A DNA stretch of 64,000 nucleotides from a virus, in the IMG/VR virus record IMGVR_UViG_3300007511_001544, positions 54,569-118,568 of that record; one strand, written 5' to 3'. Shown piece after piece: positions 1-64,000 of the stretch. The notes beneath the pieces are model-generated. The model worked only from the letters and a program-made list of their open reading frames with translations. It was not told the origin of the DNA and searched no databases. The translations under genes were made by a program, and so were the position numbers. How positions within the stretch are numbered: the first letter of the stretch is position 1; every line of letters begins with the position of its first letter.

Positions 1-313
1 CTAATCTTTCATAGGTTTCATCTAAATTTTTTACTGTCATCGCAAAATGAGAACATCCGATTCTGGTTATTGGTCGGCTCATATCAGGCTCTTCTGGGTG
101 TGTTTCGTACCAGAGAAGTTCTACCATATCATCATTCTCTAGCGTCATTTTTATTGTGCGAACCCTGACGTTCTTGAGGGCAGAAAAATTATCAATATAA
201 TCTCCCGACTCCATCATATCCTTCTTGATTCTAAATCCCAAAAGGTTAGTGTAGAAATCTATTGACTTCTCTGCGTCACTAACAACAATACCAGTGTGTC
301 GTATATTAAGCAT
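1..313 (-). CDS. VOC (glyoxalase/bleomycin-resistance fold) protein, truncated by window edge
   Basis: The reverse strand reads from an ATG at 313 to the window edge with no stop, giving 104 residues. The start, with H6 in NIRHTGIVVSDAEKSIDFY followed by a FY-x-LLGF turn, is typical of the vicinal oxygen chelate fold. That fold binds a metal and includes glyoxalases and sugar or antibiotic-modifying enzymes. The ATG lies inside the end of the upstream methyltransferase gene, so the two are co-transcribed. The substrate cannot be told. In this glycan block a sugar-related role is possible, but that is inference. Confidence 0.75.
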   Translation of the reverse strand, partial: MLNIRHTGIVVSDAEKSIDFYTNLLGFRIKKDMMESGDYIDNFSALKNVRVRTIKMTLENDDMVELLWYETHPEEPDMSRPITRIGCSHFAMTVKNLDETYERL

Positions 314-1097
314 TCTTTTCACCAATCACAATAAATTCATCTTCTAATAAGTCGTCATCCTTATTCCAGCTTTCAAATATTTGGATATTATCAAATCCAG
401 CTAAGAACAGTAAATGAAGTATATCAGAGCGTTGATAATTTTTTAATACCACATTACTTTTTGATGTCTCTGAGAGGTTTCTCTTTATGAATGTTTTATT
501 CAAGGTTAGGTGATTATTCTTTAGGTTACAGTCCCAAAGAAGATATTGCCAAGGATCTGGTTCTTTAAATTCTTGCCATGTTTTTATTTTTCCGTCTTCC
601 ATTTTATTAACAAGTCTTTCGTGACAGTCAAGCTCTAATACTACTTTGCCACCGTTTTTTAAGCGACCATAAATCGACTTTAGAATTTTTAAATCGCCCT
701 CTGATTCAATTGGTTCCAAAAACTGAAAGGCTAGATCTACACAATAAACGAGATCAAAAGTTGGTAATCTGTCAAACCTTGTTTTTAAAATGTCCTCTTT
801 GATGTTATGAACATTTTCAATCCCCAAATCCCGTTTCCACTCATCGGCGAACCTATTTCTGCTTTTACTCACCTCAAATCCATACCCTTCATCTAGCATG
901 TTTTCTATTTCTAGGGCGTATAAGAATTTTGAGTTTCCGGACCCTATCTCAAGCACTCTTAACTTTTTGTCAAAGTTGTTTTTTATGAAAGAGATATTCT
1001 TCCGAACTCCCTTCAATTTTGAGGCTCGATAAACAGAGATGTTCTCTTTAGAATCAAAAACCTCATGGTCGTCATAAGCCAAAAGATTCGGGTGCAT
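306..1097 (-). CDS. Class I SAM-dependent methyltransferase
   Basis: A 263-residue protein with the SAM-binding motif VLEIGSGNSKFLYALE in its first quarter, followed by an acidic strand end and a FDLVYCVD post-I motif. I chose the ATG at 1097, which forms TAATG with the stop of the upstream aminotransferase and has AAAGGA about 8 bases ahead. An in-frame start at 1118 would add seven residues (MHPKEPV). It lies at the distal end of the glycan operon, so methylation of a sugar or a glycan end is plausible. The substrate is unknown. Confidence 0.8.
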   Translation of the reverse strand: MHPNLLAYDDHEVFDSKENISVYRASKLKGVRKNISFIKNNFDKKLRVLEIGSGNSKFLYALEIENMLDEGYGFEVSKSRNRFADEWKRDLGIENVHNIKEDILKTRFDRLPTFDLVYCVDLAFQFLEPIESEGDLKILKSIYGRLKNGGKVVLELDCHERLVNKMEDGKIKTWQEFKEPDPWQYLLWDCNLKNNHLTLNKTFIKRNLSETSKSNVVLKNYQRSDILHLLFLAGFDNIQIFESWNKDDDLLEDEFIVIGEKNA

Positions 1098-2356
1098 TAC
1101 TGGTTCCTTTGGATGCACTCTTCTATAACATCAAAAGCTTCATGAATAGCATCTACTGGTATCGTTAGTGGTGGACCAAGCTTAATTGATTCTCTAAATG
1201 TGCAAACAGGAAGCACTCCATGCTCAATACAGTCAAACACTATTTTGTTTGTTCTTTCTGTTGTGTCAAATACAATACCTGCGACGATGCCCCTGGCGTT
1301 GATAGCCTCCACGCATTGATATTTTAACAGGTCTTGACTTCTTCTCTCAAATGCGTTAACTCTTTCTTTTAATTCCCTTTGAAACTCTTCGTCGGTTAAT
1401 ATATCAAGGTTTGCCAAGCAAGCAGCAGACCCTAGCGCATTACCAGCATGAGTTCCGCTCAAGTTTGCGTTTAAATCAACATCAATAATCTCCTCTGTAC
1501 CAAGGACAGCAGCCATCGGCAAAGAGGATGAAATACCCTTCCCTAAACATATCAGATCAGGCTTGATGTTTTCTCCATAAGTCATATAGCCGTACATTTT
1601 ACCCATGCGGTAAAACCCTGCCTGAACTTCATCAAAACAAATAAGGGCTCCGTTATCTCTGGCAAATTTATAGAGCGCCTGGATATATTGAGGAGGGTAC
1701 ATCCACGCTGCCCACCCTTGGTATGTTTCAATCATAAATGCAGCAATATTAGCGGGATCTCCCAATATTGTGGGATCAAACTCGGCACCCTGGTCTGTCG
1801 GGAAATCTATAAATATAACATCGTCATCAACTACCGAAGACCAATCTGCTGCCCCCTTTGATCCGCACACTAAAGCAGACCCAAGAACCCGCCCGTGGTA
1901 ACTTCCATTGAAAGTAACAATATATTTCTTGTTGTTTTTCTTTGCCCATAACTTGATCAGTTTATAGGCTACGTCCGTGGCTTCTGAGCCTGTATTCATC
2001 AGGATGGTTTTATCAAAATGATCTGGGGAGCTATCCAAAAGCTTTTCGACAAACTGCTGTCTTATCTCCGTTATATATTGATAAGCGAAAATAAGGTTTT
2101 TATCCAGTTGGTTCTGAATAGCTTCTTTAATCTTTGGGTTGGAGTGTCCTGCGTTTGCCGCAAAGATGCCGGCAGTCATATCAATCCATTTATTACCCTG
2201 CTTGTCGAAAACGTTATAGTCGATAGCACTATCCCAAACGACAGGGACTTGGTGTCCGTTGGCTTTTGTTTCTAACTCGTGGCGGCGGTCATTGAGTTCT
2301 GTTTCTTCTAGCTTATATCCAGCATTAATTTTTCTATGTTTTGTCTCAATGCTCAT
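1097..2356 (-). CDS. Class III PLP-dependent aminotransferase
   Basis: A 419-residue protein of the fold-type I, class III family (glutamate-1-semialdehyde, ornithine and similar aminotransferases). The PLP-site aspartate is in the ICFDEVQAGF motif (D242) and the Schiff-base lysine is in LICLGKGISSS (K273). GSEATDVAYKL (about 123-133) contacts the PLP phosphate. It overlaps the NeuA-like gene by 11 bases and precedes the methyltransferase. In this block it probably aminates a keto intermediate of the glycan precursor. No semialdehyde pathway is visible nearby, so the substrate is open. Confidence 0.88.
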   Translation of the reverse strand: MSIETKHRKINAGYKLEETELNDRRHELETKANGHQVPVVWDSAIDYNVFDKQGNKWIDMTAGIFAANAGHSNPKIKEAIQNQLDKNLIFAYQYITEIRQQFVEKLLDSSPDHFDKTILMNTGSEATDVAYKLIKLWAKKNNKKYIVTFNGSYHGRVLGSALVCGSKGAADWSSVVDDDVIFIDFPTDQGAEFDPTILGDPANIAAFMIETYQGWAAWMYPPQYIQALYKFARDNGALICFDEVQAGFYRMGKMYGYMTYGENIKPDLICLGKGISSSLPMAAVLGTEEIIDVDLNANLSGTHAGNALGSAACLANLDILTDEEFQRELKERVNAFERRSQDLLKYQCVEAINARGIVAGIVFDTTERTNKIVFDCIEHGVLPVCTFRESIKLGPPLTIPVDAIHEAFDVIEECIQRNQ

Positions 2357-3071
2357 TTTTTAATTCACCCAATAAAACATGACCCTTTGAATTAAGTTGA
2401 CTCTCAAGAAGTTCGAATTGAAATGGTGTATCAACCTCTATGACAAACTCCGTCACAATGGGCAAAATGTTATCTCCGAACGTATCGCCAACATCAAGAG
2501 TGGCTCTTTTAACAATATCCAAATACCCATTTGGTTGATATGCTTTCGGAAATATTTGTCTCGGTAAGTTTGTGTAGTTTTTTATCCCATCGAAATCATC
2601 AAAAAAACCACGGCAATAACCATTTTTGTCTATTTGGAACATCTTGTGCGGCGATTCTGGCAATTCATGCATGGACCGAACCCCCGTTGAGCACAATATT
2701 TTTGTATGAAAATATTCTCTAATATTCTCATCAATAAATTTTGGATCTCTCAAGGGCGTTGTTGGTCTAATGTATGCAACATCTGCATCGCCAGTTACAT
2801 CAAAATAGTGTTTAATGACTTCCATGTCCCTCGACTTGTCGGTTGCCAATTCAGCGGGTCGCATAAATGGCACTTCTGCTCCGTATTTCAGCGCCACCTC
2901 GGCTATTTCTTCATCATCGGTAGATACTATAATTCTACCAATCATATCCGACATTTTACAAGCGATTATAGAATAGGCTATTAGAGGATGCCCATGTAAT
3001 AGCTTTATATTCTTTTTGTGTATTCCCTTGCTTCCACCTCTTGCAGGAATGAGGGCAGAAATTTGTCTCAC
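2346..3071 (-). CDS. neuA: CMP-nonulosonic acid cytidylyltransferase (NeuA-like)
   Basis: A 241-residue nucleotidyltransferase. Residues 4-14 (ISALIPARGGS, then KGIHKKN) match the CTP-binding signature of CMP-sialate synthetases, and HPLIAYSI follows as in that family. The enzyme activates a nine-carbon keto-acid sugar with CTP. The start is GTG at 3071, overlapping the NeuB stop as GTGA. Its place directly after NeuB supports nonulosonic acid activation. Which acid (sialic, legionaminic or other) cannot be told. Confidence 0.85.
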   Translation of the reverse strand: MRQISALIPARGGSKGIHKKNIKLLHGHPLIAYSIIACKMSDMIGRIIVSTDDEEIAEVALKYGAEVPFMRPAELATDKSRDMEVIKHYFDVTGDADVAYIRPTTPLRDPKFIDENIREYFHTKILCSTGVRSMHELPESPHKMFQIDKNGYCRGFFDDFDGIKNYTNLPRQIFPKAYQPNGYLDIVKRATLDVGDTFGDNILPIVTEFVIEVDTPFQFELLESQLNSKGHVLLGELKNEH

Positions 3072-3904
3072 AGGGTGTCAAACTTTCTGAGTTTTTCGGC
3101 AATGTCCACCTCTGTCCTCATCACTCTTTTTTCCGGTGAGCCCATAGATTTTGTAATATCTCTGACATACTCCATCAATTTATTCAGTCCTCCAATTTCC
3201 AGAGAAGCTGACTGATCCGATCCATACATTGCTCTATCAAGTGTGATGTGGCGCTCAAGAGATGAGGCACCCATAGCAACTGCCGCACAACTAACGATAA
3301 CACCACTCTCATGACCACTATATCCAACGTTACAATTATAGCGTTCCTGAAGAGTGTGCATAACCTTTAAATTTGCATCTTCGACCGGCATTGGGTAGGT
3401 ACTATTGCAGTGCATGAGTTCATACGAACAATCAGCGTCCTCAAAGATCTGTACAGCCTTATCAATCTGTTCCAGGGTGCTCATTCCAGTCGAAATGAAC
3501 GTATGTTTCTTCTCCGAAGCAATCGTTTTTAACAATTCTCTATGTGTCAACATTGCTGACGCCACTTTATTATATTTGCAATCAAACTGACGTAGAAACT
3601 TCTGACTTTCTACATCCCATGCAGATGCAAGCCACTCGATGCCCGCATTTTTACAATATTGATCGATCTCTTGGTAATCTTCCTTGGTAAACTCCAGTCC
3701 ATATTTTTGTTGACGGTTTGTAGTTCCCCACGGACTCTCCCTCGGCTTGTCTAACTCCTCCTTGGTGTATACAACATCCACCGTTCTCTTTTGAAACTTA
3801 ACAGCATCACAGCCAGCCTCGACGGCGGCATCAATTAGCTGCTTCGCAATATCAAGACTCCCGTTGTGGTTAATTCCAACCTCAGCAATCACAAAAACAC
3901 TCAT
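3068..3904 (-). CDS. neuB: N-acetylneuraminate synthase family protein (NeuB-like, no SAF domain)
   Basis: A 278-residue TIM-barrel synthase. It opens with the family signature FVIAEVGINHNG and then AVKFQKR; GYSGHESGV and LERHITLDR occur further on. The family condenses phosphoenolpyruvate with a six-carbon amino sugar to make a nonulosonic acid. Usual members are near 340-350 residues and end in an antifreeze-like SAF domain. This one stops after the barrel, so the SAF domain is missing. ATG at 3904 overlaps the upstream stop by four bases. The reaction is likely; the exact sugar is not known. Confidence 0.85.
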   Translation of the reverse strand: MSVFVIAEVGINHNGSLDIAKQLIDAAVEAGCDAVKFQKRTVDVVYTKEELDKPRESPWGTTNRQQKYGLEFTKEDYQEIDQYCKNAGIEWLASAWDVESQKFLRQFDCKYNKVASAMLTHRELLKTIASEKKHTFISTGMSTLEQIDKAVQIFEDADCSYELMHCNSTYPMPVEDANLKVMHTLQERYNCNVGYSGHESGVIVSCAAVAMGASSLERHITLDRAMYGSDQSASLEIGGLNKLMEYVRDITKSMGSPEKRVMRTEVDIAEKLRKFDTL

Positions 3905-4839
3905 AGACCTAAGTCTCCTTTCTTAAACACATCATACCATGCGTTTTTATTAAGGTTAATAATTTCTATACCATTTAAATCTGCACTCTCACGCAAAATC
4001 CTCATATCATCTGTTAGAAATTCTTGGAAGACGTGACGCCAGTGTCCAACGTTACCTGGGTTAGGAACATAATAGGGCTTGTCGGCACCTTCAGCATACC
4101 CAAGCGTATAGTCTAAATCAAGTCCGGTAACATATATTGGATTACACCCCATCATAACAGCAAACATAACACAAAACAATCCTACCGTCTGTCCAACGCC
4201 CATATGTTGGGGGTGTCCAGTTATCTCTTGTAATTTTTCTTGTATAGTTGTTTCCTGCATCAAATGACAACACTTTCCAAAGCGTGACCAGCCGCCCGCA
4301 ACGACCCCATGTACCTGAGCACAGTGTGGGTTTACACTTCTTGTATCTGGGAGTTGCCACATTTGGGCATTATTCCCGTACATTCTAAAATCTAGATTCC
4401 TGTTTTCATCGTGATATTTTTTAAAGTTTTTCAAAATGTCCAGACACTTATGTCCTTTAAAGTGTCTATTATCGAACGGAAGATAATCACACTTTAAGTT
4501 CTTATCTACAAAATCTGGATCTGTCAAATCGGCTGTTCTGTTATATAATAGAGGTACCCCCTGAGTATTAAAAACATCTGGTGGGTATCCTCTCATTTTC
4601 CAAATGTTCTCGTTTAATACTGAGTCCCTAATATTAAGCTCGGCATTGGAAATTACCCAATAATCTGGCTTTTCTTTAAAGAAATCAAACCACTCATTTA
4701 CAGAAATTCTTATTATTTTATCCTGTTTTTGGAGGTTTTGAATTTCATCTATGTGTGGTGATAAACTGGGTCCATGGAGAGCAACCACACACGGCTTTCC
4801 TTTGTGTTTATTAATAATATCTTTGTAATCTAATCTCAT
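3901..4839 (-). CDS. DUF115/GT42-like putative nonulosonic-acid transferase
   Basis: A 312-residue protein that begins with a Rossmann-like strand and GPSLSPHIDEI. RISVNEWFDFF follows, and GVGQTVGLFCVMFAVMMGC-NPIYVTGLDLDYT lies in the second half. This layout (GPSL, then late TGLDLDYT) resembles the CMP-sialate-using GT42 sialyltransferases and the DUF115/Maf flagellin glycosyltransferases. Its position directly upstream of neuB and neuA fits a transferase for the CMP-activated sugar. The family call is by pattern memory, so confidence is moderate. Confidence 0.55.
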   Translation of the reverse strand: MRLDYKDIINKHKGKPCVVALHGPSLSPHIDEIQNLQKQDKIIRISVNEWFDFFKEKPDYWVISNAELNIRDSVLNENIWKMRGYPPDVFNTQGVPLLYNRTADLTDPDFVDKNLKCDYLPFDNRHFKGHKCLDILKNFKKYHDENRNLDFRMYGNNAQMWQLPDTRSVNPHCAQVHGVVAGGWSRFGKCCHLMQETTIQEKLQEITGHPQHMGVGQTVGLFCVMFAVMMGCNPIYVTGLDLDYTLGYAEGADKPYYVPNPGNVGHWRHVFQEFLTDDMRILRESADLNGIEIINLNKNAWYDVFKKGDLGL

Positions 4840-4843
4840 TTTC

Positions 4844-5794
4844 TTACCATATAAAATTTTTCTTATAAAAAGAAACTATTTCGTCTATTTCTTCATCAAA
4901 TATCTTCTTAGGTGTCCAACCAAGAGATCTTATTTTGTTGTCATCTAAACAATATCTCATATCCTGACCTTCTCTCTCATATGAATAATCAACATACTTT
5001 TCCCAGTCGTCATCTGTTCCATAGAATGACTTGATAATCTTTCGGACAGTTTCTGCGTTTGTTTGCTCAAAATCGCCGGCAATGTTGAAAATATCATTTG
5101 TTACCCCAGAATCAATAAGAGTCATGATTGCTTCAGCCGTGTCATCTGCGTGAAGCCAGTTCCTTACAGGTGTTCCGTTGTTGTGGAGCCAAATCTTCCT
5201 GTCACGCAACAGATTCTTCACACTGAGAGGTATAAGCTTTTCTGGATATTGTCTCATACCGTAATTGTTTGTTGGTCTGGCTATCAAATATTTAATACCA
5301 TAAGTTCTTGCCCAGGCAAAGACCAGCATATCTGCTGCTGCTTTGGCTGCCGAATATGGATTGCTTGGGTGTAACAAGTCTGTCTCTTTGTGAGACCCTT
5401 CTTCTATATCTCCGTAAACCTCGTCAGTACTTACATGTAAAAAGATTGGTCTCTCTCCACAGTTTATTGGTTTAAACCTAACTAAGTCTAAAAGGTTTTT
5501 TGTACCCACGATGTTAGTGTTTATAAATTCATCGCTGTTTATAATACTGTTACCAACATGTGATTCTGCTGCAAAGTTGACAACATAATCGCAATCGTAT
5601 AAAACATCCAGATCTTTAATATCTTCCTGTTTAAACCTAAAGTTTTCATAAGTCTGGAACTCTTTTAGAATTTTTGTATTTGCGGCGTAAGTAACTTTAT
5701 CTACACCATAAACCATCCATCCTCTTTCTAGGCACTTTTTCGTAAAATACGATGGAATAAAACCAAGACAACCAGTAATATATACTATTTTCAT
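4844..5794 (-). CDS. NAD-dependent nucleotide-sugar 4,6-dehydratase/epimerase
   Basis: A 316-residue extended short-chain dehydrogenase. It has TGCLGFIPSYF for NAD at the N-terminus, STDEVYGD with the catalytic aspartate-glutamate pair, and YSAAKAA giving the Tyr-x3-Lys dyad. These match dTDP- or CDP-glucose 4,6-dehydratases. ATG at 5794 sits one base after the upstream stop with GAGAGGG ahead; a longer in-frame reading would overlap the E1 gene. Next to the E1-type 3-dehydrase it most likely makes the 4-keto-6-deoxy sugar that E1 uses. The nucleotide (CDP or dTDP) cannot be read. Confidence 0.85.
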   Translation of the reverse strand: MKIVYITGCLGFIPSYFTKKCLERGWMVYGVDKVTYAANTKILKEFQTYENFRFKQEDIKDLDVLYDCDYVVNFAAESHVGNSIINSDEFINTNIVGTKNLLDLVRFKPINCGERPIFLHVSTDEVYGDIEEGSHKETDLLHPSNPYSAAKAAADMLVFAWARTYGIKYLIARPTNNYGMRQYPEKLIPLSVKNLLRDRKIWLHNNGTPVRNWLHADDTAEAIMTLIDSGVTNDIFNIAGDFEQTNAETVRKIIKSFYGTDDDWEKYVDYSYEREGQDMRYCLDDNKIRSLGWTPKKIFDEEIDEIVSFYKKNFIW

Positions 5795-5795
5795 A

Positions 5796-7139
5796 TTACA
5801 CCCTCTCGAAGAAGTTGTCAACAACTTTTTCAATATAATCCAACTTTTGGTCGGTTATCCCAATGAAGGTTCCCATAAAAAAAGTATCAACGGTAGCAAC
5901 GTGAGCGTTTGGAAATCTTTCTATAAGGTTTTCATATTTAGAAGCATATTCCTTATATGCTGGGTGGTATAAGCAGTTACCTGTGAAATATGATCTTGTC
6001 TGGATCTTGTGTTCTTCCAGATACTCAACCAAATCCTGTTTTGTGAACTTGTTGTTTTGTTTTACTGTCGTCATAAACCCAAACCAACAGGGATCTGATT
6101 TTGGAGTTGCAGTTGGAAGCATAAAATATTCGTTATATTTTGAAAATATTTCCTTGAGGCGAAGAAAGTTCTTGCGCCGAGCAGAATCCATTGATGGAAG
6201 TTTTTCTATTTGTTCAAGTCCTATTGCTGACTGAAGCTCTAATGGTTTTAGATTAAAGCCTACCTCATCAAACACATATCGATGATCATAAACAAAACTC
6301 TGATTGCCATCTCTTAACCACTCTCTAAATCTGTTTCCACAGGCTGTGCCGTCTGTAACATCTCCTGGCTTTTTCTCGTTGCAGTAACAAGCACGACCCC
6401 AATCTCTAAAGCTTGCCAGAACCCTTCGGATTCTTGGGTCATCTGTTGCTACAAAACCTCCTTCCCCCATTGTCATATGGTGCGCTGGATAAAACGAACA
6501 CGAAGAGGCATGGCCAAAAGACCCCAAAGGTTTTCCGTCATAAAAAGACCCCAAGGCATCGCACGAATCTTCTAGAAATATTAGATCATATTTCTCAACC
6601 AAACTCATAACCCTGTCCATATCTGGTGGGTTTCCTAAAACGTGAGCGAACATTAGTCCTTTTATGTCTTTGTCTGTTTCTAATAATCTTTCTACTTCGT
6701 CTAAATTTAGATTAAGAGATGGTAAGTCAACATCAACAAATACTGGCTCGAATCCTGCCTGAATAATAGGATTAATCGTAGTAGGGAAACAAACTACAGG
6801 CGTGATGATTTTACTCCCCTTTGGGAGGTGATATTTCTTCATAAACTTTTGCTTGCTTGTAAAGGCATGTACCATTACAAGATTAGCAGAACTGCCAGAA
6901 TTTGTCAGAATTCCGTACCTCTTGCCCAGGTGCGATGGAAATCTATTCTCAAATTCCCTAGATCTTTTTCCTATAACAAGCCATCCGTCCAGTAGTGTTT
7001 CTACGGCGGCCGCATACTCATCCGAAGAAAAATTAGGACCAGAATAATTAATCCAATCACCCTCCTCCCATGATTTTTTGAGGAGATTTTCTTCTGCGTA
7101 CTCTCTTACAAGTGAAAGTATCTCTTCTAGCTTATTCAC
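5796..7139 (-). CDS. rfbH: E1-type [2Fe-2S]/PMP CDP-4-keto-6-deoxyglucose 3-dehydrase (RfbH/DdhC-like)
   Basis: A 447-residue DegT/DnrJ-fold enzyme. Where aminotransferases carry the PLP lysine, this one has SFYPAHHMTMGEGG (His at 220-221), the hallmark of the E1 3-dehydrase group. Cysteines at 193, 251, 253 and 267 match the positions of the family's [2Fe-2S] ligands, with a slightly longer last spacing. E1 removes the C-3 hydroxyl of a CDP-4-keto-6-deoxyhexose with electrons from an E3 reductase; no E3 gene lies nearby. GTG at 7139 overlaps the upstream stop by eight bases. Strong assignment. Confidence 0.9.
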   Translation of the reverse strand: MNKLEEILSLVREYAEENLLKKSWEEGDWINYSGPNFSSDEYAAAVETLLDGWLVIGKRSREFENRFPSHLGKRYGILTNSGSSANLVMVHAFTSKQKFMKKYHLPKGSKIITPVVCFPTTINPIIQAGFEPVFVDVDLPSLNLNLDEVERLLETDKDIKGLMFAHVLGNPPDMDRVMSLVEKYDLIFLEDSCDALGSFYDGKPLGSFGHASSCSFYPAHHMTMGEGGFVATDDPRIRRVLASFRDWGRACYCNEKKPGDVTDGTACGNRFREWLRDGNQSFVYDHRYVFDEVGFNLKPLELQSAIGLEQIEKLPSMDSARRKNFLRLKEIFSKYNEYFMLPTATPKSDPCWFGFMTTVKQNNKFTKQDLVEYLEEHKIQTRSYFTGNCLYHPAYKEYASKYENLIERFPNAHVATVDTFFMGTFIGITDQKLDYIEKVVDNFFERV

Positions 7140-7962
7140 TTAATCTTTCCGTCAAATTTCTCAACCCTACAACAAGACCCTGTAGGTCAAGACCAAGAGT
7201 TTCCAATTTATCACTACACCCAGTATAGGTGTTTGCAAACCCATCTTCTTCTAATATTATATCAGAACTAGAATTTGTTAAAGTTACAATCTCTGCTGCT
7301 ATATTCCTTAATGTATGTTTTTCTTTGTAGCATATGTTGATATTTTCATAATCTTTCCCTGGATCATTTTCCAAATAGTGACGAACAACAGTTGCCACGT
7401 CATCTGATGAAACAAAATCCATCATCTTATTTTTATGAATTAATATTGGCTCTCCTTTTAAAGCCCTTAAAATGGAAGATTTTATAAACCTAGTTTTTGC
7501 TTCATGAAACCCAAAGCACCCGAACAACCTAAGATTATAAACATCAAACAATTTATCGCACTCACGGGCGATTATGTTTTTCGACATCCCATAATAATCA
7601 GAGGGTGTAAATGAGTAAATTCTGTTTTCTTGGTATTTGTATATATCAGCATTTTTTCCGAAAGCTGCCCCAGAACAGAAGTTGATTAGTTTTCCAAAAG
7701 AATGCCTGTTTGCTACCAAATTATTAAACATCGAAATGTTGTCAACAAAGGTTTGGAGAGTATCTGTTTCGTTTCTTCTGCCTCCGATTATGGCAGTGTG
7801 TACGACGGCATCAAACCTGTTTTGTTGCAAGAATATTCTTACAGACTGACTGTCCGTTAAGTTTACTTCTTTTCTTCCGGCACAAGTTATATCAAGATCG
7901 TCAAATTTCTCGTATAACTCTTTTGCTAAAAAACCGTTTCGCCCAGTTATTAGGACCTTCAT
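7132..7962 (-). CDS. NAD(P)-dependent sugar reductase/epimerase (RmlD-like)
   Basis: A 276-residue Rossmann-fold protein beginning MKVLITGRNGFLAKELYEKF, with an acidic-rich DAVVHTA segment, and YYGMSKNI giving Tyr-x3-Lys near residue 130. It resembles RmlD and GDP-fucose synthase reductases. After the ThDP enzyme it could reduce the acetyl side chain or the 4-keto group of the dideoxysugar, the role YerF plays in yersiniose synthesis. That role is inference from gene order. Confidence 0.8.
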   Translation of the reverse strand: MKVLITGRNGFLAKELYEKFDDLDITCAGRKEVNLTDSQSVRIFLQQNRFDAVVHTAIIGGRRNETDTLQTFVDNISMFNNLVANRHSFGKLINFCSGAAFGKNADIYKYQENRIYSFTPSDYYGMSKNIIARECDKLFDVYNLRLFGCFGFHEAKTRFIKSSILRALKGEPILIHKNKMMDFVSSDDVATVVRHYLENDPGKDYENINICYKEKHTLRNIAAEIVTLTNSSSDIILEEDGFANTYTGCSDKLETLGLDLQGLVVGLRNLTERLSE

Positions 7963-8897
7963 TTTTTATTATTGAAAATATCTTCTTTAGGGGTTACTGT
8001 GTTTGGAGTTGGACTATGGTTAGTTGGAAATCCTTGATCGGTTTCATACTTCCATTTTGCATTAGAAAGAAGTTTCTCAAGCTCCTCATCTTTAATTTCA
8101 TAGAAGTTTTCTTCTGAGGGAAACACTCCATTGCGAACTTCTTCGGCATATTGTTCCAAAGCCGTTTGAATAATGGCTCCAGCCTCGCAGTATCTCTTAA
8201 CAAACTTGGACTTAAACTCCCAAAATAACCCAACCAAGTCGTGCATAATAACAAGCTGACCATCCACCAAATCCCCAGCGCCAATACCATACACCGGGAT
8301 GCTCAACTCTTTCGCTACTGCTTGTGCTGATTCTCTTGGCATCGCCTCTAACAGAAGGAAGGCACATCCGGCCTCTTGTAGTTCGAGTGCTTGATTAAGA
8401 ATAATTTCTGTGCTCTCCGCAGTTTTTCCCTGAACTCTATAGCCACCTAACTTTGCTCTTGTGTGAGGGGTGAGACCTAAGTGACTCTGAACGAGAATTC
8501 CGGCATCAGCAATTGCTTTGATACGATCCACCATCGCTCCCTCGACTTTGACAGAATCCATGCCAGCCCGAATAAACCGACCAGCATTATGTACTGCTTC
8601 GCTGTTTGAAGCTTGATAAGACATGTAAGGCATGTCTCCCACCAGAAAAGCACTCTTGGCTCCACGGGCAACTGCTTCGGCGTGCAGAATCATAGCGTCC
8701 ATTGTAACTGGTATAGTTGTTTTATGACCCAAGGTGGTCATCCCTAAAGAATCGCCAACAAGTATCCCATCAACTCCCGCCTTGTCAGCGAGTAGTGCCT
8801 GTGGATAATCATAGGCGGTCACAAATACAGATTTCTTTTCTTGTCTCTTGTGCCTCCTTAGTGTTAAAATAGTTGTCTTTTTTGGGTCGGTTGCCAT
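7959..8897 (-). CDS. panB: Ketopantoate hydroxymethyltransferase family protein (PanB)
   Basis: A 312-residue TIM-barrel protein. DGILVGDSLGMTTLGH, VGDMPYMSY and GGYRVQGKT match the substrate and metal sites of PanB, which transfers a one-carbon unit from methylene-tetrahydrofolate to an alpha-keto acid. It is about 45 residues longer than usual at the C-terminus, with a low-complexity tail. No other pantothenate gene is present. It sits between the sugar reductase and the ThDP enzyme, so it may act on a keto intermediate of the glycan rather than in coenzyme A synthesis; this is inference. Confidence 0.88.
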   Translation of the reverse strand: MATDPKKTTILTLRRHKRQEKKSVFVTAYDYPQALLADKAGVDGILVGDSLGMTTLGHKTTIPVTMDAMILHAEAVARGAKSAFLVGDMPYMSYQASNSEAVHNAGRFIRAGMDSVKVEGAMVDRIKAIADAGILVQSHLGLTPHTRAKLGGYRVQGKTAESTEIILNQALELQEAGCAFLLLEAMPRESAQAVAKELSIPVYGIGAGDLVDGQLVIMHDLVGLFWEFKSKFVKRYCEAGAIIQTALEQYAEEVRNGVFPSEENFYEIKDEELEKLLSNAKWKYETDQGFPTNHSPTPNTVTPKEDIFNNKK

Positions 8898-8900
8898 TTT

Positions 8901-10721
8901 TTATTCCTCATAGTTTATAGGCTCGATAATCATGTTATCGTAAAATTCTTCTCTAGTTAAGAGCGGATACATATCTTCGAATGGTCTAGACACGATTCTT
9001 CCGTCTTTTGTCTTTGTCGATATAAGCGTTGGAACAACTTCTTGCCATTTTTGACACATCACCTCACACACAACTGGACCATCATAATTCAGAACCTTTT
9101 GTATGCCATCTTCCAACCCCTCAACAGTTTCAATCTTAAAATACTTCAGCCCGTAGGCGTCGGTAATTTTTTCTATGTTTGGAAGTGACACTCCAGAATC
9201 GCCGTCAACACCTATAAATCTGCCATCAAAAAACTTTCTCTGTGTTGTTCTGATAGACAAATATCCGTGATTGTTCCACACGAAAAGTTTTATCGGTAGG
9301 TTATAATGTTTTATTGTCTGAAGTTCTTGGATGTTTGTTTGGAAAGATCCATCGCCTGTAATTCCTATAACCTCTTTATCTCCCCTTGCAACACTAACCC
9401 CAATGGCGGCGGGGATCGTAAACCCCATGTCTGCTTGTGCTCCAGACGTTACATATCTTTGTTCTTTTTTAATATCCAGAAATTGAGAAGGAACATAGTA
9501 TGCGGATCCTGCATCAGATACAACAACCGAGTCATCTTTATTCTGCCTTGAGAGATGATCCATAAAATAATATAGATCTATTCCTTCTTTGTCTTTGCTC
9601 CATTCCGGATTACATACTCTCCAGTTTTTCTTCCACCTCAAACATGTGTCTGACCATTCTTTGGTAACCTTTTTATTAAACTTTATAATTTCTAAAAAGT
9701 TCTTAGCATCGGAGCCAATCAGTTTATCTATTTTGATTGTGTTTTTCCGGTGTTCTTCTCTGTCAATATCTACAACTACGATCTTTGCCTCTCTAGCGAA
9801 GGTCTCATAATTATACCCAGTCACAGGAACACCTAAGCGAGTACCGATAGTTATCAAAAGATCCGAGTTTTGCATTGCGAAATTTGCTGCACGATTCCCT
9901 TTGATTCCAACCCTCCCGATCATCAAGGGGTGATCACTCTCTAGTAGATCAACGCCAAGAAAAGTAGCTACCGTGGGTATATTATATTTTTCAACAAATG
10001 TTTTGAGTTGTTCCGTGGCATCAGCTAGGCGAACACCGTTCCCAACTAAAACCACTGGGCGTTCGGCTTTATCAAACATCTCAGATAAGGATTCGCACTC
10101 GCTTGGGGTTATTTTTTTCTTTATGTGGTTATTTCTCCTAATGGGATAAGAAAGACAATCATCAACGTCAATAAAAGCCCCCTGTACATCCAATGGGATA
10201 TCTAGCCAAACTGGTCCGGGGCGTCCTTCACTGGCGATATGAATTGCTTTTTCTACCTCAAACTTTACCCTGTTTGGGTCTGTTATCATAATTGCATATT
10301 TACATATCGGTCTTACTACATCAACGATATTAGCCTCTTGGACACCTAGTTGTCTTAGTGGTACGTTTATATTATGAGTAGTTTGTGATTTATTTACTTG
10401 TCCCGATATAAACAAGCATTTGACATTATCTTGCCACGCTTCCAATAATCCAGTCAGAGCGTTAGTGCTGCCACAACCAGTGGTCACTATTGATACACCA
10501 AAATTGTTAGTGTATTTTCCATAGCCTACCGCACCCATGGCGCAAGCCTGTTCGTGGTGATTACAAATAGCTCTTAGATTTGGGTGTTTTGCAATACAAT
10601 CATTGAGGAACATTGCACCGCCGCCGGTAAGAGTAAAAACATCCCTTACACCAAGTTCATCAATTTTGTTAGCAATATAGTCAACAACTCTTACTTTCAC
10701 ATTCCCCACTTTTCTCTCCAT
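8901..10721 (-). CDS. ThDP-dependent acetolactate synthase-like enzyme (YerE-type candidate)
   Basis: A 606-residue three-domain thiamine diphosphate enzyme. CNHHEQACAMGAVGYGK carries the cofactor-activating glutamate; GDGSFQTNIQEL with a later WNNHGY is the ThDP/Mg site. Acetohydroxyacid synthases share this layout, as does YerE, which adds an acetyl group to a CDP-3,6-dideoxy-4-keto sugar. The nearby E1 and dehydratase make the YerE-like role attractive. The ATG at 10721 has no clear ribosome site; GTG at 10700, overlapping the upstream stop as GTGA, is a good alternative. No small regulatory subunit is near. Confidence 0.82.
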   Translation of the reverse strand: MERKVGNVKVRVVDYIANKIDELGVRDVFTLTGGGAMFLNDCIAKHPNLRAICNHHEQACAMGAVGYGKYTNNFGVSIVTTGCGSTNALTGLLEAWQDNVKCLFISGQVNKSQTTHNINVPLRQLGVQEANIVDVVRPICKYAIMITDPNRVKFEVEKAIHIASEGRPGPVWLDIPLDVQGAFIDVDDCLSYPIRRNNHIKKKITPSECESLSEMFDKAERPVVLVGNGVRLADATEQLKTFVEKYNIPTVATFLGVDLLESDHPLMIGRVGIKGNRAANFAMQNSDLLITIGTRLGVPVTGYNYETFAREAKIVVVDIDREEHRKNTIKIDKLIGSDAKNFLEIIKFNKKVTKEWSDTCLRWKKNWRVCNPEWSKDKEGIDLYYFMDHLSRQNKDDSVVVSDAGSAYYVPSQFLDIKKEQRYVTSGAQADMGFTIPAAIGVSVARGDKEVIGITGDGSFQTNIQELQTIKHYNLPIKLFVWNNHGYLSIRTTQRKFFDGRFIGVDGDSGVSLPNIEKITDAYGLKYFKIETVEGLEDGIQKVLNYDGPVVCEVMCQKWQEVVPTLISTKTKDGRIVSRPFEDMYPLLTREEFYDNMIIEPINYEE

Positions 10722-11431
10722 TGATTCTGGAGCATAAAGTCGTAATTTAGAGGTTGTTTTTGCATCCCCCATGTTGCCTGGTCTTGGTGCCAGCGATAAT
10801 AATACCCAAGCCACTCCCCGACAGGATGGATATAAACGTCATTATCAGCCAAATTAAAATAAAGATCATAATCGGCAGCCCCAAGATATTCGCTAGCCAG
10901 CCATCTTACAATTCCTTTTCCGTGAAGCTCTGTTTTATAAACTACGGACGGAGTTGTTACTGGACATCTTTGCAGCAGGAGTTCTTTAAATTCCTCTATA
11001 CTTGAATAAATGTGAGAAACATCTTGGTCGATCAAATTTGACTTATCGTCTATGCCTTTAATTCCGCTTTGTAAAACCAAAATGGTTTCTTCGGATTCTA
11101 AAATCTTTTTCATGAAATTTGATACATAATCTTCCGAAATATAGTCGTCTGATCCTAGAATTGTAAAATATTCACCAGTAGCCAGAGACAAAGCTGCCTC
11201 AACTGGTTCTTCCCAGGAAAATGGGTATAAATTTGGGGCAGTATCAATTAGGAGTTCTGGGAACTCTTCTTGTATTTTTTCGGCGATTTCCAAGCTGTCA
11301 TCACCGCTGTCATTATCTACAAAAATAACCTCAAAATTATCATAAGTTTGAGATAAGGCAGACCTCAAACACTTTTCGATATACTTTTCCGAATTATAAC
11401 AAGGTATTATAATTGTAACTTTTGGATTCAT
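10697..11431 (-). CDS. Family 2 glycosyltransferase
   Basis: A 244-residue GT-A protein. It starts MNPKVTIIIPCYNSEKYIEK and has VIFVDNDSGDDS for the nucleotide and ILGSDDYISEDY as the DXD-like metal site. ATG at 11431 overlaps the upstream stop as ATGA and has GGAG nine bases ahead; this beats a longer reading from 11518. It probably transfers one sugar from an NDP donor during glycan assembly on the cytosolic side. Confidence 0.88.
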   Translation of the reverse strand: MNPKVTIIIPCYNSEKYIEKCLRSALSQTYDNFEVIFVDNDSGDDSLEIAEKIQEEFPELLIDTAPNLYPFSWEEPVEAALSLATGEYFTILGSDDYISEDYVSNFMKKILESEETILVLQSGIKGIDDKSNLIDQDVSHIYSSIEEFKELLLQRCPVTTPSVVYKTELHGKGIVRWLASEYLGAADYDLYFNLADNDVYIHPVGEWLGYYYRWHQDQATWGMQKQPLNYDFMLQNQWREKWGM

Positions 11432-12273
11432 AATAATTTCTCCAAAACCAAATCTGGTATTGTTTCTCTTTTCTGCTTCATCAAGCTTATAAGCTCTTCT
11501 CCTTTTAATTTGAACCACTCTTCACTTGTGGCACCAAGCTTCTTACTTGTTAAAACAGTCATGCCGGCCATTCTGCACTCAACAACGACACGGCACAAGG
11601 TCTCCAGTGTTTCAGGTAAAAATATGAAGTATTTATTATCTGTCAATCGATTTAAAAATTCCCTATAAGGTAGTTCTCCAACAAGATCATATTCTAATTT
11701 ATTTCTGTGACAATAAGCTTTAGCTAGCGAAGTATTTTTTATAGGATTGTGCGAGTCCCATATCGAATATCTTTCCTTTTTCTCCTTGTGGAATAAAGAT
11801 GATAACATATCTAAAATTTCGAGGCTCCAGAGGTTTCCCCCAAGCGAATGTACATTTCCTGTTTTTATGTTTTTTTCTACAACCTCAGCATGTAAACTAC
11901 TTTGACAAAAAACGGCTCTTGCATTTTTATAGAAATCAAGATTTACAATATTTTCATCCGGCGCTAGATAATTTTCGAAAACAGATGGATCTCTAGTTGT
12001 CAAATATTTGTGATCATGTTCATAAATCACATAATCATGCTTCTCCTGAAGGTGTTGCTTTACTTCTTCCGGCAGTTTTATGAAATTGGAGACGATAAAT
12101 TTTGCGTCATTCTGCCAATGTTGTAAAAATTCTAAATTGACATTTTCGCTTTTAACAGTCAGAACCTCATGTCCTTTTTCTCTCAATATCCCAATGAGTT
12201 CTTGGTTATTAAGTTCTCCACCGCCGAGCCACTCTTCTGCAAATATATCGGCAATGAATAATATCTTACTCAT
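11428..12273 (-). CDS. GT-B glycosyltransferase (GT4-like)
   Basis: A 281-residue protein with an N-terminal GT-B-like strand (KILFIADIFAEEWLGGGELNNQ) whose GGxE turn is typical of GT4 enzymes. FLPETLETLCRVVVECRMAGMTVLTS is a degenerate form of the donor-site E-x7-E segment. It overlaps its neighbours on both sides. Acceptor and sugar are unknown. Confidence 0.7.
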   Translation of the reverse strand: MSKILFIADIFAEEWLGGGELNNQELIGILREKGHEVLTVKSENVNLEFLQHWQNDAKFIVSNFIKLPEEVKQHLQEKHDYVIYEHDHKYLTTRDPSVFENYLAPDENIVNLDFYKNARAVFCQSSLHAEVVEKNIKTGNVHSLGGNLWSLEILDMLSSLFHKEKKERYSIWDSHNPIKNTSLAKAYCHRNKLEYDLVGELPYREFLNRLTDNKYFIFLPETLETLCRVVVECRMAGMTVLTSKKLGATSEEWFKLKGEELISLMKQKRETIPDLVLEKLL

Positions 12274-13543
12274 GCACTTGTATTTCAGATGCTAGACCAT
12301 CTAGAAAATCTTCTAACTCAGCAACATCTTCAGGGTATACATCTAATACTTCTTCTACAACTTTTTCGAACATTTTCGTTTGATCAAGTCTCTTCTCTAA
12401 GGATTTTTGAAGCTTTCCTGCTACAATCTTTCTGCTCTTGTAGGCTTCTATGGTTCCTCTTAGGGCTTTTTTATAAGCCGCCTCATCTGAATAGCACCAC
12501 TGTGAATCTGCTTCTACAACATTTTCCCAGACAGCTTCTTGTGGGACCTTATCTAATTTATACTTTACTTTTGTAAACATTGGTGTCCTTTTTAGTCTAC
12601 CTGATTTTTTATTTTTAATGTTGTCGTAAAGGAAGTCAACTTGTCCAGACCAGGCGGGAGCTATGACGGGCAAACCACTACAAGCAGCCTCAAAAATAGG
12701 AAGACCGAATCCTTCCCCGTGGGTTATTGTTGCATACGCATGAATATTTGGATGCTTATATAGAGAATTCATCTCTTCCTCAGTCATATTTCCGTGAAGA
12801 AGAAAAACTCTACATTTTCTGTGTGGAACTCCGTGAACTGCTTGACTAAGCAACATCTTCACTTTATTGCGGTCTAAAACGCTGTTATTCATGTGGTGGG
12901 CTTTTACAACCAATCCGACATCTTCTTCATTTTTAAATTCCTCAACAAACCAACGAATAGTATTCATAAGGTTTTTACGAGGTCCAATCTGAGCACAGGT
13001 TAAAAAATTAAACTTTGTATCCAGCTTTATTTTCTTGTGGCTGGATTTATCTGCTTTAATATCTCTAAATGGATAAGAAATCACAGAAACTGGTTTTGTA
13101 AGTTTTATAATATGCTCTTTTCCATCTTCAGTCTTAACTGTGTGAGACGGGTTTTTTAAGGTATTTTTGGCGTGCTCAGAGGTAACAAAAATCTTATCCA
13201 TGAAATTACTGCTGTGAATCCACTGAGCCGAAGCATAAGTTGTTTCAATAGCAGCCGTGACTCCAATATTCTTTTCTGCTAAATTCTCCCACTCATTTGG
13301 GATTAATACCTGAAGCGACAAATCAAATTTGCCTTGGAACTGCTGCAACTTGTTTACACAAGTTTCGAAATTTTTGGTTTCCTCAGAGGAATCAAGATTC
13401 CAGCTTGACTGCCCCCAATTAGTCGGATGTACAAAAATATCAAAAAGATCCGGACGACTATTTAGTGCCCTAAACATATATCTTGTATGCTCGCCATAAC
13501 CGCTTCTACTAAAAATTGGTCCTTTTATTAAGACTTTTATCAT
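12266..13543 (-). CDS. Family 4-like glycosyltransferase
   Basis: A 425-residue GT-B enzyme. The donor-site motif GEGFGLPIFEAACSGLPVIAP contains the E-x7-E pair of GT4 enzymes. IFSRSGYGEHTRYMFRAL at the N-terminus forms the acceptor-side glycine loop. It overlaps the next gene by eight bases and the previous one by four. It is part of the glycan operon and is distinct in sequence from the following glycosyltransferase. Confidence 0.85.
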   Translation of the reverse strand: MIKVLIKGPIFSRSGYGEHTRYMFRALNSRPDLFDIFVHPTNWGQSSWNLDSSEETKNFETCVNKLQQFQGKFDLSLQVLIPNEWENLAEKNIGVTAAIETTYASAQWIHSSNFMDKIFVTSEHAKNTLKNPSHTVKTEDGKEHIIKLTKPVSVISYPFRDIKADKSSHKKIKLDTKFNFLTCAQIGPRKNLMNTIRWFVEEFKNEEDVGLVVKAHHMNNSVLDRNKVKMLLSQAVHGVPHRKCRVFLLHGNMTEEEMNSLYKHPNIHAYATITHGEGFGLPIFEAACSGLPVIAPAWSGQVDFLYDNIKNKKSGRLKRTPMFTKVKYKLDKVPQEAVWENVVEADSQWCYSDEAAYKKALRGTIEAYKSRKIVAGKLQKSLEKRLDQTKMFEKVVEEVLDVYPEDVAELEDFLDGLASEIQVHE

Positions 13544-14808
13544 AATTCAATAAACTCCCAGGCTTCGTGATTCTTTCTTGTTTCCCAAGATCCGCTCTCT
13601 TCATGAACTCTTAACATGAAATCGATCCACTGTTTATTAAAAGTCTCAAAATTATAGTTCTTTTTAACGTGTTCCATGCCCATTCGCCCCATCTCTTGCC
13701 TCTCTTCTTCTGTCGCATAATATATCTTTTTAAGAGCATCAACGAAAACTTCCTCGTTTATTCTATCTTCATAGATATATGGGACTTGCTGTGAACCAAT
13801 AACGGCTCGGGAAGTAGGTTCAATTCCAACCCCAAAGAAGTTCTCTCCGTCGGTCACCTGCTCTTGGAGTCCTCCAGTCATTGTCGCAACAACAGGGGTT
13901 CCACAAGACAAAGATTCCAACGTGGACAGCCCAAAACCTTCTGCATCCGAAATATTTATCGTGCAATCTACAAGATTATAGAAAATTGCCAGTTGTTGAG
14001 GTTGCACTTTTTCTTTCGAGAAATGTATCTGACCTTTCATTAGTCCAAGTTCGTGGGCTAAAAACTCTAAAGGTTGTCCATGTGGGTCGCTTGGGTCGGT
14101 ATGTAATATCAGTGTTGCTTTATCGTGTCCCACCTCATCACAGAAGGACTTCCACCACCAAACTAAAGAACCACTCATTTTTCTTCTAGCGTTTCTGTTG
14201 TTCCAAAAGCAGACAAACTTATTTTCCAAATTATTGTCTTTTCTTATTTGCCTCAACATTGCCATTTCTTCTGGCAATGTGTGTTTCCGAAATACCACTG
14301 AATTTACAGCATGTGGGATATATTCCTCTGGAACATCTGGTGCAACTTCTTTTACTATGTTGCTTGTAACTTTTGAAATGGTTGCAATATAATCATTTGA
14401 TCTATAAAATGGAGCATTAAACCTAGGGCTTGGACCATTATCCCAAACATGATAATAAACCATTGGTACTGCTAATCTTATTTCGTCCTCAAACTGCCAA
14501 AGCCATTCATAAAATCTTGGGTCTGTCATAAAATAAAGAATATCTGGCTTATATTGAGCTATCATGCTTCTTACAATTTCTTGGTTTCCATATCCATCGA
14601 CTGGGTAAATGAGCCAATCATCGAGCCACTCCTCTGTTCTAGTTACATTATAATCAGGATGCTTTATCGCCCCACCTAAAGATATTATCTGAAATTTTCC
14701 GGTATTTAAAAGGGCTTGAATAACATATTTTGTTTGAGTTCCAACACCCGAGGGTAATAGTGGGTGATCACTAATTGTTAAAACTTTTATCTTCTTTTTT
14801 TCTGTCAA
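13540..14808 (-). CDS. Family 4 glycosyltransferase
   Basis: A 422-residue GT-B enzyme with the donor-site motif DAEGFGLSTLESLSCGTPVVA (E-x7-E) and an N-terminal SDHPLLPSGVGTQTKYV glycine loop. It is the first glycosyltransferase of the block on this strand and lies 12 bases after the Cas4-like nuclease gene, so the whole block may be read from further upstream. The sugar specificity is unknown. Confidence 0.87.
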   Translation of the reverse strand: MTEKKKIKVLTISDHPLLPSGVGTQTKYVIQALLNTGKFQIISLGGAIKHPDYNVTRTEEWLDDWLIYPVDGYGNQEIVRSMIAQYKPDILYFMTDPRFYEWLWQFEDEIRLAVPMVYYHVWDNGPSPRFNAPFYRSNDYIATISKVTSNIVKEVAPDVPEEYIPHAVNSVVFRKHTLPEEMAMLRQIRKDNNLENKFVCFWNNRNARRKMSGSLVWWWKSFCDEVGHDKATLILHTDPSDPHGQPLEFLAHELGLMKGQIHFSKEKVQPQQLAIFYNLVDCTINISDAEGFGLSTLESLSCGTPVVATMTGGLQEQVTDGENFFGVGIEPTSRAVIGSQQVPYIYEDRINEEVFVDALKKIYYATEEERQEMGRMGMEHVKKNYNFETFNKQWIDFMLRVHEESGSWETRKNHEAWEFIEL

Positions 14809-14820
14809 AGAAATTTCCTC

Positions 14821-15660
14821 CTAAGAACAATATTCCGTCTGGTAAAACTCGCAAGTTCCAAAGCGGTCTTTACAGTTCGTACAAGCAGCACGGTTTTTGA
14901 TATAATTCTCTTTGTTAATATTATGCAACGCTTTCGTCAAGGCGTTAAGTGCATCAGTTGTTCTTTTTTTAGCTGCCGTCACCCGCACGAACTCCGCTTT
15001 CTTCCCAGCCTTGGCTGTTCGCTTTAATAGAACGAAGTGGCAGTCAACGTCTTTCGGGTCAACTTCGTACTTCTGGGCATAGAAATGCTTGTAGAATACG
15101 AGTTGGTAGGCGAGGATTTTGTCGCTCTTCTTTTCACGTCGCCAACCCCAGGAGCAGGTCTTCCAGTCAATCAAGTGGATTTTCTCATCCTTCTTGGAAT
15201 AGACTACGAGGTCAATAAAGCCTTTAAACTTTTTTTCTGCTTCCGTGAATTCTGTGATGGGCTCGTAGAGTTGCTCTTCGGCTGCCAGCACTTCCCAGTC
15301 CTCACCCAGTTTACCGAACTTGTCGGCAAGGCAGCGATAAAGGTCAGGGATGATTTGAACGCCATTTAGCAGCCACTCTTTGAGGGCGAAATCCCTTTTG
15401 GCTTCTAATTGGGCATCATCGGGCAGGGCGTTGAGTTCGGCGATGAATTGCTCTTTAACTAACTCCTCAATAGCGCCCGCTTCCCTGTACTTTTCGGGGG
15501 AAGTCAAAGTAAATTCACAAACAGTGTGAATGGCTTTACCAAAGGCTGTAAAAATGTTGCCCTGGAACTGAGTTACTTTATCAATGTAGGTGAGTTTGTG
15601 GTAGTGAGGGCAAATATGCCAGTTCTTCCACTCCGAGTAGGAAATATGTTTGCCAGCCAA
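14821..15660 (-). CDS. PD-(D/E)XK nuclease, Cas4/RecB-like with probable Fe-S cluster
   Basis: A 279-residue nuclease. H45 (GKAIHTVCEF), D150 (GFIDLVVY), and D165 with K167 (LIDWKTC) form the PD-(D/E)XK active site. C17, with a C-terminal CTNCKDRFGTC and a final YC, supplies the cysteines of a Cas4/AddB-type iron-sulfur cluster. Such enzymes process DNA ends in recombination and replication and are common in large phages. The base composition is richer in G+C than the glycosyltransferases next to it. No other cas gene or CRISPR repeat is present. Confidence 0.85.
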   Translation of the reverse strand: MAGKHISYSEWKNWHICPHYHKLTYIDKVTQFQGNIFTAFGKAIHTVCEFTLTSPEKYREAGAIEELVKEQFIAELNALPDDAQLEAKRDFALKEWLLNGVQIIPDLYRCLADKFGKLGEDWEVLAAEEQLYEPITEFTEAEKKFKGFIDLVVYSKKDEKIHLIDWKTCSWGWRREKKSDKILAYQLVFYKHFYAQKYEVDPKDVDCHFVLLKRTAKAGKKAEFVRVTAAKKRTTDALNALTKALHNINKENYIKNRAACTNCKDRFGTCEFYQTEYCS

Positions 15661-15673
15661 TGTAACCTGCTTT

Positions 15674-16339
15674 CTATCTTGTTATTTTATCTAGTTCAGA
15701 TATTTTATTATACAATTCGGGACTGATCTGGAATAGTTCATCTCGTTTACCTAAGTAGTATGCCTCAAATCCAGTCGCAAAATATTCTCTTAGTGATACG
15801 GCAGCATACGGACGAATAAATAAACCAGTCGTAACCATGTGGAGCATCCTTTTTCCAACTCTTTTGTATAAAAAATCATCAAAAGATTCTTTAAATTTAA
15901 GTTCTCTAAAATCATACTCCTGAGTCCAGTACCCTTCGGATCTCAGTTCGAATTTCATTTGTTCTCTCTTTTTAATAAATTCACGAATTACTAAACGATC
16001 CCCATATATTTCCTCAGCAGCCTTTGTCTCAAGGTGGTGGGCAATCTCGTGTATTATATCATCCAACAAATCTTTCATATTATCTTGTTCGTTAGAAATA
16101 AACAAGGTCTGGTCTTTATATAAGGCATTTACCTGGCGGCGGTCAAATTCTTTGTAAGAACCCACACGCACAGCCCTGAGATCTTGATAATAAACTGAAG
16201 GTAATTTTTGTTCTACTGTTTTTAATACCCTTTCTATGGATATATCATCAGGAAGAGGCTCATCGATGTGTACATCGATCCCGCCGAATTTAAAGTGATG
16301 AGTCATATTGGAGGTTTTTTCGAAAATGTATTCTCTCAT
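15674..16339 (-). CDS. Putative zinc metallopeptidase-like protein (HExxH)
   Basis: A 221-residue protein with DIIHEIAHHLETKAAEE, where H97, E98 and H101 form a zincin HExxH motif within a helix. A third ligand is probably the E104 or E108 region. I do not recognise the family. It overlaps the PhoH stop by four bases (ATGA), which suggests coupled translation. It could be an SprT- or anti-restriction-type peptidase, but no further domain supports either. Confidence 0.6.
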   Translation of the reverse strand: MREYIFEKTSNMTHHFKFGGIDVHIDEPLPDDISIERVLKTVEQKLPSVYYQDLRAVRVGSYKEFDRRQVNALYKDQTLFISNEQDNMKDLLDDIIHEIAHHLETKAAEEIYGDRLVIREFIKKREQMKFELRSEGYWTQEYDFRELKFKESFDDFLYKRVGKRMLHMVTTGLFIRPYAAVSLREYFATGFEAYYLGKRDELFQISPELYNKISELDKITR

Positions 16340-17643
16340 AAAATCTCCGATGCCAATGTTGCCAATTTAGATCTCTCTCCCTTAATAAGGGTTATGTGAC
16401 CAGAAATGTCATATTGTTTAAATTTCTCAACTGCATATGTCAATCCATTGGATACTGCGTCAACGTAAGAATTGTCTATCTGCTGAATATCGCCTGTAAG
16501 CACTAATTTAGTTCCATGTCCGACCCTGGTTATTATAGTCTTTAATTCATGCGGTGTTAAATTCTGAGCCTCGTCAACGATCATGAAAGCGTTGGAGATG
16601 GAACGACCTCGAATATAGGTCATTGCTTCAATTTCGACGGTTCCTTGATCCATGTGCAGATCAAGCGCAGTTCTGTCCCCAAATAAATGCTCAAGATTAT
16701 CCCTGATGGGGGCAACCCATGGCATCATTTTCTCTTCCAGGGTCCCTGGTAAAAAACCGATATCTCTACCCATTGGCTGTACAGGTCTAGTAATTATTAA
16801 CTTGTCGTAACCTCCCGAAGATCTTGTACTGTTCAAGACTTGTTCTAGACCACAAGCAGCAGCTATGAGTGTTTTGCCAGTTCCTGCTTGTCCTGTCAGC
16901 GAAACTATAGAAACCGACGGATCAAATAAGAGATCCATAGCAAACTGCTGCTCTTTATTGTTAGCTGAAAGTCCCCATATATCTTGGTAAGAATATACTT
17001 TTCTCAAGGGTTTTTCATAATTTAAAAAGCGACACAGGGCTGATTTTTTGGTATCTTTTTCTGATCTTAAAATCAAATATTGATTTGGAAACAGTTTGAT
17101 ATTTTGTTCTTCTAAAAGAATCTCTTTATCTTCGTAAAAATCGTCAATAACCTCTCCTTCAACTAGAACCTCTTCACATCCGTCAAATAGCTTCTCTACA
17201 GATTTAATCACCTTTTGTGGTTGATAATCATGACATTCTAAACCAAAAGCATCACATTTTACTCTCATATTCAGATCACGGGAGACGATTGCTATTTCTT
17301 TGCCTTCCATTTTGAGACGAATCGCTATGGCAATTATTTTATTGTCTGAATCTTGGGTGGACATTCCTGCCGGCATATAGCGGGGATCATATTGTGCCGC
17401 ATATAATTTCCCTTTCCCTCTTCCTAGAGAAACTCCCTCAAATAAACTACCTTTTCTCCGCAGATTATCTAAAACACGGTTCATCATTCTAGCATTAAAT
17501 CCCGCCGTATCTTGCCTTTGTTTGTGTTTATCTATTTCATCCAATATAATTGTTGGGATTGCAATATCACTTTTTCCGAATGCAAATAACGAGCTTACCT
17601 CTGTGAGATAAACGTTTGTGTCTAAAATCAATGTCTTTGTCAT
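16336..17643 (-). CDS. phoH: PIN-PhoH fusion ATPase (PhoH2-type)
   Basis: A 435-residue protein. Residues 1-130 form a PIN-type RNase domain (LILDTNVYL, IILDEIDKH and an acidic NKIIAIA site). Residues from about 225 form the PhoH P-loop domain with GQAGTGKTLIAAACG and the Walker B segment FMIVDEAQN. PhoH2 proteins couple RNA unwinding to RNA cleavage, and phoH is a frequent phage gene. ATG at 17643 has AAAGGA ahead; the longer open frame runs into the tmRNA 3' end and is rejected. Confidence 0.92.
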   Translation of the reverse strand: MTKTLILDTNVYLTEVSSLFAFGKSDIAIPTIILDEIDKHKQRQDTAGFNARMMNRVLDNLRRKGSLFEGVSLGRGKGKLYAAQYDPRYMPAGMSTQDSDNKIIAIAIRLKMEGKEIAIVSRDLNMRVKCDAFGLECHDYQPQKVIKSVEKLFDGCEEVLVEGEVIDDFYEDKEILLEEQNIKLFPNQYLILRSEKDTKKSALCRFLNYEKPLRKVYSYQDIWGLSANNKEQQFAMDLLFDPSVSIVSLTGQAGTGKTLIAAACGLEQVLNSTRSSGGYDKLIITRPVQPMGRDIGFLPGTLEEKMMPWVAPIRDNLEHLFGDRTALDLHMDQGTVEIEAMTYIRGRSISNAFMIVDEAQNLTPHELKTIITRVGHGTKLVLTGDIQQIDNSYVDAVSNGLTYAVEKFKQYDISGHITLIKGERSKLATLASEIL

Positions 17644-17689
17644 ATTTTTTCCTTTCAGGAACACTTCTAAAGTAAATAGCTGAGAGAGA

Positions 17690-17714
17690 AAGAAAAAAGC
17701 CGCCCGAAGGCGGC
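17690..17714 (-). terminator. Rho-independent terminator of the tmRNA gene
   Basis: Directly after the tmRNA CCA end the reverse strand reads a perfect 6-bp GC stem, GCCGCC-TTCG-GGCGGC, followed by six T. The UUCG-type tetraloop and T-tract are a textbook intrinsic terminator. It separates tmRNA from phoH. Confidence 0.92.
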
Positions 17715-18040
17715 TGGTGGAGGTAGGGAGAATCGAACTCCCGTCTTGCCTAGTTCTATAGAAGGGGTCATTCACAAGGTTGGGTCTGTTTTTTTCGTCA
17801 GACAGCCCGCTTGACTAGATCGTTTTATTGCGGCTAAAACAATCAAAAGCACTTAGGACACCCAAATACGGCTTTCTGTTTATTGGCTGCCGTCGCCTCA
17901 TGGGAGGTCAGGTTTTTAAGCTGCCATCTCCATTTCGAAATCGTCATTGGCGATTAAAGTTTTAAGCGTTTTTAGTGAGCCACGCTTCCCTCACCCTTGC
18001 ACCTTTTCTATTTTCCCATCAATCGATACCGGTTACCCCC
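17715..18040 (-). ncRNA. ssrA: tmRNA (ssrA), one-piece
   Basis: A 326-nt RNA gene. The 5' end GGGGGTA pairs over 7 bp (with one G-U) with TACCTCC before A-CCA at 17715. A tRNA-type T-arm (GGGAGTTCGATTCTCCC) lies next to the 3' end. The tag frame is at 17916-17951: resume codon GCC, encoding ANDDFEMEMAA, then TAA. The tag starts AND and ends in AA, as in bacterial degradation tags. CCA is encoded. The gene has its own promoter and terminator. It would rescue stalled ribosomes and tag the released peptides for proteolysis. Confidence 0.95.
17916..17951 (-). other. tmRNA peptide-tag reading frame (ANDDFEMEMAA)
   Basis: Inside the tmRNA, GCC at 17949-17951 is followed by ten further sense codons and TAA at 17916-17918. 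The upstream TTAATC matches the usual context just before the resume codon. The C-terminal MAA resembles the hydrophobic-AA end read by ClpXP. Confidence 0.88.
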
Positions 18041-18050
18041 TTATAATCAG

Positions 18051-18079
18051 ACTATACAATAATACGCAATAGTTGTCAA
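18051..18079 (-). promoter_or_regulatory. sigma70-type promoter of tmRNA
   Basis: TTGACA at 18074-18079 and TATAGT at 18051-18056 are separated by exactly 17 bases. The mature tmRNA 5' G is 10 bases downstream of the -10 element, leaving room for a very short leader. This is a near-consensus strong promoter. Confidence 0.9.
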
Positions 18080-18170
18080 GTTATTTAATGGCAATTTGCT
18101 AGCAATAGCTTTCAGAGCTTTAAGCTGACAAGAGCAGTATAGTAGTAAATTTAAAAGTGTTAAATTAAAA

Positions 18171-18992
18171 TTAAATTGCTAATTCTTCTTCACCAGCGGC
18201 CGCTTCTCCTTCAGCGCCGGCTTCTTCTGCTTCTTCTTCGCCTTCTACTTCTTCTTCTGGTGCTGTTTCTTCTGCCTCATCTTCAGCTTTTTCTTCTTCG
18301 TATTCTGGGGTTGTCACATCTGGTAGCGAGGCTGTTAACTCATCCTCGAATTTATCAAAGTAAAGCATCATATTGGTTAAAAGATAATCATAAAATAGTT
18401 TCTTATCTTTTTCGTCAGCCAACATATCATATGCGTCAACAATTTGTTTTTCTACGGATTTAAAAGTCTCAGCGGCAAAATTTCTACCTGTTTCATTTTG
18501 ATCATCGAGTCCTGCACCAAATTCTTCTTCCTCGCCGCCCTCGATATCGATAAATTCACCTTCGACACTTTCGGAGGCATCATCCTCTGGATCCAAGTCA
18601 ATCGATAACTTTTCAGAGAGTAAGTCTGGATCAATTTCATATACTATTGATTCTTCTTTCACTTCTGCCGCTTCGATGGGGTTAAGTGCGTTTTTAATGG
18701 CATGAATTATATGATTCCTAAATGACTCTCTTTGTTCTGGAGAAGTAGTCAACATACTATAATCATCTTGAATGGTTGGTATTATTTTTTTGAGTAAATC
18801 AGCCAAAACATTAATTCCAGTATGTTCGCTGGCTTCTGTAGTTCCTGTTTCCGCTTCTAAAATCCTTCTTATTGCAGATCTTAGTTTCTGTTCCTGAAGT
18901 TTTTTAGAGGATGCCGCCTTGTATATCCGCTTCCTGACATGTTCACGAATAAGCTGCTCGGCAATTAATTTATTTCTGTTGATTTTTTTCAT
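18171..18992 (-). CDS. Acidic low-complexity protein, unknown
   Basis: A 273-residue protein of unknown function. The first 50 residues are strongly basic and helical (MKKINRNKLIAEQLIREHV, LRSAIRRILEAE). The last 50 are almost all Glu and Ala. This basic-head, acidic-tail pattern suits a scaffold or internal head protein, but that is inference. The N-terminal helix resembles the tags on the proteins at 40.5-44.9 kb. It lies 10 bases after the ligase-nucleotidyltransferase gene and just upstream of the tmRNA gene. Confidence 0.75.
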   Translation of the reverse strand: MKKINRNKLIAEQLIREHVRKRIYKAASSKKLQEQKLRSAIRRILEAETGTTEASEHTGINVLADLLKKIIPTIQDDYSMLTTSPEQRESFRNHIIHAIKNALNPIEAAEVKEESIVYEIDPDLLSEKLSIDLDPEDDASESVEGEFIDIEGGEEEEFGAGLDDQNETGRNFAAETFKSVEKQIVDAYDMLADEKDKKLFYDYLLTNMMLYFDKFEDELTASLPDVTTPEYEEEKAEDEAEETAPEEEVEGEEEAEEAGAEGEAAAGEEELAI

Positions 18993-19002
18993 GGTTCTAT
19001 AA

Positions 19003-20976
19003 TTATCTCCGCCTTTGGCGTTTAGCTCTTTTAACCTTGGGTTTTTTAGTTTTCCTATAAGGGTTATAGCGATTGGGACGACCGCTCCAAGCCCCAGGAC
19101 CTATTTCAGCCGACCCAGCAGACATAGCTGACATTTCCTCTATAGTCGAGTCTATGATATTATTTATGGCTTCATTTGGGCTTGTCAGTATATTGTATGC
19201 TGCCTCTTTCTCTTCAGCATTTAAATGACGAGGGAGGTTTGCTTTAAATTCGTTTTTTCCTTCTTCACCTTGTAATAGCAAATTTCTCATTTGTGTTCCG
19301 CTTACTCCTCCTGCAAAAAGGGGAGTTATTACAGGCTCGACACTTACACCAGGGTTATGTCTTTCAGCATATGATTGGGCTCTATCAAATCTTGTATCAT
19401 CAACGTCTTTTTCGCTTTTCCCCAAAAGAGCAACATCTCCCTCTTTAAACACAGAGTTATCTGCTACTAGTTCATACACATCTCCAACTGGCGATGGGGT
19501 CGTTCCTGCTTGAACTTTAATTTTTGGAAAATCTTTGGTATAAAGATCCCATAGTTTAACGGACATATCAACAGTTACAGGAGGTCTTGATTTGGTAGAA
19601 ACAATTACTATTACTTCGTCAACATCATTTTTGTTTGCAAAGTATTTGGCAAGCAAAAAATGTCCGGCATGAGGAGGTTTAAAACCCCCTGGGATTAGGG
19701 CTATTCGTTTTCCTTCTTTTTTTGTCAATACCTGCCCAGTGGTAGCTAGAGCTTCTACGGTTACTTTCTTTTGTTTACCGCCATATTTAAACAACCCAAG
19801 AATTTGATTTAAGGGGGCAAAATTACCAGTTAATTTATACATGTGCCCGTCATAATCAAAGACAATCCCCTCGGCAGGAGTTGTTAAATTGCTCATATCT
19901 TTTATCTTATTTAAGTGAACTTGCATCACTTCCATGCTTTGTGGATCTTCTGGTCCTGCTTCTGCTATCTCCTTGACGGCATTTGCAAGTTCGGTTCGTT
20001 GCCGTTGCACTTCCGCATCAGTATCAACAATGAACATACTTTCTAATCCCTTGAGAACCTCGACTGCAAAATCGTGAACAATTAATTCTAATGGCTGAAT
20101 TGCTTGTTTTAATAGGATGGGCTTATTTCTAACAATATTTGTTAAATCTGATACCTCTTCTGGGTTCATTCGTTTTTTTAATTCTCTAAGACCAATATTA
20201 TCAGGTAGCTTTAAAAGGTACTTTATTGCTTCTGTTTTTAACTCGTCAGAAAAATTTACCTCTATACCTTGCCGTAGTCGGTTAAAAACATATTGACCAA
20301 CCCGATCAGAATCAGACACATCAGCTTCAGACATAGCATTTCCCAGAGATGCATATGCTTTCTTGAGTGCTTCTTCATCTTCTAATTTTTCTAGTTTTAT
20401 GATGGCACTTCTAACAAAAGAAAATCTATCTTCTGATAAGGAATCTTGCATTTGTCTTAGGCGACTATCCAATGCTGCAAGATTTGCAGACACATCTTCG
20501 TCTGTTTTCTCTCCGGACTCTTTGTCAAATTTAAAATGACCTCTATCATGTATTTTGAGTGTCTTAGAATCGTAATTGATTACATTTCTAGACTCAGGGT
20601 CCATAATTTCAGCGTTATACCAAATATCAGCGTTTGGTCCGAAGATAGCTAATTTCTCTTCGTCGCTCAAGGTTTCCACCGCTCTTTCAAAAGCAGCAAA
20701 TCCTTCTACAAATGTTTTCTCAAGGTTGCCCCGCCCTGCAAACTTTGTTGCCAATTGAACGGCATCTAATCCGTTCCCTCTAAGATTTCCTTTGTTTCGT
20801 GCGCCCTTTGCTTTGCCTTCGGGTATAGAATAAGAAAGAAAAAGATTTTGCCCGTCAACTTTCTCTTCCACTTCGAGGTCAGCCTCAGCAACAGCAGCCA
20901 TTATTTCCTTCATTTTACTGAAGGTTAAATTAGGATTATCATATAGGTGGGACATGTGTCCGGCAATGCCACCCAT
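19003..20976 (-). CDS. RNA/DNA ligase-like domain fused to NMNAT/cytidylyltransferase-like domain
   Basis: A 657-residue two-domain protein. The N-terminal half has a covalent nucleotidyltransferase signature: EEKVDGQNLF gives motif I K39-x-D-G, and later TPAEGIVFDYDGHMYKLTG resembles motifs IV and V. From about residue 425, GGFKPPHAGHFLLAKYF is the HxGH site and GVSGTQMRNLL the SxTxxR site of the NMNAT/PPAT adenylyltransferase superfamily. The last 20 residues are highly basic. ATG at 20976 has GAGGAA ahead. NAD-linked or RNA end repair is a plausible role; the substrate is unknown. Confidence 0.75.
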   Translation of the reverse strand: MGGIAGHMSHLYDNPNLTFSKMKEIMAAVAEADLEVEEKVDGQNLFLSYSIPEGKAKGARNKGNLRGNGLDAVQLATKFAGRGNLEKTFVEGFAAFERAVETLSDEEKLAIFGPNADIWYNAEIMDPESRNVINYDSKTLKIHDRGHFKFDKESGEKTDEDVSANLAALDSRLRQMQDSLSEDRFSFVRSAIIKLEKLEDEEALKKAYASLGNAMSEADVSDSDRVGQYVFNRLRQGIEVNFSDELKTEAIKYLLKLPDNIGLRELKKRMNPEEVSDLTNIVRNKPILLKQAIQPLELIVHDFAVEVLKGLESMFIVDTDAEVQRQRTELANAVKEIAEAGPEDPQSMEVMQVHLNKIKDMSNLTTPAEGIVFDYDGHMYKLTGNFAPLNQILGLFKYGGKQKKVTVEALATTGQVLTKKEGKRIALIPGGFKPPHAGHFLLAKYFANKNDVDEVIVIVSTKSRPPVTVDMSVKLWDLYTKDFPKIKVQAGTTPSPVGDVYELVADNSVFKEGDVALLGKSEKDVDDTRFDRAQSYAERHNPGVSVEPVITPLFAGGVSGTQMRNLLLQGEEGKNEFKANLPRHLNAEEKEAAYNILTSPNEAINNIIDSTIEEMSAMSAGSAEIGPGAWSGRPNRYNPYRKTKKPKVKRAKRQRRR

Positions 20977-21225
20977 TTATTTTTCCTCTTTTAAAAGATT
21001 TAACTCTTCTTCGAGAGCCTCGACTCTTTCATTTAAAGATTTCATTTGTCTTTTTATACCACGAATATGTTCTTTTGCAAGTTTTAAACGATTGGTATCT
21101 CTTTTGTTTGTTACCCTGATATTTGACACTATGTCGCTTAAAGCCTGTATGGAAGCAAAAGCATCAAAAGTGTATGCCTCCTTTAAAAGGAATTTTTTAG
21201 TGACCTCGTTTAGAATAGATTTCAT
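20977..21225 (-). CDS. Small coiled-coil protein, unknown
   Basis: An 82-residue protein. Its C-terminal 45 residues form a clear heptad coiled coil (IKRQMKSLNERVEALEEEL). The N-terminus MKSILNEVTKKFLLKEA looks like the short amphipathic tags found at 40.5-44.9 kb. It is directly followed by the ligase-fusion gene, so the two are co-translated. Function unknown. Confidence 0.7.
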   Translation of the reverse strand: MKSILNEVTKKFLLKEAYTFDAFASIQALSDIVSNIRVTNKRDTNRLKLAKEHIRGIKRQMKSLNERVEALEEELNLLKEEK

Positions 21226-21268
21226 TTTTATCTCCCAGGCTGGTTATTATAAGTAGTTAGGATCAGTG

Positions 21269-21616
21269 TTAACAACTACTGCTAGTCATGGTTATAGTTC
21301 CCTCATTGGAAACCGTCATCGAGTAACATGTACCATCTCCTGCTTTTAGAACCACAGTATTCGAAGCAAAGCTTTGAGAAATTGCTGTCATAATACCCCC
21401 GTTTGTTACACCAATTGAATAATAATCTCCATTTGGAGATTGCAAACTAAGAGAACCAACGGACCCGCCGCCCAAAATCTCGCCCGCCGTAGCGGGGGTG
21501 ATAGAGGCTATTTGGTCATCTACTCCTGTAGCGGTTAAAAAGTTTCCACTTACATTAGGTGAGATGGTTCTCACATCGGTCAATGGTCCTGTTTGTCTTC
21601 TGTTAATAATTCCCAT
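21269..21616 (-). CDS. Small virion-like beta-rich protein
   Basis: A 115-residue protein rich in Gly, Ser and Thr, with alternating strands (GDYYSIGVTNGGIMTAISQ, GDGTCYSMTVSNEGTITMT) that form an internal repeat of about 40 residues. It lies 2 bases after two paralogous fibre-like proteins. A minor virion or fibre component is likely. I recognise no named family. Confidence 0.65.
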   Translation of the reverse strand: MGIINRRQTGPLTDVRTISPNVSGNFLTATGVDDQIASITPATAGEILGGGSVGSLSLQSPNGDYYSIGVTNGGIMTAISQSFASNTVVLKAGDGTCYSMTVSNEGTITMTSSSC

Positions 21617-21618
21617 GT

Positions 21619-22164
21619 TTATTCGCTCGCATCAAACCCAGCAAGACGATCATTGGGATTGATCCTCTTTCTTCGAATTACATACCCGTGCAAACTTATT
21701 CGGCTATGTACAGATCCACTTGCATATAAAACAGTAGGAGTTTGTTCATCAAAAGATGTAACAGGAATTCCAGGCCAAATCATGACGGCGCTGCTTGAGG
21801 GGTATAGTGTTGTAATAATCGTATTACGATTTTTGGTAAATCCAGCAGCAAATGTTCTATCATCATCAAACCATATTGATATTTCCGCACTAGAGCTACC
21901 ATTGTTTACTGCCCATAAATACAACTCGTCCATATCAGATAAAGAACCAGAATGAATACTCATAATCTGAGGTGTTCCAGATCCGGAGGATACTACACAA
22001 GGCCAAAAAGAGGAGGAATTTGTAACTGTTAAAGCAAAGTCATGTCCGCTAGGGTCTTGTCCACAACCAGCGTGCGACAAACTAACCCTAATACTGCCAA
22101 CATTCCCTGCTGGTGATAAAGTATTTCCGAGAACTTTTTGAGTACGTCCGTTAAATCCAGGCAT
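21619..22164 (-). CDS. Virion-associated beta-sandwich protein, paralogue 1
   Basis: A 181-residue protein. A DELYLWAVNNGSSSAEISIWF segment and the C-terminal GYVIRRKRINPND-x-x-x-GFD align with the next gene upstream, so these are tandem duplicates. Composition (Gly, Ser, Thr, few charged residues) suits an exposed capsid or tail decoration. It overlaps the preceding stop by one base. Confidence 0.68.
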   Translation of the reverse strand: MPGFNGRTQKVLGNTLSPAGNVGSIRVSLSHAGCGQDPSGHDFALTVTNSSSFWPCVVSSGSGTPQIMSIHSGSLSDMDELYLWAVNNGSSSAEISIWFDDDRTFAAGFTKNRNTIITTLYPSSSAVMIWPGIPVTSFDEQTPTVLYASGSVHSRISLHGYVIRRKRINPNDRLAGFDASE

Positions 22165-22727
22165 TAGTCTGTACCGTCATATCCTTGATTTATATCCGTC
22201 TTACTTACTCTGTGTTTTCTCATTACAAATCCAGATAAATATATTTGCGAATTTGACGATACTGCAAAAATTGCATCATTGTTTGTGTGAGGGATCCCTG
22301 GATAGACAAGCTCCATTCCCGACTTTGAGCTAACTGTTGTGACAACTCGCCAAGGAGCATTTAAAGCGTACTCAAGATCTGCATCAGCAGGCGTGTTACC
22401 GTCAACCATGTACCCCCCAGATACAAAAGATACAGTAATTTGGGCTGCTGTTTCTCCAGCGTTTGACGCCCATAAATAAACTTCATCAAGAGCACTTAAA
22501 TCAGCGACATGCACACAAGCCGAAGCCTCTGGTGCTGCTGTGCTGCCTGAGCCGGATATAAGCATAGGAGTTCCGTTGTGAAAATTATTATTAATCTCAT
22601 TGTAGTGCCTGCCAAAACTGGCAGGATATCGTGTTGCAAATGGTTGCAAAGCAACCCGAGAAGTTCCTTTAGAGAAAGGTTTTAAATTTGTACCCTGTGG
22701 AGTTTTAGTGTTGTTACTAAATGCCAT
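22164..22727 (-). CDS. Virion-associated beta-sandwich protein, paralogue 2
   Basis: A 187-residue protein homologous to the following gene: DEVYLWASNAGETAAQITVSF and GFVMRKHRVSKTD-x-x-x-GYD correspond to the paralogue's motifs. An AGTATTTAT element lies 26-34 bases upstream of its ATG and may be part of a promoter. It is likely a minor structural protein. Confidence 0.68.
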   Translation of the reverse strand: MAFSNNTKTPQGTNLKPFSKGTSRVALQPFATRYPASFGRHYNEINNNFHNGTPMLISGSGSTAAPEASACVHVADLSALDEVYLWASNAGETAAQITVSFVSGGYMVDGNTPADADLEYALNAPWRVVTTVSSKSGMELVYPGIPHTNNDAIFAVSSNSQIYLSGFVMRKHRVSKTDINQGYDGTD

Positions 22728-22761
22728 TTGGACACCTCACGAAGTTTTCCATATAAATACT

Positions 22762-23652
22762 TCAGTTCCCAAAAACTTTCTCAAGCTTTGCTTCCATTTT
22801 TTGAATCCATAGGCGATCTATTTGAGTATTTATTCTTGGGGTATTGCTCTTTTCCCAAAGTTCCATTTCGCCTTTTGCTATTGCTTTTTTGAGAAATATT
22901 TTAATAGCAACTAAAGGAGAGGAAAGTCCAACATTCTCCATCATTGAATAGCCCGCAAAAATAACTCCCACCAATTCATTGTCTTTGTTGATAATGGGTG
23001 AACCACTTGAGCCTGGTTTTGTAGGGAGGGTATAAACTGAATATCCTTTATCATGATAACCTGAAAATTGTCCCTTAAAGACCAGTACTGTTCCTGGCCA
23101 AAATAATCCGTGGGGAGCAGCCATATTCGTGACTGTTTCTCCCCTTTTTGGTTCTTTGTCTGCGATCCTTAAAGTAGGAGGATTTAAAAGAACATTCGAA
23201 GCACGCAACAAACACAAGTCAAAGCGCCGGTTTATCATAATCACTTCCGCATCATGATGAAAACCATTTAGATCAACTGCTTTGAATGTAGATCCTTTAT
23301 TTTCAATTCTAAACCCTTCGATGATTTGTGTTTTTGGGAATTTAGTTTCACATGAATGTCCGGCAGTTAACACATATGAAGTACCTTGAGAAACTTCGCT
23401 ATGAAATACATACGCTCCAGAGGAAACATACTGCATAACAGCTTTTTGACATTTTTCCTCTTTTGTTTCGGCATCAATCCCGCACCCCTCAACCTCAACA
23501 GAGTGCTTTATCTGAACAAAGGCATGTCGTGGTAATATTTCTTCTGAAACTTGGGGTTTATTGTTAACTGTTACGCAACCGCTGACACAACTTGTAAGTA
23601 AAAGTAACGATAATATAAGAAACTTGACGTAAATTGGTGATTTTTTTATCAT
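22762..23652 (-). CDS. Secreted trypsin-like serine protease, lipoprotein
   Basis: A 296-residue protein. It begins with a basic start, a hydrophobic segment and a lipobox ending at C22 (LLTSC), so it is probably a lipoprotein. The S1-type triad is H99 (VLTAGHSC), D145 (RFDLCLLR) and S216 (KPGSSGSPI). Several cysteine pairs suggest periplasmic disulfides. It is divergent from the plus-strand cassette to its right. A phage-encoded exported protease could act on host envelope proteins or competing phage receptors; that is inference. Confidence 0.85.
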   Translation of the reverse strand: MIKKSPIYVKFLILSLLLLTSCVSGCVTVNNKPQVSEEILPRHAFVQIKHSVEVEGCGIDAETKEEKCQKAVMQYVSSGAYVFHSEVSQGTSYVLTAGHSCETKFPKTQIIEGFRIENKGSTFKAVDLNGFHHDAEVIMINRRFDLCLLRASNVLLNPPTLRIADKEPKRGETVTNMAAPHGLFWPGTVLVFKGQFSGYHDKGYSVYTLPTKPGSSGSPIINKDNELVGVIFAGYSMMENVGLSSPLVAIKIFLKKAIAKGEMELWEKSNTPRINTQIDRLWIQKMEAKLEKVFGN

Positions 23653-23733
23653 AGTAAAGTAACTAGATTGAAAGGGGACTATTTATCCGTAGTAAATCAA
23701 CACACTAGATTTGCTGTAAGGAATATCAATAAC

Positions 23734-23997
23734 ATGTTAAGCAGCACCATATTATCAGGATTACTGATACTTTCGTCACAAACTACAGAGTTTCCAGATA
23801 TTTGGAAAAAGATAGAGGGCAAGTGGTCCTATATTGGACAAGTTAAAGAGGTAAAAGAAAAACCTCAGATTCTAGTTTGGATAGAAAAGAAAACAAAAAG
23901 CAAAACCAAAAACATAGTTACTAAAGAGATAAAAAAGATGCCATTCATCATTTTGTCTCCCAAAGGAGAGGTACTGGATCTAGAACCACTCCAATAA
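23734..23997 (+). CDS. Small exported protein, unknown
   Basis: An 87-residue plus-strand protein. MLSSTILSGLLILSS forms a signal peptide, followed by a mature domain with WKKIEGKWSYIGQV and a lysine-rich middle. ATG at 23734 is chosen because it places the signal at the N-terminus, with AAGGA upstream; an open frame runs back to 23668. It starts the only plus-strand cassette in the window. Confidence 0.62.
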   Translation: MLSSTILSGLLILSSQTTEFPDIWKKIEGKWSYIGQVKEVKEKPQILVWIEKKTKSKTKNIVTKEIKKMPFIILSPKGEVLDLEPLQ

Positions 23998-24008
23998 GGA
24001 GCGGTTTT

Positions 24009-24485
24009 ATGTTTCGTGTTCCGAAAACTAAATTAAGAGTTACGCTGTTGGGAATATTGGCACTTTCGTGTGCTGTAGCCCTCCATTTTCAGATTAAAGC
24101 AAACAACCTATATCAAACCATAATTCCAAAGAAATCAACTTATTATACACCGGGACAAAATGACAATTGTAAATGGGTTGTCCACGTTAGTGATAAAATA
24201 ACCACCGAACCAGGCTCTAATTCAGCCATACAAATTGGTATCCCTGATGTTATAAAAGATGGTTACATTGCCGGCATTTTACAGAATGCACCGGGCGATT
24301 CTCTTTTGTTTGCTTTTAAAATCCCAACACAATCTAAAAATAGTCCGCCGTTGATTATGACCCATGTCTATGATAAAGAACACCTCCCGCTTAAAAAAGC
24401 ACGATTTCGAGTTTTTAATAGCACCGCCTTAACCATGGTTCTTTATAGTACTTATGAGGCTTGTATTGAGGCTACAATGGAATGA
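24009..24485 (+). CDS. Membrane-anchored exported protein, unknown
   Basis: A 158-residue protein with a basic N-terminus and one hydrophobic segment (VTLLGILALSCAVALHF), then a beta-rich domain. AAGGAG lies seven bases ahead of the ATG. Its TGA overlaps the ATG of the MopE/VWA gene (ATGGAATGA), so the two are translationally coupled. Function unknown. Confidence 0.72.
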   Translation: MFRVPKTKLRVTLLGILALSCAVALHFQIKANNLYQTIIPKKSTYYTPGQNDNCKWVVHVSDKITTEPGSNSAIQIGIPDVIKDGYIAGILQNAPGDSLLFAFKIPTQSKNSPPLIMTHVYDKEHLPLKKARFRVFNSTALTMVLYSTYEACIEATME

Positions 24486-25750
24486 AACGTTGGGGTTTAT
24501 TTTTTGTTCCCTTGGTTTTAACCGCCTGCCAGGCTTGTCTAGATGATGACCAGTTGGTTGCCTTGGAATGTTCACCCGGCACTGTTGAAGTGTGTGATCA
24601 CAACGGACAGATCCTAACATCCCTTAATCCCAAAGATCCTCCTGAAAAAGCTGGTATTTGCAGGTACGGTGCTAGAACCTGTACGTTTGATGGGTGGACC
24701 GAGTGCATCGGAGCAGCAGGACCAGAAGAAGAAGTTTGTGATGGATTAGATAACGACTGTAATTTATTAATAGATGAAACGTTTCCAGAACAACATCAAC
24801 TATGTGGATTTGTAGAGGGTGCTGATTATGGTGTTGGTATTTGCACCCCAGGTGTGATGAAATGTGATAATGGAAGTCTTTATTGCGATGGGCATGTTGG
24901 ACCTTCGGAAGAAACCTGCGACGGCTTGGATAATAATTGTGATGGAACGGTTGATGAAGGAGTAGCTAATACTACGGCAATTGTCTGTTATGATGGTCCC
25001 GAAGGTTCAATGGCTATTGGCGAGTGTCGTGCGGGTGTTCGTTATTGTCAGGATGGTGGGTTTGATGGACCTTGCGATGGGCAAGTTCTTCCCGTTGAAG
25101 AAATCTGCGACAACCTTGATAACGACTGCGACGGCGAAGTAGACGAAGGTTTTGATACTCGTGGTGTAGATCTTGTTTTTGTTATTGATATTTCCGGCTC
25201 TTTTGATGATGAGATAGAGTCCATGATAGAAGGAATTACTCCGCTTTTAGATGATCCGATAACGAGCAACTTTCGGTTTGGTTTAGCAGTGATAGGCAGA
25301 CAAAATTCAGGTGGCGGAACCCCGCTGACCACCCGACACTCTGAAATGGTAAATGATTTTGTTCCCGCTGATGAATTCCTGCAATATTTGCAGGCTATCC
25401 AATTAATGGATGATGGTGGTATTGAGCCATCAATAGATGTGACCTTGTGGTCGATGGAGGGTTTGTATCCTTTTTCGTGGACCACGGGGAACCAAAAAGT
25501 AATAATCTTAATGACTGATGAAATAGCTCAAACTATTACAGGAAGGAATGTAACTGAGGTTAATGATTATGCTGTTAATAATGGGTTTGAGATATTTGTT
25601 TTCGCTCTCCCCGAACACCATAATTCATTTTTGGGGATGGTAAGAGGAGAACAGAGTCGCCTTTATACTCCTGTGGTGAATTCAGAGACTGTTTTTATGC
25701 AGATCCGCCAGATCTTTGAAGATCTTTGTATTGGTCAGGGTGATCCATAG
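24482..25750 (+). CDS. Lipoprotein with three MopE-type motifs and a VWA domain
   Basis: A 422-residue protein. The lipobox VLTAC ends at C16. Three MopE-type cysteine/aspartate motifs (E-x-C-D-G-L-D-N-D-C form) lie at about 84-99, 144-159 and 207-222. These putative metal-binding motifs are typical of myxobacteria and related proteobacteria. A VWA domain follows from residue 230, with the MIDAS DISGS at 236-240. The layout suggests an outer-membrane adhesin or surface receptor. It is unusual for a phage and points to a transferred host-like gene. Confidence 0.85.
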   Translation: MKRWGLFFVPLVLTACQACLDDDQLVALECSPGTVEVCDHNGQILTSLNPKDPPEKAGICRYGARTCTFDGWTECIGAAGPEEEVCDGLDNDCNLLIDETFPEQHQLCGFVEGADYGVGICTPGVMKCDNGSLYCDGHVGPSEETCDGLDNNCDGTVDEGVANTTAIVCYDGPEGSMAIGECRAGVRYCQDGGFDGPCDGQVLPVEEICDNLDNDCDGEVDEGFDTRGVDLVFVIDISGSFDDEIESMIEGITPLLDDPITSNFRFGLAVIGRQNSGGGTPLTTRHSEMVNDFVPADEFLQYLQAIQLMDDGGIEPSIDVTLWSMEGLYPFSWTTGNQKVIILMTDEIAQTITGRNVTEVNDYAVNNGFEIFVFALPEHHNSFLGMVRGEQSRLYTPVVNSETVFMQIRQIFEDLCIGQGDP

Positions 25751-25780
25751 ATAACACTTTAAAATCTATTTTTTTTGATT

Positions 25781-26350
25781 TCATTTTATACTCCCCTTTA
25801 ACTGATTTATTATTAGGTTGATAACTGAATCTTTGTCTTGTTGAGATTTAGCATTATAAAAAGCCCAAGATGCAGAATTCTTTTTTGCATTTATTTCCTC
25901 TGACAAAGAAGTGATGTTGTTTTGCAACAATAAAAATGAACTTGGAGATAATTCAAACAAGTCAATGTTAAGCAGCCCAGCAAGATTCAACAAAGTTGCT
26001 AAATTATTTTCTTGATATGCCAAGGATGCTTCGGAAAACATTTCTGCTTTACTATTATCTCCAGTTTTGTCTGGGTGTGTTTTTTCTGCTATTTTTCTAT
26101 ATAATTTTCTAATATCATTGTTCTTTTTCTTTGTGTCTATTTCTTCTATTTCTTCTATTTCTTCTATTGTCTTTGTTTCTTCTATTGGTGAAGTCTTGCT
26201 AGAGAACAATGATTCATATTCATCAGGATATTTTTCTTTTATTGCTTCATTTATTTGTTTATCCATTTGTAAACATATGTCATCCACTTCCTCTTTTTCA
26301 AGAAGTAGAAAGGAATATTGGAGGCTAAGTTTTTTGAATTTGCGGGACAT
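25781..26350 (-). CDS. J-domain protein (DnaJ-like co-chaperone)
   Basis: A 189-residue protein. IRKLYRKIAEKTHPDKTGD at 80-98 carries the HPD triad (92-94) of a J-domain, the part that stimulates Hsp70 ATPase. A repetitive Glu-Ile run (TIEEIEEIEEID) precedes it. No zinc-finger or client domain is present, so it resembles the small DnaJ-like phage proteins that recruit host DnaK. It ends 31 bases from the convergent plus-strand gene. Confidence 0.85.
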   Translation of the reverse strand: MSRKFKKLSLQYSFLLLEKEEVDDICLQMDKQINEAIKEKYPDEYESLFSSKTSPIEETKTIEEIEEIEEIDTKKKNNDIRKLYRKIAEKTHPDKTGDNSKAEMFSEASLAYQENNLATLLNLAGLLNIDLFELSPSSFLLLQNNITSLSEEINAKKNSASWAFYNAKSQQDKDSVINLIINQLKGSIK

Positions 26351-26378
26351 AATGTAAGCCTGTGTATAAGTGAATATT

Positions 26379-27473
26379 TTATACCGGCCAACTTCCCACT
26401 TCTAATTGTTCGACTCTAAGGATACCACCGCTAACTGAAATCATAAAATCTGCTAGGCTACCTAAGTTATCTGTTCCTTGTAAAACTATTCTGGGTATAG
26501 CTGCTGAATCAGCCGCTGTAGAAATAGCACTACTCGATACTATTAGTGCCGGCTTATATCCCCCCCCTTGTGCTAGGGAAATATTAGAGAAAGTAGCCAA
26601 ACCGCTTCCGGTCATCGATCCAGATAATTTTAAAGATACAGAGTCATCATTAAGAATCAGATTTCCAAGCGTTGATCCAACAGAGCTTGAAAGAACACCG
26701 CCAGAATTAATCTTAGTAAGATTATCAATTACTAGACTTTGACCTGAAATACCACCAGCACCTGACATAACGCCAGCAACAGAGATCGATGCTTCTTCTG
26801 TTGTTAAAGATGCGAACGATGCAGCACCTGCACCAGAAACCGTAGTCTTAGCAACGAGCGATGCTGAAGTCTCAATACTGTTGTTACTAAGGATCTTATG
26901 CGTAAATACATTTATTTTTACTGCGCCCGAAACTGCTGACGGCGTAAAGCTTGCCGCAGTCAAGGTACCAGAAACATTTAGATTGTTAGTAAAAAGGTGC
27001 CCTAAAAAGGTAGCGCCGGCAGAAGAAGATATTGTGCCCGAAAGTGTTAGAGATCTAGCATCATCATTTAATATAAGATTTCCGAGAGTAGCCCCCACAG
27101 AACTCGACAAAACACCAGCATCAGAAGCTACTAGTCCTGTTGTGTTCTGTATAATTTTTCCGGTGGATCCGTCAAATCTAGCAATGGCATTATCAGTAGC
27201 CGAGCCGGGCCCGGTTACGTCCCCGGATCCAGCGCCGCCAAGTGCTGCGCTCAGATAGTTAAGAGCTTGGATAACGGAACCAGACGCATTACCAAAACTA
27301 TCACTAAGATAGAAGCGACTCCATTCATTGGTGGTTAATCCGCTTAGTCCGCCAAGAACTGTTCCTGAAACTGGAAGTGCTAAAAACTCTTGTCCCGAGC
27401 CAGTGACAATTCCACCGAGCATTTCTGCATTTGCTATAAAAGAACCGCTTGCGCCTACCAGTCCGAAAGCCAA
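26379..27473 (-). CDS. Tail-fibre-like structural protein, short paralogue
   Basis: A 364-residue Gly/Ser/Ala/Thr-rich protein. Its first 75 residues (including TNEWSRFYLSDSFGNASGS) and last 55 (DFMISVSGG near the end) closely match the longer gene at 27582. The middle has a few copies of a VSGAG-type beta repeat. The start is TTG at 27473 with GAGGGG nine bases ahead. It is probably a fibre or spike subunit; the shared ends suggest common attachment and trimerisation parts. Confidence 0.78.
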   Translation of the reverse strand: MAFGLVGASGSFIANAEMLGGIVTGSGQEFLALPVSGTVLGGLSGLTTNEWSRFYLSDSFGNASGSVIQALNYLSAALGGAGSGDVTGPGSATDNAIARFDGSTGKIIQNTTGLVASDAGVLSSSVGATLGNLILNDDARSLTLSGTISSSAGATFLGHLFTNNLNVSGTLTAASFTPSAVSGAVKINVFTHKILSNNSIETSASLVAKTTVSGAGAASFASLTTEEASISVAGVMSGAGGISGQSLVIDNLTKINSGGVLSSSVGSTLGNLILNDDSVSLKLSGSMTGSGLATFSNISLAQGGGYKPALIVSSSAISTAADSAAIPRIVLQGTDNLGSLADFMISVSGGILRVEQLEVGSWPV

Positions 27474-27515
27474 TTAAATAACCCCTCTAGTGTTCTCCTT
27501 TCGTGGAGCCTTTAA

Positions 27516-27524
27516 ATAAATAGT
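27516..27524 (-). promoter_or_regulatory. Candidate promoter element ACTATTTAT
   Basis: ACTATTTAT lies 43-51 bases before the start of the short fibre gene. The same string occurs at 44903-44911, at 42611-42619 and, on the plus strand, at 23678-23686. It may be a phage-specific late promoter core; this is inference. Confidence 0.35.
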
Positions 27525-27558
27525 AAATAAAAAAAGAAGGGACCGAAGTCCCTTCTTT
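27524..27558 (-). terminator. Rho-independent terminator after the long fibre gene
   Basis: The reverse strand has an 11-bp perfect stem, AAAGAAGGGAC-TTCG-GTCCCTTCTTT, followed by a T-rich tract. It follows the stop of the fibre gene at 27582 and precedes the candidate promoter of the next gene. Confidence 0.9.
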
Positions 27559-27581
27559 ATAAAACAGATTGTTTTAAAACT

Positions 27582-29822
27582 TTAGACTGGTAACGCTGTT
27601 CCGTGAGTCAACTCGACAACCTGTAGCATTCCACCAGAGACTGAGATCATGAAATCCTTTAAAGCTCCTGCATCGTTGGTTCCTTGCAAAACCATCCTTG
27701 GAATGAGTGCAGCATTCGCCGCCGTGCTGATATCACTACTTGAGATGTAAAGAGCAGCCTTATGGTTACTGCCGTTTGCACTACCCGTGTTCGAGCAATG
27801 AACACCAGCGCCGACTCCGCCCGAAAGCGAGCCTTCACCATAGACTTTAACTGCGCCTTGCGATTCGAGCGAGCCCACCTGCGCTCCACCCGCAGCAACC
27901 AGGGCACCTGCGCTACTGATCGAGCCCTGTCCGCCAGCGACGGAGAGGCTTTGACCTTGGAGAGCGCCAGCACCAGAAACAACACCGGCAAGAGAGATCG
28001 TTGCCTCTTCAGTTGTTAAAGCTCCAAATGCACCCGGTCCAGCACCCGAAACAGTGGTTACTGCCGAAACCGCACCAGCTTGTGATATTATATCAGCGCC
28101 ATTTATGGTCAACTTAGCACCAGCAAGCGATGAAGCACCAGAGATGCTTGTCACATTAGTTATAGCCTTTTCATCGGTAACAATGATTGAGTTGCCCAAC
28201 TCCAGTGCCATTCCCGAAATTATCCCAGCGCCAGAGATTGCCCCGGCAACAGAAATTGTTGCTTCTTCTGTCGTCAGAGATGCACCAGCTACATTGCCAG
28301 CACCTGAAACTGTGGTCTTGGCTAACAGAGATGCCGAGGTTTCAATAGCATTATTACTGAGAATCTTGGATGTAAAAAGGTTTATTTTAATATTACCCGA
28401 GAGCGCAGTTGGCTGAAAGGTTTCAGCAGTCAAAGTACCGGAGACATTCATATCATTGGCGAAAAGATCTCCTAAGAAAGTACCACCGCCTGAAGATGAA
28501 ACAACACCATTTTTATTAACATTAAATATATTAGCAACCTTGAGTGACTGACCTTGTACAGCACCTGCGCCTGACATAACACCGGCAACAGAAATTGTTG
28601 CTTCTTCTGTCGTCAGAGATGCACCAGCTACATTGCCAGCACCTGAAACTGTGGTTACTGCCGCAACCGCACCAGCGGTTGTAACAACATCGCTGTTTGC
28701 AATGGTGAGCTTTTGTCCTTGTACAGCACCTGCGCCTGACATAACACCGGCAACAGAAATTGTCGCTTCTTCGGTTGTTAGGCTCGCACCCTGTACGGCA
28801 CCCGCACCAGAAACAACACCGGCAACAGAGATTGTTGCCTCTTCTGTCGTTAAAGATGCACCAGCTACATTGCCAGCACCCGAGACCGTAGTCTTGGCCA
28901 CCAAAGATGACGAAGCAGCGAAAGATAAACCAGTAACAGCTTTTACAAAGTGTGCAGCACCAGAACCTGACACATCACCGTCGCTTTGTACCTTAAAGAG
29001 GTTGGCAACAGTAAGTGCTTGTCCTGAGACAGCACCAGCACCAGAAATAACACCTGCGGCTGTTATGGTAGCTTCCTCTGTCACTAGGTTCTGTCCACTG
29101 ACAGCACCAGCACCAGAAACAGTGGTTGGAGCTACAAGAGCACCAGCCTGGGTTACAACATCCGTTCCGTTGATGGTTAGTTTTGCACCAGCCAGCGACG
29201 AAGCACCCGAAACAGTGGTTACTGCCGCAACCGCACCAGCGGTTGTAACAACATCGCTGTTTGCAATGGTGAGCTTTTGTCCTTGGACAGCGCCAGCACC
29301 GGAAATAACACCGGCAACAGAAATCGTTGCCTCTTCCGACGTCAGAGATGCACCAGCTACATTGCCAGCGCCTGAAACGTCGGTTCCAGCAATAACTTTG
29401 TTAGTGCCGGAAATTTGCCCATTAGCTGAGAATGTATAACTTTCACCCTCACCACCAGTGAACTCACCAGCGTCAGTAAAACTCACCAAAGTATTACTTT
29501 GAATAAGTTTACCAGTTGTACCATCAAAACGAACAACAGCGTTGTCAGTCGCTGAACTTGGTCCAGTAACATCACCATTGGTATCCTTCAATGCTCCGCT
29601 CAAGTAGTTAAGAGCTTGAATAATAGAACCAGAGGCGTTACCAAAACTATCACTAAGATAGAAGCGACTCCACTCGTTCGTGGTTAAATTACTTAATCCA
29701 CCAAGAACTGTTCCTGAAACTGGAAGTGCTAAAAACTCCCCTGAAGAACCTGTGACAATTCCACCGACCATTGCCATGTTGGCCTGAAAAGAACCACTAT
29801 CACCTGCTAAACCGAAAGCCAT
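27582..29822 (-). CDS. Large repetitive tail-fibre-like structural protein
   Basis: A 746-residue protein. Residues from about 140 to 650 are built from repeats of roughly 20-35 residues around SGAGAVQGQ, GASLTTEEATISVAG and VTTVSGAG, typical of phage fibre shafts. The conserved N-terminal 75 and C-terminal 60 residues match the neighbour at 26379. A strong AGGAGG precedes the ATG and a clear terminator follows. It is a probable adhesion fibre; the near-identical DNA repeats would favour length variation by recombination. Confidence 0.82.
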   Translation of the reverse strand: MAFGLAGDSGSFQANMAMVGGIVTGSSGEFLALPVSGTVLGGLSNLTTNEWSRFYLSDSFGNASGSIIQALNYLSGALKDTNGDVTGPSSATDNAVVRFDGTTGKLIQSNTLVSFTDAGEFTGGEGESYTFSANGQISGTNKVIAGTDVSGAGNVAGASLTSEEATISVAGVISGAGAVQGQKLTIANSDVVTTAGAVAAVTTVSGASSLAGAKLTINGTDVVTQAGALVAPTTVSGAGAVSGQNLVTEEATITAAGVISGAGAVSGQALTVANLFKVQSDGDVSGSGAAHFVKAVTGLSFAASSSLVAKTTVSGAGNVAGASLTTEEATISVAGVVSGAGAVQGASLTTEEATISVAGVMSGAGAVQGQKLTIANSDVVTTAGAVAAVTTVSGAGNVAGASLTTEEATISVAGVMSGAGAVQGQSLKVANIFNVNKNGVVSSSGGGTFLGDLFANDMNVSGTLTAETFQPTALSGNIKINLFTSKILSNNAIETSASLLAKTTVSGAGNVAGASLTTEEATISVAGAISGAGIISGMALELGNSIIVTDEKAITNVTSISGASSLAGAKLTINGADIISQAGAVSAVTTVSGAGPGAFGALTTEEATISLAGVVSGAGALQGQSLSVAGGQGSISSAGALVAAGGAQVGSLESQGAVKVYGEGSLSGGVGAGVHCSNTGSANGSNHKAALYISSSDISTAANAALIPRMVLQGTNDAGALKDFMISVSGGMLQVVELTHGTALPV
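28020..29420 (-). repeat. Tandem degenerate repeats inside the fibre gene
   Basis: Blocks such as the one coding for SGAGAVQGQ and AGASLTTEEATISVAGV recur at least six times with near-identical DNA (for example around 28260, 28585, 28750 and 28820). They encode the fibre shaft. Confidence 0.8.
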
Positions 29823-29922
29823 AAATATTTCCTCCTATAAACTTGGTCCTTAATTACAACAATTTGTAACTTGCAAAGTACAAAACCAATTAGGAGAGGT
29901 AACTGTATTAAATAGTGTTGGG

Positions 29923-30120
29923 CTATGGAAAGTGACGCTTAATTGTCGCCATATTTTCCTCTGCCTCAGTTAACTTTTCTGTCCAGTTTTTGATTTCATC
30001 GATTAATCCTGAATGTTCACCAATTCCGACAGAATTATTTAAGTAAACTTCTAGAACCGCCAAAGCCTCATCACGTTGGGCTTCGTAATGACTCAACGCT
30101 GCTTTAAGTAATTTATTCAT
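29923..30120 (-). CDS. Small helical protein, unknown
   Basis: A 65-residue, mostly helical, charged protein (DEALAVLEVYLNN, NWTEKLTEAEENMATIKRHF). It overlaps the next small gene by eight bases. Its place before the fibre genes suggests a virion or assembly role, but nothing in the sequence proves it. Confidence 0.6.
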   Translation of the reverse strand: MNKLLKAALSHYEAQRDEALAVLEVYLNNSVGIGEHSGLIDEIKNWTEKLTEAEENMATIKRHFP

Positions 30121-30241
30121 CTTTTTTTTCCTCCAAGGCTTTTATTCTTTTTTCCATTTCTTTTACCTTGACTGCAAAAGCCTCTAAGGTAGAAATCATA
30201 GCCTCCTGCATTTCTTTAGTGTAAGCGATTGGATTAGGCAT
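30113..30241 (-). CDS. Small coiled-coil protein, unknown
   Basis: A 42-residue protein ending in a short coiled coil (VKVKEMEKRIKALEEKKDE). I chose the ATG at 30241 with AAAGGAG eight bases ahead; the longer open frame would run into the tRNA-Gly gene. Confidence 0.6.
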   Translation of the reverse strand: MPNPIAYTKEMQEAMISTLEAFAVKVKEMEKRIKALEEKKDE

Positions 30242-30265
30242 TTTTCTCTCCTTTATAAAATAGTG

Positions 30266-30340
30266 TGGAGCGGCTACTCGGGATCGAACCGAGATCATCA
30301 GCTTGGAAGGCTGAGGTAATAACCATTATACGATAGCCGC
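30266..30340 (-). tRNA. tRNA-Gly(UCC)
   Basis: A 75-nt cloverleaf with acceptor GCGGCTA pairing with TAGCCGC and an encoded TCCA end. The anticodon loop CTTCCAA gives UCC. The T-arm contains GGTTCGATCCC. Confidence 0.94.
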
Positions 30341-30343
30341 TTA

Positions 30344-30419
30344 TGGTGCCCAAAGTAGGATTCGAACCTACGACCTGATGATTACAAATCAACTGCTCTC
30401 CCATCTGAGCTATTCGGGC
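30344..30419 (-). tRNA. tRNA-Thr(UGU)
   Basis: A 76-nt cloverleaf. Acceptor GCCCGAA pairs with TTTGGGC, followed by encoded ACCA. The anticodon loop TTTGTAA gives UGU. The anticodon stem has one T-T mismatch. Confidence 0.92.
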
Positions 30420-30420
30420 A

Positions 30421-30497
30421 TGGTAGGGGACCTGGGACTTGAACCCAGAACCTATCGATTATGAGTCGAGTGCTCTGACCAATTGAGCTAATCCCCC
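30421..30497 (-). tRNA. tRNA(CAU), probably Ile2 (lysidine substrate)
   Basis: A 77-nt cloverleaf with encoded ACCA and anticodon loop CTCATAA. It lacks the C1-A72 mismatch and the GC anticodon-stem pairs of initiators. The arm CGACTCATAATCG closely resembles bacterial tRNA-Ile2. A tilS gene overlaps it, so the CAU is probably modified to lysidine to read AUA. Elongator Met is the alternative. Confidence 0.88.
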
Positions 30498-31097
30498 ACA
30501 GTTATTATATTCCTTTTCTACAAGTTTTTTAAATGTTTTTTCGAGCCCTTTATTTACCTTGCGAGCATGAGGCATAATATCGTTTCTGATAATGCTTCTC
30601 ATAAACTTTCTATCGGTATTCCCTGGGTCAATCATAAACGGCACATCCTTACGTTCGCACCAATCTTCTAGCGAGCGTTTAGAGGTGGAGATAAACGGTC
30701 TATAAACGTTTTGATTCTTGTAGGGCATAAGTTTACCCTGTCCGTGCAAAGAAGAGAATAAAAACCACTCAATCACATCGTCTAAGTTGTGACCCGAAAC
30801 AATAGCCATGTCGAAACTGTGAAAGAACTTATAGCGTTCATCACGCCAATGCTCTTCAAGCGATTTTTTCGGAGGACACCCATTATAATTAATACCTACA
30901 ACAAGAGGAATATCTCTATTATCGCAAAAGTTCTTTACAAATCTTTTACATTTTCGTCCGAAGTCTGTGCCGTGGTCAAAATAGACTGCGGTTACCTCAT
31001 GGTTGTTGCTGAGAAAGTCTAGAATTGCCATGGAGTCTGGTCCGCCGCTGACAGCGACTCCTAATTCTCTCGGTAATTTTCCTAAGACTCGTAACAT
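30459..31097 (-). CDS. tilS: tRNA(Ile)-lysidine synthase (TilS), compact form
   Basis: A 212-residue N-type ATP pyrophosphatase. VAVSGGPDSMAIL is the PP-loop, followed by YFDHGT and SGHNLDDVIEWFL, all typical of TilS. It converts C34 of tRNA-Ile2(CAU) to lysidine. Bacterial TilS proteins are usually over 300 residues, so the C-terminal domains are missing. ATG at 31097 is just clear of the upstream tRNA-Arg. The frame runs into the tRNA(CAU) gene and stops at the TAA within its anticodon loop. Confidence 0.88.
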   Translation of the reverse strand: MLRVLGKLPRELGVAVSGGPDSMAILDFLSNNHEVTAVYFDHGTDFGRKCKRFVKNFCDNRDIPLVVGINYNGCPPKKSLEEHWRDERYKFFHSFDMAIVSGHNLDDVIEWFLFSSLHGQGKLMPYKNQNVYRPFISTSKRSLEDWCERKDVPFMIDPGNTDRKFMRSIIRNDIMPHARKVNKGLEKTFKKLVEKEYNNCGGLAQLVRALDS

Positions 31098-31107
31098 CTT
31101 AACCCCT

Positions 31108-31184
<77 letters not shown>

Positions 31185-31187
31185 ATT

Positions 31188-31263
31188 TGGAGCGGATGAT
31201 GGGATTCGAACCCACGACATTTTGATTGGCAACCAAACACTCTACCATCTGAGTTACATCCGC
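31188..31263 (-). tRNA. tRNA-Gly(GCC)
   Basis: A 76-nt cloverleaf. Acceptor GCGGATG pairs with CATCCGC and TCCA is encoded. The anticodon loop TTGCCAA gives GCC, with a perfect TTTGG/TCAAA-type stem. Three bases separate it from tRNA-Arg. Confidence 0.94.
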
Positions 31264-31270
31264 AAGTTTT

Positions 31271-31353
31271 GAAGAGTTTTCACCCGAACGATTACGGGAT
31301 TCCTGTTAGTTTTGTATCTAACCCTACAAACCGTTTTCCACACGCAACTCTTC
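31271..31353. ncRNA. Possible structured RNA next to the tRNA cluster
   Basis: GAAGAGTT at 31271-31278 pairs perfectly with AACTCTTC at 31346-31353. Inside are two smaller hairpins, CCCG/CGGG near 31284 and TTTGTA/TACAAA near 31311. The three-helix layout and 83-nt size are tRNA-like, but no T-loop or CCA is present. Strand and function are unknown. Confidence 0.35.
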
Positions 31354-31365
31354 CAAGGTATGTGG

Positions 31366-31581
31366 TTACTGGAGGTAGGGACGCTGGCGTTTTCTAGCTG
31401 CCTGCCAGATCGGCTCCGGTTTACCCGTAACGCTTATCTTCGCCGGGTATTCTTCTTTTTCATATTCATCTGCCTTTCTCTTTCTCTTAGAATTGCTGTA
31501 TAAAGCAAATACATAGACCCGCCAACAAAGGAAAGCCCAAAAAGAGTATGCAGTAACGAACTCACAGTCCGTAGATCCCAA
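31366..31581 (-). CDS. Possible small membrane protein
   Basis: A 71-residue frame with a TTG start at 31581. It has one hydrophobic segment (FVTAYSFWAFLCWRVYVFAL) followed by a basic tail. It overlaps the upstream gene by 20 bases and lacks a clear ribosome site, so it may not be translated. Confidence 0.4.
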   Translation of the reverse strand: MGSTDCEFVTAYSFWAFLCWRVYVFALYSNSKRKRKADEYEKEEYPAKISVTGKPEPIWQAARKRQRPYLQ

Positions 31582-31876
31582 TCACGTCTTTGGCTTTGTC
31601 TTCAAGGATATTTCCACGAGGGAAGTTCCGAGCAGGAGCCTTCCAAGAGGCAGCCTTCCAAATCAAGCCGTCCTCTTTACTGACGAAGAACCAAACACTC
31701 TTGTGGTATTCACCTTCATCTTTATAGACCTTGTAAAACTTGCCGCCCTCGGACACTTTGACCTCGGGAGCACTCAAATTGGGAAGTCTCACTTTATAGT
31801 GCTCGTTGAGCATTTCTGCACACTCGCCAACAAAGTCTTGAAGGTGAAACTCAACTTCGGGATTTGCAATAGCCAT
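31562..31876 (-). CDS. Unknown 104-residue protein
   Basis: ATG at 31876 has a strong AGGAGG eight bases ahead. The protein has no recognisable domain; FYKVYKDEGEYHKSVWFFV suggests a beta-sheet. It is second in a two-gene unit behind the promoter at 32091-32118, one base after the preceding stop. Its composition is richer in G+C than the phage average here. Confidence 0.72.
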   Translation of the reverse strand: MAIANPEVEFHLQDFVGECAEMLNEHYKVRLPNLSAPEVKVSEGGKFYKVYKDEGEYHKSVWFFVSKEDGLIWKAASWKAPARNFPRGNILEDKAKDVIGIYGL

Positions 31877-31877
31877 C

Positions 31878-32072
31878 TTATCTAACCTCCTGTGCCCACA
31901 TCGAGTGAGTAGCTGGAACTTGACTCCGAACCTGGCGCATAGCTTCGAGGTCGTTGCGGGCATGAACAGTGCGCTTGTGGACTGTTTGGTCCTGCTGGTC
32001 AACCCGGAGACAACCGTTAACGAGATGCCCCTTCATGAACTTAACACGGAACTTTTTAAGAGAGTTTGCCAT
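31878..32072 (-). CDS. Unknown 64-residue basic protein
   Basis: ATG at 32072 has GGAGG seven bases ahead and a strong promoter just upstream. The protein is basic and starts MANSLKKFRVKFMKGHLVNG, with a middle DLEAMRQVRSQV helix. I recognise no family; a host-takeover peptide is possible given the promoter. Confidence 0.7.
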   Translation of the reverse strand: MANSLKKFRVKFMKGHLVNGCLRVDQQDQTVHKRTVHARNDLEAMRQVRSQVPATHSMWAQEVR

Positions 32073-32090
32073 GTTTCCTCCTTGTATCTT

Positions 32091-32118
32091 ATATTATCAC
32101 GACCTTGGCAGGTGTCAA
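32091..32118 (-). promoter_or_regulatory. Strong promoter, shared phage type
   Basis: TTGACA at 32113-32118, a 16-base spacer ending in GTGA, and TAATAT at 32091-32096. The TG one base ahead of the -10 makes it an extended -10 promoter. It drives the genes at 32072 and 31876. Confidence 0.82.
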
Positions 32119-32123
32119 GTTTT

Positions 32124-32597
32124 TTATGAAACTAACTCAAGGTCACGCTGGGAGTAGAAGGGGTTGTAGCGGTCTTCGCTACCATCGTACTGAACCTTGT
32201 AGTTCCCGCCGGCTTCGGCTTGGATCACCAAGGCAACCTTGCCTGCCAACTTCCAACGATTGTTGCGCTTGTTATCTTTGAAGCGCACTAGCGAACCGAC
32301 CGAGTATTTGGGCGGCAGCGGAGCGAGCGTGTTGAGTGCTTGCGTAATGTTGTCATAAAAGCAGCCTGGAAAGTAGTCCGTGTGAGGGTCTGACTCTTCA
32401 CCAGCACGCTTCACATGGGGAGCACTAATGCTGCCGTCCCTGTTGGTCCAAAATGACAGAAGCTGGTTGGAGCCTTCAAACTGAATGTAGACTTTGACCT
32501 GACCATTGTTGTGATAGTCATTCTGCTCAATGAAAACCTCACGGTCTACAATTTTAGCACGATTGCGAACTTTCTTGAGAGCGTTTTCTAACTTCAT
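32124..32597 (-). CDS. SH3-like domain protein, unknown
   Basis: A 157-residue protein. The C-terminal 60 residues (YSVGSLVRFKDN, GKVALVIQAEAGGNYKVQYDG) show the small SH3-like barrel pattern found in many short genes of this window. The N-terminal half is a separate beta-rich region. It is read from its own promoter at 32619-32646 with GGGGGAG before the ATG. Confidence 0.7.
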   Translation of the reverse strand: MKLENALKKVRNRAKIVDREVFIEQNDYHNNGQVKVYIQFEGSNQLLSFWTNRDGSISAPHVKRAGEESDPHTDYFPGCFYDNITQALNTLAPLPPKYSVGSLVRFKDNKRNNRWKLAGKVALVIQAEAGGNYKVQYDGSEDRYNPFYSQRDLELVS

Positions 32598-32618
32598 ATC
32601 TCTCCCCCTTACATTAGT

Positions 32619-32646
32619 ATATTATCATGGAAACAAAGGAAGTCAA
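32619..32646 (-). promoter_or_regulatory. Strong promoter, shared phage type
   Basis: TTGACT at 32641-32646, 16-base spacer ending in ATGA, and TAATAT at 32619-32624 with extended TG. The leader CTAATGTAAGGGGGAGAG resembles the leaders at 35957 and 61568. Confidence 0.8.
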
Positions 32647-32649
32647 GAA

Positions 32650-32956
32650 AAAAATGAAACCGGAGGACGGAATCGAACCGCCATTTTCAACCTTCCAATT
32701 AGGCTCCGGTGGTGAACCGAATCAGGATAATCAATCCATCATCTTATGTCTTTTATTTACCCGCTGATGAGACAGGTCAGGGAAGTCTTATCCAAATGAT
32801 CAGTTCAGATTTCTTTCCCTTGTTGAGAAGGAAACAGTCATAAACTCAGAGCCGAGGGAGAGCATGATAACCGTCTCCATCTGTCAGTGCCGCCGCTACA
32901 GATCCCTAGGGCGAATGTCGTGGCTCGGCACTGAGTTTATGACTGTCTCTCCCTCC
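32650..32956 (-). ncRNA. Structured non-coding RNA of unknown class
   Basis: No protein frame fits 32598-32995. A strong promoter at 32963-32990 predicts a start near 32956. The RNA opens with a long helix: 16 bp perfect (32931-32946 with 32835-32850), one mismatch, then 6 bp (32924-32929 with 32852-32857). Weaker pairing extends it outward. Inside are two hairpins (ATCTGT/ACAGAT and GGAGA/TCTCC). About 120 less structured bases follow, then the tRNA-like fold at 32655-32710 and a T-run that could end transcription. Confidence 0.7.
32655..32710 (-). ncRNA. tRNA-like fold without an anticodon arm (3' end of the ncRNA or tRNA pseudogene)
   Basis: ACCGGAG pairs over 7 bp with CTCCGGT, followed by TTCA. 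A canonical T-arm (GGCGG-TTCGATT-CCGTC) and a short D-like arm (CCT-AGG) are present. Only about nine bases stand where the anticodon arm should be. It cannot decode codons. Either it is a deletion remnant or it is a purposeful tRNA mimic. Confidence 0.65.
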
Positions 32957-32962
32957 AACAGT

Positions 32963-32990
32963 ATAATAGCACGGATTAGGGGATGGTCAA
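32963..32990 (-). promoter_or_regulatory. Strong promoter for the structured RNA
   Basis: TTGACC at 32985-32990, 16-base spacer ending in GTGC, and TATTAT at 32963-32968. It points into the RNA, not into a gene with a ribosome site. Confidence 0.8.
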
Positions 32991-32995
32991 GTTTT

Positions 32996-33478
32996 TTATT
33001 GCTTCCAGTTAGGGAATTTTTTTCTATACGCACGAGCAATACAATTTACCCTCTCTGCGTATTCTAAAATCTTTTTTATATTTTTAGATTTCTGCCAGCC
33101 TGGTCCGCCATTATAGCAGGCAGCCAAGTTTAACCCTTTACAGGCTTTGTATTTTTTCATTTCCTTTAACACTACAGCAGCAGCGACAACACCATGACCA
33201 GGGCTTGACATATCAACCAAGAATTTTTTCTTTGAAGTATATCCCCACCTCTTACCCCAAAAATTATAATTAATCTGAAATATTCCGTAATCACCCGTGT
33301 GTGAAACTCTGTTAGCTTTTACTCGTGACTCAACCCAAGCAATCGCAATAAAATAATGAGGGTCTAAATCTAGTTTGTTTACTTGGTCTATTATAATAGC
33401 GGCGTTTGCTCGCTGATCCTCTTTAAAGTAAGACGGATAGCCATAACCAACCAATAAAGCTATTAATAACCAAGGCAT
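32996..33478 (-). CDS. Secreted lytic transglycosylase (SLT-type endolysin)
   Basis: A 160-residue protein. A hydrophobic start (MPWLLIALLVGYGYP) is a probable signal or signal-arrest segment. AWVESRV holds the catalytic E50, and GDYGIFQIN plus NLAACYNGGPGW are the conserved SLT motifs. The enzyme cleaves peptidoglycan without hydrolysis. It overlaps nothing and sits after a 59-residue gene. It may be the lysis endolysin or a virion-independent muralytic enzyme. Confidence 0.88.
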   Translation of the reverse strand: MPWLLIALLVGYGYPSYFKEDQRANAAIIIDQVNKLDLDPHYFIAIAWVESRVKANRVSHTGDYGIFQINYNFWGKRWGYTSKKKFLVDMSSPGHGVVAAAVVLKEMKKYKACKGLNLAACYNGGPGWQKSKNIKKILEYAERVNCIARAYRKKFPNWKQ

Positions 33479-33658
33479 TCAAAAGCCACCTGGGCAACTT
33501 TCAGGCATAGGAAAAGTAGCAATTGGTTCGCAAGCAACCAACTCCTTGGGGACCTCAAAAAAGTCCATATCAATCATAAAGGTCTCCACTGCTTCACGCA
33601 GGGTAGGAGCCCAAATGGTAAAGGTTACGCCACGGACTTCGAGTTGAAAGCAGTTCAT
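33479..33658 (-). CDS. Small protein of 59 residues, unknown
   Basis: ATG at 33658 follows the previous stop directly (TAAATG), with AAAGGA ahead. It has MNCFQLEVRGVTFTIWAPTL at the start and a proline-rich end with three cysteines overall. No family is recognised. The next gene starts one base after its stop. Confidence 0.65.
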   Translation of the reverse strand: MNCFQLEVRGVTFTIWAPTLREAVETFMIDMDFFEVPKELVACEPIATFPMPESCPGGF

Positions 33659-33874
33659 TTATTTTTCCTTTCGTGAACGCTTGCTACGCATATATCGAAA
33701 TTGTTCCTTCTGCAAATTTTGCAGAGTTAATTTGCTTTTGTTTTTTACCTTCTTCAGCAACTCTCGCTGCTTCTCTCCGTGCCTTGATCGCAGCCAAGCG
33801 ATAAACATCGGTATTCCAAGCGGCAAAAATAGGGCTAATAGAATACCAACCAGTAGCGTAAATGCCGTAATCAT
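33659..33874 (-). CDS. Small membrane protein with basic tail
   Basis: A 71-residue protein. ITAFTLLVGILLALFLPLG is a clear membrane span, followed by a strongly basic tail. ATG at 33874 comes right after the phosphomannomutase stop. A second open frame (33684-33878) covers the same DNA. With the transglycosylase downstream, a lysis-related role such as holin or regulator is possible but unproven. Confidence 0.6.
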   Translation of the reverse strand: MITAFTLLVGILLALFLPLGIPMFIAWLRSRHGEKQRELLKKVKNKSKLTLQNLQKEQFRYMRSKRSRKEK

Positions 33875-34642
33875 TCATACATATTCCTGTAGCTGGATAA
33901 TTAAATCAGCAGGTCCTTCCACATGATGGTATTTGTGGCACTTCATAGCAATGTCAAAATCATTACCATCTTTGCAAATTCTATCTCCAAAAAATACACA
34001 CTGGTCTGGCGTTTCTGTCATATTTTTAAATGCATAACTTTTGTCCCAGCCGTCTCTTGTGATATCAATGGAAATTTGCCCGCCTAGGCGAAAAGAAAGT
34101 CCCCAGCCTTTAAACTCTTTTCTGAGGTGTTCTATAATTTTTTCTCTTTCTCCACTTTTCTTGTCCCATTTCACATAATCTTCTCGCTGGGCGGTTGTGC
34201 AGTTTCTCCCAACCACAGAAAAGTTAATTTGACTGTCTCGCCATTCTACAAATGTTCCTGTTTTAATTTTGGTATGAGTCTTGTAAGCGGTTTTGAGAAG
34301 GACATTAATAATGTGATTAATATCAGCCTCAGAATAATGATCTGTTAGAGTAACCTTGTGGATTAGTTCTGGTTCTATAGGCAGATTCTCGTCATCCATA
34401 TCGAGATCACAATTCCACACTCTTGTCCCGTTACAGGCGTATATTCGGCTAAAGATATCCAAAAGAATATTTGGTGGAATTTGTTCTTCGATCTTGGCTA
34501 GGTCTGAGCCCGTAACAAGGTGTTTTTTAACACCTGTGGAGACATTTCTTAGTGCTTTGACAACATCTTCTGAGATTGGTTGCCTGGCATCTGTCAATGT
34601 TCCGTCCATGTCAAACAGTAATACTGCTGGTTTTATTCTCAT
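33875..34642 (-). CDS. Eukaryote-type phosphomannomutase-like HAD phosphatase
   Basis: A 255-residue HAD protein. FDMDGTLTD (D11, D13) is the nucleophile motif. GTFVEWRDSQINFSVVGRNC and GGQISIDITRDGWDKSYAF match the cap and substrate segments of the eukaryotic PMM1/PMM2 group, and VFFGDRICKDGNDFD is the metal site. The family interconverts mannose-6- and mannose-1-phosphate; bacteria normally use an unrelated mutase. It could feed GDP-mannose synthesis for glycan modification. Confidence 0.82.
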   Translation of the reverse strand: MRIKPAVLLFDMDGTLTDARQPISEDVVKALRNVSTGVKKHLVTGSDLAKIEEQIPPNILLDIFSRIYACNGTRVWNCDLDMDDENLPIEPELIHKVTLTDHYSEADINHIINVLLKTAYKTHTKIKTGTFVEWRDSQINFSVVGRNCTTAQREDYVKWDKKSGEREKIIEHLRKEFKGWGLSFRLGGQISIDITRDGWDKSYAFKNMTETPDQCVFFGDRICKDGNDFDIAMKCHKYHHVEGPADLIIQLQEYV

Positions 34643-35007
34643 AAAAATAACCCTCCCCCAAGTTTAGCAGTCAAGCTTGCAAGGTCTGTTGGCGGTAGCA
34701 TAAGATACGCAATTGTATCATATTCATACTCATTACTTACATAGTATTTCTCATGAGCAGCGGAACCAAAATGATTAGTGCCAGGAAACAATAATATTGT
34801 ATACACAATTATCTTTTGCCCGTCCTTATCAAGATCCCCATAAAAAGCATCAGTAATGACTCCTAACTTGTCGTGTCTTATTGCACGAACATATGTCCCC
34901 AAAGCCAGTGCCTCTTTGGGGTAAGGATCTTGCTTCATTGGGGCAAGTGAATCAAAAGCTTCTTTTAGCTTTTGAAACAAATCGCTATCTTTTTTACTGC
35001 TTTTCAT
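34639..35007 (-). CDS. Unknown protein with SH3-like segment
   Basis: A 122-residue protein. The middle ALGTYVRAIRHDKLGVITDAF followed by IIVYTILLF resembles the GDLV-type small barrel of other genes here. The rest is helical. It overlaps the mutase start by four bases. Confidence 0.65.
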   Translation of the reverse strand: MKSSKKDSDLFQKLKEAFDSLAPMKQDPYPKEALALGTYVRAIRHDKLGVITDAFYGDLDKDGQKIIVYTILLFPGTNHFGSAAHEKYYVSNEYEYDTIAYLMLPPTDLASLTAKLGGGLFL

Positions 35008-35048
35008 TCTATTAATATATAACTAGCTTTTTGCTTTTATTCCCTTTT

Positions 35049-35957
35049 CTAATGTTCTGACCAGTTTGAAACTTGGTTGATGAGGTTGTTGATTTCTGGC
35101 TCAAGGTCAGCATCAACAATTCGCTCGCCCGAGCCGTCGTCTTTGTTGACACCCCAGTGGTAAACCCCGTGGGCAGCGGGGCTGAGTAGGGTCACGTTGT
35201 CACCCTTCCAGCCGCTGTCCTTGTTGACAGGACCACCGACCACACCGCTCACCAAACCGAACTGAGCCGGTTCCTTCTCAAAGTAGTTGTAGTGGCTTTG
35301 CTGCTTGATGTTTTGAGGAATCCGAAGGTAACCCTCTTGACCGTCAGGCTTACGAACCTTGATGATTGGACCTTTGAACCAACTGTCTAAGCGGCGAGGC
35401 GAACCATGGTCGTGGTCATAACCAGGGTCGGCAACCCGCTCCCAGTTGATGCCCATAACCATGCACATCTTTTGTTCGTAATCATCCTTGTCCATGCTCC
35501 AATCCCGAAGCCGCATCAGAGCGCCGGGAACGAGACCTGCTTTGCTCAGGCAGGCAGCGACAACTCGGTGAGCCAGACTTTGCATGGCATTGCAGTCCTT
35601 GCGGTGCTGCTTCTTGTGTTCGCAGGTACGAGCGTTATGTCCGCCCTCGCCGCAGAAGCCGCAGGTGCGGCCACGCTTGTTCTTGCGAGCCTGGGCAATC
35701 TTGCGCACTTCAAGCTCTTCCCAATACCACCGCTCACGGTAGTTAACTTCGTCCTCGGCGTTGCCGGCAGCACTGGCTGCCTCGTTGATCTTGGTGATCC
35801 AAGAAGTGGAAGCGTAAGCACGCTCATCTTCCGAAAGCACGATGCCGTACTTCTCCCCAAGGCTCTCAACTCTGGCGTGGGCTGCTTTGATTGCTGGGCA
35901 GCCACGGCGATTGTGACCCCAATCCCCACAAGCCTGACATTGGTTGGTACGACCCAT
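35049..35957 (-). CDS. Protein with two CCHC zinc knuckles
   Basis: A 302-residue protein. Two retroviral-type knuckles, C-x2-C-x4-H-x4-C, stand at C7-C20 and C99-C112. Between them is a helical basic segment. The C-terminal half has no recognised domain. Zinc knuckles bind single-stranded nucleic acid, so RNA or ssDNA binding is likely. It has its own strong promoter and a G+C-rich composition unlike the genes on either side. Confidence 0.82.
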   Translation of the reverse strand: MGRTNQCQACGDWGHNRRGCPAIKAAHARVESLGEKYGIVLSEDERAYASTSWITKINEAASAAGNAEDEVNYRERWYWEELEVRKIAQARKNKRGRTCGFCGEGGHNARTCEHKKQHRKDCNAMQSLAHRVVAACLSKAGLVPGALMRLRDWSMDKDDYEQKMCMVMGINWERVADPGYDHDHGSPRRLDSWFKGPIIKVRKPDGQEGYLRIPQNIKQQSHYNYFEKEPAQFGLVSGVVGGPVNKDSGWKGDNVTLLSPAAHGVYHWGVNKDDGSGERIVDADLEPEINNLINQVSNWSEH

Positions 35958-35978
35958 ATCTCTCTCCCTTACATATGT

Positions 35979-36006
35979 ATAGTATCATGGATTAGGGGTC
36001 TGTCAA
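35979..36006 (-). promoter_or_regulatory. Strong promoter, shared phage type
   Basis: TTGACA at 36001-36006, 16-base spacer ending in ATGA, and TACTAT at 35979-35984. The leader CATATGTAAGGGAGAGAG is shared with other members and carries the ribosome site. Confidence 0.85.
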
Positions 36007-36086
36007 CTTTTTTAGGGACAAAAGTGGGCAAAAATATGACTTTTTCGGCTATTTTAGCTAAAGTACTGAAAATACTGGGTTTTTTT

Positions 36087-38030
36087 CTAACTATCTCGCC
36101 ATAAGTTGTTTGCGGCGAACTTTATGACCTCTTCTGCTGAGTTTTCGTCGTATCCATACTCATCAATCAAGGTTTTTACCATTTCATTGTACTTTCCTTG
36201 CTGTTTTTTGTCTCTAGACTTGGATTTGGTCACAATTCGTGAAATTTGCTTGACTGAAGAGGTCAATTTACTCTCAATTGCCTCTTTGAGTGGCGCATAC
36301 GACTGCCAATCGACTTTTTCGCCTCTCCGAAGCTTAGAAAACATGTATGCAGTGATATCAACTCGGAAATTCTCTTTAGAAGTACCAGTAATTCCAATTT
36401 GTTCCTCAATTGACTCCATAAATTTGTCATCTGGTGTTATTTCTTCGTTTGTGATGGCATCTTTAACAGTGGACATGTTCACATATGCTTCTGCATGGTC
36501 CAGATAGTTGTTAAATAAGGCTTCTGCCTGTTCATCATAGGCAGAAACGAATGCTTTTGTGATTTCTTTCTCTAAGATATTCAAATATTCATCGTGAAGG
36601 GTCTTTCCAAGGAAATCAAGGTACCGATTTCTATCGTCTTCTACCACTATTTGGTCTTTGACTTGCTTTATAAGCGTTTCTCGGATGGATATGGGGGTTA
36701 CCATATTTTTCTCACTATCTGACAATGCCGAATCAATTGCTTTCATGATGAATCTTGTAGAGATCCCGGTCATCCCTTCATCTCGTGCCTCATCTCTCAA
36801 GTCATTAATGTCTATTTTCTTTACATGCCCCTTTTCGATCACATCTTTACCATCATATAATTTCATCTTAGTAAGAGCATCTACTTTATTGGACGGACGC
36901 AATCGACTTAACACAGCAAACATCGAAGCAATCTCAAGTGTATGCGGTGCAATGTGACCATCGAAGTCAGATAGTCCCAACATTTTTTCATAAATCTTTA
37001 TTTCTTCAGTTACTTCCAAACAGTACGGCACATTTACTCTAACTATTCTATCCAAGATAGCTTCATTTGTATTTTCTGACTTAAACTTGTTCCATTCCGC
37101 CTCATTACAGTGCGCCAAGATAACCCCATCAAAATATATCATGGGACCTTTTCCTGGCGAAGGAACAGCTTTCTCTTGAGTGGCAGTAATCATGGTGTGT
37201 AAGAATTCAATTTCGTTTTTAAAGACTTCAACGAACTCTACGATACCTCTATTTCCAACATTAAACGCCCCGTTTAAAGAAAGGACCCTGGGGTCATCTT
37301 CGGGGTATAAATCTAATTTGGATATATCTTCGCTGCCGACCAAAATTGTCACATCCTGACTATTTGCGTCCATTGGTGGAACAACTCCTACACCACGTCT
37401 ACCACGAACAGAAAAAGATGACTGCGTAATGGGCATTGATGTATAATCGCTGCCAAATTCTTCCTTTAATCTAAACCTACAAACAGGACACAAGTCCCCC
37501 TCAATGCGAATCCCATATATTTTTTGAAACTCCTCCCGAAGAGAGCGAGGAATGAGGTGGAGGGGTTCCTCGTGGACAGGACACCCATCAATGTGATACA
37601 TTGGATCACATTCTTCCAGGGCTCCTTTAATGTGTTCCATCAGTGCAGACTTGCCAGCACCAACTGGGCCCAGCAGTAAAAGAACCTGGCGACTTTCTTC
37701 TCCCTTCAGTGCTGCTGAACGGAGGAACCTCATAATCTTTGCTAGAGATCTCTCCATTCCAAAAAACTTGCTTTGGAAATAATCATATGTTCTTATCTTC
37801 TCGCCGTTGAAAAGTTTATTACAACGATCCGAAGATTTTGACATCTTTGTAATGCCATGGTTTATGATGGCATCAAATAGTCTTCGGTGGGCGAGTTTAG
37901 AAACCCCAATGTCTTCTTCTATTATTTTAAGATAATCGGACAATGTTCCACGAAACTTATTCTTTTTCTTTTTTTCACGGTGTTTGCCAACAAGTTTCAG
38001 AAACTTATCAGATTTGTTATTTCTTGTCAT
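36087..38030 (-). CDS. prkA: PrkA-type serine protein kinase / AAA+ protein
   Basis: A 647-residue protein, full length for the family. LLLLGPVGAGKSALMEH is Walker A; the N-terminal AAA+ PrkA domain is followed by the C-terminal kinase-like domain, with YFDGVILAHCNEAEW between. In bacteria PrkA (YeaG) acts with YeaH and SpoVR in stationary-phase and nitrogen-starvation responses and in sporulation. Here all three genes stand in one tight operon, YeaH first and PrkA last. Confidence 0.92.
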   Translation of the reverse strand: MTRNNKSDKFLKLVGKHREKKKKNKFRGTLSDYLKIIEEDIGVSKLAHRRLFDAIINHGITKMSKSSDRCNKLFNGEKIRTYDYFQSKFFGMERSLAKIMRFLRSAALKGEESRQVLLLLGPVGAGKSALMEHIKGALEECDPMYHIDGCPVHEEPLHLIPRSLREEFQKIYGIRIEGDLCPVCRFRLKEEFGSDYTSMPITQSSFSVRGRRGVGVVPPMDANSQDVTILVGSEDISKLDLYPEDDPRVLSLNGAFNVGNRGIVEFVEVFKNEIEFLHTMITATQEKAVPSPGKGPMIYFDGVILAHCNEAEWNKFKSENTNEAILDRIVRVNVPYCLEVTEEIKIYEKMLGLSDFDGHIAPHTLEIASMFAVLSRLRPSNKVDALTKMKLYDGKDVIEKGHVKKIDINDLRDEARDEGMTGISTRFIMKAIDSALSDSEKNMVTPISIRETLIKQVKDQIVVEDDRNRYLDFLGKTLHDEYLNILEKEITKAFVSAYDEQAEALFNNYLDHAEAYVNMSTVKDAITNEEITPDDKFMESIEEQIGITGTSKENFRVDITAYMFSKLRRGEKVDWQSYAPLKEAIESKLTSSVKQISRIVTKSKSRDKKQQGKYNEMVKTLIDEYGYDENSAEEVIKFAANNLWRDS

Positions 38031-38033
38031 CTA

Positions 38034-39350
38034 TCAAAACTCCCAAAGATCGTCTTCTATTATTGTAGTGAATCTTACCCCACCTTCCCACAAATTGTTA
38101 ATGTGCTCAAACACTTTATTTGCTTCTGTCAATTCTAGATCCCTTCCATCATGCACATGTTTTAAAATTAGTGTGCCATCTTGTAGCAATTCTTCCACAA
38201 CTATAACAGGTATAGAATTGAGACCTACATTCCTAATTAGGTCGTCCCGAATAGTTCTCCAAGTATCTTCCGCAGAAACTTCAGTTATTCTATTGATCCC
38301 TTCGCTCTTATTAAATGCATAACTAAACAAATTCAGTTCCTTACATAAATCATAGTTAAGATGTGTTTTTAAAAATGTCTCATCGTTACAAGTTTCTCTT
38401 ATACGCATACATTCTTCAAATCCTTTGTGTTTCTCAATATATTTAAACATCTTAAAGCCTAGGTGGTAGGGGTTTATTCTTCCCAGATGTGCCCTTACTA
38501 CTTGGTTATGTAGTCGAATAAAAGAAATGTGATATTCATCGGGAAGCCTAAGAGCATTAACTATTTTTTCATGTATAAAACAAGCCCAACCCTCATTCAT
38601 AATCTTAGTACAAGCTTGTGGAACAAAATAACGTGATTGCTGCTCAATAATGTTGATTATGTCTATTTCCCAATTCTCAAGAAATCGATTGTGATCAGCA
38701 ATAAACCTAAGAACATTTTGATCAGGCTCTAGCGGTATTTTTTCTAAATCAAAATTGTCCCAATAGCCGGTCTTATCATTAAGCATCAGTTGTTGATAAT
38801 AGTTTTTCAGTTTTTTGGGATCTCTTCGTTTAACTCCCGGCGTTCTCGGAACTTGAAATTGGATGGCGTGACAGGCATCAATAATTTTCTCTACTTTGTC
38901 TATACCAATGTTCGGGTCTTCCATGTATTTTTTGATACGTTTACCGGCAGCTTTAAAACGGTCTAAGGCGGTATCCGCCCCGGTCTCAGCAAACATACGG
39001 TTGTTCTTAAAAAAGTCACTGTGACCGACACAATGTGCCATTGTAAGTATGTGGGTGGCCATCGGATTTTCGGTCATGAGATATGAGATGCTCGGGTTGG
39101 AATTAATAATCATCTCATAAGGCAGACCAGACATTCCCAAATTGTATTCTGTCTGGATTCTATCAAATGCTTTTCCATATGACCAATGGCGATAATGTGT
39201 GGGTAGCCCTGTGTATGCCATATGTCCAATCATTTCTTTATAGTCACATATTTCATACTCAATAGGATACCAGTCAAGATCCATTGCTTGGCCAAGCGCA
39301 CAAATCTTTGTATCCCATTCATGAAGCTCTTCCATAGACCAATCAGACAT
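38034..39350 (-). CDS. spoVR: SpoVR family protein
   Basis: A 438-residue protein. EGWACFIHEKIV, SRYFVPQACTKIMNEG and RINPYHLGFKMF are hallmark segments of SpoVR/YcgB. The family's biochemical function is not established; it is linked to sporulation cortex formation and always co-occurs with PrkA and YeaH. It overlaps the YeaH stop by eight bases and lies three bases before PrkA. Confidence 0.92.
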   Translation of the reverse strand: MSDWSMEELHEWDTKICALGQAMDLDWYPIEYEICDYKEMIGHMAYTGLPTHYRHWSYGKAFDRIQTEYNLGMSGLPYEMIINSNPSISYLMTENPMATHILTMAHCVGHSDFFKNNRMFAETGADTALDRFKAAGKRIKKYMEDPNIGIDKVEKIIDACHAIQFQVPRTPGVKRRDPKKLKNYYQQLMLNDKTGYWDNFDLEKIPLEPDQNVLRFIADHNRFLENWEIDIINIIEQQSRYFVPQACTKIMNEGWACFIHEKIVNALRLPDEYHISFIRLHNQVVRAHLGRINPYHLGFKMFKYIEKHKGFEECMRIRETCNDETFLKTHLNYDLCKELNLFSYAFNKSEGINRITEVSAEDTWRTIRDDLIRNVGLNSIPVIVVEELLQDGTLILKHVHDGRDLELTEANKVFEHINNLWEGGVRFTTIIEDDLWEF

Positions 39351-40533
39351 TATTATTTCCCCCGAACAATTTTTTAAAGGAAGCCCATATGTCCTTATGG
39401 TTCACAATCCTTATTCGCTTAAAGTCTTTATCTTCTATCAGCTTTAGCCAGTCCCATAATTTCTTTTCTGCTTTACCTGAAAATAAGTAAGCATCACTTA
39501 CTCCTCTCATTTCTCCAATCTCGGTGTAACACATCATTTGGTTTATATCTTTTAACTTTCGAAAGTTGGCTAGAGATTCTTTATTGTCGATTGGCCAATT
39601 GTCTCCATCCCCACAATAAAAAGTATACAAGTTCCAGTTATTAGGATGATATCGTTTCTCAATAATCTCTTCAACCTTTTTTAATCCAGTAGAGACAAGT
39701 GTTCCGCCATTAGGAACCTGTGTAAAAAATTGTTCCTCGTTTACTTCGTTGGCTTCCGCAGTATGGGACACAAAAATAACATCTATCGCCGAATAACGAT
39801 GATTTAGAAATTGATAAAGGAGAAAGAAAAAGCTTCGAGCAAGATATTTTTTTGCCTTTGTCATAGATCCTGACACGTCCATAATAAAAAACACAGCAGC
39901 CGTCGTGTTTTCTTTTTGCACTGGGGCTATATGTTTATAACGTAAGTCGCTGTCGTGAAATGTAAATCTCTCTTCACTATTAGGATCATAAGTACCTGCC
40001 TTTATGGCAGCCTTCTTTCTTCTAATCTTTTGTTTTATAGTTTCTTTTTTTGATAAACGTGGACGGATTCCATAGGGTCGCTTACCTTTGCGTTTGACTT
40101 TCTCTTCGGTGATAAATTTAAATTTCTTTTTCTCCAACTCAGGGAGGTTTAGATCGTTGAATAGATATTCCGCTAGCTCTTCTAGGCTCATTTCTATTTC
40201 ATACATTTCCTCGCCGGCTTCTTTGCCGGGCTTGTTTCCTTGACTTTGTGTGGGAGCTTGTTTCTTTCCGATCCTCTGTCCTTTATTTATGTTTTTACCT
40301 TGGGCAGATCCAACTCGTTTATTTTTTTCATTGGCTCCGAAAACAAATCTGTGCTCTTTGATCCCTTTTACTGGGATCCTTATTTTCTTTTTTCCGCTTT
40401 GCCCGATGATGCTTTCTTCGGCTACAACATCTTTAACACTGTCTTTAATCGCTTTTTCAATTTTTTTACGATGCCGTGATCTATCAGCCGATGCTCTGTC
40501 CGCAATTGTTTTGTGTTCTCGGAAAATACTCAT
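39343..40533 (-). CDS. yeaH: YeaH/YhbH family VWA protein (DUF444)
   Basis: A 396-residue protein. It has the basic N-terminus of DUF444, the RPRLSKKE and SEERFTFHDSDLRYKH segments, and a VWA domain whose MIDAS is MDVSGSMT. It is the usual partner of PrkA. An ACTACTTATATTA stretch lies just upstream of its ATG and may hold the promoter. First gene of the three-gene operon. Confidence 0.92.
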   Translation of the reverse strand: MSIFREHKTIADRASADRSRHRKKIEKAIKDSVKDVVAEESIIGQSGKKKIRIPVKGIKEHRFVFGANEKNKRVGSAQGKNINKGQRIGKKQAPTQSQGNKPGKEAGEEMYEIEMSLEELAEYLFNDLNLPELEKKKFKFITEEKVKRKGKRPYGIRPRLSKKETIKQKIRRKKAAIKAGTYDPNSEERFTFHDSDLRYKHIAPVQKENTTAAVFFIMDVSGSMTKAKKYLARSFFFLLYQFLNHRYSAIDVIFVSHTAEANEVNEEQFFTQVPNGGTLVSTGLKKVEEIIEKRYHPNNWNLYTFYCGDGDNWPIDNKESLANFRKLKDINQMMCYTEIGEMRGVSDAYLFSGKAEKKLWDWLKLIEDKDFKRIRIVNHKDIWASFKKLFGGNNNV

Positions 40534-40561
40534 CTTAATATAAGTAGTTTCTACTAAAAAG

Positions 40562-40852
40562 TTAGGCTAATGTGAGTTCTGAAAGTTCTATCTCGTGTGT
40601 GTTGCCGTCGGGATCTCGAACAATAGCAACGCCCAATGCTGCACCAGGGCTTGTAATAAGCTCAACAACTTCTCCAGTCATCATCATTCTTTCGTAATCA
40701 ACTTTCTCTCGACCGCTTGCTGTGGTCTTAATCACTTTTGCTAACACATTCCAGTGTACAGAAGCACCAGGCTGAAAATCCTTCTCTAGCCCGAAGGCTT
40801 CTTGGAGTTCTTCTTTGATAATCGTTCTCAATAAGGCTTTTGTAATTTTCAT
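40562..40852 (-). CDS. Small tagged protein with SH3-like end
   Basis: A 96-residue protein. The N-terminus MKITKALLRTIIKEELQEAF is an amphipathic helix like the tags on the following genes. The rest is beta-rich: SVHWNVLAKVIK, GEVVELITSPGAALGVAIV. It ends two bases from the next gene. Function unknown. Confidence 0.68.
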   Translation of the reverse strand: MKITKALLRTIIKEELQEAFGLEKDFQPGASVHWNVLAKVIKTTASGREKVDYERMMMTGEVVELITSPGAALGVAIVRDPDGNTHEIELSELTLA

Positions 40853-40854
40853 TG

Positions 40855-41985
40855 TTATCTATACCCGGTTGGGTCTCCGTCTGGATGGTTCTGCTTATAG
40901 ACCTGATTTATATAGGTTTCAAAATCTTTTATCGTCGTTTTCCTTGTGCTCCGCATAAGTGAGGCGAGCATCTCAACAGTTTTTCGGGCTTCGGGGTTTT
41001 TGCCGGCGTTATGAAGGGAGTTATCAATATCCCTATAAAAACGACCCGCTCCATCTGGCTGACCAGCAAGATTTCGGAACATTACCTTACCTAAATCCTT
41101 GCGGTCGCTTTCTTCTCTATAGCCAACTTTACCTTGTACGCTGGCTCCTTCAAACTGCTCTTTCCCAGCAAGAATGTCTTGGGCTGCTTGGACAAACAAA
41201 AAGATTTCATCTTCGCCGAACTCTTTTCTTTCTCCCCTCTTTTTCCGAGCGGCCATAGAATCGGCACCGAGTGGCTCTGGCGGCTCACCAACTTTTACAC
41301 CAGACTTCTCTAGTTCTACCAAAAAGTCAGACAAACTGGTGATGGCTTTTCGCTTTCCAACTTCAACGTGCGGATATGTGCTTTGGTCTATGTGAATATA
41401 ATAAGGAATATTTCTTTGTTCCGCCACAGCCACGCCTCGTTGTAATCCGTCCAATTGCCACCAGGCAATACTACTTCGGGCCCGTCGTTCTATTTTACCT
41501 GAGAACATATCCTTTTCCTTTTTATAAATCGGAATAGCAAAATGTATCTCATCAATGTAGGTGTCGGCATCATCAATATAGGGTTCGTCTAGAAGGATTC
41601 TATCTTCTGCCTCAAAACCTTCTATAGACCCCGGCTCATCAACATTGGCTGCTTTCTTAGATGACCTGCCCCGTTTTGGATCAGCCCAATAATCAACAGG
41701 GACTCCTTTATATTTTTGGGACAAAGCCCGGCCATCCAATTTGAAAATAGCCCCTTGTGGATAGTTGCCGGTGTAAGCATTTGCTGGTGTTCTTGCGGTG
41801 GAAAAATAATAAAGCTTACCCTTACCTAACTCAGCCTCCACCTCTTTGGTAAATCCACCTGACGCCATGAACCTATTCTCTTCAAGTATCTTGGCTGCTT
41901 TTTCAACACCGGCAGTATAATGATAGACAACATCGGTGATGCCTTCCTTCAGGAACTTGCGCCAGTTTTCCATCAGGAGTTTCAT
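40855..41985 (-). CDS. Tagged ADP-ribosyltransferase-like protein
   Basis: A 376-residue protein. The first 14 residues MKLLMENWRKFLKE are the shared tag. VVYHYTAGVEKAAKIL (H22-Y-T) then resembles the first motif of DarT-type ADP-ribosyltransferases, and YYFSTARTPANAY may form the central strand. A charged C-terminal half has no recognised domain. T4 packages a tagged ADP-ribosyltransferase (Alt) in its head, so an analogous injected effector is plausible; this is inference. Confidence 0.55.
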   Translation of the reverse strand: MKLLMENWRKFLKEGITDVVYHYTAGVEKAAKILEENRFMASGGFTKEVEAELGKGKLYYFSTARTPANAYTGNYPQGAIFKLDGRALSQKYKGVPVDYWADPKRGRSSKKAANVDEPGSIEGFEAEDRILLDEPYIDDADTYIDEIHFAIPIYKKEKDMFSGKIERRARSSIAWWQLDGLQRGVAVAEQRNIPYYIHIDQSTYPHVEVGKRKAITSLSDFLVELEKSGVKVGEPPEPLGADSMAARKKRGERKEFGEDEIFLFVQAAQDILAGKEQFEGASVQGKVGYREESDRKDLGKVMFRNLAGQPDGAGRFYRDIDNSLHNAGKNPEARKTVEMLASLMRSTRKTTIKDFETYINQVYKQNHPDGDPTGYR

Positions 41986-41988
41986 GGT

Positions 41989-42585
41989 TTATACAAGACC
42001 TCCAAAATCTGACCAGTCTCCCATTTGTGCTACATTTAAAGTTTTCCTATCTTCTCTATATGCCATAAATTTCTGAATCAATGTCTTAATATCTGAAATA
42101 TCGCCGAACAACTCTTTCAACGCAACCACTGGGTTATCCAGCAATTTAAGAACACTCTGTATTAACTCTGGCATTTTTGCTACTTTGTCAACAATAAAAC
42201 CCCCTGTCATTTTTGCAATTGTGGTAAAAATCATGACTGCGAGATCGAAGTGTTTGTTTGTCATCAGCAATCTCAGTGCGCTTTGTTCTTTCCTAGATTG
42301 CCATTTTCCAAGGAGTCCTTTATCTCTCAGACCTTGAAGGAAGGCTTGCATTTTCTTGCCCATAAACTGAACAAATTCTTTAATTTTTTCCGCCGTCCAA
42401 TCTTTCATGTCGTTAATAACGCCCATGACTGCCTGTTTGGCATCTCTACCTTTAGAGACGGCCCAATCTATAAACCCTTCCTCAAGAACAACAAAGTGTT
42501 TATTAAAAAATTCATCAAACTCCTGTTCCCATAAAAGCCGCTGCTCATAGAGTCGCCAGTTTTCCATTATAAGTTTGTGTTTCAT
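41989..42585 (-). CDS. Tagged helical protein, unknown
   Basis: A 198-residue, mostly helical protein. It begins MKHKLIMENWRLYEQ, the shared tag. Two hydrophobic helices (FDLAVMIFTTIAKMTGGFIV and neighbours) suggest membrane contact. It overlaps the upstream stop by one base. Function unknown. Confidence 0.7.
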   Translation of the reverse strand: MKHKLIMENWRLYEQRLLWEQEFDEFFNKHFVVLEEGFIDWAVSKGRDAKQAVMGVINDMKDWTAEKIKEFVQFMGKKMQAFLQGLRDKGLLGKWQSRKEQSALRLLMTNKHFDLAVMIFTTIAKMTGGFIVDKVAKMPELIQSVLKLLDNPVVALKELFGDISDIKTLIQKFMAYREDRKTLNVAQMGDWSDFGGLV

Positions 42586-43298
42586 TATTGAGCCCTCGGG
42601 TATCTATCAAATAAATAGTTCGCCCAGCGTGTTTGCACCTTCTCCATCAACTCTGCAAGTTTTGCAGGGTCGTGCTCGTAGTACAATCCTGTATTGTAGA
42701 TAATATTGAGAACTCGCTCCAACACATTTGTAGCGGGCTTTCGGAAACTCTTTGCCTTTTTATAGATGCCAGCCACATGAGCCTTCACCTCAGCATCCGA
42801 AAGGTAATATTCCTCCGCTGTCTCCAAGTCTTTCCACACCTCTCGGTCGGGTACTGCTCGCTGTACAGCCATCAACTCTTCGGTGCTCTGGGAACTGTGC
42901 TCCAACTCGTGGCGGAAGGTCTCCTTTAACTCCGCAACCAAGCGGGACATAAAAGAATAATCTTCATCATACCGAGGAGGTAAAGTAATGTTTACATAAA
43001 TGTCGGAAGTCTTACGCTGCTCATCATCAGCATCTAAATCAAACTCATAAGAGCCATCACTAGAAACATATTCACCTTCTCTCATCTTAATGATAATCGT
43101 TCTCAAGTAGTCTATGTCATCTGTAATCTCGGGAACGTCCAGTGCGAAGTCAACTCTGCCGTTAGTGTTAAAAGCTTCTCTGACCGATTCGTCTTTGATG
43201 GCGTTTATGGTTTCCCTGCTAGCCATGGTAGCATAGCGATCAAGGGCTCTGCCTCTGACGATCTCTTCCATTATTAATTCTCTGAGGATTTCTATCAT
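42585..43298 (-). CDS. Tagged putative zinc metallopeptidase
   Basis: A 237-residue protein. The N-terminus MIEILRELIMEEI is a shorter form of the tag. FRHELEHSSQ carries HExxH (H130, E131, H134). A head-packaged peptidase would be unusual. No known family is recognised, and the HELEH could also be structural. Confidence 0.6.
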   Translation of the reverse strand: MIEILRELIMEEIVRGRALDRYATMASRETINAIKDESVREAFNTNGRVDFALDVPEITDDIDYLRTIIIKMREGEYVSSDGSYEFDLDADDEQRKTSDIYVNITLPPRYDEDYSFMSRLVAELKETFRHELEHSSQSTEELMAVQRAVPDREVWKDLETAEEYYLSDAEVKAHVAGIYKKAKSFRKPATNVLERVLNIIYNTGLYYEHDPAKLAELMEKVQTRWANYLFDRYPRAQ

Positions 43299-43744
43299 CT
43301 TACGGAGTCGTGCGGATTGCCTGTGAGATTTCCAATCGTTATGTGAAAGACTCGTTCGGGTTCTGGGTCTGTATTCTGGCTGCCGAGAAGCTCCATGACC
43401 TGCCTTACATAATCTCTCATCTCGTCCTGATTTAAAAGCCTAGTAGCCCATGATTCTTTGCCGGGAGATTTTCTCTGGAAAACTCTGGGTTCTATCTCTA
43501 TAGAAGGCGGGGGCGGGAAGTCTATTTCTTTTAGTTGCTTCTTAAACGGCTTTAAGATACTTTGATGAATCAAGGTAACATGGAGATCTTTTTCTTCTAA
43601 GGGGACCCCATATTCTGGGAGTGTGTCTTGCATCTCTTGCACTTGTGCAATTATTGCAGGGTCTGGTTTAATCATCAGAATGCCTCTGTACTTTACTTCT
43701 CCCTCCGAGAGGAATTTTCTCCACTCCCTCATTAGATGTTTCAT
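43295..43744 (-). CDS. Tagged 2H phosphoesterase-like protein
   Basis: A 149-residue protein. After the tag MKHLMREWRKFLSEG come two H-x-T motifs, H55 (DLHVTLIHQS) and H134 (FHITIGNL), spaced as in 2H phosphoesterases (LigT/CPD group). Those enzymes cleave cyclic or 2',5'-linked nucleotides, including anti-viral signal molecules. The role here is inferred. Confidence 0.68.
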   Translation of the reverse strand: MKHLMREWRKFLSEGEVKYRGILMIKPDPAIIAQVQEMQDTLPEYGVPLEEKDLHVTLIHQSILKPFKKQLKEIDFPPPPSIEIEPRVFQRKSPGKESWATRLLNQDEMRDYVRQVMELLGSQNTDPEPERVFHITIGNLTGNPHDSVR

Positions 43745-44571
43745 TTATCGAAGACCTTTAAGATTTTGACTGGTGTGGCTATGAACTCGTTCCACAAAGA
43801 TGTTCTCAGTTCACCATTGCAATCGTCTTCCAGATTGGTGCAGAGATTATTTTTATCTTTTCCTGGGTATCCCATGCGATGAAGATTGACGCACTTTCTT
43901 CCACTACTAACAGAATAAGATTTTACATCACTGCGAAAACCGGCACGAACGTTTCCTTCGAACTTCATTATCTTATTTGATTTTTTGCGAAAGAAATCAC
44001 GCTGCGCTACTGTATAGGCAGAAATGTCGAAAGGGTCACCGCCATCAATTGCTCTCTGGATTCTTTCGACCCCTTCCTCGTGTGTGTAATGATATAATAT
44101 TTTTGGATTGTTGGTTGATCCATATACTTGCTCAGTGAAAGCATCATCTACCAAGACGTATGGTTCGAGATCTCCACGAGAATAAAAGTAGGCAAATCGA
44201 AGTTCGCTGATGTCATCAAAATATATTTTAAACTCTTGTTCTAAACCCCAGAACCTATGGTTAACAAAATCCTCAATATGATCAAGGACATTTTTACTTG
44301 TTAAGAGTTCGTACCTCTCTACATCAACATTTAATTGGAAACCATAAAAATCTTTTATAAGAGATACTAACTCTTCGGGTCCCACAAGCTCTCCATGACT
44401 ATGGCTAATATAATGACCGTCTTTTTGGAACTTTAGGATTGTATTAACAAAGGCTTCCCACTCGACAAGTGTACGGAAAGCCTTTTCCGGCTTCACATAT
44501 CCGTGAACATAAATCTTTTTAAGTACTTCTTCATTGATGAACACTCGCCATCGGTCCATTAGTTTTTTCAT
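43741..44571 (-). CDS. Tagged protein with second HYT (ADP-ribosyltransferase-like) motif
   Basis: A 276-residue protein. MKKLMDRWRVFINEE is the tag. ILYHYTHEEGVERIQRAI (H161-Y-T) and the late SLWNEFIATPV resemble motif positions of ADP-ribosyltransferases. Residues 20-150 form an unknown N-terminal domain. It is not closely alike to the protein at 40855 beyond the tag and the HYT region. Confidence 0.55.
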   Translation of the reverse strand: MKKLMDRWRVFINEEVLKKIYVHGYVKPEKAFRTLVEWEAFVNTILKFQKDGHYISHSHGELVGPEELVSLIKDFYGFQLNVDVERYELLTSKNVLDHIEDFVNHRFWGLEQEFKIYFDDISELRFAYFYSRGDLEPYVLVDDAFTEQVYGSTNNPKILYHYTHEEGVERIQRAIDGGDPFDISAYTVAQRDFFRKKSNKIMKFEGNVRAGFRSDVKSYSVSSGRKCVNLHRMGYPGKDKNNLCTNLEDDCNGELRTSLWNEFIATPVKILKVFDK

Positions 44572-44762
44572 TGTTTTGGCGGACCTGATTCACCGCCATC
44601 GGAAGCTTCTTCGGTAAATGGGGCAGTGTTTGGATTTTTACCAGATTTTGTTTTCTTTATCATGTCCTTAAAAGAACGACGATAAATTTTTTGCATCTTA
44701 CCTTCTTCGGCTGCTTCTTTTATAACTTCCTTGATGAAGTCTCTAAGCTCACTTAGATTCAC
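44568..44762 (-). CDS. Small tagged protein
   Basis: A 64-residue protein that is mostly tag: MNLSELRDFIKEVIKEAAEE followed by a basic, disordered tail. It overlaps its neighbours by four and 14 bases. It may be an internal head peptide. Confidence 0.62.
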   Translation of the reverse strand: MNLSELRDFIKEVIKEAAEEGKMQKIYRRSFKDMIKKTKSGKNPNTAPFTEEASDGGESGPPKQ

Positions 44763-44880
44763 TTTCTTCTTTTTCCTGCTCTTTAATCTTTTGCATAACC
44801 TTTTCGGTTATTGATTGAGAACGTGCATTTTCTCGCAATGCATCTCTTATTGTCTTCCAGAGCTTAGTTTTAGTAATCAT
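44749..44880 (-). CDS. Small tagged protein, first of the tagged run
   Basis: A 43-residue protein, MITKTKLWKTIRDALRENA and a charged tail. ATG at 44880 with GGAGG nine bases ahead is preferred to an upstream in-frame start. ACTATTTAT stands at 44903-44911, a candidate promoter for the run. Confidence 0.6.
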   Translation of the reverse strand: MITKTKLWKTIRDALRENARSQSITEKVMQKIKEQEKEESESK

Positions 44881-44902
44881 TTTAAAACCTCCGTAGGTAT
44901 AG

Positions 44903-44911
44903 ATAAATAGT
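44903..44911 (-). promoter_or_regulatory. Candidate promoter element ACTATTTAT
   Basis: The string lies 23-31 bases before the first gene of the tagged run, followed by a strong ribosome site. It is identical to the elements at 27516-27524 and 23678-23686. Confidence 0.35.
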
Positions 44912-44920
44912 TTTGTTTTT

Positions 44921-45325
44921 TTATTGACCGCCATCAAAGAGAGCTTTTATTGGATGCAAGGCAAGAACCTTGTTGCCCTTGGTATAATAGCCGATGCTTT
45001 CGACCACATATTGCCGCTCACTTAGGCGGGGATAAAAATGAACCTTTACCTCGTAATGTGTCCTAGTCGATAGTTGGGTGTCGGGCAAGATCTGCAAAGT
45101 TTGCAGACCAGAAGCTCGGTCTCTAAGTGTGTCGTAAGTAAGGTTGAGGGCAGTAAAGTGAGCGAGCCCGCTCGCCGCCGAAATTTTTGCTTGGTTGATA
45201 CGCCGTGTATTGCCGGCAATCATCATTTCCATATTGACGGTAGAAAATAATAACATTGCACTCATACCAATGAACACAGACATAACAAGAACTATAATAA
45301 GAGTAACGCCTCTACGGCTCGACAT
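44921..45325 (-). CDS. PilX-like type IV pilus minor pilin
   Basis: A 134-residue protein. RRGVTLIIVLVMSVFIGM is a class III prepilin-like hydrophobic helix, and TVNMEMMIAGNTRRINQA continues as in PilX N-terminal domains, where the pilin Glu5 is absent. The rest is a small beta domain. It overlaps the next upstream gene by 14 bases. A minor pilin in a phage is unexpected. Confidence 0.7.
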   Translation of the reverse strand: MSSRRGVTLIIVLVMSVFIGMSAMLLFSTVNMEMMIAGNTRRINQAKISAASGLAHFTALNLTYDTLRDRASGLQTLQILPDTQLSTRTHYEVKVHFYPRLSERQYVVESIGYYTKGNKVLALHPIKALFDGGQ

Positions 45326-45659
45326 TCATCATCCTGTCTCGTCTAGGCGGAGAAGATACTCCATTAACGAGTTGGAAGCTTTCCTTGAGTTTTAAGTTGT
45401 CCTCAACCCACCGAGCGGTGCGGGCTTTACAGATGGTTGCCGGCACATGGCGAGCGAGACACTGCGCCTCCTTTGCCTTCACAACCTCACAATAGCATCG
45501 CACTCGATTTTTTAATTCCAATTCAGGTGATAGACTTACGCCTTGAGGTAGAACTTGATTTGTTCCAGGCACCCATTTAGGGCATTGGATTTGCTCAACT
45601 TTATAGGCTTGATTAAACATATTTGCAAATACTAGTAAAATCAATGACTTATATAACAT
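45312..45659 (-). CDS. Secreted cysteine-rich protein, unknown
   Basis: A 115-residue protein. MLYKSLILLVFANMFNQA is a signal peptide; six cysteines follow, including RCYCEV. ATG at 45659 makes TAATG with the upstream stop. It stands directly before the PilX-like gene. Function unknown. Confidence 0.68.
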   Translation of the reverse strand: MLYKSLILLVFANMFNQAYKVEQIQCPKWVPGTNQVLPQGVSLSPELELKNRVRCYCEVVKAKEAQCLARHVPATICKARTARWVEDNLKLKESFQLVNGVSSPPRRDRMMNVEP

Positions 45660-45964
45660 TACTCTTCTTTCTCTTCGTGCCAAAGAATTGTGAACATCTC
45701 TTCATCGGTAAAAACCGTCTCATTGATGTTCCCGCCATCGATAGGGATAGTGCTATCTCGGTGGAAGTTTTTTATTTTTACTTGTTTTTTGTCAAAAAGG
45801 ATTGTGTACTCTCGGCATTGGTCAGAATAATCACCAATGCATTTATCAACATTTAATACAACACCCATCTTGCCGACAAGATCAGGATAGAATTCATTAA
45901 CGTTACTTGATATTCTAACCAAGTGCCCCAAAGTTACGGGACCCTTATCTTCAATCAGGTTCAT
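45659..45964 (-). CDS. SH3-like small protein
   Basis: A 101-residue protein. LGHLVRISSNVNEFYPDLVG-KMGVVLNVDK followed by EYTILFDKKQVKI is a full GDLV-type barrel. It has an acidic tail. It overlaps the small membrane protein gene by 14 bases. Confidence 0.7.
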   Translation of the reverse strand: MNLIEDKGPVTLGHLVRISSNVNEFYPDLVGKMGVVLNVDKCIGDYSDQCREYTILFDKKQVKIKNFHRDSTIPIDGGNINETVFTDEEMFTILWHEEKEE

Positions 45965-46091
45965 CTAGCTTCTCTTTTCTCTTCTCATTTGCGGGCACCC
46001 CAAAGAACGCCGAAGCGACAATGGCAGCACACCCAAATGATAACACGCACACAAGTAAAACGTTAACTAGAATTTCAGCAAATAACAACAT
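45951..46091 (-). CDS. Small membrane protein of 46 residues
   Basis: MLLFAEILVNVLLVCVLSFG and the following AAIVASAFFGV form one long or two short membrane spans, with a charged C-terminus. The frame overlaps the next gene's start by 14 bases. Function unknown. Confidence 0.6.
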   Translation of the reverse strand: MLLFAEILVNVLLVCVLSFGCAAIVASAFFGVPANEKRKEKLDEPD

Positions 46092-46111
46092 AAGTCCTTC
46101 CAAATTTTTTT

Positions 46112-46357
46112 CTAGAAATTTTTATCACCATTAGCTTTGGAAACTAACAAGAACTGATCATAGCTCCAAAGGTGTTCCTCGCCAGTAGAGCAGACAACGC
46201 CATAAAAGAATCGGGGACTAGTTGGCAACTCGTTCGTGACCAGTACTAAGCCGGCAGTAGCAGGCAGATCACGGAAGACTTCCGAACCCTTCCTAACCCG
46301 AACAAGATCGCCAACCTTAAAGTCTCTGCTCAAAGTATATCCCTTCTTGGCTGGCAA
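46112..46357 (-). CDS. SH3-like small protein
   Basis: An 81-residue protein with FKVGDLVRVRKGSEVF, TAGLVLVTNEL and FYGVVCSTGEEHLWSYDQFL, a typical small barrel. The start is TTG at 46357 with AAGG ahead; TTG at 46336 is a possible alternative. Confidence 0.7.
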   Translation of the reverse strand: MPAKKGYTLSRDFKVGDLVRVRKGSEVFRDLPATAGLVLVTNELPTSPRFFYGVVCSTGEEHLWSYDQFLLVSKANGDKNF

Positions 46358-46392
46358 AGCACGCCCTTACGGCGAAAGAGTATGCCAATATA

Positions 46393-46617
46393 TTAATCAT
46401 TCGAAACCTTCCGAACCTGATGGCTAAAAAACCATAAGGGTTTATCGGGATTGCTGGGGAACTGCACTCGAAGCTGAGGAACACTGCCTTGCTCGGCTAG
46501 AACCTCAACAACGAGACCGATCTCCTGCTTGCGGTCACTTGCACGAGGATGCTGGAAAGATCCCCCATGCCTACGGCGCTGGACAATATCCCCAACCTTC
46601 ACCGAACGGTTCCCCAT
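46393..46617 (-). CDS. SH3-like small protein
   Basis: A 74-residue protein with VKVGDIVQRRRHGG, EIGLVVEVLAEQG and QLRVQFPSNPDKPLWFFSHQ. The barrel pattern matches its neighbours. The ribosome site is weak. Confidence 0.68.
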   Translation of the reverse strand: MGNRSVKVGDIVQRRRHGGSFQHPRASDRKQEIGLVVEVLAEQGSVPQLRVQFPSNPDKPLWFFSHQVRKVSND

Positions 46618-46651
46618 GCGCCGCTTAAATGTTTTCCCGCAATTTCACTGC

Positions 46652-46846
46652 TCATGCCTTTATTAGTCCTTCTTGGATCATATCGTAAGCTGTGCGCCCA
46701 TAGTGCCCTTGTAAGTTCCATGCAAGCCCGCTGTCAACTAGCTCTTGGAAGAGTTTAATGGTTTGCTTCTTGTCCAACTCTCCTTGCTCGTATTTCATGA
46801 TGCTAGTATATAGCTCTGTGTTGTTAGTTGAGTTTGTGTTTGTCAT
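46652..46846 (-). CDS. Small conserved phage protein ([12 protein letters not shown] family)
   Basis: A 64-residue protein. [20 protein letters not shown] with [18 protein letters not shown] matches a short helical protein found in many marine tailed phages; its function is unknown. ATG at 46846 has AAGGAG 11 bases ahead; a GTG at 46858 is too close to that site. Confidence 0.78.
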
Positions 46847-47027
46847 TTTTATCTTCACTCCTTTTTATGACAAGTTTAGTAATGCAGGCATCTGGCACCC
46901 AATAAGCTTTCCCCATGAACAAAACTCTATGCCTGCCATGGTAGCCCATTTCTGCTAGCAGCCCAATGCCGGCAATCTCTCCTCCTACTCTTCCATAGGA
47001 AAACTCTACTAAGTCTCCAACTTTCAT
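46824..47027 (-). CDS. SH3-like small protein
   Basis: A 67-residue protein with [28 protein letters not shown] and [17 protein letters not shown]. The barrel takes nearly the whole protein. It overlaps the previous stop by four bases. Confidence 0.72.
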
Positions 47028-47248
47028 TTTTTTCTTTCTTCCCTTGGTATTAGGTTGAGTTCTGTTTCTTTTAAGATTTGATTGCCGCTGGCAGCTATGT
47101 TAACTTCATAATAAGAGCAGCCATGTTCTAGAACGTCTGGATCTCCTGTTAGAGCTTTCCCGAGGTATTGGACAATGATGCCAACAGATCCTCTTAGAGA
47201 TATAATAGATGCATTCTTTTTTACTTCTACCAAATCTCCAGCCTTCAC
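47024..47248 (-). CDS. SH3-like small protein
   Basis: A 74-residue protein beginning at GTG 47248 (VKAGDLVEVKKNASI), with SVGIIVQYLG and SYYEVNIAASGNQI. The GTG forms TAGTG with the upstream stop, and GGGGA stands eight bases ahead. Confidence 0.7.
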   Translation of the reverse strand: MKAGDLVEVKKNASIISLRGSVGIIVQYLGKALTGDPDVLEHGCSYYEVNIAASGNQILKETELNLIPREERKK

Positions 47249-47427
47249 TAGGCATTCCCCAAGGACTGCCACCAAACTGGGAGAGGATAGGTACCGTGTG
47301 TTACCGGATCCCAAAAGGTGTCCTCTTCTAGAAGAACATCATAAGCAGCCAGAATGAGTGGAGGTAATGATCCCCAACTTTGGTCTGTCTCATTGATACG
47401 ATTGATGAGGATTTTATTATTTTCCAT
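47248..47427 (-). CDS. Small protein of 59 residues, unknown
   Basis: ATG at 47427 has AAGGA six bases ahead. The protein is acidic and tryptophan-rich (DQSWGSLPPLILAAYDVLL, then FWDPVTH). It ends in a TAGTG overlap with the next gene. It is the first gene after the promoter at 47554-47582. No family is recognised. Confidence 0.65.
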   Translation of the reverse strand: MENNKILINRINETDQSWGSLPPLILAAYDVLLEEDTFWDPVTHGTYPLPVWWQSLGNA

Positions 47428-47553
47428 TTTCTATCCTTCGTTTTTAATTCTGGAAAAATTTCGGTGTGTGTCACGAATGTACTTAGCGCAGGCAGACCGC
47501 ACCCAGGGGGTAGGGACATAGATTAGGGGGCAGGCAAGGGCTGGCATACCACT

Positions 47554-47582
47554 AGTATACTATAGCTAGCATGTGCTGTCAA
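47554..47582 (-). promoter_or_regulatory. Promoter with overlapping inverted repeat
   Basis: TTGACA at 47577-47582, 17-base spacer, and TATACT at 47554-47559. An 11-bp perfect inverted repeat (47581-47591 with 47629-47639) touches the -35. It could be an operator or a terminator stem for the gene at 47659. It heads the SH3-protein operon 47427-44749. Confidence 0.72.
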
Positions 47583-47658
47583 GTATTAAAAGCAGGGTGC
47601 TGGCTGTAGTTGTGACTCTCTCCTATTGTTTTAATACTTTTAATTGCTTCCCGCAAAA

Positions 47659-48879
47659 TCAATCGATCTGGATTACCTTCTCGTTGGTCTTGAAGTAGGG
47701 ACGGCTGGCACCACGCTCATCCGTCATCCACATCCGTTGAGCCTTGCAGGCTTTGGGCTTGGGAGCTTCCATGTCCGTCAGAATAATGACACCATCAAAG
47801 CTGTTAGCGTTGACGTAATCGGTGGGAGCGTTGAAGCAGGTTCCCCCGCAGAGCACACGCTCGGCTGGCTTGCTCTGACCTTTCTTCCAAACGTAGACCT
47901 TGCTCTCGTCAACATCCGTATCGAAGGGCACCACCGTGAACTCTGCCAGCTTGGCTAGCTTGTTGAGTTCTCCGAAGAACTGTGACAGCATGTCATCGCT
48001 GACAGAGCCGGACTGGTCAATGGCGATGGCAATCTTTGCCTGCCGCTGGGTCTTCTTGCCTGGGTGAATGTAGGCATACCGCTTGTTGATCCGCTTGACG
48101 CTGGACCTGCGGCTGGCACGCTGGGAGGTCTTGATGAAGTACCTCAGTACCTTCTTCCAGTCTACCTTGGTCTCCAGTCGTTTTAAGATTTCTTGTTTTA
48201 CTTCCCCGCTCATTGAGCCCCAGCCTTTGGCAGACTGGCTAGCCTCTTGGGCAGCATCCTTCATGGCTTGCTTGAGGCGTTCCTTTGCCATCTGATTGGC
48301 TGCCTGCTGGGCAGGGCTGTCAGCGTTGTCATCCCAACCGGAGTGATCATCAAAGCTGCCAGGGTTGCCAGCACTAGGCTGACCCTCGCCACCGGACTCA
48401 CCGCTAGCATCGCCCTCACCGCTCTCAGAGCTATCACCTTCGCCCTCACCCTCTTCACTCTTGGGCAGGTTGGCAAGGTACCACTCAGCGGTCTTGTGTA
48501 GTGGAAGATCTTCGAAGGGACCGACACCAGGCATACATGCCATCTCGGGCAGTTCACCTTGGAGGTGGCTGTTGATAGCCAGGTCAGCAGCAATGTTCCA
48601 AGCCTTGTGAGGAACTCCCTCTGGCTTACGGCTGGTGACATGCTCGAAGATCAAGTGGTAGAACTCATGCTTGAGAACACCACGAACCTGCTCTTCAGGC
48701 AGGCTGGCAAAGAAGTCAGGGTTGTAGATCATCTCAAACTGAGCAGAGTCGGGATCAACCCGAACACCAGCAGTTGGGATGCCATAGTCGGCACGCTTCT
48801 CAATCTTGCGGCTGAGTGCAGCAAAGAACGGCTCATCCATGAGCAGTCGGTAAGCGTGCAGTTTAAGGTCAAAGCTCAT
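47659..48879 (-). CDS. DUF2201 metallopeptidase-like protein with VWA domain
   Basis: A 406-residue protein. The N-terminal part has GVLKHEFYHLIFEH (HExxH), and KAWNIAADLAINSHL as in the DUF2201 family. A Ser/Gly/Glu-rich linker (about 147-195) follows. The C-terminal part is a VWA-like domain with AIAIDQSGSVSDDML. This family is the usual partner of a MoxR AAA+ ATPase, encoded just upstream here. It has its own shared-type promoter. Confidence 0.88.
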   Translation of the reverse strand: MSFDLKLHAYRLLMDEPFFAALSRKIEKRADYGIPTAGVRVDPDSAQFEMIYNPDFFASLPEEQVRGVLKHEFYHLIFEHVTSRKPEGVPHKAWNIAADLAINSHLQGELPEMACMPGVGPFEDLPLHKTAEWYLANLPKSEEGEGEGDSSESGEGDASGESGGEGQPSAGNPGSFDDHSGWDDNADSPAQQAANQMAKERLKQAMKDAAQEASQSAKGWGSMSGEVKQEILKRLETKVDWKKVLRYFIKTSQRASRRSSVKRINKRYAYIHPGKKTQRQAKIAIAIDQSGSVSDDMLSQFFGELNKLAKLAEFTVVPFDTDVDESKVYVWKKGQSKPAERVLCGGTCFNAPTDYVNANSFDGVIILTDMEAPKPKACKAQRMWMTDERGASRPYFKTNEKVIQID

Positions 48880-48900
48880 GCTGTCCCTCTCTCCACTAGT

Positions 48901-48928
48901 ATAATAGCATTGATCCAGTGTTTGTCAA
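48901..48928 (-). promoter_or_regulatory. Strong promoter, shared phage type
   Basis: TTGACA at 48923-48928, 16-base spacer ending in ATGC, and TATTAT at 48901-48906. It drives the DUF2201/VWA gene. Confidence 0.85.
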
Positions 48929-48942
48929 CTTTTTATTGCTGC

Positions 48943-48975
48943 CCTCAAAACAGAAAGCCCAGCTTGCGCCGGGCT
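48943..48975 (-). terminator. Rho-independent terminator after the MoxR gene
   Basis: The reverse strand has GCCCGGC-GCAA-GCTGGGC followed by TTTCTGTTTT. It stands after the MoxR stop and ahead of the next promoter. Confidence 0.85.
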
Positions 48976-48997
48976 CCTGACCTGGGATGAGAGAGAG

Positions 48998-50038
48998 TTA
49001 GGCTCCCAGGATTTTGGAGAGGTGGGCACCGACAGCACCTTCGTTGGCACCGTGGAACTTCACCACATTGTCTTGGACACCGGCTTGGGAGATCACTCCC
49101 CAAAGCTTCATGGCAGCCTCGCTGGGCAGCGTCACGAAGTAGTTGGCAAGGTTCTCAAGGTGACCCTCGCTGAGTTCAGCCTTGAGGATTTCTTCAGCCT
49201 CGACCTTTTCGATCAAGGCGCAGTGTTCATTCAGGGAGAAAGCAGCCAGGGCTTCCACCCGCTCACCTTCGAGCAGTTGCTCAACCGTGACAACCCGCTC
49301 GTAGTTCTTAGCGTAGTCGTTGAGAGCGACAGCAGCTTCGAAGCCGACGAAGCTCTGAGCCAGGTTAAACATTGCAGGGCTGGCTTCCAAAGCGTCTGCC
49401 TGCTTCAGCACCTTGTCAAGGCGATCCCAAGACCGACGGCTGGGATACCGCTTGTTCGGCTCAATGTCACCGTTGTGCTCAAGGTGGGCACGGTTTTGGT
49501 TGATGAAGTCCCAAATGAGACCGTCAACATTGTTCTTAGCCCATGCGAGCCAATCTTCTACCGTGGGCTCAATGTCCCAAACAGACCAGCGGTCAAGTTC
49601 CGCAGGATCCATCTCATTCACTTGGTAGTTCTCGCCGTGTTCCCCGCCGTTGACGGCAGCGAAGATCAGCGTATCGTCGTGAAGGTTGTGACCGTTGAGC
49701 TTCCGGCTGTCCGTCAACTCAAAGATTCCTTGGCGAACTTCCAAGGTAGCACGGTCAACCTCATCGAGGAACAAGACCACCGGCTCTTCACAAGCCTGCT
49801 TAAACCAATCAGGAGGATTGAAGGCGGTGCGATTGCCTTCGATGCTAGGCAGACCAACCAAGTCACCCTCGGTCATCTGGCTGGCACGACGCTCAACAAC
49901 AGGCAAGCCGGCAGCGGCAGCCAACTGATAAACAACTTGGCTCTTACCAATACCGTGGCGACCACGGAGAAGAACCGGCAATCGAGCAGCACTCACGCTG
50001 GGTGCTAGGCTCACAAAAGTCTTGAAGTCTACAGACAT
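48998..50038 (-). CDS. MoxR-type AAA+ ATPase
   Basis: A 346-residue protein. LLRGRHGIGKSQVVYQL is Walker A and EPVVLFLDEVDRA Walker B, with a sensor-1 DTLIFAAVNGG. MoxR ATPases act as chaperones that insert metals or assemble complexes with VWA partners; the neighbour at 47659 is such a partner. It stands alone between its own promoter and terminator. Confidence 0.9.
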   Translation of the reverse strand: MSVDFKTFVSLAPSVSAARLPVLLRGRHGIGKSQVVYQLAAAAGLPVVERRASQMTEGDLVGLPSIEGNRTAFNPPDWFKQACEEPVVLFLDEVDRATLEVRQGIFELTDSRKLNGHNLHDDTLIFAAVNGGEHGENYQVNEMDPAELDRWSVWDIEPTVEDWLAWAKNNVDGLIWDFINQNRAHLEHNGDIEPNKRYPSRRSWDRLDKVLKQADALEASPAMFNLAQSFVGFEAAVALNDYAKNYERVVTVEQLLEGERVEALAAFSLNEHCALIEKVEAEEILKAELSEGHLENLANYFVTLPSEAAMKLWGVISQAGVQDNVVKFHGANEGAVGAHLSKILGA

Positions 50039-50062
50039 TTAGTGTCTCCCTCTCTCATAAGT

Positions 50063-50090
50063 ATATTAGCATGGATACACAGTCTGTCAA
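50063..50090 (-). promoter_or_regulatory. Strong promoter, shared phage type
   Basis: TTGACA at 50085-50090, 16-base spacer ending in ATGC, and TAATAT at 50063-50068. The leader ACTTATGAGAGAGGGAGAC contains the ribosome site of the MoxR gene. Confidence 0.86.
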
Positions 50091-50332
50091 CTTTTTATGT
50101 GCTTTTTTCTCACTTTTCTTTGCCCTTGACTGCTATCGATTATACATGTATTAGGCACATTCAGACAAACGCTGACAAAAGCAGACAATGGCTGGCAATA
50201 GCATAATCCCTTGATAACGCTTTATTTTCTGTATCTAATGGCTGCGTTAGATTGTAAAAACAATCACTTATAAATAATACAACTTTTGCAGTCATTATCC
50301 AGCATTTGTTGAACAAAAGGCTGAACAGTTAT
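50091..50332. other. Gene-free stretch with possible regulatory sites
   Basis: No convincing reading frame. It holds the decamer repeats at 50162-50201 and a TATAAT-like element near 50140-50145 on the reverse strand that could be a second promoter for the MoxR gene. The rest is A+T-rich and featureless to me. Confidence 0.5.
50162..50201. repeat. Four tandem 10-bp repeats
   Basis: Four successive decamers have the form CNGRCAANNG: CAGACAAACG, CTGACAAAAG, CAGACAATGG, CTGGCAATAG. The spacing of one helical turn suggests a row of binding sites on one DNA face, upstream of the MoxR promoter. Confidence 0.65.
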
Positions 50333-50479
50333 CTAAAAGAACAAGAAGTAGCCAACAGCGCAGCCAATAGTTACACCAGCAGCAACCATAACGAGCACCT
50401 CTAGCAATACCATGTTGCTACGCTTACCTATGTTGTTCTTTACTCTATCTACTACTCTTTTGAGACTGTCTTTACTCAT
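50333..50479 (-). CDS. Small membrane protein of 48 residues
   Basis: A basic, helical N-terminus (MSKDSLKRVVDRVKNNIGKR) is followed by a single membrane span (LEVLVMVAAGVTIGCAVGYF). The ATG overlaps the end of the upstream small gene by eight bases. A lysis or envelope role is possible. Confidence 0.62.
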   Translation of the reverse strand: MSKDSLKRVVDRVKNNIGKRSNMVLLEVLVMVAAGVTIGCAVGYFLFF

Positions 50480-50600
50480 CCCTATTCTCCCTGTTGTGTT
50501 TCTCTATAGCTTCCATAACAAAGTTAACAAAGCTGTGTATTGCTCTGCCTGTAAGGAATCCTGCTGTTATTACTACTAGTCCTATTAGAAGTGATTGCAT
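50472..50600 (-). CDS. Small membrane protein of 42 residues
   Basis: MQSLLIGLVVITAGFLTGRA is a membrane span at the N-terminus, followed by a charged helix. It overlaps the next small membrane gene. Function unknown. Confidence 0.6.
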   Translation of the reverse strand: MQSLLIGLVVITAGFLTGRAIHSFVNFVMEAIEKHNRENRDE

Positions 50601-50601
50601 T

Positions 50602-50823
50602 TTATTTTTGTGTGCCTTTCTTGTTGTAGCGGGCGGCCTCTTGCTCTCCTTTGCGGAGGATTTCCGATACAGTTGGTCCGCTAGAAATCCGGGTTAATTT
50701 GTGTCCACATATTGGGCAGTGGTGCGGACCTTCTTCGAAAACGAACTCGAATACACACTTGTCTTTAAGACCGTTGTTGACTTCTTCGCCATGCTCGCAG
50801 CGATATAGGAACTCGAACTTCAC
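50602..50823 (-). CDS. Small zinc-ribbon-like protein
   Basis: A 73-residue protein from a GTG at 50823, four bases behind the upstream stop, with GAGGA about ten bases ahead. YRCEHG and HHCPICGHKL could bind one zinc. The longer open frame up to 50937 would overlap the lipoprotein gene. Confidence 0.62.
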   Translation of the reverse strand: MKFEFLYRCEHGEEVNNGLKDKCVFEFVFEEGPHHCPICGHKLTRISSGPTVSEILRKGEQEAARYNKKGTQK

Positions 50824-50827
50824 CGCT

Positions 50828-51220
50828 TTAGAATTCCTCGCAAGTTGGTTGCAGCGGGTCGCAGTCAAGTGGTGATAGCCAACCATTCTCAGAGGGGTTT
50901 CTGATGATGTAATGGCGAACCTTGTGGTAACCCTCATTCAGGTCAGAAACTGACAGTAGTTGCTCTTCTGTCTGTACTCCGAAAACAAACTTGCAAACGT
51001 TGACACCACGCTGGGCTATCTCTTTAATCTTCTTATCATCTACTGTGTCCCCTCGATGCAGGAACAAGGCAACCTTGCAATAGCGGGTGAACTTCTCCAT
51101 CTCTTTATTGTGAAGGCTCAGTCGCTGACAGCATTCGTGGGATGTATAGTGTTTGACTGGGGCAATCTTACAGCCTCCGACTGCTGTGAGAAATAGGGAG
51201 GTCAGAATAATATATTTCAT
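50828..51220 (-). CDS. Small lipoprotein, unknown
   Basis: A 130-residue protein. MKYIILTSLFLTAVGGC ends in a lipobox cysteine (C17). The mature part has six further cysteines. In a phage, a small lipoprotein next to tiny membrane proteins could be an outer spanin or an exclusion lipoprotein; neither is shown by sequence. Confidence 0.7.
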   Translation of the reverse strand: MKYIILTSLFLTAVGGCKIAPVKHYTSHECCQRLSLHNKEMEKFTRYCKVALFLHRGDTVDDKKIKEIAQRGVNVCKFVFGVQTEEQLLSVSDLNEGYHKVRHYIIRNPSENGWLSPLDCDPLQPTCEEF

Positions 51221-51519
51221 TGTTTCTTCCTTGGGATGCCTGCCATATCTAATAGCATATCAAGTTCCCATTCGTTTAGCTTATCCAGTTGTGATTTGTA
51301 TTTATCTTTTTTACAGGGTGCCGGCGATTTCTCACGCTTGAACTCTAGTTTCGGAACCCACCCCATATAATACATCACCGAACGAAGAACACGAGGATCT
51401 TGCCTCTTCAACATTTGTACGATTTGGTGTGCTTTTGCTCTGACCCGGCGTGGGGTCATTTTGCGTTCTACACTGTAGTTTGGTGCTGCAATCAGCCCCG
51501 CTAAAAGCATACTAATCAC
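51217..51519 (-). CDS. Small exported basic protein, unknown
   Basis: A 100-residue protein with a short hydrophobic N-terminus (MLLAGLIAAPNYS) and a basic helical body. GTG at 51519 has GAGGA six bases ahead; ATG at 51510 is the alternative. It overlaps the lipoprotein gene by four bases. Confidence 0.62.
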   Translation of the reverse strand: MISMLLAGLIAAPNYSVERKMTPRRVRAKAHQIVQMLKRQDPRVLRSVMYYMGWVPKLEFKREKSPAPCKKDKYKSQLDKLNEWELDMLLDMAGIPRKKQ

Positions 51520-51643
51520 GTTTGATCCTCACCTTAGAGAGCACGAGGATGCCCTTGTTTTGGAACCACTGCCCAAGGAGCATCCCCCTGCTTTGAAACA
51601 GCCTAGCAAAGAAAAATAATACTCTTGCAGCCAGAAGTTTCAA
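51512..51643 (-). CDS. Possible small hydrophobic-basic protein (43 residues)
   Basis: A TTG at 51643 overlaps the upstream stop as TTGA, and the TAG overlaps the next GTG start. The peptide (KLLAARVLFFFARLFQSRG, then a basic tail) is amphipathic and hydrophobic. The ribosome site is weak, so translation is uncertain. Confidence 0.42.
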   Translation of the reverse strand: MKLLAARVLFFFARLFQSRGMLLGQWFQNKGILVLSKVRIKRD

Positions 51644-51969
51644 TCTTCTTGATCCACGCCTGATAAGCGAAAGGTAATCTCGGTATCACCGTAGTCTTCG
51701 ATCATGTTTTCTGCGTCGTCGAAAGGGCCAACAATCGACATAACGTCTTCGCTGGAATTGTCCAGGCTCCCCTTTACACGAGTCTCGTACATCTTATCGT
51801 ACAGCGTCTCTAGAGCATCCTGAGTGCCTCTGCGATCTCCCATGAAATCAGCTTCAGCAACAGCTTGCATCTCCAGTTCTAACTCTGGAAACTCTTTACT
51901 GTCTAAAACAAATTCAGGAAACTTCCTTGCTACTTCTACCACCTCTATTCCATACAGCTTTAATTTCAT
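51640..51969 (-). CDS. Unknown acidic protein
   Basis: A 109-residue acidic protein; DRRGTQDALETLYDKMYETR is a helix, and the ends are beta-rich. It overlaps the preceding stop by four bases. No family recognised. Confidence 0.65.
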   Translation of the reverse strand: MKLKLYGIEVVEVARKFPEFVLDSKEFPELELEMQAVAEADFMGDRRGTQDALETLYDKMYETRVKGSLDNSSEDVMSIVGPFDDAENMIEDYGDTEITFRLSGVDQED

Positions 51970-52478
51970 TTTTCATCCCCTTTGAGGTAAAATTGCTGGC
52001 AAACCGTTACGAATTTACCGATTGAGTCCCAAATTTTAATATCTAGGTCATCTAGCTCGTAGTCATGCTCTTCGTCGTCGTAATATTTGCCGACTTCTTC
52101 TGACTCCATCTCAAAAATGGTCTTATTTTGGAGGATTTCGCCGTCCATGACTGCGACGCCAGTCACACAGGTTTCATCCTTCTGGATTGTTGCCATGGTG
52201 ATGAGCTTGTTCTCAAAATAATGAATACCGATGCTAGCATTCCTCAGCCACTCGGTAGGCGCAGCCCACTTGGTTTCCAGAGTGAGGTGCATCGATTCAT
52301 CGTGAATATTATATTCGTATTCTTCTAATTCTATCCAGCCAATGCCTCCCCAATCATCATTGTTTGGTACAAGCTGCTGGAGAAGATCGCCTTCCGTTGG
52401 TTCGAAGTCGAATTGAAAATCTTCAGCTTCTTCGGGACTGACCTTGTAGATTTTAACAAAGCTTCTCGTAGAGTCCAT
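51966..52478 (-). CDS. Unknown acidic beta-rich protein
   Basis: A 170-residue acidic protein (WGGIGWIELEEYEYNIHDES, and a Asp/Glu-rich end DDEEHDYELDDLDIKIWDS). No recognised domain. Its ATG overlaps the FKBP stop by one base, so expression is coupled to the isomerase. Confidence 0.66.
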   Translation of the reverse strand: MDSTRSFVKIYKVSPEEAEDFQFDFEPTEGDLLQQLVPNNDDWGGIGWIELEEYEYNIHDESMHLTLETKWAAPTEWLRNASIGIHYFENKLITMATIQKDETCVTGVAVMDGEILQNKTIFEMESEEVGKYYDDEEHDYELDDLDIKIWDSIGKFVTVCQQFYLKGDEK

Positions 52479-52918
52479 CAGCTTTCTCCGATCTCTAGTA
52501 ATTCGATTTTAAAGTTCAGGTCTTTGCCAGCCATCGGGTGATTGAGATCAATTGTGACGTCTGTGTTTCTAACTTCGGTGATGGTGCCAATGAAATACGT
52601 CCCGTCGGGACCAGACAAGGGAACCTTATCGCCAGTGGTGAACTCAAAATCCTCCGGAAAGGTACTCTTGTCGAGATCGGTGAATGCATCCGGATCAGGC
52701 TCACCATAGGCTTCACCCGGAGCCAAAGTAATATTTTTAACTTCTCCGACGGTCATTCCAAATACAGCGTCATCAAACCCTTGAATCATCTGCCCTCCTC
52801 CAACAGTAAATGCGATGGGTTCGCCTCTGTCGTAGGAGCTATCAAACTGTGAGCCGTCGTTGAGGGTTCCCTCGTAGTGAACCTTTACGGTATCACCCTG
52901 TGTTGCTGTGGTGCTCAT
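52478..52918 (-). CDS. FKBP-type peptidyl-prolyl isomerase (SlyD-like)
   Basis: A 146-residue protein. GDTVKVHYEGTLNDGSQFDSS, GGGQMIQGFDDAVFGMTVGE and the closing LNFKIELLEI are FKBP; the insert between about 70 and 125 is the chaperone (IF) domain of SlyD-type enzymes. It catalyses proline isomerisation and helps folding. It lacks the His-rich metal tail. Confidence 0.9.
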   Translation of the reverse strand: MSTTATQGDTVKVHYEGTLNDGSQFDSSYDRGEPIAFTVGGGQMIQGFDDAVFGMTVGEVKNITLAPGEAYGEPDPDAFTDLDKSTFPEDFEFTTGDKVPLSGPDGTYFIGTITEVRNTDVTIDLNHPMAGKDLNFKIELLEIGES

Positions 52919-52920
52919 TA

Positions 52921-53103
52921 TTATTCCTTTCCGAGCGTGAGACGAACAAGCTCAGAAGCTGTGTTCTTCAAGGATCGAAGTCCTTTGCGAGCACGAGTGC
53001 CGGCAGCTTTGTTGCCAGTGGCGTTCTTTTGAACGTCGTCCTCAATAGTTTCCACGAGCGTTTTAAGCTCAGTCCACTTGTTTAGTACATTGCTGTTAGT
53101 CAT
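52921..53103 (-). CDS. Histone H1-like Hc1 family protein
   Basis: A 60-residue protein. LVETIEDDVQKNATGNKAAG-TRARKGLRSL matches the N-terminal domain of the chlamydial Hc1 histone H1-like family, which binds and compacts DNA. The lysine-rich tail of Hc1 is absent. ATG at 53103 has AAGGAG ahead. It could help fold phage DNA. Confidence 0.75.
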   Translation of the reverse strand: MTNSNVLNKWTELKTLVETIEDDVQKNATGNKAAGTRARKGLRSLKNTASELVRLTLGKE

Positions 53104-53362
53104 TGTTTTCTCCTTCTCTAACAATCAAATCAACATCCGTAGTGTCCGTGTCTAGCTCAATCCAGACCCTCGCCCCGCAACTCAGCGGTTTGTGTGGACT
53201 GTATATCACCTTAGCAAACTCTACACCATTTTTGGTCTTTAGTATAGCCTCGTGGGCATATTTGTTTTCTTTATATGTTTTTACCGTTAAAACAGGATCA
53301 TCTGTTCCATGCTTGGTGTTGGCACGGATCTTATGCTGATTAACGTGAATTATCTTTTTCAT
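53096..53362 (-). CDS. Unknown small beta-rich protein
   Basis: An 88-residue protein, MKKIIHVNQHKIRANTKHG and then alternating strands (VLTVKTYKEN, EFAKVIYSP, ARVWIELDTD). It overlaps both neighbours. It resembles short phage proteins of unknown role. Confidence 0.66.
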   Translation of the reverse strand: MKKIIHVNQHKIRANTKHGTDDPVLTVKTYKENKYAHEAILKTKNGVEFAKVIYSPHKPLSCGARVWIELDTDTTDVDLIVREGENND

Positions 53363-53513
53363 CTAACTTTTTTTCTAAAATAGTTATTCTTTTTTGCAGG
53401 TCTTTGATAGCTTGATTGTGTGCCATGGTTAACCTATACATCTCTTCGCAGCCCTCATTAAGCGCCTCAAACGCACTAAACAACTGCTTTATAAGTTGAG
53501 GGTCGTAACTCAT
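53340..53513 (-). CDS. Small coiled-coil protein of 57 residues
   Basis: ATG at 53513. QLIKQLFSAFEALNEG leads to a coiled coil (NQAIKDLQKRITILEKKLD). It overlaps the next gene start by 23 bases. Function unknown. Confidence 0.6.
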   Translation of the reverse strand: MSYDPQLIKQLFSAFEALNEGCEEMYRLTMAHNQAIKDLQKRITILEKKLDEKDNSR

Positions 53514-53522
53514 TTCTTTTCC

Positions 53523-53837
53523 TTACTCATAGTTTACATCACGAGGGTCTATTTCGTCAAGGTTTTTTTCATCTAATTCGCTATTATTTATCAAATCGTA
53601 GATAGAGAGTTGTTTTTCCTTGGGTTTGTGATACTTCTCGGTTAAAATATAGTGAACCATCGTCGGAGAGCATTTATAAATGTAGTGAGTCTGGCGAGCA
53701 AACCATTTGGATATCTCACGCACAGACATCTTTCCCCTCTGAGAGCGGATCATTTGGATATGCCGTTTGGTCAACTTGTGGTTTTTCTTCTTGGCTCTCG
53801 CTCTATCTTTGCGAGGCTTCTTCTTTTGTTCGCTCAA
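53523..53837 (-). CDS. Basic helix-turn-helix-like protein
   Basis: A 104-residue protein. LTKRHIQMIRSQRGK-MSVREISKWFARQ is a probable helix-turn-helix and the N-terminus is very basic, so DNA binding is likely. TTG at 53837 with GGAG five bases ahead is preferred to the GTG at 53864 in the terminator stem. Confidence 0.65.
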   Translation of the reverse strand: MSEQKKKPRKDRARAKKKNHKLTKRHIQMIRSQRGKMSVREISKWFARQTHYIYKCSPTMVHYILTEKYHKPKEKQLSIYDLINNSELDEKNLDEIDPRDVNYE

Positions 53838-53845
53838 GTCTGCTC

Positions 53846-53878
53846 CATAAAATACAAAAGGCACCCTTGCGGATGCCT
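53846..53878 (-). terminator. Rho-independent terminator after the 53904 gene
   Basis: AGGCATCC-GCAA-GGGTGCCT on the reverse strand has one internal wobble and is followed by TTTTGTATTTT. It ends the structural gene transcript just upstream of the HTH gene. Confidence 0.78.
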
Positions 53879-53903
53879 AGTGTAACACATGTCGTGAAAG
53901 ACT

Positions 53904-54392
53904 TTAAGCCAATCTATAGCATGTATACGCCGAGGCAGATGTTATTCTAATTCTAAACATCCCACTACCAGAGCCACGAATACCAGCAACTAGCTGGCTA
54001 TCCACAACCATAAGTCCAACGGCAGTTCCGCCAGTACCCATTACCACGGTGATCTTTTCATCTACCGTCGAAGTAGCCTCATTGACAATTGTAAAATCAA
54101 GGCAATCGCCAACTACATAGCCTGGAAGACCAGCCACCAGCAACGCTGCTGTCGGCAGTGTCCAGTTGGCATTTCCTTCTGGGTCATCAGCCAAAATGCC
54201 CGTCTTTAACTGGGTGATGGTGATTGTCTGGTTGCTAGTTCCTGGCTCTGCGTGAGCCTGGGTAGCCACCATCAAGCTTGGTGCGCCGGATGCTGCATTA
54301 CCTGAACGAAGCCTTACTGGACTTTCGACATCAAGACCAGACCCCGTTGATTGTTCCAGACCTCTAGTGTCTGTAATTTTTACCTTTGGCAT
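53904..54392 (-). CDS. Virion-like decoration protein
   Basis: A 162-residue protein low in charge. VVGDCLDFTIVNEATSTVDE, ITVVMGTGGTAVG and SGMFRIRITSASAYTCYRL suggest a beta-sandwich on the capsid or tail surface. AGGAGG precedes the ATG and a terminator follows the stop, so it is a single-gene unit. Confidence 0.68.
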   Translation of the reverse strand: MPKVKITDTRGLEQSTGSGLDVESPVRLRSGNAASGAPSLMVATQAHAEPGTSNQTITITQLKTGILADDPEGNANWTLPTAALLVAGLPGYVVGDCLDFTIVNEATSTVDEKITVVMGTGGTAVGLMVVDSQLVAGIRGSGSGMFRIRITSASAYTCYRLA

Positions 54393-54508
54393 AATTATTT
54401 CCTCCTATGCTCCACATGCCGATCCCTCCCTGGTGGTGTCAGGTATATACCCGAGGGTCGCCTAACATTAAATAGGCTGCCGAAATACCAATCTTATTAA
54501 TACTTTGC

Positions 54509-54817
54509 CTAATTTCTAGTTATTTTTTTTAGGTATTTGTCTGCTAAAATAGCTTTACAGGAATATATTCCCTCGGGGAACTCAATTTCGTAGATCAGTG
54601 GTTGTCCAAGTTTGTTGTTGACAACCTTCCTTATTAGTCCGATTTTTTTGTGGAAACACTTATAAACTAATCGATTCCATTCATCTTTGACGTCACCAAA
54701 AGACAAGCACTCTTCGAGCGTGTGCCCTTCCGCAGTGGTCCTATTACAAAGCGTCCATGGGCGTGTACCCTGCTGTTGTTGGACCTCCACTAAATCGCCG
54801 GCTTCAAATAGACTCAT
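54509..54817 (-). CDS. SH3-like small protein
   Basis: A 102-residue protein. SLFEAGDLVEVQQQQGTRPW starts the barrel; KIGLIRKVVNNKLGQPLIYE and IEFPEGIYSC continue it. ATG at 54817 lies inside the end of the upstream gene by 14 bases. Confidence 0.7.
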   Translation of the reverse strand: MSLFEAGDLVEVQQQQGTRPWTLCNRTTAEGHTLEECLSFGDVKDEWNRLVYKCFHKKIGLIRKVVNNKLGQPLIYEIEFPEGIYSCKAILADKYLKKITRN

Positions 54818-55121
54818 CCGTTGGGTCCGAAGAAGCCTCAAAGTGGTCGAAAGGTGCCACGTCGTGAACATGTTCGCTCACCATGTTTGCGAACTGGTAC
54901 AGTTGAGCACCCATCTCCGCCGCTAGGGCAGCCGTGTCTTGGAGAACTTCCGGATTGAGCACGGCATCGGTTGCCTGCCTCGCTCCGAAATCCACAAGCT
55001 CTTCGACCATCATCCGTTGTTGGTGTGATAGCTCATAAAATCCACGGGGTAGTTCCAAAGAAGTTTTGATACTTTCACTCAGTTCTTCCTCGTAGATTTG
55101 TTGATAATTGTAATTTGCCAT
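54804..55121 (-). CDS. Unknown helical protein
   Basis: A 105-residue acidic, helical protein (QQIYEEELSESIKTSLEL, LSHQQRMMVEELVDFGARQA). No family recognised. A ribosome site GGAGCC stands ahead of the ATG. Confidence 0.66.
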   Translation of the reverse strand: MANYNYQQIYEEELSESIKTSLELPRGFYELSHQQRMMVEELVDFGARQATDAVLNPEVLQDTAALAAEMGAQLYQFANMVSEHVHDVAPFDHFEASSDPTDESI

Positions 55122-55151
55122 TGTTGGCTCCTTTCGTGGATTAATATTACA

Positions 55152-55403
55152 CTATTTTTTTGTTTCGTTTAAGTTGTAAGGTATAAATTCTGCTGCGCTG
55201 CACCACCACGAATCGTGTCTGCCTAAAAAGTTGACATTCCAATGGTACCCGTCTTCATGGCGTTGGACTAAAACGCCAACAGTGCCTTCTTTTATAATCT
55301 CTGCTTCAAACATTGGATCGGTCGAAGACGAATATATGTTTTTGGCTGCTTGGATAAGCGCACCCGGATAATAACAGGCTGCTTCTTTCGTTTTAGTCGG
55401 CAC
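55152..55403 (-). CDS. SH3-like small protein
   Basis: An 83-residue protein with CYYPGALIQAAKNI, GTVGVLVQRHEDG and HWNVNFLGRHDSWWCSAAEF, a member of the small barrel set with a bulky aromatic end. GTG at 55403 overlaps the papain-like gene stop; GTG at 55412 is possible. Confidence 0.6.
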   Translation of the reverse strand: MPTKTKEAACYYPGALIQAAKNIYSSSTDPMFEAEIIKEGTVGVLVQRHEDGYHWNVNFLGRHDSWWCSAAEFIPYNLNETKK

Positions 55404-55860
55404 TTGAGTCACTCGGTTTTTGCAGCAGTTCGTATAACCTTTGCGGAGACAGATCTGCGTATGCGTACACATCGTCAACCACACATATAATTCTCAGGGC
55501 GTATGCAATCCACTCGGAGCAATACCAGCGCCCGATGCGTTTGACGTGAAACGGAGTGAACTGTGATAGTAGCATTCCGATCCAGTCATATCCATCGCCC
55601 TTGGTTTTGTTGTAAAAGTTAAGCAGCCTTTTGTATTGGTTCTCATCGACGTCGATCTCTACAGTGTCCCACAACTCTTTGTCGCTAAAGTCTATTTCTG
55701 TCTGCTGTCTCACGCCCTTTAGTTCTACGGGTGAAATGCTTAGGGAACGGTTGTCGGGTAATACTAGCTCTGCGTGCGAATAGTTGCTCTTTGTCCACCA
55801 TTTCACCATTTTGAGGTGCCATGTAGTTTCCTCTTTACAAAATGCAACTCGTATTTTCAC
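55393..55860 (-). CDS. Permuted papain-like hydrolase (YiiX/NlpC-P60 group)
   Basis: A 155-residue protein. H29 in the NYSHAELVL segment and C114 in RWYCSEWIAYAL stand in the reversed order of circularly permuted NlpC/P60 enzymes, and YDWIGMLLSQF precedes the cysteine as usual. Such proteins act on amide bonds in cell-wall peptides or lipids. Occurrence in phages is known, but the role varies. Confidence 0.78.
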   Translation of the reverse strand: MKIRVAFCKEETTWHLKMVKWWTKSNYSHAELVLPDNRSLSISPVELKGVRQQTEIDFSDKELWDTVEIDVDENQYKRLLNFYNKTKGDGYDWIGMLLSQFTPFHVKRIGRWYCSEWIAYALRIICVVDDVYAYADLSPQRLYELLQKPSDSSAD

Positions 55861-55926
55861 TTTCCTGCCTGCTTGTTAAAGGGTCTAATTTTAACTATGT
55901 TGTGAAAAAAAATTTGGCGAGCTTCG

Positions 55927-56139
55927 CTACTCTTTTGCTGAAATATTATTCGTTTCCCCCGAAAAAGTCTCCACTTTCCTCAAGGCGTTGCAATGAATCA
56001 TTTCGGGCTTGTCAAATAAAACTTTATACCATTTGAGGGCAGACGAGTGTGGCTCCTCTAGGATAACACCAAGCCGCTCGGGAACATCGCCCGCCATTAG
56101 CGGAACACACTCTTTAACGAGATCTCCAACTTTTAACAT
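55927..56139 (-). CDS. SH3-like small protein
   Basis: A 70-residue protein. MLKVGDLVKECVPLMAGDVP, RLGVILEEP and KWYKVLFDKPEMIHCNAL are the barrel pattern. It ends in a charged tail. It starts one base after the preceding stop. Confidence 0.72.
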   Translation of the reverse strand: MLKVGDLVKECVPLMAGDVPERLGVILEEPHSSALKWYKVLFDKPEMIHCNALRKVETFSGETNNISAKE

Positions 56140-56140
56140 G

Positions 56141-56359
56141 TTAATTTTGACCCATCACAAGATAACAGGCCACAAAACCGAACAAGAAATATAAAGGTTG
56201 CATCATCAAGTAAAGATTGGCCCTCTTGTGCCAGTATCCCGCAGCAATCAGAACATTGGAAACAAACTTCATCAACGCAGGGTCTTCGCCGCATCTTCTC
56301 AACATCACTCGAATATCATCAAGTTCATACTCTTTAGGAATTGGGGACTTATCGAACAT
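56141..56359 (-). CDS. Small protein with C-terminal membrane anchor
   Basis: A 72-residue protein. ATG at 56359 overlaps the upstream stop by 11 bases. DDIRVMLRRCGEDPALMKFV forms a helical region and MMQPLYFLFGFVACYLVMG a tail anchor. Function unknown. Confidence 0.62.
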   Translation of the reverse strand: MFDKSPIPKEYELDDIRVMLRRCGEDPALMKFVSNVLIAAGYWHKRANLYLMMQPLYFLFGFVACYLVMGQN

Positions 56360-56750
56360 CAAACTCTTTCCTTGTCTTTTTCTTTTTGAGCCAGGTGGGA
56401 TTCCTAACCTTGGCTTTGCCTTTGACGATCTTGAGATGCTTGGCAACAGCAGGAACGTCAAAGTGACCGACCCTAAAAACTCCCTCATCATCGCCGATGG
56501 CATGTTCTTCACACCCCATGCTTATCAACCTCTTCTTGAGGAAGGTGAATTGATTCTTGGTGTCTCGGCGGACGTATAACAACATCATGTCTTTTTCGAA
56601 GAAGCAAGACAGTTGATCGTCTTTAAACTTTCCTATCGCCGTAGCAATAGGTAGCCCATCAGCCGACTCTTTTAATCTAAGTCTGTTCTTACGGCAAAAC
56701 CTCTTAAACTCTTTAATTCTTCTTAGTTGTTCTTCTTCAGAGATAATCAA
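56349..56750 (-). CDS. Unknown basic protein
   Basis: A 133-residue protein. TTG at 56750 is set by AAGGAG seven bases ahead. It begins with a charged helix (SEEEQLRRIKEFKRFCRKN) and ends in a lysine-rich tail. No known family is recognised. Confidence 0.66.
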   Translation of the reverse strand: MIISEEEQLRRIKEFKRFCRKNRLRLKESADGLPIATAIGKFKDDQLSCFFEKDMMLLYVRRDTKNQFTFLKKRLISMGCEEHAIGDDEGVFRVGHFDVPAVAKHLKIVKGKAKVRNPTWLKKKKTRKEFDVR

Positions 56751-56782
56751 GGTTTCTCCTTTCCTTGTTTTTGTTGCTATTC

Positions 56783-56811
56783 ATTATACCACACGAGAGT
56801 TACCTCGTAAA
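56783..56811 (-). promoter_or_regulatory. Probable promoter with extended -10
   Basis: TGGTATAAT at 56783-56791 is a consensus extended -10. A weak -35, TTTACG, stands 17 bases ahead at 56806-56811. It would drive the genes from 56750 on. Confidence 0.5.
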
Positions 56812-57261
56812 CATGTCTGCTATGTCAGCCGCCCAGGCATCAGGCTTTACTCTCACCGGAAAGCCCATCCCTGTGACCATTCCCACTATGACGTTAAGCA
56901 TTCTATAACTCAAGGCTGATTCCTTGGTGTTTACGTCTGCATGAACCGTGGGCAATTCGCCAGTAACACTTTGAACCAGGCGGGCGGCCTCCAACGAAAC
57001 AAGGGTTTCGTGTAAAAGTCTTTCGGTAATATTATTAAAGTTATCTATTTTATTTCGCTGGTATGCTACCAAAGCGCCGTGTCCACTCTCTCGGAAACAA
57101 ATCGTTGTAGTAATAATCGTATGGTCAAGGTAGGACTTGCTATCCGTTCCAACGTGAAATGTAAATCGCTCGGCATCAAATCGCCTCTTAATCCGAATGC
57201 GAATATCGGCGATAGCTTCGCCGCCTAACGAAACCCAACCATCATCAGTTAAATGGACCAA
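56800..57261 (-). CDS. DUF458 family RNase H-like protein
   Basis: A 153-residue protein. ERFTFHVGTDSKSYLDHTII and HADVNTKESALSYRML with GMVTGMGFPVRVKPDAWAAD match the YkuK/DUF458 family, which has an RNase H-like fold but no proven activity. TTG at 57261 with AAGGA eight bases ahead is preferred to TTG at 57267. Confidence 0.8.
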   Translation of the reverse strand: MVHLTDDGWVSLGGEAIADIRIRIKRRFDAERFTFHVGTDSKSYLDHTIITTTICFRESGHGALVAYQRNKIDNFNNITERLLHETLVSLEAARLVQSVTGELPTVHADVNTKESALSYRMLNVIVGMVTGMGFPVRVKPDAWAADIADMFTR

Positions 57262-57367
57262 TATCAATTTCCTTCAGAGTGTCCCGTATCATAATAGCAG
57301 CAATAACGCCAAGGAAAGCAAAACCGGCAGCAGCGGCTATAGTGCATGAAGCAAAGTCTCTAACCAT
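57245..57367 (-). CDS. Small membrane protein of 40 residues
   Basis: MVRDFASCTIAAAAGFAFLG with VIAAIMI is a membrane span; the tail is charged. It overlaps the DUF458 gene start by 17 bases. Function unknown. Confidence 0.58.
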   Translation of the reverse strand: MVRDFASCTIAAAAGFAFLGVIAAIMIRDTLKEIDIGPFN

Positions 57368-57369
57368 TT

Positions 57370-57471
57370 TTAGACTCCTAGTTTTTGTTTGATCTTATCC
57401 GTTGCCAAAATGGTCAAATAGATCGGATAATAAGCAGCAACCACTACTCCCGTATAGAACCTAAACCACAT
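57370..57471 (-). CDS. Small membrane protein of 33 residues
   Basis: The ATG forms TAATG with the upstream stop. MWFRFYTGVVVAAYYPIYL is a probable membrane span, and the tail is lysine-rich. It is too short for a family call. Confidence 0.52.
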   Translation of the reverse strand: MWFRFYTGVVVAAYYPIYLTILATDKIKQKLGV

Positions 57472-57710
57472 TAACTGTATTTTATCCGTAGTCCACCACG
57501 GTGATAGTTCGTAAATATGCCAGTCTCAAGAACCTTTCTAAGCTCCTCTGCTGTTTCTTCAGCCGTCATGTCGTTTCGTCCGGCAAAATCTTCTACCATT
57601 CGAATCGCTTCTGGGCTACATGCTACCGTAAAACTCAGGGTGTGAGTCAGCCTTGAGTGGCGAATATCCCCAATATCAACTATGTTCTTATTTTTTGTCG
57701 TTTTTTTCAC
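57471..57710 (-). CDS. Unknown small protein
   Basis: A 79-residue protein from GTG at 57710 with AAGGAG ten bases ahead. ACSPEAIRMVEDFAGR-NDMTAEETAEELRKVL is a ribbon-helix-like or adaptor-like helical pair. It overlaps the membrane protein gene by 23 bases. Confidence 0.6.
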   Translation of the reverse strand: MKKTTKNKNIVDIGDIRHSRLTHTLSFTVACSPEAIRMVEDFAGRNDMTAEETAEELRKVLETGIFTNYHRGGLRIKYS

Positions 57711-57876
57711 CTTGGTTGTTCTCCTTGTAAAAGTGCATAAGCTCGCTATATCGCATAACGTAATAAAAAAGCGCAGCGACGTACCCAAAGGTAAATCCGG
57801 TCACTACTTCATAATATACGTCGTGAAAAATACACGCAACTAGAAAAAATATAGCAAACCTATAACCATGCAGCAT
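57688..57876 (-). CDS. Small membrane protein, two spans
   Basis: A 62-residue protein. FAIFFLVACIFHDVYYEVVT and FTFGYVAALFYYVMRY are two membrane segments, followed by a charged tail. The start makes TAATG with the upstream stop. Confidence 0.66.
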   Translation of the reverse strand: MLHGYRFAIFFLVACIFHDVYYEVVTGFTFGYVAALFYYVMRYSELMHFYKENNQGEKNDKK

Positions 57877-58190
57877 TAATTAATCTCCAAATCAATACCA
57901 CATGATGTTCTTATTTTCTCAACAGATGAAGTAGCTAAATCTGAATAAAAGCCAAGCGAAGTTAACTGCTCTTCCGACAGGTATAATAACTTGCCGTCAT
58001 CTGAAACCTGATTTTTAGCTAGGCTCTTGGTCATATAATCCAATTGTGTCGAAAGGGCTGTGACAGCAAGGCAAAAATCTCCGATATTTCGAATAACAAA
58101 CTGATCATAAGGGTTCTTTAGAAAGTCTTCTAAGTAATCTAAATCTCTCTGGGCGGCTTCGATGCCCGCAAAAAAGGTTTTAAACTTCAT
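57876..58190 (-). CDS. Unknown helical protein
   Basis: A 104-residue protein, helical (FFAGIEAAQRDLDYLEDFL, LAVTALSTQLDYMTKSLA). ATG at 58190 is the best start; the longer frame is ClpP read in another phase. No strong ribosome site. Confidence 0.62.
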   Translation of the reverse strand: MKFKTFFAGIEAAQRDLDYLEDFLKNPYDQFVIRNIGDFCLAVTALSTQLDYMTKSLAKNQVSDDGKLLYLSEEQLTSLGFYSDLATSSVEKIRTSCGIDLEIN

Positions 58191-58206
58191 TGCATAGACT
58201 GATCGG

Positions 58207-58809
58207 TCACTCAAAATCAATTTCAACCCCAATCTTGAGAGACAATTTAGGTAAGCGCAAATGGTTAACGAGCCCGTGTTTCTTGGCTTCGGCGGCATCC
58301 ATGAACCAATCAGCGTGTTTCTTGTTGAAAACTTTTTTCTTAAAGTAATCATCTTTCTTACCGCAGTTACGAGCCATCATAGTGAAAATCTTTTCGTCGA
58401 GGCGCTCGGCTTCTGCCACGTCTGCTTTAAGTTCTTCGATCTTTCCCCAGCCTCCGCTGCTCACATCGTGAATCATAACAGTGGCGTTAGGGTCGGCGAA
58501 TCTCATTCCCTGCTCTCCAAAGGTCAGAAGTACCGCACCGCAGGACATTGCCTTACCCTCAACAATGGTAGCAACCGGAAGTTCGGCAGATTCAATAGCT
58601 GCAATCATAGACATAAGAGCGTAAACCTGCCCCCCATACGAATCAATGACTATCGGAATTACCTTTTGCCCTGTGTTGTGAGCCTGCGCCATCTCGTGGT
58701 GAAACTTTTTTGCAGAATCTTCTGTAAACTTGTTGACCCTCACAATGATTGGGGGCTTCCTTAGCTCTACATCTTTCACCAGTGGCGAAATAGTCGAAGT
58801 CCATATCAT
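58207..58809 (-). CDS. ClpP-type serine protease
   Basis: A 200-residue S14 peptidase. S89 (GKAMSCGAVLL), H114 (VMIHDVSSGG) and D167 (KHADWFMDA) form the triad, with VIDSYGGQVY for substrate binding. It could serve as a phage head-maturation protease or as a degradation partner with host Clp ATPases. No ClpX/ClpA gene is present in the window. It lies five bases after the glutaredoxin gene. Confidence 0.9.
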   Translation of the reverse strand: MIWTSTISPLVKDVELRKPPIIVRVNKFTEDSAKKFHHEMAQAHNTGQKVIPIVIDSYGGQVYALMSMIAAIESAELPVATIVEGKAMSCGAVLLTFGEQGMRFADPNATVMIHDVSSGGWGKIEELKADVAEAERLDEKIFTMMARNCGKKDDYFKKKVFNKKHADWFMDAAEAKKHGLVNHLRLPKLSLKIGVEIDFE

Positions 58810-58814
58810 ATGCT

Positions 58815-59072
58815 TTACCCCTTCAGCAGTTGCTTTCCAGTATCTAGGTACTCTTTTAAATCGGTATAGCCGCCGATAAACTTTTCTTGACCTTCGGTGA
58901 TTTCTACAACTACTGGTACGGTATTCCAGTTGTATGTGTTCTGTATCTCATTCAATAGATCAGGCTGCTGATCCAAAGCATAGCACTCGAATTCTTTTTG
59001 ATGATCTGCCAATAACCTTACCGCCATATGACAATAAGGACAGCTAGTCTTTGTGTATAATCTAAACTTCAT
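58815..59072 (-). CDS. grx: Glutaredoxin
   Basis: An 85-residue thioredoxin-fold protein with the redox site TSCPYCH (C11, C14), cis-proline NTVPVVV and the glutathione-site GGYTDL. Phage glutaredoxins commonly supply electrons to ribonucleotide reductase; none is in the window. Confidence 0.92.
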   Translation of the reverse strand: MKFRLYTKTSCPYCHMAVRLLADHQKEFECYALDQQPDLLNEIQNTYNWNTVPVVVEITEGQEKFIGGYTDLKEYLDTGKQLLKG

Positions 59073-59844
59073 TTACAACCTCCATTTGAATTGGGTGTAC
59101 CCTTTCATAAGTAGTATCTCCGAACCTAACTCGGTAAAACTCTCTTCCTGAATAGTCGCTGTTGTCGGGAAAACTTCCAATAATAATACCATACGGGTGC
59201 TCGGCAGTTAGTTTTAGTTTATCTTTGTCATTCTTCGGGGTAGAACGCATGGTGTTCGCTCGCTGAGGGTAAAAATACCCAAGACGAGGGGCAACTAATG
59301 TCCCTGGCTTATAAGGGTTATCTCTGTTAATGAGATCTTGAAAATCTTGGCGGTCGAGGTCACTCTCCTTGAGCATCATATTAAAAGTATTTTTATAGGC
59401 AAACACCGATGAGAAGGCAGTAAATGTTTTTTCCTTTTCTCGAAAATACCTATTGTTGTTTATGAAAATCTTTGACGGGACACAAAGGACATTATTTTCT
59501 GATACCAGAAATCTTTTCTTACCTTTGTCAACAGTAAAAGAAATTTGACGCAGACCTTCTTTGCCTTGTCCTTCGTATCTTATATTTTTGCACCAGATGA
59601 ACCTTCCTTTGCGGACCAAGGTTTTATTGTCTGGATTCTTCAGAACATCCTTGAGAAACACCAAACGAAAAGCGGCTTTATCTGATGACGCAGCGTAGTT
59701 GTAGCGGCGTGAAGCCATCTCTTCATAAAAAGGATTCAATTTTCGGGAAAGGCCGCCGAGCCTGGGGAGCCCATGAGTCCTGTTCCCAACATCCTTCAAG
59801 GTGCAGTGATAGTCCCATAGTTCGCCCCAAGTTGGCAGGCTCAT
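59062..59844 (-). CDS. Unknown protein with C-terminal SH3-like domain
   Basis: A 260-residue protein. The C-terminal 85 residues (YKPGTLVAPRLGYFYPQ, PYGIIIGSFPDN, REFYRVRFGDTTYERVHPIQ) form the barrel seen in the smaller genes. The N-terminal region is basic and of unknown fold (AAFRLVFLKDVLKNPDN). It overlaps the glutaredoxin start by 11 bases. Confidence 0.68.
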   Translation of the reverse strand: MSLPTWGELWDYHCTLKDVGNRTHGLPRLGGLSRKLNPFYEEMASRRYNYAASSDKAAFRLVFLKDVLKNPDNKTLVRKGRFIWCKNIRYEGQGKEGLRQISFTVDKGKKRFLVSENNVLCVPSKIFINNNRYFREKEKTFTAFSSVFAYKNTFNMMLKESDLDRQDFQDLINRDNPYKPGTLVAPRLGYFYPQRANTMRSTPKNDKDKLKLTAEHPYGIIIGSFPDNSDYSGREFYRVRFGDTTYERVHPIQMEVVNEV

Positions 59845-60152
59845 GAGTCATTTTCCTGCAACAGCCGACAAAACTTTTGAAAAGACCCAACCACGACAAT
59901 TTCAGATGAGCGAAAAGAATTGCCATCTAGCACGAAGGTACAGAACTTTGTCCCTTCGGGAAATCTACCCTCCAACCTACTATGATCCACAGAAGTTGTA
60001 AATTCATGAGGGTGGATAGAAACAACATATTCCGTGTTTAGTAAACACTCTCGTGTGTCATAAATCTTTTCAAAACTAACAAACTCAGAGCCGTCGGGGC
60101 GCTCCTTAAATGTTTTAACTTGTTTTTCATATACTTCTGAAACTTTAAGCAC
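59841..60152 (-). CDS. Unknown small protein
   Basis: A 103-residue protein from GTG at 60152, with GGAGG nine bases ahead. EYVVSIHPHEFTTSVD and KFCTFVLDGNSFRSSEIVVV suggest a beta-fold. It overlaps its neighbours by four and eight bases. Confidence 0.66.
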   Translation of the reverse strand: MLKVSEVYEKQVKTFKERPDGSEFVSFEKIYDTRECLLNTEYVVSIHPHEFTTSVDHSRLEGRFPEGTKFCTFVLDGNSFRSSEIVVVGSFQKFCRLLQENDS

Positions 60153-60372
60153 GGGACATTACCTCCATTGTATCAATTGTTCGCACAAGCCAATCGTCTC
60201 CTTTGACGTGAACCTTGTGATAAATGTTTTCGTTATTAAAATTAGGTTCTACCATTACAGCCATACTAGGCTCAGATAATCTTATCCAATCAACAGGTGC
60301 CGATGGGTCCCCAGTGTCAAGGAGTGTAATATCCGAAGGCAGATATACTAGGTCACCCTTCTTGAGGTTCAT
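60145..60372 (-). CDS. SH3-like small protein
   Basis: A 75-residue protein. MNLKKGDLVYLPSDITLLDT, SMAVMVEPN and YHKVHVKGDDWLVRTIDTM show the barrel with a long first loop. It overlaps the upstream gene by 20 bases. Confidence 0.7.
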   Translation of the reverse strand: MNLKKGDLVYLPSDITLLDTGDPSAPVDWIRLSEPSMAVMVEPNFNNENIYHKVHVKGDDWLVRTIDTMEVMSRA

Positions 60373-60880
60373 GTTCTTCTCCTAGGGAGGAATCTTCCGC
60401 CCCCTTAATAAAATTAGCAAACCTCCTCATTTGGGTAACCGTATCCTTTAACCCCTTCAATTGAGAGGGGTCAAACTCGCTAGGGTCGAACACTGGCTCC
60501 GCTGCGGGAATGTCGTTTGGATCCATGGTAGACATATTACTCAGAGCTTCTTCGACTCCTTGAACATTTCTCTTCGTCTCTTCGATAGTTTCTCTGATAT
60601 TACCAAGATTCTCAAGAGATTCTTGCGCTGGTTGTGGTAGCATTGTCTCAAACCGAGCACGCTCAAATCCAAGCATCATGTCTCGGTACTGCTCCAGTTG
60701 ATTCGCTACGGTATAAATATGATTCAGAGCTTCGGACACGCCCTCCACGATGCGGTCGGCAGTTGCCTTCTCCAGGCAGATGAAAGCGTCCTGAAGAGCA
60801 TTGGACTCCTCCAAAACCAAAGAGCGCATAATGTCGTTTACCCTGGACACATCCGCCTCAAAACTAATTGTTGCTCGCAT
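60353..60880 (-). CDS. Unknown helical protein with acidic end
   Basis: A 175-residue protein. Long helices (NALQDAFICLEKATADRIVE, IRETIEETKRNVQGVEEAL) and a proline-acid-rich segment (PAAEPVFDPSEFDPSQ) suggest an assembly or scaffold role. No family is recognised. Confidence 0.66.
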   Translation of the reverse strand: MRATISFEADVSRVNDIMRSLVLEESNALQDAFICLEKATADRIVEGVSEALNHIYTVANQLEQYRDMMLGFERARFETMLPQPAQESLENLGNIRETIEETKRNVQGVEEALSNMSTMDPNDIPAAEPVFDPSEFDPSQLKGLKDTVTQMRRFANFIKGAEDSSLGEEHEPQEG

Positions 60881-60932
60881 ATACGAAATCCTCCTTAATA
60901 GGATTATGTCTCATTATTGAGATTTTGTTAAG

Positions 60933-61568
60933 TTATTTCTTTTTCTTCTTCGCCGCCTTCAAGCAACGGTCTTGGAGCTTGACGTGCTCGCCATTTACAA
61001 GGATGGTTGAGGAGGCGTAGAGCCCGACGGGGTGGTTAGCAACCACCAGACCAACCTGATCGTGAAGGTCACGACGCTGGACCAAGTTGTAGTTGGCACG
61101 CACCTTACAGAGCGAACCGACAGGGAAGGCAGGCGCTTCAACCGCAGCAGCGATGGCCTTCTTGGCATACTTGTTTTTGGTGAGAGCGTTAAACTGCTTT
61201 TCGGTGGGAACGAAGTCCTCATCCAAAAGAACCTTGGTAGCAAGGTCACGGAAGTAAGTGGTGGTGCGGTAGTATTGAGCGCAGATCTGAGCGAGGGGGC
61301 GATGGTTTGCTTTGTAGTTTGCTTCCCACTCGTTGCGGGCGACGATAGCCTCGTCGGAGTACCGCTCTTCCATACGCTCAAGGCACTCGACTTGCTTGAC
61401 GGACAACTTGCCGCCATCCTCAAACTGACGCTTGAGAGACTCAGCAAACTTGCGGTCACGCTCCGACAACTCTTTGGACATCAGGGACTCAAAGCGGGCT
61501 GCCCCGTTTGTGAGTTCCACTCGTTCAGCCCGTTGAGGGCGAGGATACATTTGATGCCAATAACCCAT
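60933..61568 (-). CDS. Unknown protein with C-terminal SH3-like domain
   Basis: A 211-residue protein. The N-terminal 130 residues are helical and charged (ERDRKFAESLKRQFEDGGKL). The C-terminus (AFPVGSLCKVRANYNL, DQVGLVVANHPVG, STILVNGEHVKLQDR) is the small barrel, ending in a lysine run. It is G+C-rich and read from its own shared-type promoter. Confidence 0.72.
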   Translation of the reverse strand: MGYWHQMYPRPQRAERVELTNGAARFESLMSKELSERDRKFAESLKRQFEDGGKLSVKQVECLERMEERYSDEAIVARNEWEANYKANHRPLAQICAQYYRTTTYFRDLATKVLLDEDFVPTEKQFNALTKNKYAKKAIAAAVEAPAFPVGSLCKVRANYNLVQRRDLHDQVGLVVANHPVGLYASSTILVNGEHVKLQDRCLKAAKKKKK

Positions 61569-61590
61569 TACCTGTCTCCCTTACATATGT

Positions 61591-61618
61591 ATATTAGCAT
61601 ACATCTAGGGTAGGTCAA
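61591..61618 (-). promoter_or_regulatory. Strong promoter, shared phage type
   Basis: TTGACC at 61613-61618, 16-base spacer ending in ATGC, and TAATAT at 61591-61596. The leader CATATGTAAGGGAGAC is nearly the same as that at 35957. Confidence 0.84.
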
Positions 61619-61625
61619 GTTTTAT

Positions 61626-61985
61626 TTATACTTTATATTTTTTTATCCACAAAAAACGTGGACGAGTTGCGAGGTAATCAGGATCATCAGCCATTTCATA
61701 GGCTTCCTGTTCTGCTCTGATTCTTCTATAGGCCTCTGCTCCGTCTCGATATTTGATATAACCATGAAGGTAATCCCACAAATACAAAGCGACCATGCCA
61801 ATAACACCTGTCTCTAAAAATTGTTGGAAGTGTATTGTCTCGTGGCGCTTCGTAACCTCTCCCAACTCTCCTTTACAAAAGACCAAAAAGAATAAAGTAA
61901 TAGCCCATATCTGAATGGGGGCAAAATAAGAGAGAACAACAGGAACTTTGCTGTTCTCAATAAAAAAAGGTTTCCAGTTTTTCAT
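61626..61985 (-). CDS. Membrane protein with HExxH motif
   Basis: A 119-residue protein. Two hydrophobic segments (IQIWAITLFFLVFC and TGVIGMVALYLWDYLHG) flank KRHETIHFQQFLE (H48, E49, H52). Phages carry similar short HETIHFQQ-type proteins of unknown role; peptidase activity is possible but not shown. ATG at 61985 has GGAG ahead. Confidence 0.68.
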   Translation of the reverse strand: MKNWKPFFIENSKVPVVLSYFAPIQIWAITLFFLVFCKGELGEVTKRHETIHFQQFLETGVIGMVALYLWDYLHGYIKYRDGAEAYRRIRAEQEAYEMADDPDYLATRPRFLWIKKYKV

Positions 61986-61986
61986 T

Positions 61987-62118
61987 TTATTCTCCCCAAT
62001 CTTCCCACAACATCCGATTTTTAGATAGATTTTCTTTTTGCTTCTCGCATTTCTTCCAGCGATTGCGATAATAGATCGCTCCACCTAAGCATACGACAGC
62101 GACAAACAAAGTAAACAT
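61987..62118 (-). CDS. Small membrane protein of 43 residues
   Basis: MFTLFVAVVCLGGAIYY is a membrane span, followed by a basic-acidic tail. It stands one base before the next gene (TAAAATG) and directly after the coiled-coil gene. A lysis-cassette role is possible. Confidence 0.6.
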   Translation of the reverse strand: MFTLFVAVVCLGGAIYYRNRWKKCEKQKENLSKNRMLWEDWGE

Positions 62119-62119
62119 C

Positions 62120-62578
62120 TTACTTCATCACGAGATCCATAAAGTGCTTAACCCACATACCACCAGCAGCAGTTGCTATGAGCCAGATGACCTTTTGCAT
62201 ACCTGCTTTCCAGTCTTGAAGCTTAGATACCTCAAGACGAAGCTCCTCTACCTCGTCCACATCTTTTTGGACTTGATTCTTCCACATAAGAACTTCTTGA
62301 TGTTGCGCCACAATGGGTTTAGTTTCATTAATATATTCTTGGCGTCGGGCTGATTCCAGTTCCAACTCTTTAACTCGGCTAAAAAGCCCTGAGTCTGGCT
62401 CGTAAAGGCTTTTCTTTACGCCTCGCACGGCGTCAAGGACTTCCCGTTGGGAATCTTTGATGTGCTCAACATCTATCGCTAATTTATCAAACCCACCGTT
62501 GAGCGACTTAGCACTAGTAATTTTGTGCTCCATATTTTCTACTTTTTGCAAAACAAGTTTTAAAAGATCATCGCTCAT
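62120..62578 (-). CDS. Coiled-coil protein with C-terminal membrane helix
   Basis: A 152-residue protein. Long heptad regions (RVKELELESARRQEYINETK, VDEVEELRLEVSKLQDWK) lead to a hydrophobic C-terminal helix (MQKVIWLIATAAGGMWV). ATG at 62578 has GGAG eight bases ahead. A holin or spanin-like membrane protein is one option. Confidence 0.7.
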   Translation of the reverse strand: MSDDLLKLVLQKVENMEHKITSAKSLNGGFDKLAIDVEHIKDSQREVLDAVRGVKKSLYEPDSGLFSRVKELELESARRQEYINETKPIVAQHQEVLMWKNQVQKDVDEVEELRLEVSKLQDWKAGMQKVIWLIATAAGGMWVKHFMDLVMK

Positions 62579-62592
62579 TTGAGTGCTCCAAT

Positions 62593-62629
62593 ATAAAAAA
62601 AGACCAGGCATAAAATACTCTGGTCTTTT
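62593..62629 (-). terminator. Rho-independent terminator after groEL
   Basis: On the reverse strand AAAAGACCAG and CTGGTCTTTT form a 10-bp perfect stem around a 12-base loop, followed by further T. It ends the chaperonin transcript. Confidence 0.85.
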
Positions 62630-62671
62630 GTATGAAACCGGCTGTTTTAATTAGTCGTTAGACTTGTGTTT

Positions 62672-64000
62672 TTATTCACCACCTTTCTTTAAAACAGCAC
62701 AATTAGTTGTGAGCAGCGTTCCCGCTGCGCTAGCGGCGTTTTGTAACGCACACTTCACAGTTTTTGCTGGGTCGATGACGCCCGACTCGATTAAATCTTC
62801 AAAGTTTTCAGTCCTAGCATTAAAGCCAACATTAAGACTCTCTTCATCATGAGGAAGGGTATTTATCACTAGGTCCGAGGACACGTCCGCATTCTTGAGT
62901 ATCTGTTTCATTGGAGCCGTACACGCTTCTGCTAGAGCTTGAGCGCCCCGAAGTTCGTCCTCGTTGGCTAGCTCAACCCTTACCGCATGAGCAGCTTTTA
63001 TCAAAGCTGTGCCGCCGCCAGGAACAATCCCCTCCTCTTGTGCTGACCTGACTGCCTCTAAGGCGTCCTCAACTCTGTGTTTCTTTTCTGTGACTTCGAT
63101 TTCTGTTGCTCCTCCGATGCGAACGACGGCGACGGCAGACTGAAGTCTTGTTATTCTCTCTTGGATTGCTTCGGCTTCCTTGAGGTCTTCTGTGTCTTCC
63201 ATAAGAGCGGTGAGGGACTCTACTCTTTTTTCTAATTCCCCATAGTCAACGTCGCTGTCAGATAAGATAGTCCGTCTCTTGCTGATCTCTATTCTTTTCA
63301 CAGACCCCAGGTGCTCCAGCTTGACATCCCTGAGTCTGATACCACTATCTTTGCTGACGAAGGTGGCTCCCGTAACCAGCGCAATATCCTCCAGAAGGCT
63401 GCGTCGCTCTTCGCCGTACTTGGGTGCCTTGACTGCGGCAATCTTCATGTCATTTCGCATACGATTCATAATCAATGCCGCAAGAAGTTGACCCTCAATC
63501 TCTTCCGCCACAATAACAAAGGGGCGACCATCACGAGCCACCACCTCTAAAATTGACAGCATCTCCTCAACATTGTCTAAAGTCTCGTCGGTCACAAACA
63601 CGAGGGCATCTCTATATTCTATAACTGCACGCCTCTGGTCTGTTACAAACTGTGGAGAGACAAAGCCGCCATCGAAGCGGAAGCCCTCAACAACATCCAG
63701 AATAGTTTTCAGGGAACGGCTTTCCTCAATGGTGATAGACCCGTCTTTTCCTGCGGCAGCCACTGCCTCGGCAATCAATGCCCCTATAGCCTCATCGCCG
63801 TTGGCAGAAACTGTTGCAACATGTCGGATCTCTTCCTCGCTGGAAACTGGCTGTGCGAGTTCTGTAATCCTGTCACATATTGCCTCAACTGCTGCATCAA
63901 TCCCTCTCTTGATATCAGTAGATGAGGCACCGGCAGCAATGTGCTTGTTGGCTGCTAGCAGTATGGCACGAGCCAAAACAGTACTGGTCGTTGTGCCATC
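62672..64000 (-). CDS. groEL: GroEL-type 60-kDa chaperonin, 5' part cut by window edge
   Basis: The C-terminal 442 residues are present; the frame runs off the right edge. DGTTTSTVLARAI is the ATP-site motif, followed by VSANGDEAIGALIAEA, FDGGFVSPQFV and VEDALEAVRSAQEEGIVPGGG, all GroEL hallmarks. The protein ends without the Gly-Gly-Met tail. The apical region seems complete. A phage GroEL may fold phage proteins with or without a co-chaperonin; none is in the window. Confidence 0.93.
   Translation of the reverse strand, partial: DGTTTSTVLARAILLAANKHIAAGASSTDIKRGIDAAVEAICDRITELAQPVSSEEEIRHVATVSANGDEAIGALIAEAVAAAGKDGSITIEESRSLKTILDVVEGFRFDGGFVSPQFVTDQRRAVIEYRDALVFVTDETLDNVEEMLSILEVVARDGRPFVIVAEEIEGQLLAALIMNRMRNDMKIAAVKAPKYGEERRSLLEDIALVTGATFVSKDSGIRLRDVKLEHLGSVKRIEISKRRTILSDSDVDYGELEKRVESLTALMEDTEDLKEAEAIQERITRLQSAVAVVRIGGATEIEVTEKKHRVEDALEAVRSAQEEGIVPGGGTALIKAAHAVRVELANEDELRGAQALAEACTAPMKQILKNADVSSDLVINTLPHDEESLNVGFNARTENFEDLIESGVIDPAKTVKCALQNAASAAGTLLTTNCAVLKKGGE

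Follow-up and report, generated by a model that had tools for sequence, protein, structure and literature searches.

A putative structured RNA gene with an anticodon-armless tRNA-like 3′ end in a lake phage

The bacterial Y RNA YrlA consists of a tRNA-like element attached to another RNA; it has a terminal stem and works with the Ro protein. The mammalian MALAT1 RNA has the tRNA-like mascRNA at its end, and tmRNA (RF00023) carries, within a longer RNA, a tRNA-like domain that has no anticodon arm. GOLLD and ROOL are phage RNAs that lie near tRNA islands, and GOLLD often exceeds 800 nt (PMC12286853). In the literature that we searched, which left out most subscription papers and preprints, neither a class of anticodon-armless phage tRNAs nor phage tRNAs with a shifted D-loop are described, and priority for either is not proved.

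The DNA analyzed here, called the window, is a 64,000-nucleotide stretch of a 118,568-base virus record from a lake phage. A first-pass annotation of its sequence had described a promoter-driven structured RNA that ends in a tRNA-like fold lacking the anticodon arm, and that observation is confirmed.

Structure and setting of the putative RNA gene

The RNA and all of its described features are on the minus strand, which the first-pass annotation had left unstated, with the 5′ end near 32960 and the 3′ end at about 32655. The features of the locus, together with the phage's tmRNA, are the following:

32996–33478, minus strand: SLT transglycosylase gene, which related phages lack at this site and which came in along with the RNA (locus comparison)
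32963–32990, minus strand: promoter, TTGACC-N16-TATTAT with an extended TG, of a form common to the phage's other minus-strand promoters
32818–32960, minus strand: domain 1, the 5′ hairpin, in which 34 base pairs form an interrupted stem (11 outer, 17, a U-U mismatch, then 6) enclosing smaller hairpins (energy relative to shuffles)
32713–32812, minus strand: domain 2, predicted to form a long, irregular hairpin that lies between domain 1 and domain 3 (energy z −1.1)
32655–32710, minus strand: domain 3, the anticodon-armless tRNA-like element (layout, Rfam tRNA, models R3 and R2)
32710–32704 with 32665–32659, minus strand: acceptor of the tRNA-like element, ACCGGAG/CTCCGGT
32703–32691, minus strand: D arm
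32690–32683, minus strand: linker TTGAAAAT
32682–32666, minus strand: T arm
32658–32655, minus strand: TTCA
32648–32654, minus strand: run of seven T, also found in relatives that have no RNA and located within the spacer that precedes the next promoter
32619–32646, minus strand: promoter of the downstream gene (32124–32597), just before which the RNA stops
17715–18040, minus strand: genuine phage tmRNA (Rfam match) with the tag ANDDFEMEMAA, which ends in MAA and not in the usual LAA

The promoter aimed at this stretch matches promoters that the phage uses for mRNAs, as its earlier description as a shared type had implied. The same form, TTGAC and then TG[AC]TA..AT downstream, is found at 36006, 48928, 50090, 61618, 32646, and 32118, in all six cases on the minus strand and upstream of a reading frame. 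The roughly 300 nt behind it had been described as having no gene, and they contain no convincing open reading frame, only one unsupported frame of 21–26 amino acids. The first bases of the RNA (TGTTGGAGGGAGAGACAG) resemble the Shine-Dalgarno leaders behind the similar promoters, with no ATG after them, and the Shine-Dalgarno-like leader GGAGGGAGAGA is within the 5′ strand of domain 1. From this arrangement we infer that the RNA is transcribed from its own promoter.

The first-pass annotation had proposed a long 5′ helix with one mismatch that could be extended, and domain 1 bears this out. Its core is a 17-bp helix and a 6-bp helix separated by one U-U mismatch (32947–32924 paired with 32856–32833), to which 11 outer pairs are added, and the loop region carries small hairpins. 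The folding energy of domain 1 was −66.5 kcal/mol, compared with −42.3 ± 3.8 in dinucleotide shuffles (z −6.46), and none of 300 shuffles was as stable. For the whole RNA the z value was −3.35, and the acceptor and T arm were retained in the full-length MFE structure. Domain 2 and the tRNA-like end were no more stable than their shuffles (z −1.1 and −0.7, respectively); the claim for the 3′ end therefore rests on its layout.

That layout contains the 7-bp acceptor, T arm, and TTCA of the earlier description, together with a D arm and with no anticodon arm. All seven acceptor pairs are Watson-Crick. The T arm (GGCGG-TTCGATT-CCGTC) has all five stem pairs, one of them G-U, and a loop that conforms to TTCRA, and the D arm (CCT-AATTGGA-AGG) has a 3-bp stem. 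An 8-nt linker takes the place of the anticodon arm, and U8-A9 is absent. The element ends in TTCA with no encoded CCA, and the phage's ordinary tRNAs (31263–30266) do encode CCA. A strict search for the armless tRNA layout found one example in the window, against none across 40 shuffled versions of it. The Rfam tRNA model (RF00005) aligned to the element with a deletion in place of the anticodon arm and scored it at 21.5 bits, which is below the gathering threshold of 29. An alternative anticodon hairpin, TTCGG-TTCACCA-CCGGA, was rejected, as it excludes the acceptor and leaves only 4 of 7 acceptor pairs.

The T-run reported after the element is present, with seven T residues, but it is not a terminator specific to the RNA. 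Because relatives that have no RNA also have this run upstream of the next gene's promoter, we conclude that it is ancestral and was not made for the RNA.

In the collections searched, the sole other holders of the RNA were L004 (171,926 bases) and L005, records of the same phage with 99.7–99.99% identity to the window. The RNA was absent from 14 relatives, in which the identity of the downstream gene was 33–87%, and no homologue of the whole RNA was found in phage records, in pattern scans with the hairpin arms and the tRNA-like end, or in the relatives' whole records (model R1). Compared with the close relatives L006, L009, L010, and L012, the transglycosylase gene and the RNA are inserted between a gene for a 59-amino-acid protein and the T-run; other relatives hold different small genes at this site. 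Homologues of the transglycosylase occur elsewhere in the relatives with no RNA adjoining. The absence of the RNA from the relatives shows that a discrete unit was inserted, most likely a transglycosylase-plus-RNA cassette; the site varies between phages and lies upstream of the tRNA genes.

Several other features of the window were recorded. A PP-loop (TilS-like) gene (30421–31142, minus strand) lies directly before a tRNA with a CAU anticodon, a pair that suggests a phage lysidine synthetase with its tRNA-Ile2 substrate. In or near a gene for a 746-amino-acid repetitive protein (27582–29822, minus strand), the alignments between the window and L004 and L005 are broken, which suggests that these records of one phage differ in their number of repeats. 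The window also encodes PrkA (36087–38030, minus strand) together with SpoVR and DUF444 proteins, a trio that co-occurs in bacteria, and GroEL-like, ClpP, PhoH, and NeuB proteins.

Armless and D-loop-shifted tRNAs in other phages

Armless elements were sought in other viral contigs with the pattern CTCANTTGGNAGAGCN{3,16}GGTTCGANTCC, which specifies a common D arm followed 3–16 nt later by a T arm and leaves the acceptor unspecified; the spacing keeps ordinary tRNAs out. The complete list of matches comprised 34 viral contig stretches. At least six of the seven acceptor pairs were present in register in 28 of them (19 distinct sequences), where about 1.3% would be expected by chance. Among 18 aligned sequences, which had been selected for at least six acceptor pairs, 98.6% of cells were paired, and covariation was 0.807 compared with 0.160 in shuffled alignments (0 of 500 as high). 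The variety among these sequences could have been inherited from differing parent tRNAs, so that it shows the arms to be intact and does not show selection after loss of the arm. About 10 of the loci had no ordinary tRNA in the stretch read. Further armless examples with other D-loops were found in L178/L181, L185, and L069.

A model (R3) built from the 18 armless tRNAs of other phages, with the window excluded, matched the window element over its full length at 30.2 bits (E 2.7e-10 over 64 kb, a rough value from a short calibration). Ordinary tRNAs also match R3, by means of an insertion; the match thus shows tRNA character, and the 52-nt length shows armlessness. Most of the other armless elements stand alone, and no upstream hairpin like that of the window was seen beside those that were folded. 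The fusion of an armless element to a hairpin RNA is thus a single case. In bacterial genomes the armless pattern gave 0 of 46 in one phylum sample, which is too small to show absence from hosts.

Armless elements also occur in cultured phages. Relatives of the armless element in L212 were found in 19 phage records, 17 of which are Lactococcus phages of the P335 type (P335, bIL309, TP712, 63301, and others). The lactococcal element (L245–L251) has no RNA annotation in the records inspected. A 59-nt form is identical in bIL309, D2544, and P335, and the upstream flanks of the three differ. In Polaribacter phage Danklef_1 (NC_062745; L248:1495–1552) the element is annotated as "tRNA-OTHER, Undet_(NNN)". 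With similar elements in unrelated phages, including well-studied dairy phages, armless tRNA mimics may be common and mostly unexamined.

A second pattern, AATTGGAAN{6,22}GGTTCGANTCC, was derived from the window element and matched at least 119 viral stretches. Among the matches listed were 31 distinct tRNAs with the D-loop placed after the anticodon arm (L055:902–981, L043:6869–6947, L044:4044–4123, L072:4787–4862, L111:4045–4123, and about 26 more viral loci). Their order is acceptor, TA, 5′ strand of the D stem, anticodon arm, 3′ strand of the D stem, D-loop, T arm, and acceptor, so that the D stem encloses the anticodon arm. The D-stem strands were part of neither the pattern nor the parsing, and 83 of 93 D-stem cells were paired, compared with 45.4 ± 4.4 (maximum 60) in 2000 partner shuffles. 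Pairing was 97% in the acceptor, 93% in the anticodon stem, and 98% in the T stem, with strong covariation; most of the acceptor and anticodon pairs had been required in parsing.

Most of the D-loop-shifted tRNAs are tRNA-Arg, and their anticodons are UCU (19), ACG (7), UCG (3), CCU (1), and UCA (1). The layout is not confined to arginine, because tRNAs that have a GGTA D-loop and CAU or GAU as the anticodon also show it (L168 near 4223; L180 near 7813, minus strand; L183 near 4616). The tRNA with the UCA anticodon (L102:440–526) would read UGA, and stop-codon recoding in that phage is possible. ARAGORN misses most of these tRNAs, and Rfam scores several of them at 35–41 bits. Cultured Pseudomonas phages of the PA11 group (L196, L203–L206) have a D-loop-shifted tRNA that encodes GCCA, shows two compensatory T-stem changes between phages, and has no tRNA annotation in the records inspected.

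The window element has in common with this family TAATTGGAA..TGAAAAT directly before the T stem. A model of the family (R2) scored the window element at 29.0 bits, compared with 20–26 for the phage's own ordinary tRNAs. The window element was rejected as a complete D-loop-shifted tRNA, since that fold leaves 4 of 7 acceptor pairs and no pairing between the two D-stem strands. To judge from these resemblances, it may be a D-loop-shifted tRNA minus its anticodon arm.

Possible roles of the RNA

The acceptor-T stack and the D/T elbow are the part of a tRNA that is recognized by RNase P, the tRNA 3′-end enzymes, the CCA-adding enzyme, and EF-Tu. The tRNA-like end of the window RNA keeps this part, a 12-bp acceptor/T stack with the D/T elbow, and has lost the decoding part; having no anticodon, it cannot decode. 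The reading that we prefer, and that we hold tentatively as somewhat short of probable, is that the phage has a gene for a non-coding RNA, about 300 nt long, in which the armless tRNA serves as a processing or stability tag. The 5′ half of this RNA folds into a long, near-perfect hairpin that also buries the Shine-Dalgarno-like leader. Through the tag, host tRNA enzymes would set the 3′ end of the hairpin RNA and shield it, by analogy with the mascRNA end of MALAT1, or they might instead cut the tRNA-like element off and so release the hairpin RNA. In favor of this reading are the promoter of the phage's own type, the stability of domain 1, the armless layout and its R3 score, the recurrence of armless elements in other phages, cultured ones included, and the insertion of the RNA as a discrete unit. 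The fusion as a single case, the missing U8-A9, the 3-bp D stem, and TTCA where CCA would be are at odds with a tag. Only copies from the same phage carry the whole RNA, so that the proposed fold and function would have no evolutionary support of their own.

The main rival, which we judge unlikely yet closest to the tag in weight, is that the element is a decayed tRNA whose arm was lost by one deletion and which lies behind the hairpin debris of a lost gene, with no RNA function. A standard promoter and a Shine-Dalgarno leader with no start codon, TTCA in place of CCA, and the restriction of the RNA to one phage are consistent with decay, and the sequence and 29-bit model score in common with the D-loop-shifted tRNAs would be expected of a remnant. 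However, every pair of the acceptor and T stem is intact, debris would not give so perfect a 5′ hairpin (z −6.46), and armless tRNAs that retain their acceptors turn up again and again in many phages. This recurrence, including one form that is identical in three lactococcal phages despite differing upstream flanks, would also be consistent with a decoy for a factor that binds or attacks tRNA, such as EF-Tu, a synthetase, RNase P, or a defence toxin acting on the acceptor end. The element keeps precisely the half that these factors recognize and drops the decoding half; yet the sequence points to no target, the element lacks CCA, and it is not multi-copy, and we judge a decoy improbable. The first-pass annotation had suggested a decoy for host RNA polymerase or a translation factor, a role that the results do not support directly.

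We consider it more doubtful still that the stretch is an untranslated leader or terminator in which the two structures, hairpin and tRNA-like stem, serve as insulation between the transglycosylase gene and the promoter that follows, and no working RNA is made. The T-rich tract after the stem and the promoter just beyond it fit such an arrangement, but relatives without the stem keep the same ancestral T-run, a separate promoter faces the stretch, and a terminator would have no use for a D arm and T loop. All remaining readings, taken jointly, have a very small share of the probability. Two of them were considered individually. In some P335-type phages the armless element is close to the attachment region or the integrase (the distance to the integrase is 0.4 kb in D6867), as it might be if the tRNA-like end were an attP site, a phage copy of a host tRNA for integration. 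This seems highly improbable here, given that the 172-kb record of the phage has no tyrosine integrase and only 7 of 25 records searched encode one. In addition, P335 phages, which have separate att cores, integrate for the most part outside tRNA genes, and on the phiKW2 prophage map an "unspecified tRNA" is shown separately from the att sites (PMC3757294). Least credible of all is a tmRNA variant or second tmRNA. The end without an anticodon arm would fit one, but the phage has a real tmRNA, both acceptor strands are local, no tag reading frame was seen, and Rfam gave no tmRNA match.

Should phages make and use armless tRNAs, they would own a non-decoding tRNA shape that could occupy or exploit host tRNA enzymes. 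Standard tRNA finders miss these elements or label them undetermined. Their presence in much-studied dairy phages opens the question to test in ordinary laboratory strains.

Comparison with described RNAs

The whole RNA matched no Rfam family at gathering or permissive thresholds, the sole match being the sub-threshold tRNA. The absence of a match agrees with the first-pass annotation that neither 6S RNA nor tmRNA fits, and for tmRNA the separate genuine gene argues likewise. The window RNA resembles tmRNA in having a tRNA-like domain without an anticodon arm within a longer RNA. However, the tmRNA acceptor is formed by the two RNA ends, whereas both strands of the window acceptor are local and not at the RNA ends; the 5′ end of the RNA could form the acceptor pairing only with three G-U pairs, and the local acceptor is perfect. 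YrlA and mascRNA/MALAT1 are similar in that a tRNA-like element is joined to another RNA. A bacterial Y RNA was rejected, with a Ro/TROVE protein gene in 0 of 15 related records. GOLLD and ROOL are likewise phage non-coding RNAs near tRNA genes, but they are much larger than the window RNA, which has no Rfam match.

Among phage elements, the D-loop-shifted tRNAs carry an anticodon arm between the acceptor and the D-loop, and the window element does not. The armless genes of other phages have the same plan as the window element, with a 7-bp acceptor, a D arm, a T arm, about 7–14 nt replacing the anticodon arm, and mostly no encoded CCA. They differ in having U8-A9 and a 4-bp D stem, where the window element has no U8-A9 and a 3-bp D stem, and in being mostly stand-alone, whereas the window element is fused to a 240-nt structured RNA. 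It is possible, though we would stop short of calling it probable, that phages repeatedly make anticodon-less tRNAs as a class of functional mimics kept for their acceptor-elbow half, one of which here would form the 3′ domain of a larger structured RNA.

Follow-up and report, generated by a model that had tools for sequence, protein, structure and literature searches.

In phage T4, the otherwise unrelated proteins IPI, IPII, IPIII and Alt carry a short N-terminal capsid-targeting sequence (Mullaney and Black 1996, as described in PMC5694885). The T4 sequences compared here were taken from database records; IPII and IPIII begin MKTYQEFIAE|A, in which the first 10 residues are annotated as the leader. 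T4 internal proteins serve in anti-restriction, and all three of those tested inhibit GmrSD restriction enzymes (PMC12373910). The leader itself has served to load foreign proteins into heads (PMC5694885).

Related arrangements are found in other phages. In phiKZ-like giant phages such as SPN3US, N-terminal propeptides of head and ejection proteins are removed by a protease (PMC5694885, PMC10052503). These propeptides are mostly 111-254 residues long and belong to a fixed set of proteins, whereas the tag described below (tag A) is short and stands over changing cargo. Another example is the cytidylyltransferase T4-GC190 of Synechococcus phage S-SM1, which begins MKKFSAFLNE|A and whose product has been reported by mass spectrometry in purified virions (PMC3037559). 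Like tag A, its leader ends at a Glu, here E|A, but it has the T4 form and not Trp-Arg, and by the pattern used it is the only S-SM1 gene matching that form. A cytidylyltransferase also occurs behind tag A; since the two proteins align over a motif only, a common Pfam domain is claimed for them and orthology is not.

Tagged proteins overlap in domain content with the polyvalent proteins that phages and conjugative elements encode (Iyer et al. 2017, PMC5512222), both sets including ART, GNAT, 2H phosphoesterase and methylase domains. A polyvalent protein is one giant polypeptide with several such domains. In contrast, the tag-A domains are separate small proteins with a tag each, and every tagged body that matches Pfam has a single domain. 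DUF3293, a domain of one tagged protein, recurs in Flavobacterium elemo phages within a "structural protein" gene of 11 kb.

Tagged genes in the window

The window is a stretch of 64,000 nucleotides from the IMG/VR virus record IMGVR_UViG_3300007511_001544 (positions 54,569 to 118,568). The genes of the array, their tags and the promoter-like elements located below lie on its minus strand, and genes are named by their lower coordinate. The first-pass annotation had described eight consecutive genes with one N-terminal tag. This was too broad: four of them (40855, 41989, 43295 and 43741) carry tag A, with the consensus MKxLMExWRxFLxE, three have or probably have a second type of tag, and 42585 is loose.

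Gene 40855 (40855..41985) encodes 376 amino acids and starts MKLLMENWRKFLKE|G; its 14-residue tag occupies 41944..41985, with predicted cleavage after E14. The body, from a family of unknown function found in large phages, has a YHYT motif and is ART-like by that motif only. The 198-residue product of 41989 (41989..42585) contains no recognised domain. It begins MKHKLIMENWRLYEQ, and its candidate tag (42526..42585; MKHKLIMENWRLYEQRLLWE|Q) has an irregular end, the first possible site of gp21 type being placed after LLWE. Gene 43295 (43295..43744) encodes a 2H-phosphoesterase-like protein of 149 amino acids whose tag, MKHLMREWRKFLSE|G, lies at 43703..43744. Finally, 43741 (43741..44571) encodes 276 amino acids of unknown function behind the tag MKKLMDRWRVFINE|E at 44530..44571.

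A tag profile trained solely on phages and body families other than theirs sets these four genes apart from all other genes. Their scores are 39.4 (40855), 20.9 (41989), 25.8 (43295) and 15.2 (43741), compared with 0.1 for the best untagged gene of the same contig, and a score of 15 was reached once in 263,100 shuffled N-termini. The matches are also positional, with 34 at N-termini and 3 internal among 194,081 positions in five genomes. Orthologues of 40855 in nine phages keep E6, W8, R9 and E14. In those of 43741, at 76-79% identity, the tag retains only W8, F11, Ile/Leu12 and E14, a core that matches the T4 core Y..FI.E. Beyond the window, five further clear tag-A genes lie at positions 192-3322 of the contig. 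Weaker forms suggested at 18171 and 20977 both fell under the profile threshold; the latter reads MKSILNEVTKKFLLKE|A, a candidate site whose end agrees with that of the capsid-protein cleavage site.

The second type, tag B, has the consensus MKITKxxL[RK]x[IL]IKE (in brief MKITKxxLRxIIKE) and occurs in arrays of its own. Genes 40562, 44568 and 44749, previously read as looser copies of the first tag, are by their N-termini members or likely members of tag B. The protein of 40562 (40562..40852) has 96 amino acids and starts MKITKALLRTIIKE|E. Gene 44568 (44568..44762) encodes a tag-B-like protein of 64 amino acids from a GTG start (VNLSELRDFIKE|V), and its orthologues start MKIKxxxLRxxV. The true start of the small tag-B-like gene 44749 (44749..44880) is the ATG at 44880, after GGAGG; the protein then begins MITKTKLWKTIRD, with the tag read as MITKTKLWKTIRDALRE|N. 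The remaining gene, 42585 (42585..43298; 237 amino acids), has a loose N-terminus, MIEILRELIME|E, that fits neither type well, and is a distant homologue of a canonical tag-A family located elsewhere on the same contig.

Proposed cargo and spread of tag A

The IMG/VR database contains 302 tag-A proteins that fall into 114 body families, in agreement with the proposal that the bodies behind the tag are unrelated. For comparison, at least 10 cargo families have been reported for T-even phages, against more than 100 putative ones for tag A. The tag pattern matched 7 times in bacterial and archaeal genomes totalling 257 Gb. The cargo includes ART-PolyVal, NUDIX, GNAT, guanylate kinase, zeta-toxin-like kinase, DNA methylase and M23 murein peptidase domains, and the enzyme domains begin directly behind the tag. 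The repertoire differs between close relatives, indicating turnover.

Domain assignments in the window are more restrained than those first made. Proteins 40855 and 43741 had been called HYT ADP-ribosyltransferase-like, a label for which neither sequence nor fold evidence was obtained: no Pfam or PDB profile matches either protein. The predicted structure of 40855 has a mean pLDDT of 68.6, and a fold search with it returned unnamed large-phage proteins and no PDB match with E<0.001, so the label was not adopted for this protein. The structure predicted for 43741 (pLDDT 47.7) is unusable. Other tagged proteins do match ART-PolyVal.

The 2H phosphoesterase assignment of 43295 is weakly supported. 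The window protein has the motifs HVT and HIT; H-x-T and H-x-I patterns are kept, and across three orthologues H55, T57 and H134 are invariant, the last motif being HIS in two. The match to LigT_PEase (E=4e-4, 21.0 bits) lies under the curated cut-off of 23.3. Likewise, the HELEH motif from which 42585 had been named a zincin is present, but no Pfam peptidase or zincin profile matches the protein.

The logic of such a system is known from T4, while tag A and its scale are absent from the literature searched. The tag motif strings were found in no paper searched, and the papers retrieved for capsid targeting or for marine T4-like phages dealt only with T4 and giant phages; most subscription journals and bioRxiv were outside the scope of both searches. 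A 20-residue tag query gave no match among named phages, a query too short for that database.

The tag end and the head protease

By its sequence, tag A ends in the form cleaved by T4 gp21, L/I-x-E. When proteins are selected solely by the upstream motif, covering 75 body clusters, 79% have Glu at P1, so not every member has this form, and 84% have Leu, Ile, Val or Met at P3. About one fifth of the tags, that of 41989 among them, have another residue at P1. From P1' onward conservation is low, and the tag thus ends abruptly at hydrophobic-x-Glu. At P1' itself, tag A often has Glu, Gly, Ser or Gln, where T4 has Ala. The same cleavage form is seen in the major capsid protein: in the capsid proteins of relatives, the residues aligned with the T4 gp23 site, FLTE65|A, read LLKE|Q, LLRE|T, LLRE|S, LLKE|T, LISE|A and IVSE|A.

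Tag A and the T4 leader MKTYQEFIAE agree in core positions and in the spacing aromatic-x-x-F-[IL]-x-E, over a length too short for a significant alignment. They differ in that the T4 leader has 10 residues with Tyr-Gln and tag A has 14 with Trp-Arg, and in the conserved part MK-x-[LI]-[ML]-[ET], present in tag A only. Homologues of 40855 in other T4-like phages bear other leaders with similar ends, such as MKKFNEFANE in Vibrio K566 and both MIKLKSLLQE and MIKLMSLVTE in Microcystis Mel-JY01. A scan for leader arrays gave 2 matches in Microcystis Mel-JY01 and 3 in Flavobacterium immuto against 0.7 expected, which is suggestive only.

A prohead protease gene, which the first-pass annotation had proposed looking for, is present in these phages, as it is in T4. 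The contig of the window is incomplete and lacks the head module; a second contig (G001), 99.97-99.99% identical to it, encodes a gp21-type Peptidase_S77 in a gene adjoining the scaffold and capsid genes, the scaffold protein being encoded at G001:20691-21695. Of 17 further contigs that carry the tag and measure at least 121 kb, 16 also encode Peptidase_S77, the exception being a contig of 147 kb. As a baseline, it occurs in 1 of 12 arbitrary viral contigs, a small set with only two of at least 120 kb. Tag B is likewise linked to S77 phages.

Proposed packaging, alternatives and timing

The final residues of the label form the cleavage motif of the phages' own head protease, so the tagged proteins are most likely packed in the head. 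Large uncultured marine relatives of T4, with this label on more than 100 unrelated protein families, would then most likely deliver them into the bacterium with the DNA. The idea of capsid cargo put forward in the first-pass annotation is favoured by the protease, by the gp21 form of the tag end and by T4-form leaders on virion proteins.

We consider it probable that tag A acts as a T4-like propeptide that targets proteins to the capsid. The 14-residue amphipathic helix, MK-x-[LI]-[ML]-[ET]-x-W-R-x-[FY]-[LI]-x-E, would bind the scaffold core and draw the protein into the prohead. Cleavage after Glu by the gp21-type S77 protease would leave the intact enzyme free within the packaged head, and on ejection the enzyme would pass into the host with the DNA, where it may function as an early effector.

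The tag might instead be an uncleaved helix that localises proteins within the infected cell, on a membrane surface or in a phage-made compartment. It is short and amphipathic, has basic residues, and is modelled by AlphaFold in 40855 as a helix over residues 2-14 at low confidence. Such a role would predict neither the sharp hydrophobic-x-Glu end, nor the agreement of this end with the mapped cleavage form of T4 and of the capsid proteins, nor the link to the S77 protease, nor the T4-form leaders on known virion proteins, and we give it little credence. A conserved 5' end could also be a by-product of gene shuffling, functioning in recombination or at the start of translation rather than as a peptide. 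Recombination suits arrays of short adjacent genes with common 5' ends, and the Ile, Thr and Leu codons of the tag are somewhat skewed. Yet the 302 tags are encoded by 285 distinct 33-nt sequences with Glu and Lys codon use like that of the bodies, which points to selection on the protein, and the tags of orthologues diverge while W, F and E stay. This origin is very improbable.

A further alternative accepts capsid targeting and regards the bodies as capsid-bound structural or assembly factors, such as core filler or ejection machinery, with no role as host effectors. The T4 core proteins gp67, gp68 and gp22 are likewise prohead proteins, some large cargo clusters without a recognised enzyme domain recur, and the M23-family murein peptidase could serve entry. 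This is nevertheless unlikely, since the other domains named above make many of the bodies enzymes with host or nucleotide targets, and since the repertoire turns over among close relatives.

If the propeptide reading is true, the tag provides a key: for any gene of these uncultured ocean phages that begins with it, one can predict a product that enters the host as infection starts. Hundreds of "hypothetical proteins" would become candidate anti-defence or takeover enzymes, of which T4 has only a few known. It would also allow a sequence-based test of what leads a phage to use separate tagged effectors or, instead, giant polyvalent proteins, and the tag might be used as a signal to load foreign proteins into marine T4-like heads. 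More tentatively, marine phages of the T4 superfamily may possess a general "addressed cargo" system that uses tags A and B, each of 14 residues. In it, every lineage would load its head with dozens of interchangeable effectors, and phages would trade these by swapping bodies behind the tag, so that separate proteins would do the job of giant polyvalent ones.

The timing of expression may be indicated by a promoter-like element, ACTATTTA(T). One copy, at 44904..44911, precedes the first gene in the array by about 25-30 nt, and another is located at 42612..42619, 27-34 nt upstream of the start of 41989. Its count in the whole window, 6 against 2.8 expected, is not significant, and the element is therefore taken as no more than supportive of late expression of the tagged genes alongside the head genes. 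In related contigs it also precedes sheath, tube and scaffold genes, and in two relatives it is enriched between genes, occurring in 10 of the 53 gaps of one and 10 of the 69 of the other.

A leader shared by unrelated genes

The first-pass annotation gave one N-terminal helix to eight neighbouring minus-strand genes (40562-44880). Four of them (40855, 41989, 43295 and 43741, named by their starts in the window) clearly bear tag A, a 14-residue leader of the form MKxLMExWRxFLxE. Three others belong or probably belong to a second type, tag B. The N-terminus of 42585 is loose, though the protein is distantly related to a family that bears the canonical tag elsewhere in this contig. Under a position-specific profile trained solely on other phages and other body families, the four tag A genes score, in the order given, 39.4, 20.9, 25.8 and 15.2; shuffled N-termini reach 15 once per 263,100 trials. 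The window is positions 54569-118568 of G000, an IMG/VR phage contig of 118,568 bases. Searching this full contig, a check proposed earlier, adds five tagged genes at its positions 192-3322, outside the window (scores 29-34), and all remaining genes score 0.1 or less. Five related genomes carry the motif at 34 N-termini, against 3 hits over 194,081 internal positions.

To avoid circularity, the end of the tag was read from the unconstrained columns of proteins chosen by their upstream motif alone (MKxxMExWRx[FY] or MKKxxTEWRx[FY]). With weighting by body cluster (75 clusters), L, I, V or M fills position 12 (P3 of the predicted cut) in 84% and Glu fills position 14 (P1) in 79%, so that about one in five tags lacks the P1 Glu. 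From position 15 onward the top residue reaches at most 23%. Tag A thereby ends in the form cut by gp21, the prohead protease of T4. The T4 records annotate a 10-residue leader in IPII and IPIII, which begin MKTYQEFIAE/A (the slash marks the cut), and the site in the capsid protein gp23 is FLTE65/A. When major capsid proteins are aligned, four phages of this group have LLKE/Q, LLRE/T, LLRE/S and LLKE/T at the gp23 site, and two isolates have LISE/A and IVSE/A. Five orthologues of 43741 (76-79% identity) now have the tags MSYIRRWKNFLSE, MHQARQWYNFINE, MLREWRAFLNE, MGSNHKWKQFINE and MEHFPKWNRFINE; they retain only W..F[IL].E, with spacing identical to Y..FI.E of T4.

Two pattern scans of IMG/VR for tag A gave at least 120 stretches and 39 stretches, and the first pattern has 7 matches in 257 Gb of genomes from bacteria and archaea. 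The fetched loci yield 302 distinct tagged proteins, some cut by contig ends, in 114 body clusters (BLASTP, E<1e-3), 75 of them singletons. The consensus of 104 aligned representatives is MKLLMENWRxFLxE, with hardly any conserved position after it. What is conserved is the peptide and not its DNA: the 302 tag cores are encoded by 285 different 33-base sequences, and Glu and Lys codon use is the same in tags and bodies. Enzyme domains begin just past the tag (NUDIX at residue 24, guanylate kinase at 21, DNA methylase at 25), which marks the tag as an addition to whole domains.

Tag B (MKITKxxL[RK]x[IL]IKE) includes 40562, 44568 and 44749 as members or probable members. It forms its own arrays, for example at L019 2907-4058, L028 102-557 and L037 7676-9327, where as many as six genes share a few kb, and IMG/VR has at least 119 stretches with it. 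Glu is conserved at its residue 14 (82%), yet conservation continues two residues further.

Protease and predicted packaging

A prohead protease gene, which the first-pass annotation suggested looking for, is found in G001, a contig that overlaps G000 over about 100 kb at 99.97-99.99% identity. It holds the head module missing from G000: terminase, portal, S77 protease (E 5e-29), a small MKKSELKNIIKE protein, scaffold, major capsid protein and sheath. The protease and scaffold genes are separated by a small gene with a tag-B-like start (G001:19475-19861). An S77 gene is present in 16 of the 17 further tag A contigs of at least 121 kb (16/20 overall), in 12 of 14 tag B contigs, and in one of 12 arbitrary contigs, a weak baseline with just two large members.

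Sequence tests of the tag end and the protease agree with the earlier proposal of capsid cargo in the manner of T4. The tag would be a capsid-targeting propeptide, which the S77 protease would cut inside the prohead; the freed enzymes would then enter the cell together with the DNA. Packaging and cleavage of the tagged proteins are predicted with good confidence. A role as host effectors is proposed from the T4 precedent, in which all three internal proteins inhibit GmrSD nucleases (PMC12373910). The capsid-leader logic is already that of T4, and the propeptides of SPN3US have a related role. None of 5.39 million open papers, a set without most subscription journals, contains the motif strings.

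The element ACTATTTA(T) is enriched in intergenic gaps of two relatives and, at a distance of roughly 30-80 nt, precedes the sheath, tube and scaffold genes and several tagged ones. In the window, copies at 44904-44911 and 42612-42619 precede the array's first gene and 41989, respectively, although the number of copies in the window as a whole does not reach significance. This placement suggests late co-expression of tagged and head genes.

An example of a virion protein with such a leader is found in Synechococcus phage S-SM1. Exactly one of its genes matches the T4 leader pattern, the cytidylyltransferase T4-GC190 (MKKFSAFLNE/AERS), which is reported among the 41 proteins detected by mass spectrometry in purified virions (Sullivan et al. 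2010, PMC3037559). A cytidylyltransferase-domain protein of a marine contig bears tag A (MRKLFENWRRFLTE); the two have a Pfam domain in common, and their comparison does not support orthology. Homologues of 40855 have different leaders, with similar endings, in Vibrio phage K566 (MKKFNEFANE) and Microcystis phage Mel-JY01 (MIKLKSLLQE and MIKLMSLVTE). Thus, in these T4-like phages the body is common and the leader tracks the phage lineage, the pattern that leaders fitted to the local scaffold and protease would produce.

Predicted cargo and neighbouring features

Among the 104 representatives, Pfam recognises GNAT (4), ART-PolyVal (3), NUDIX (2) and SAM-lyase-like (2) domains, kinases including zeta-toxin-like and guanylate kinase, C5 DNA methylase, M23 murein peptidase and DUF3990. 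Matches to a ParB C-terminal domain and to endolysins come from PHROGs; the majority of tagged bodies have no recognisable domain. ART, GNAT and 2H phosphoesterase domains have been described from giant polyvalent proteins for which packaging and injection are inferred (PMC5512222, PMC7824862). One of this phage's tagged proteins contains DUF3293, a domain that Flavobacterium elemo phages have within an 11-kb gene labelled "structural protein". As for the functions first assigned in the window, 43295 is probably a 2H phosphoesterase, with weak support, and 42585, first called a zincin, shows just the HELEH motif. Profile and fold searches do not bear out the ADP-ribosyltransferase label of 40855 and 43741.

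Seven other marine contigs (L098, L131, L161, L165, L188, L218 and L235) have several close-set tagged genes with wholly different bodies, and could be mined for enzymes that are candidates for injection.

An untagged protein (19003-20976, minus strand, as are all features below) has in its C-terminal half a cytidylyltransferase-like domain homologous to a free-standing tag A protein of another phage (L101:6463-7074; E 2e-15). Directly downstream of the tagged array lies a full PrkA kinase, SpoVR and YeaH/DUF444 trio (36087-40533; Pfam E 2e-143, 6e-116 and 4e-103), a bacterial stress and sporulation gene set here in a phage genome. At 47659-50038 an AAA_5 ATPase adjoins a DUF2201 putative metallopeptidase/VWA protein, a MoxR-like pair. 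Five tRNA genes (Gly-TCC, Thr, Met, Arg and Gly-GCC) cluster at 30266-31263, and a phage tmRNA at 17715-18040 (tag ANDDFEMEMAA) matches the Rfam model over its full length with 79.5 bits.
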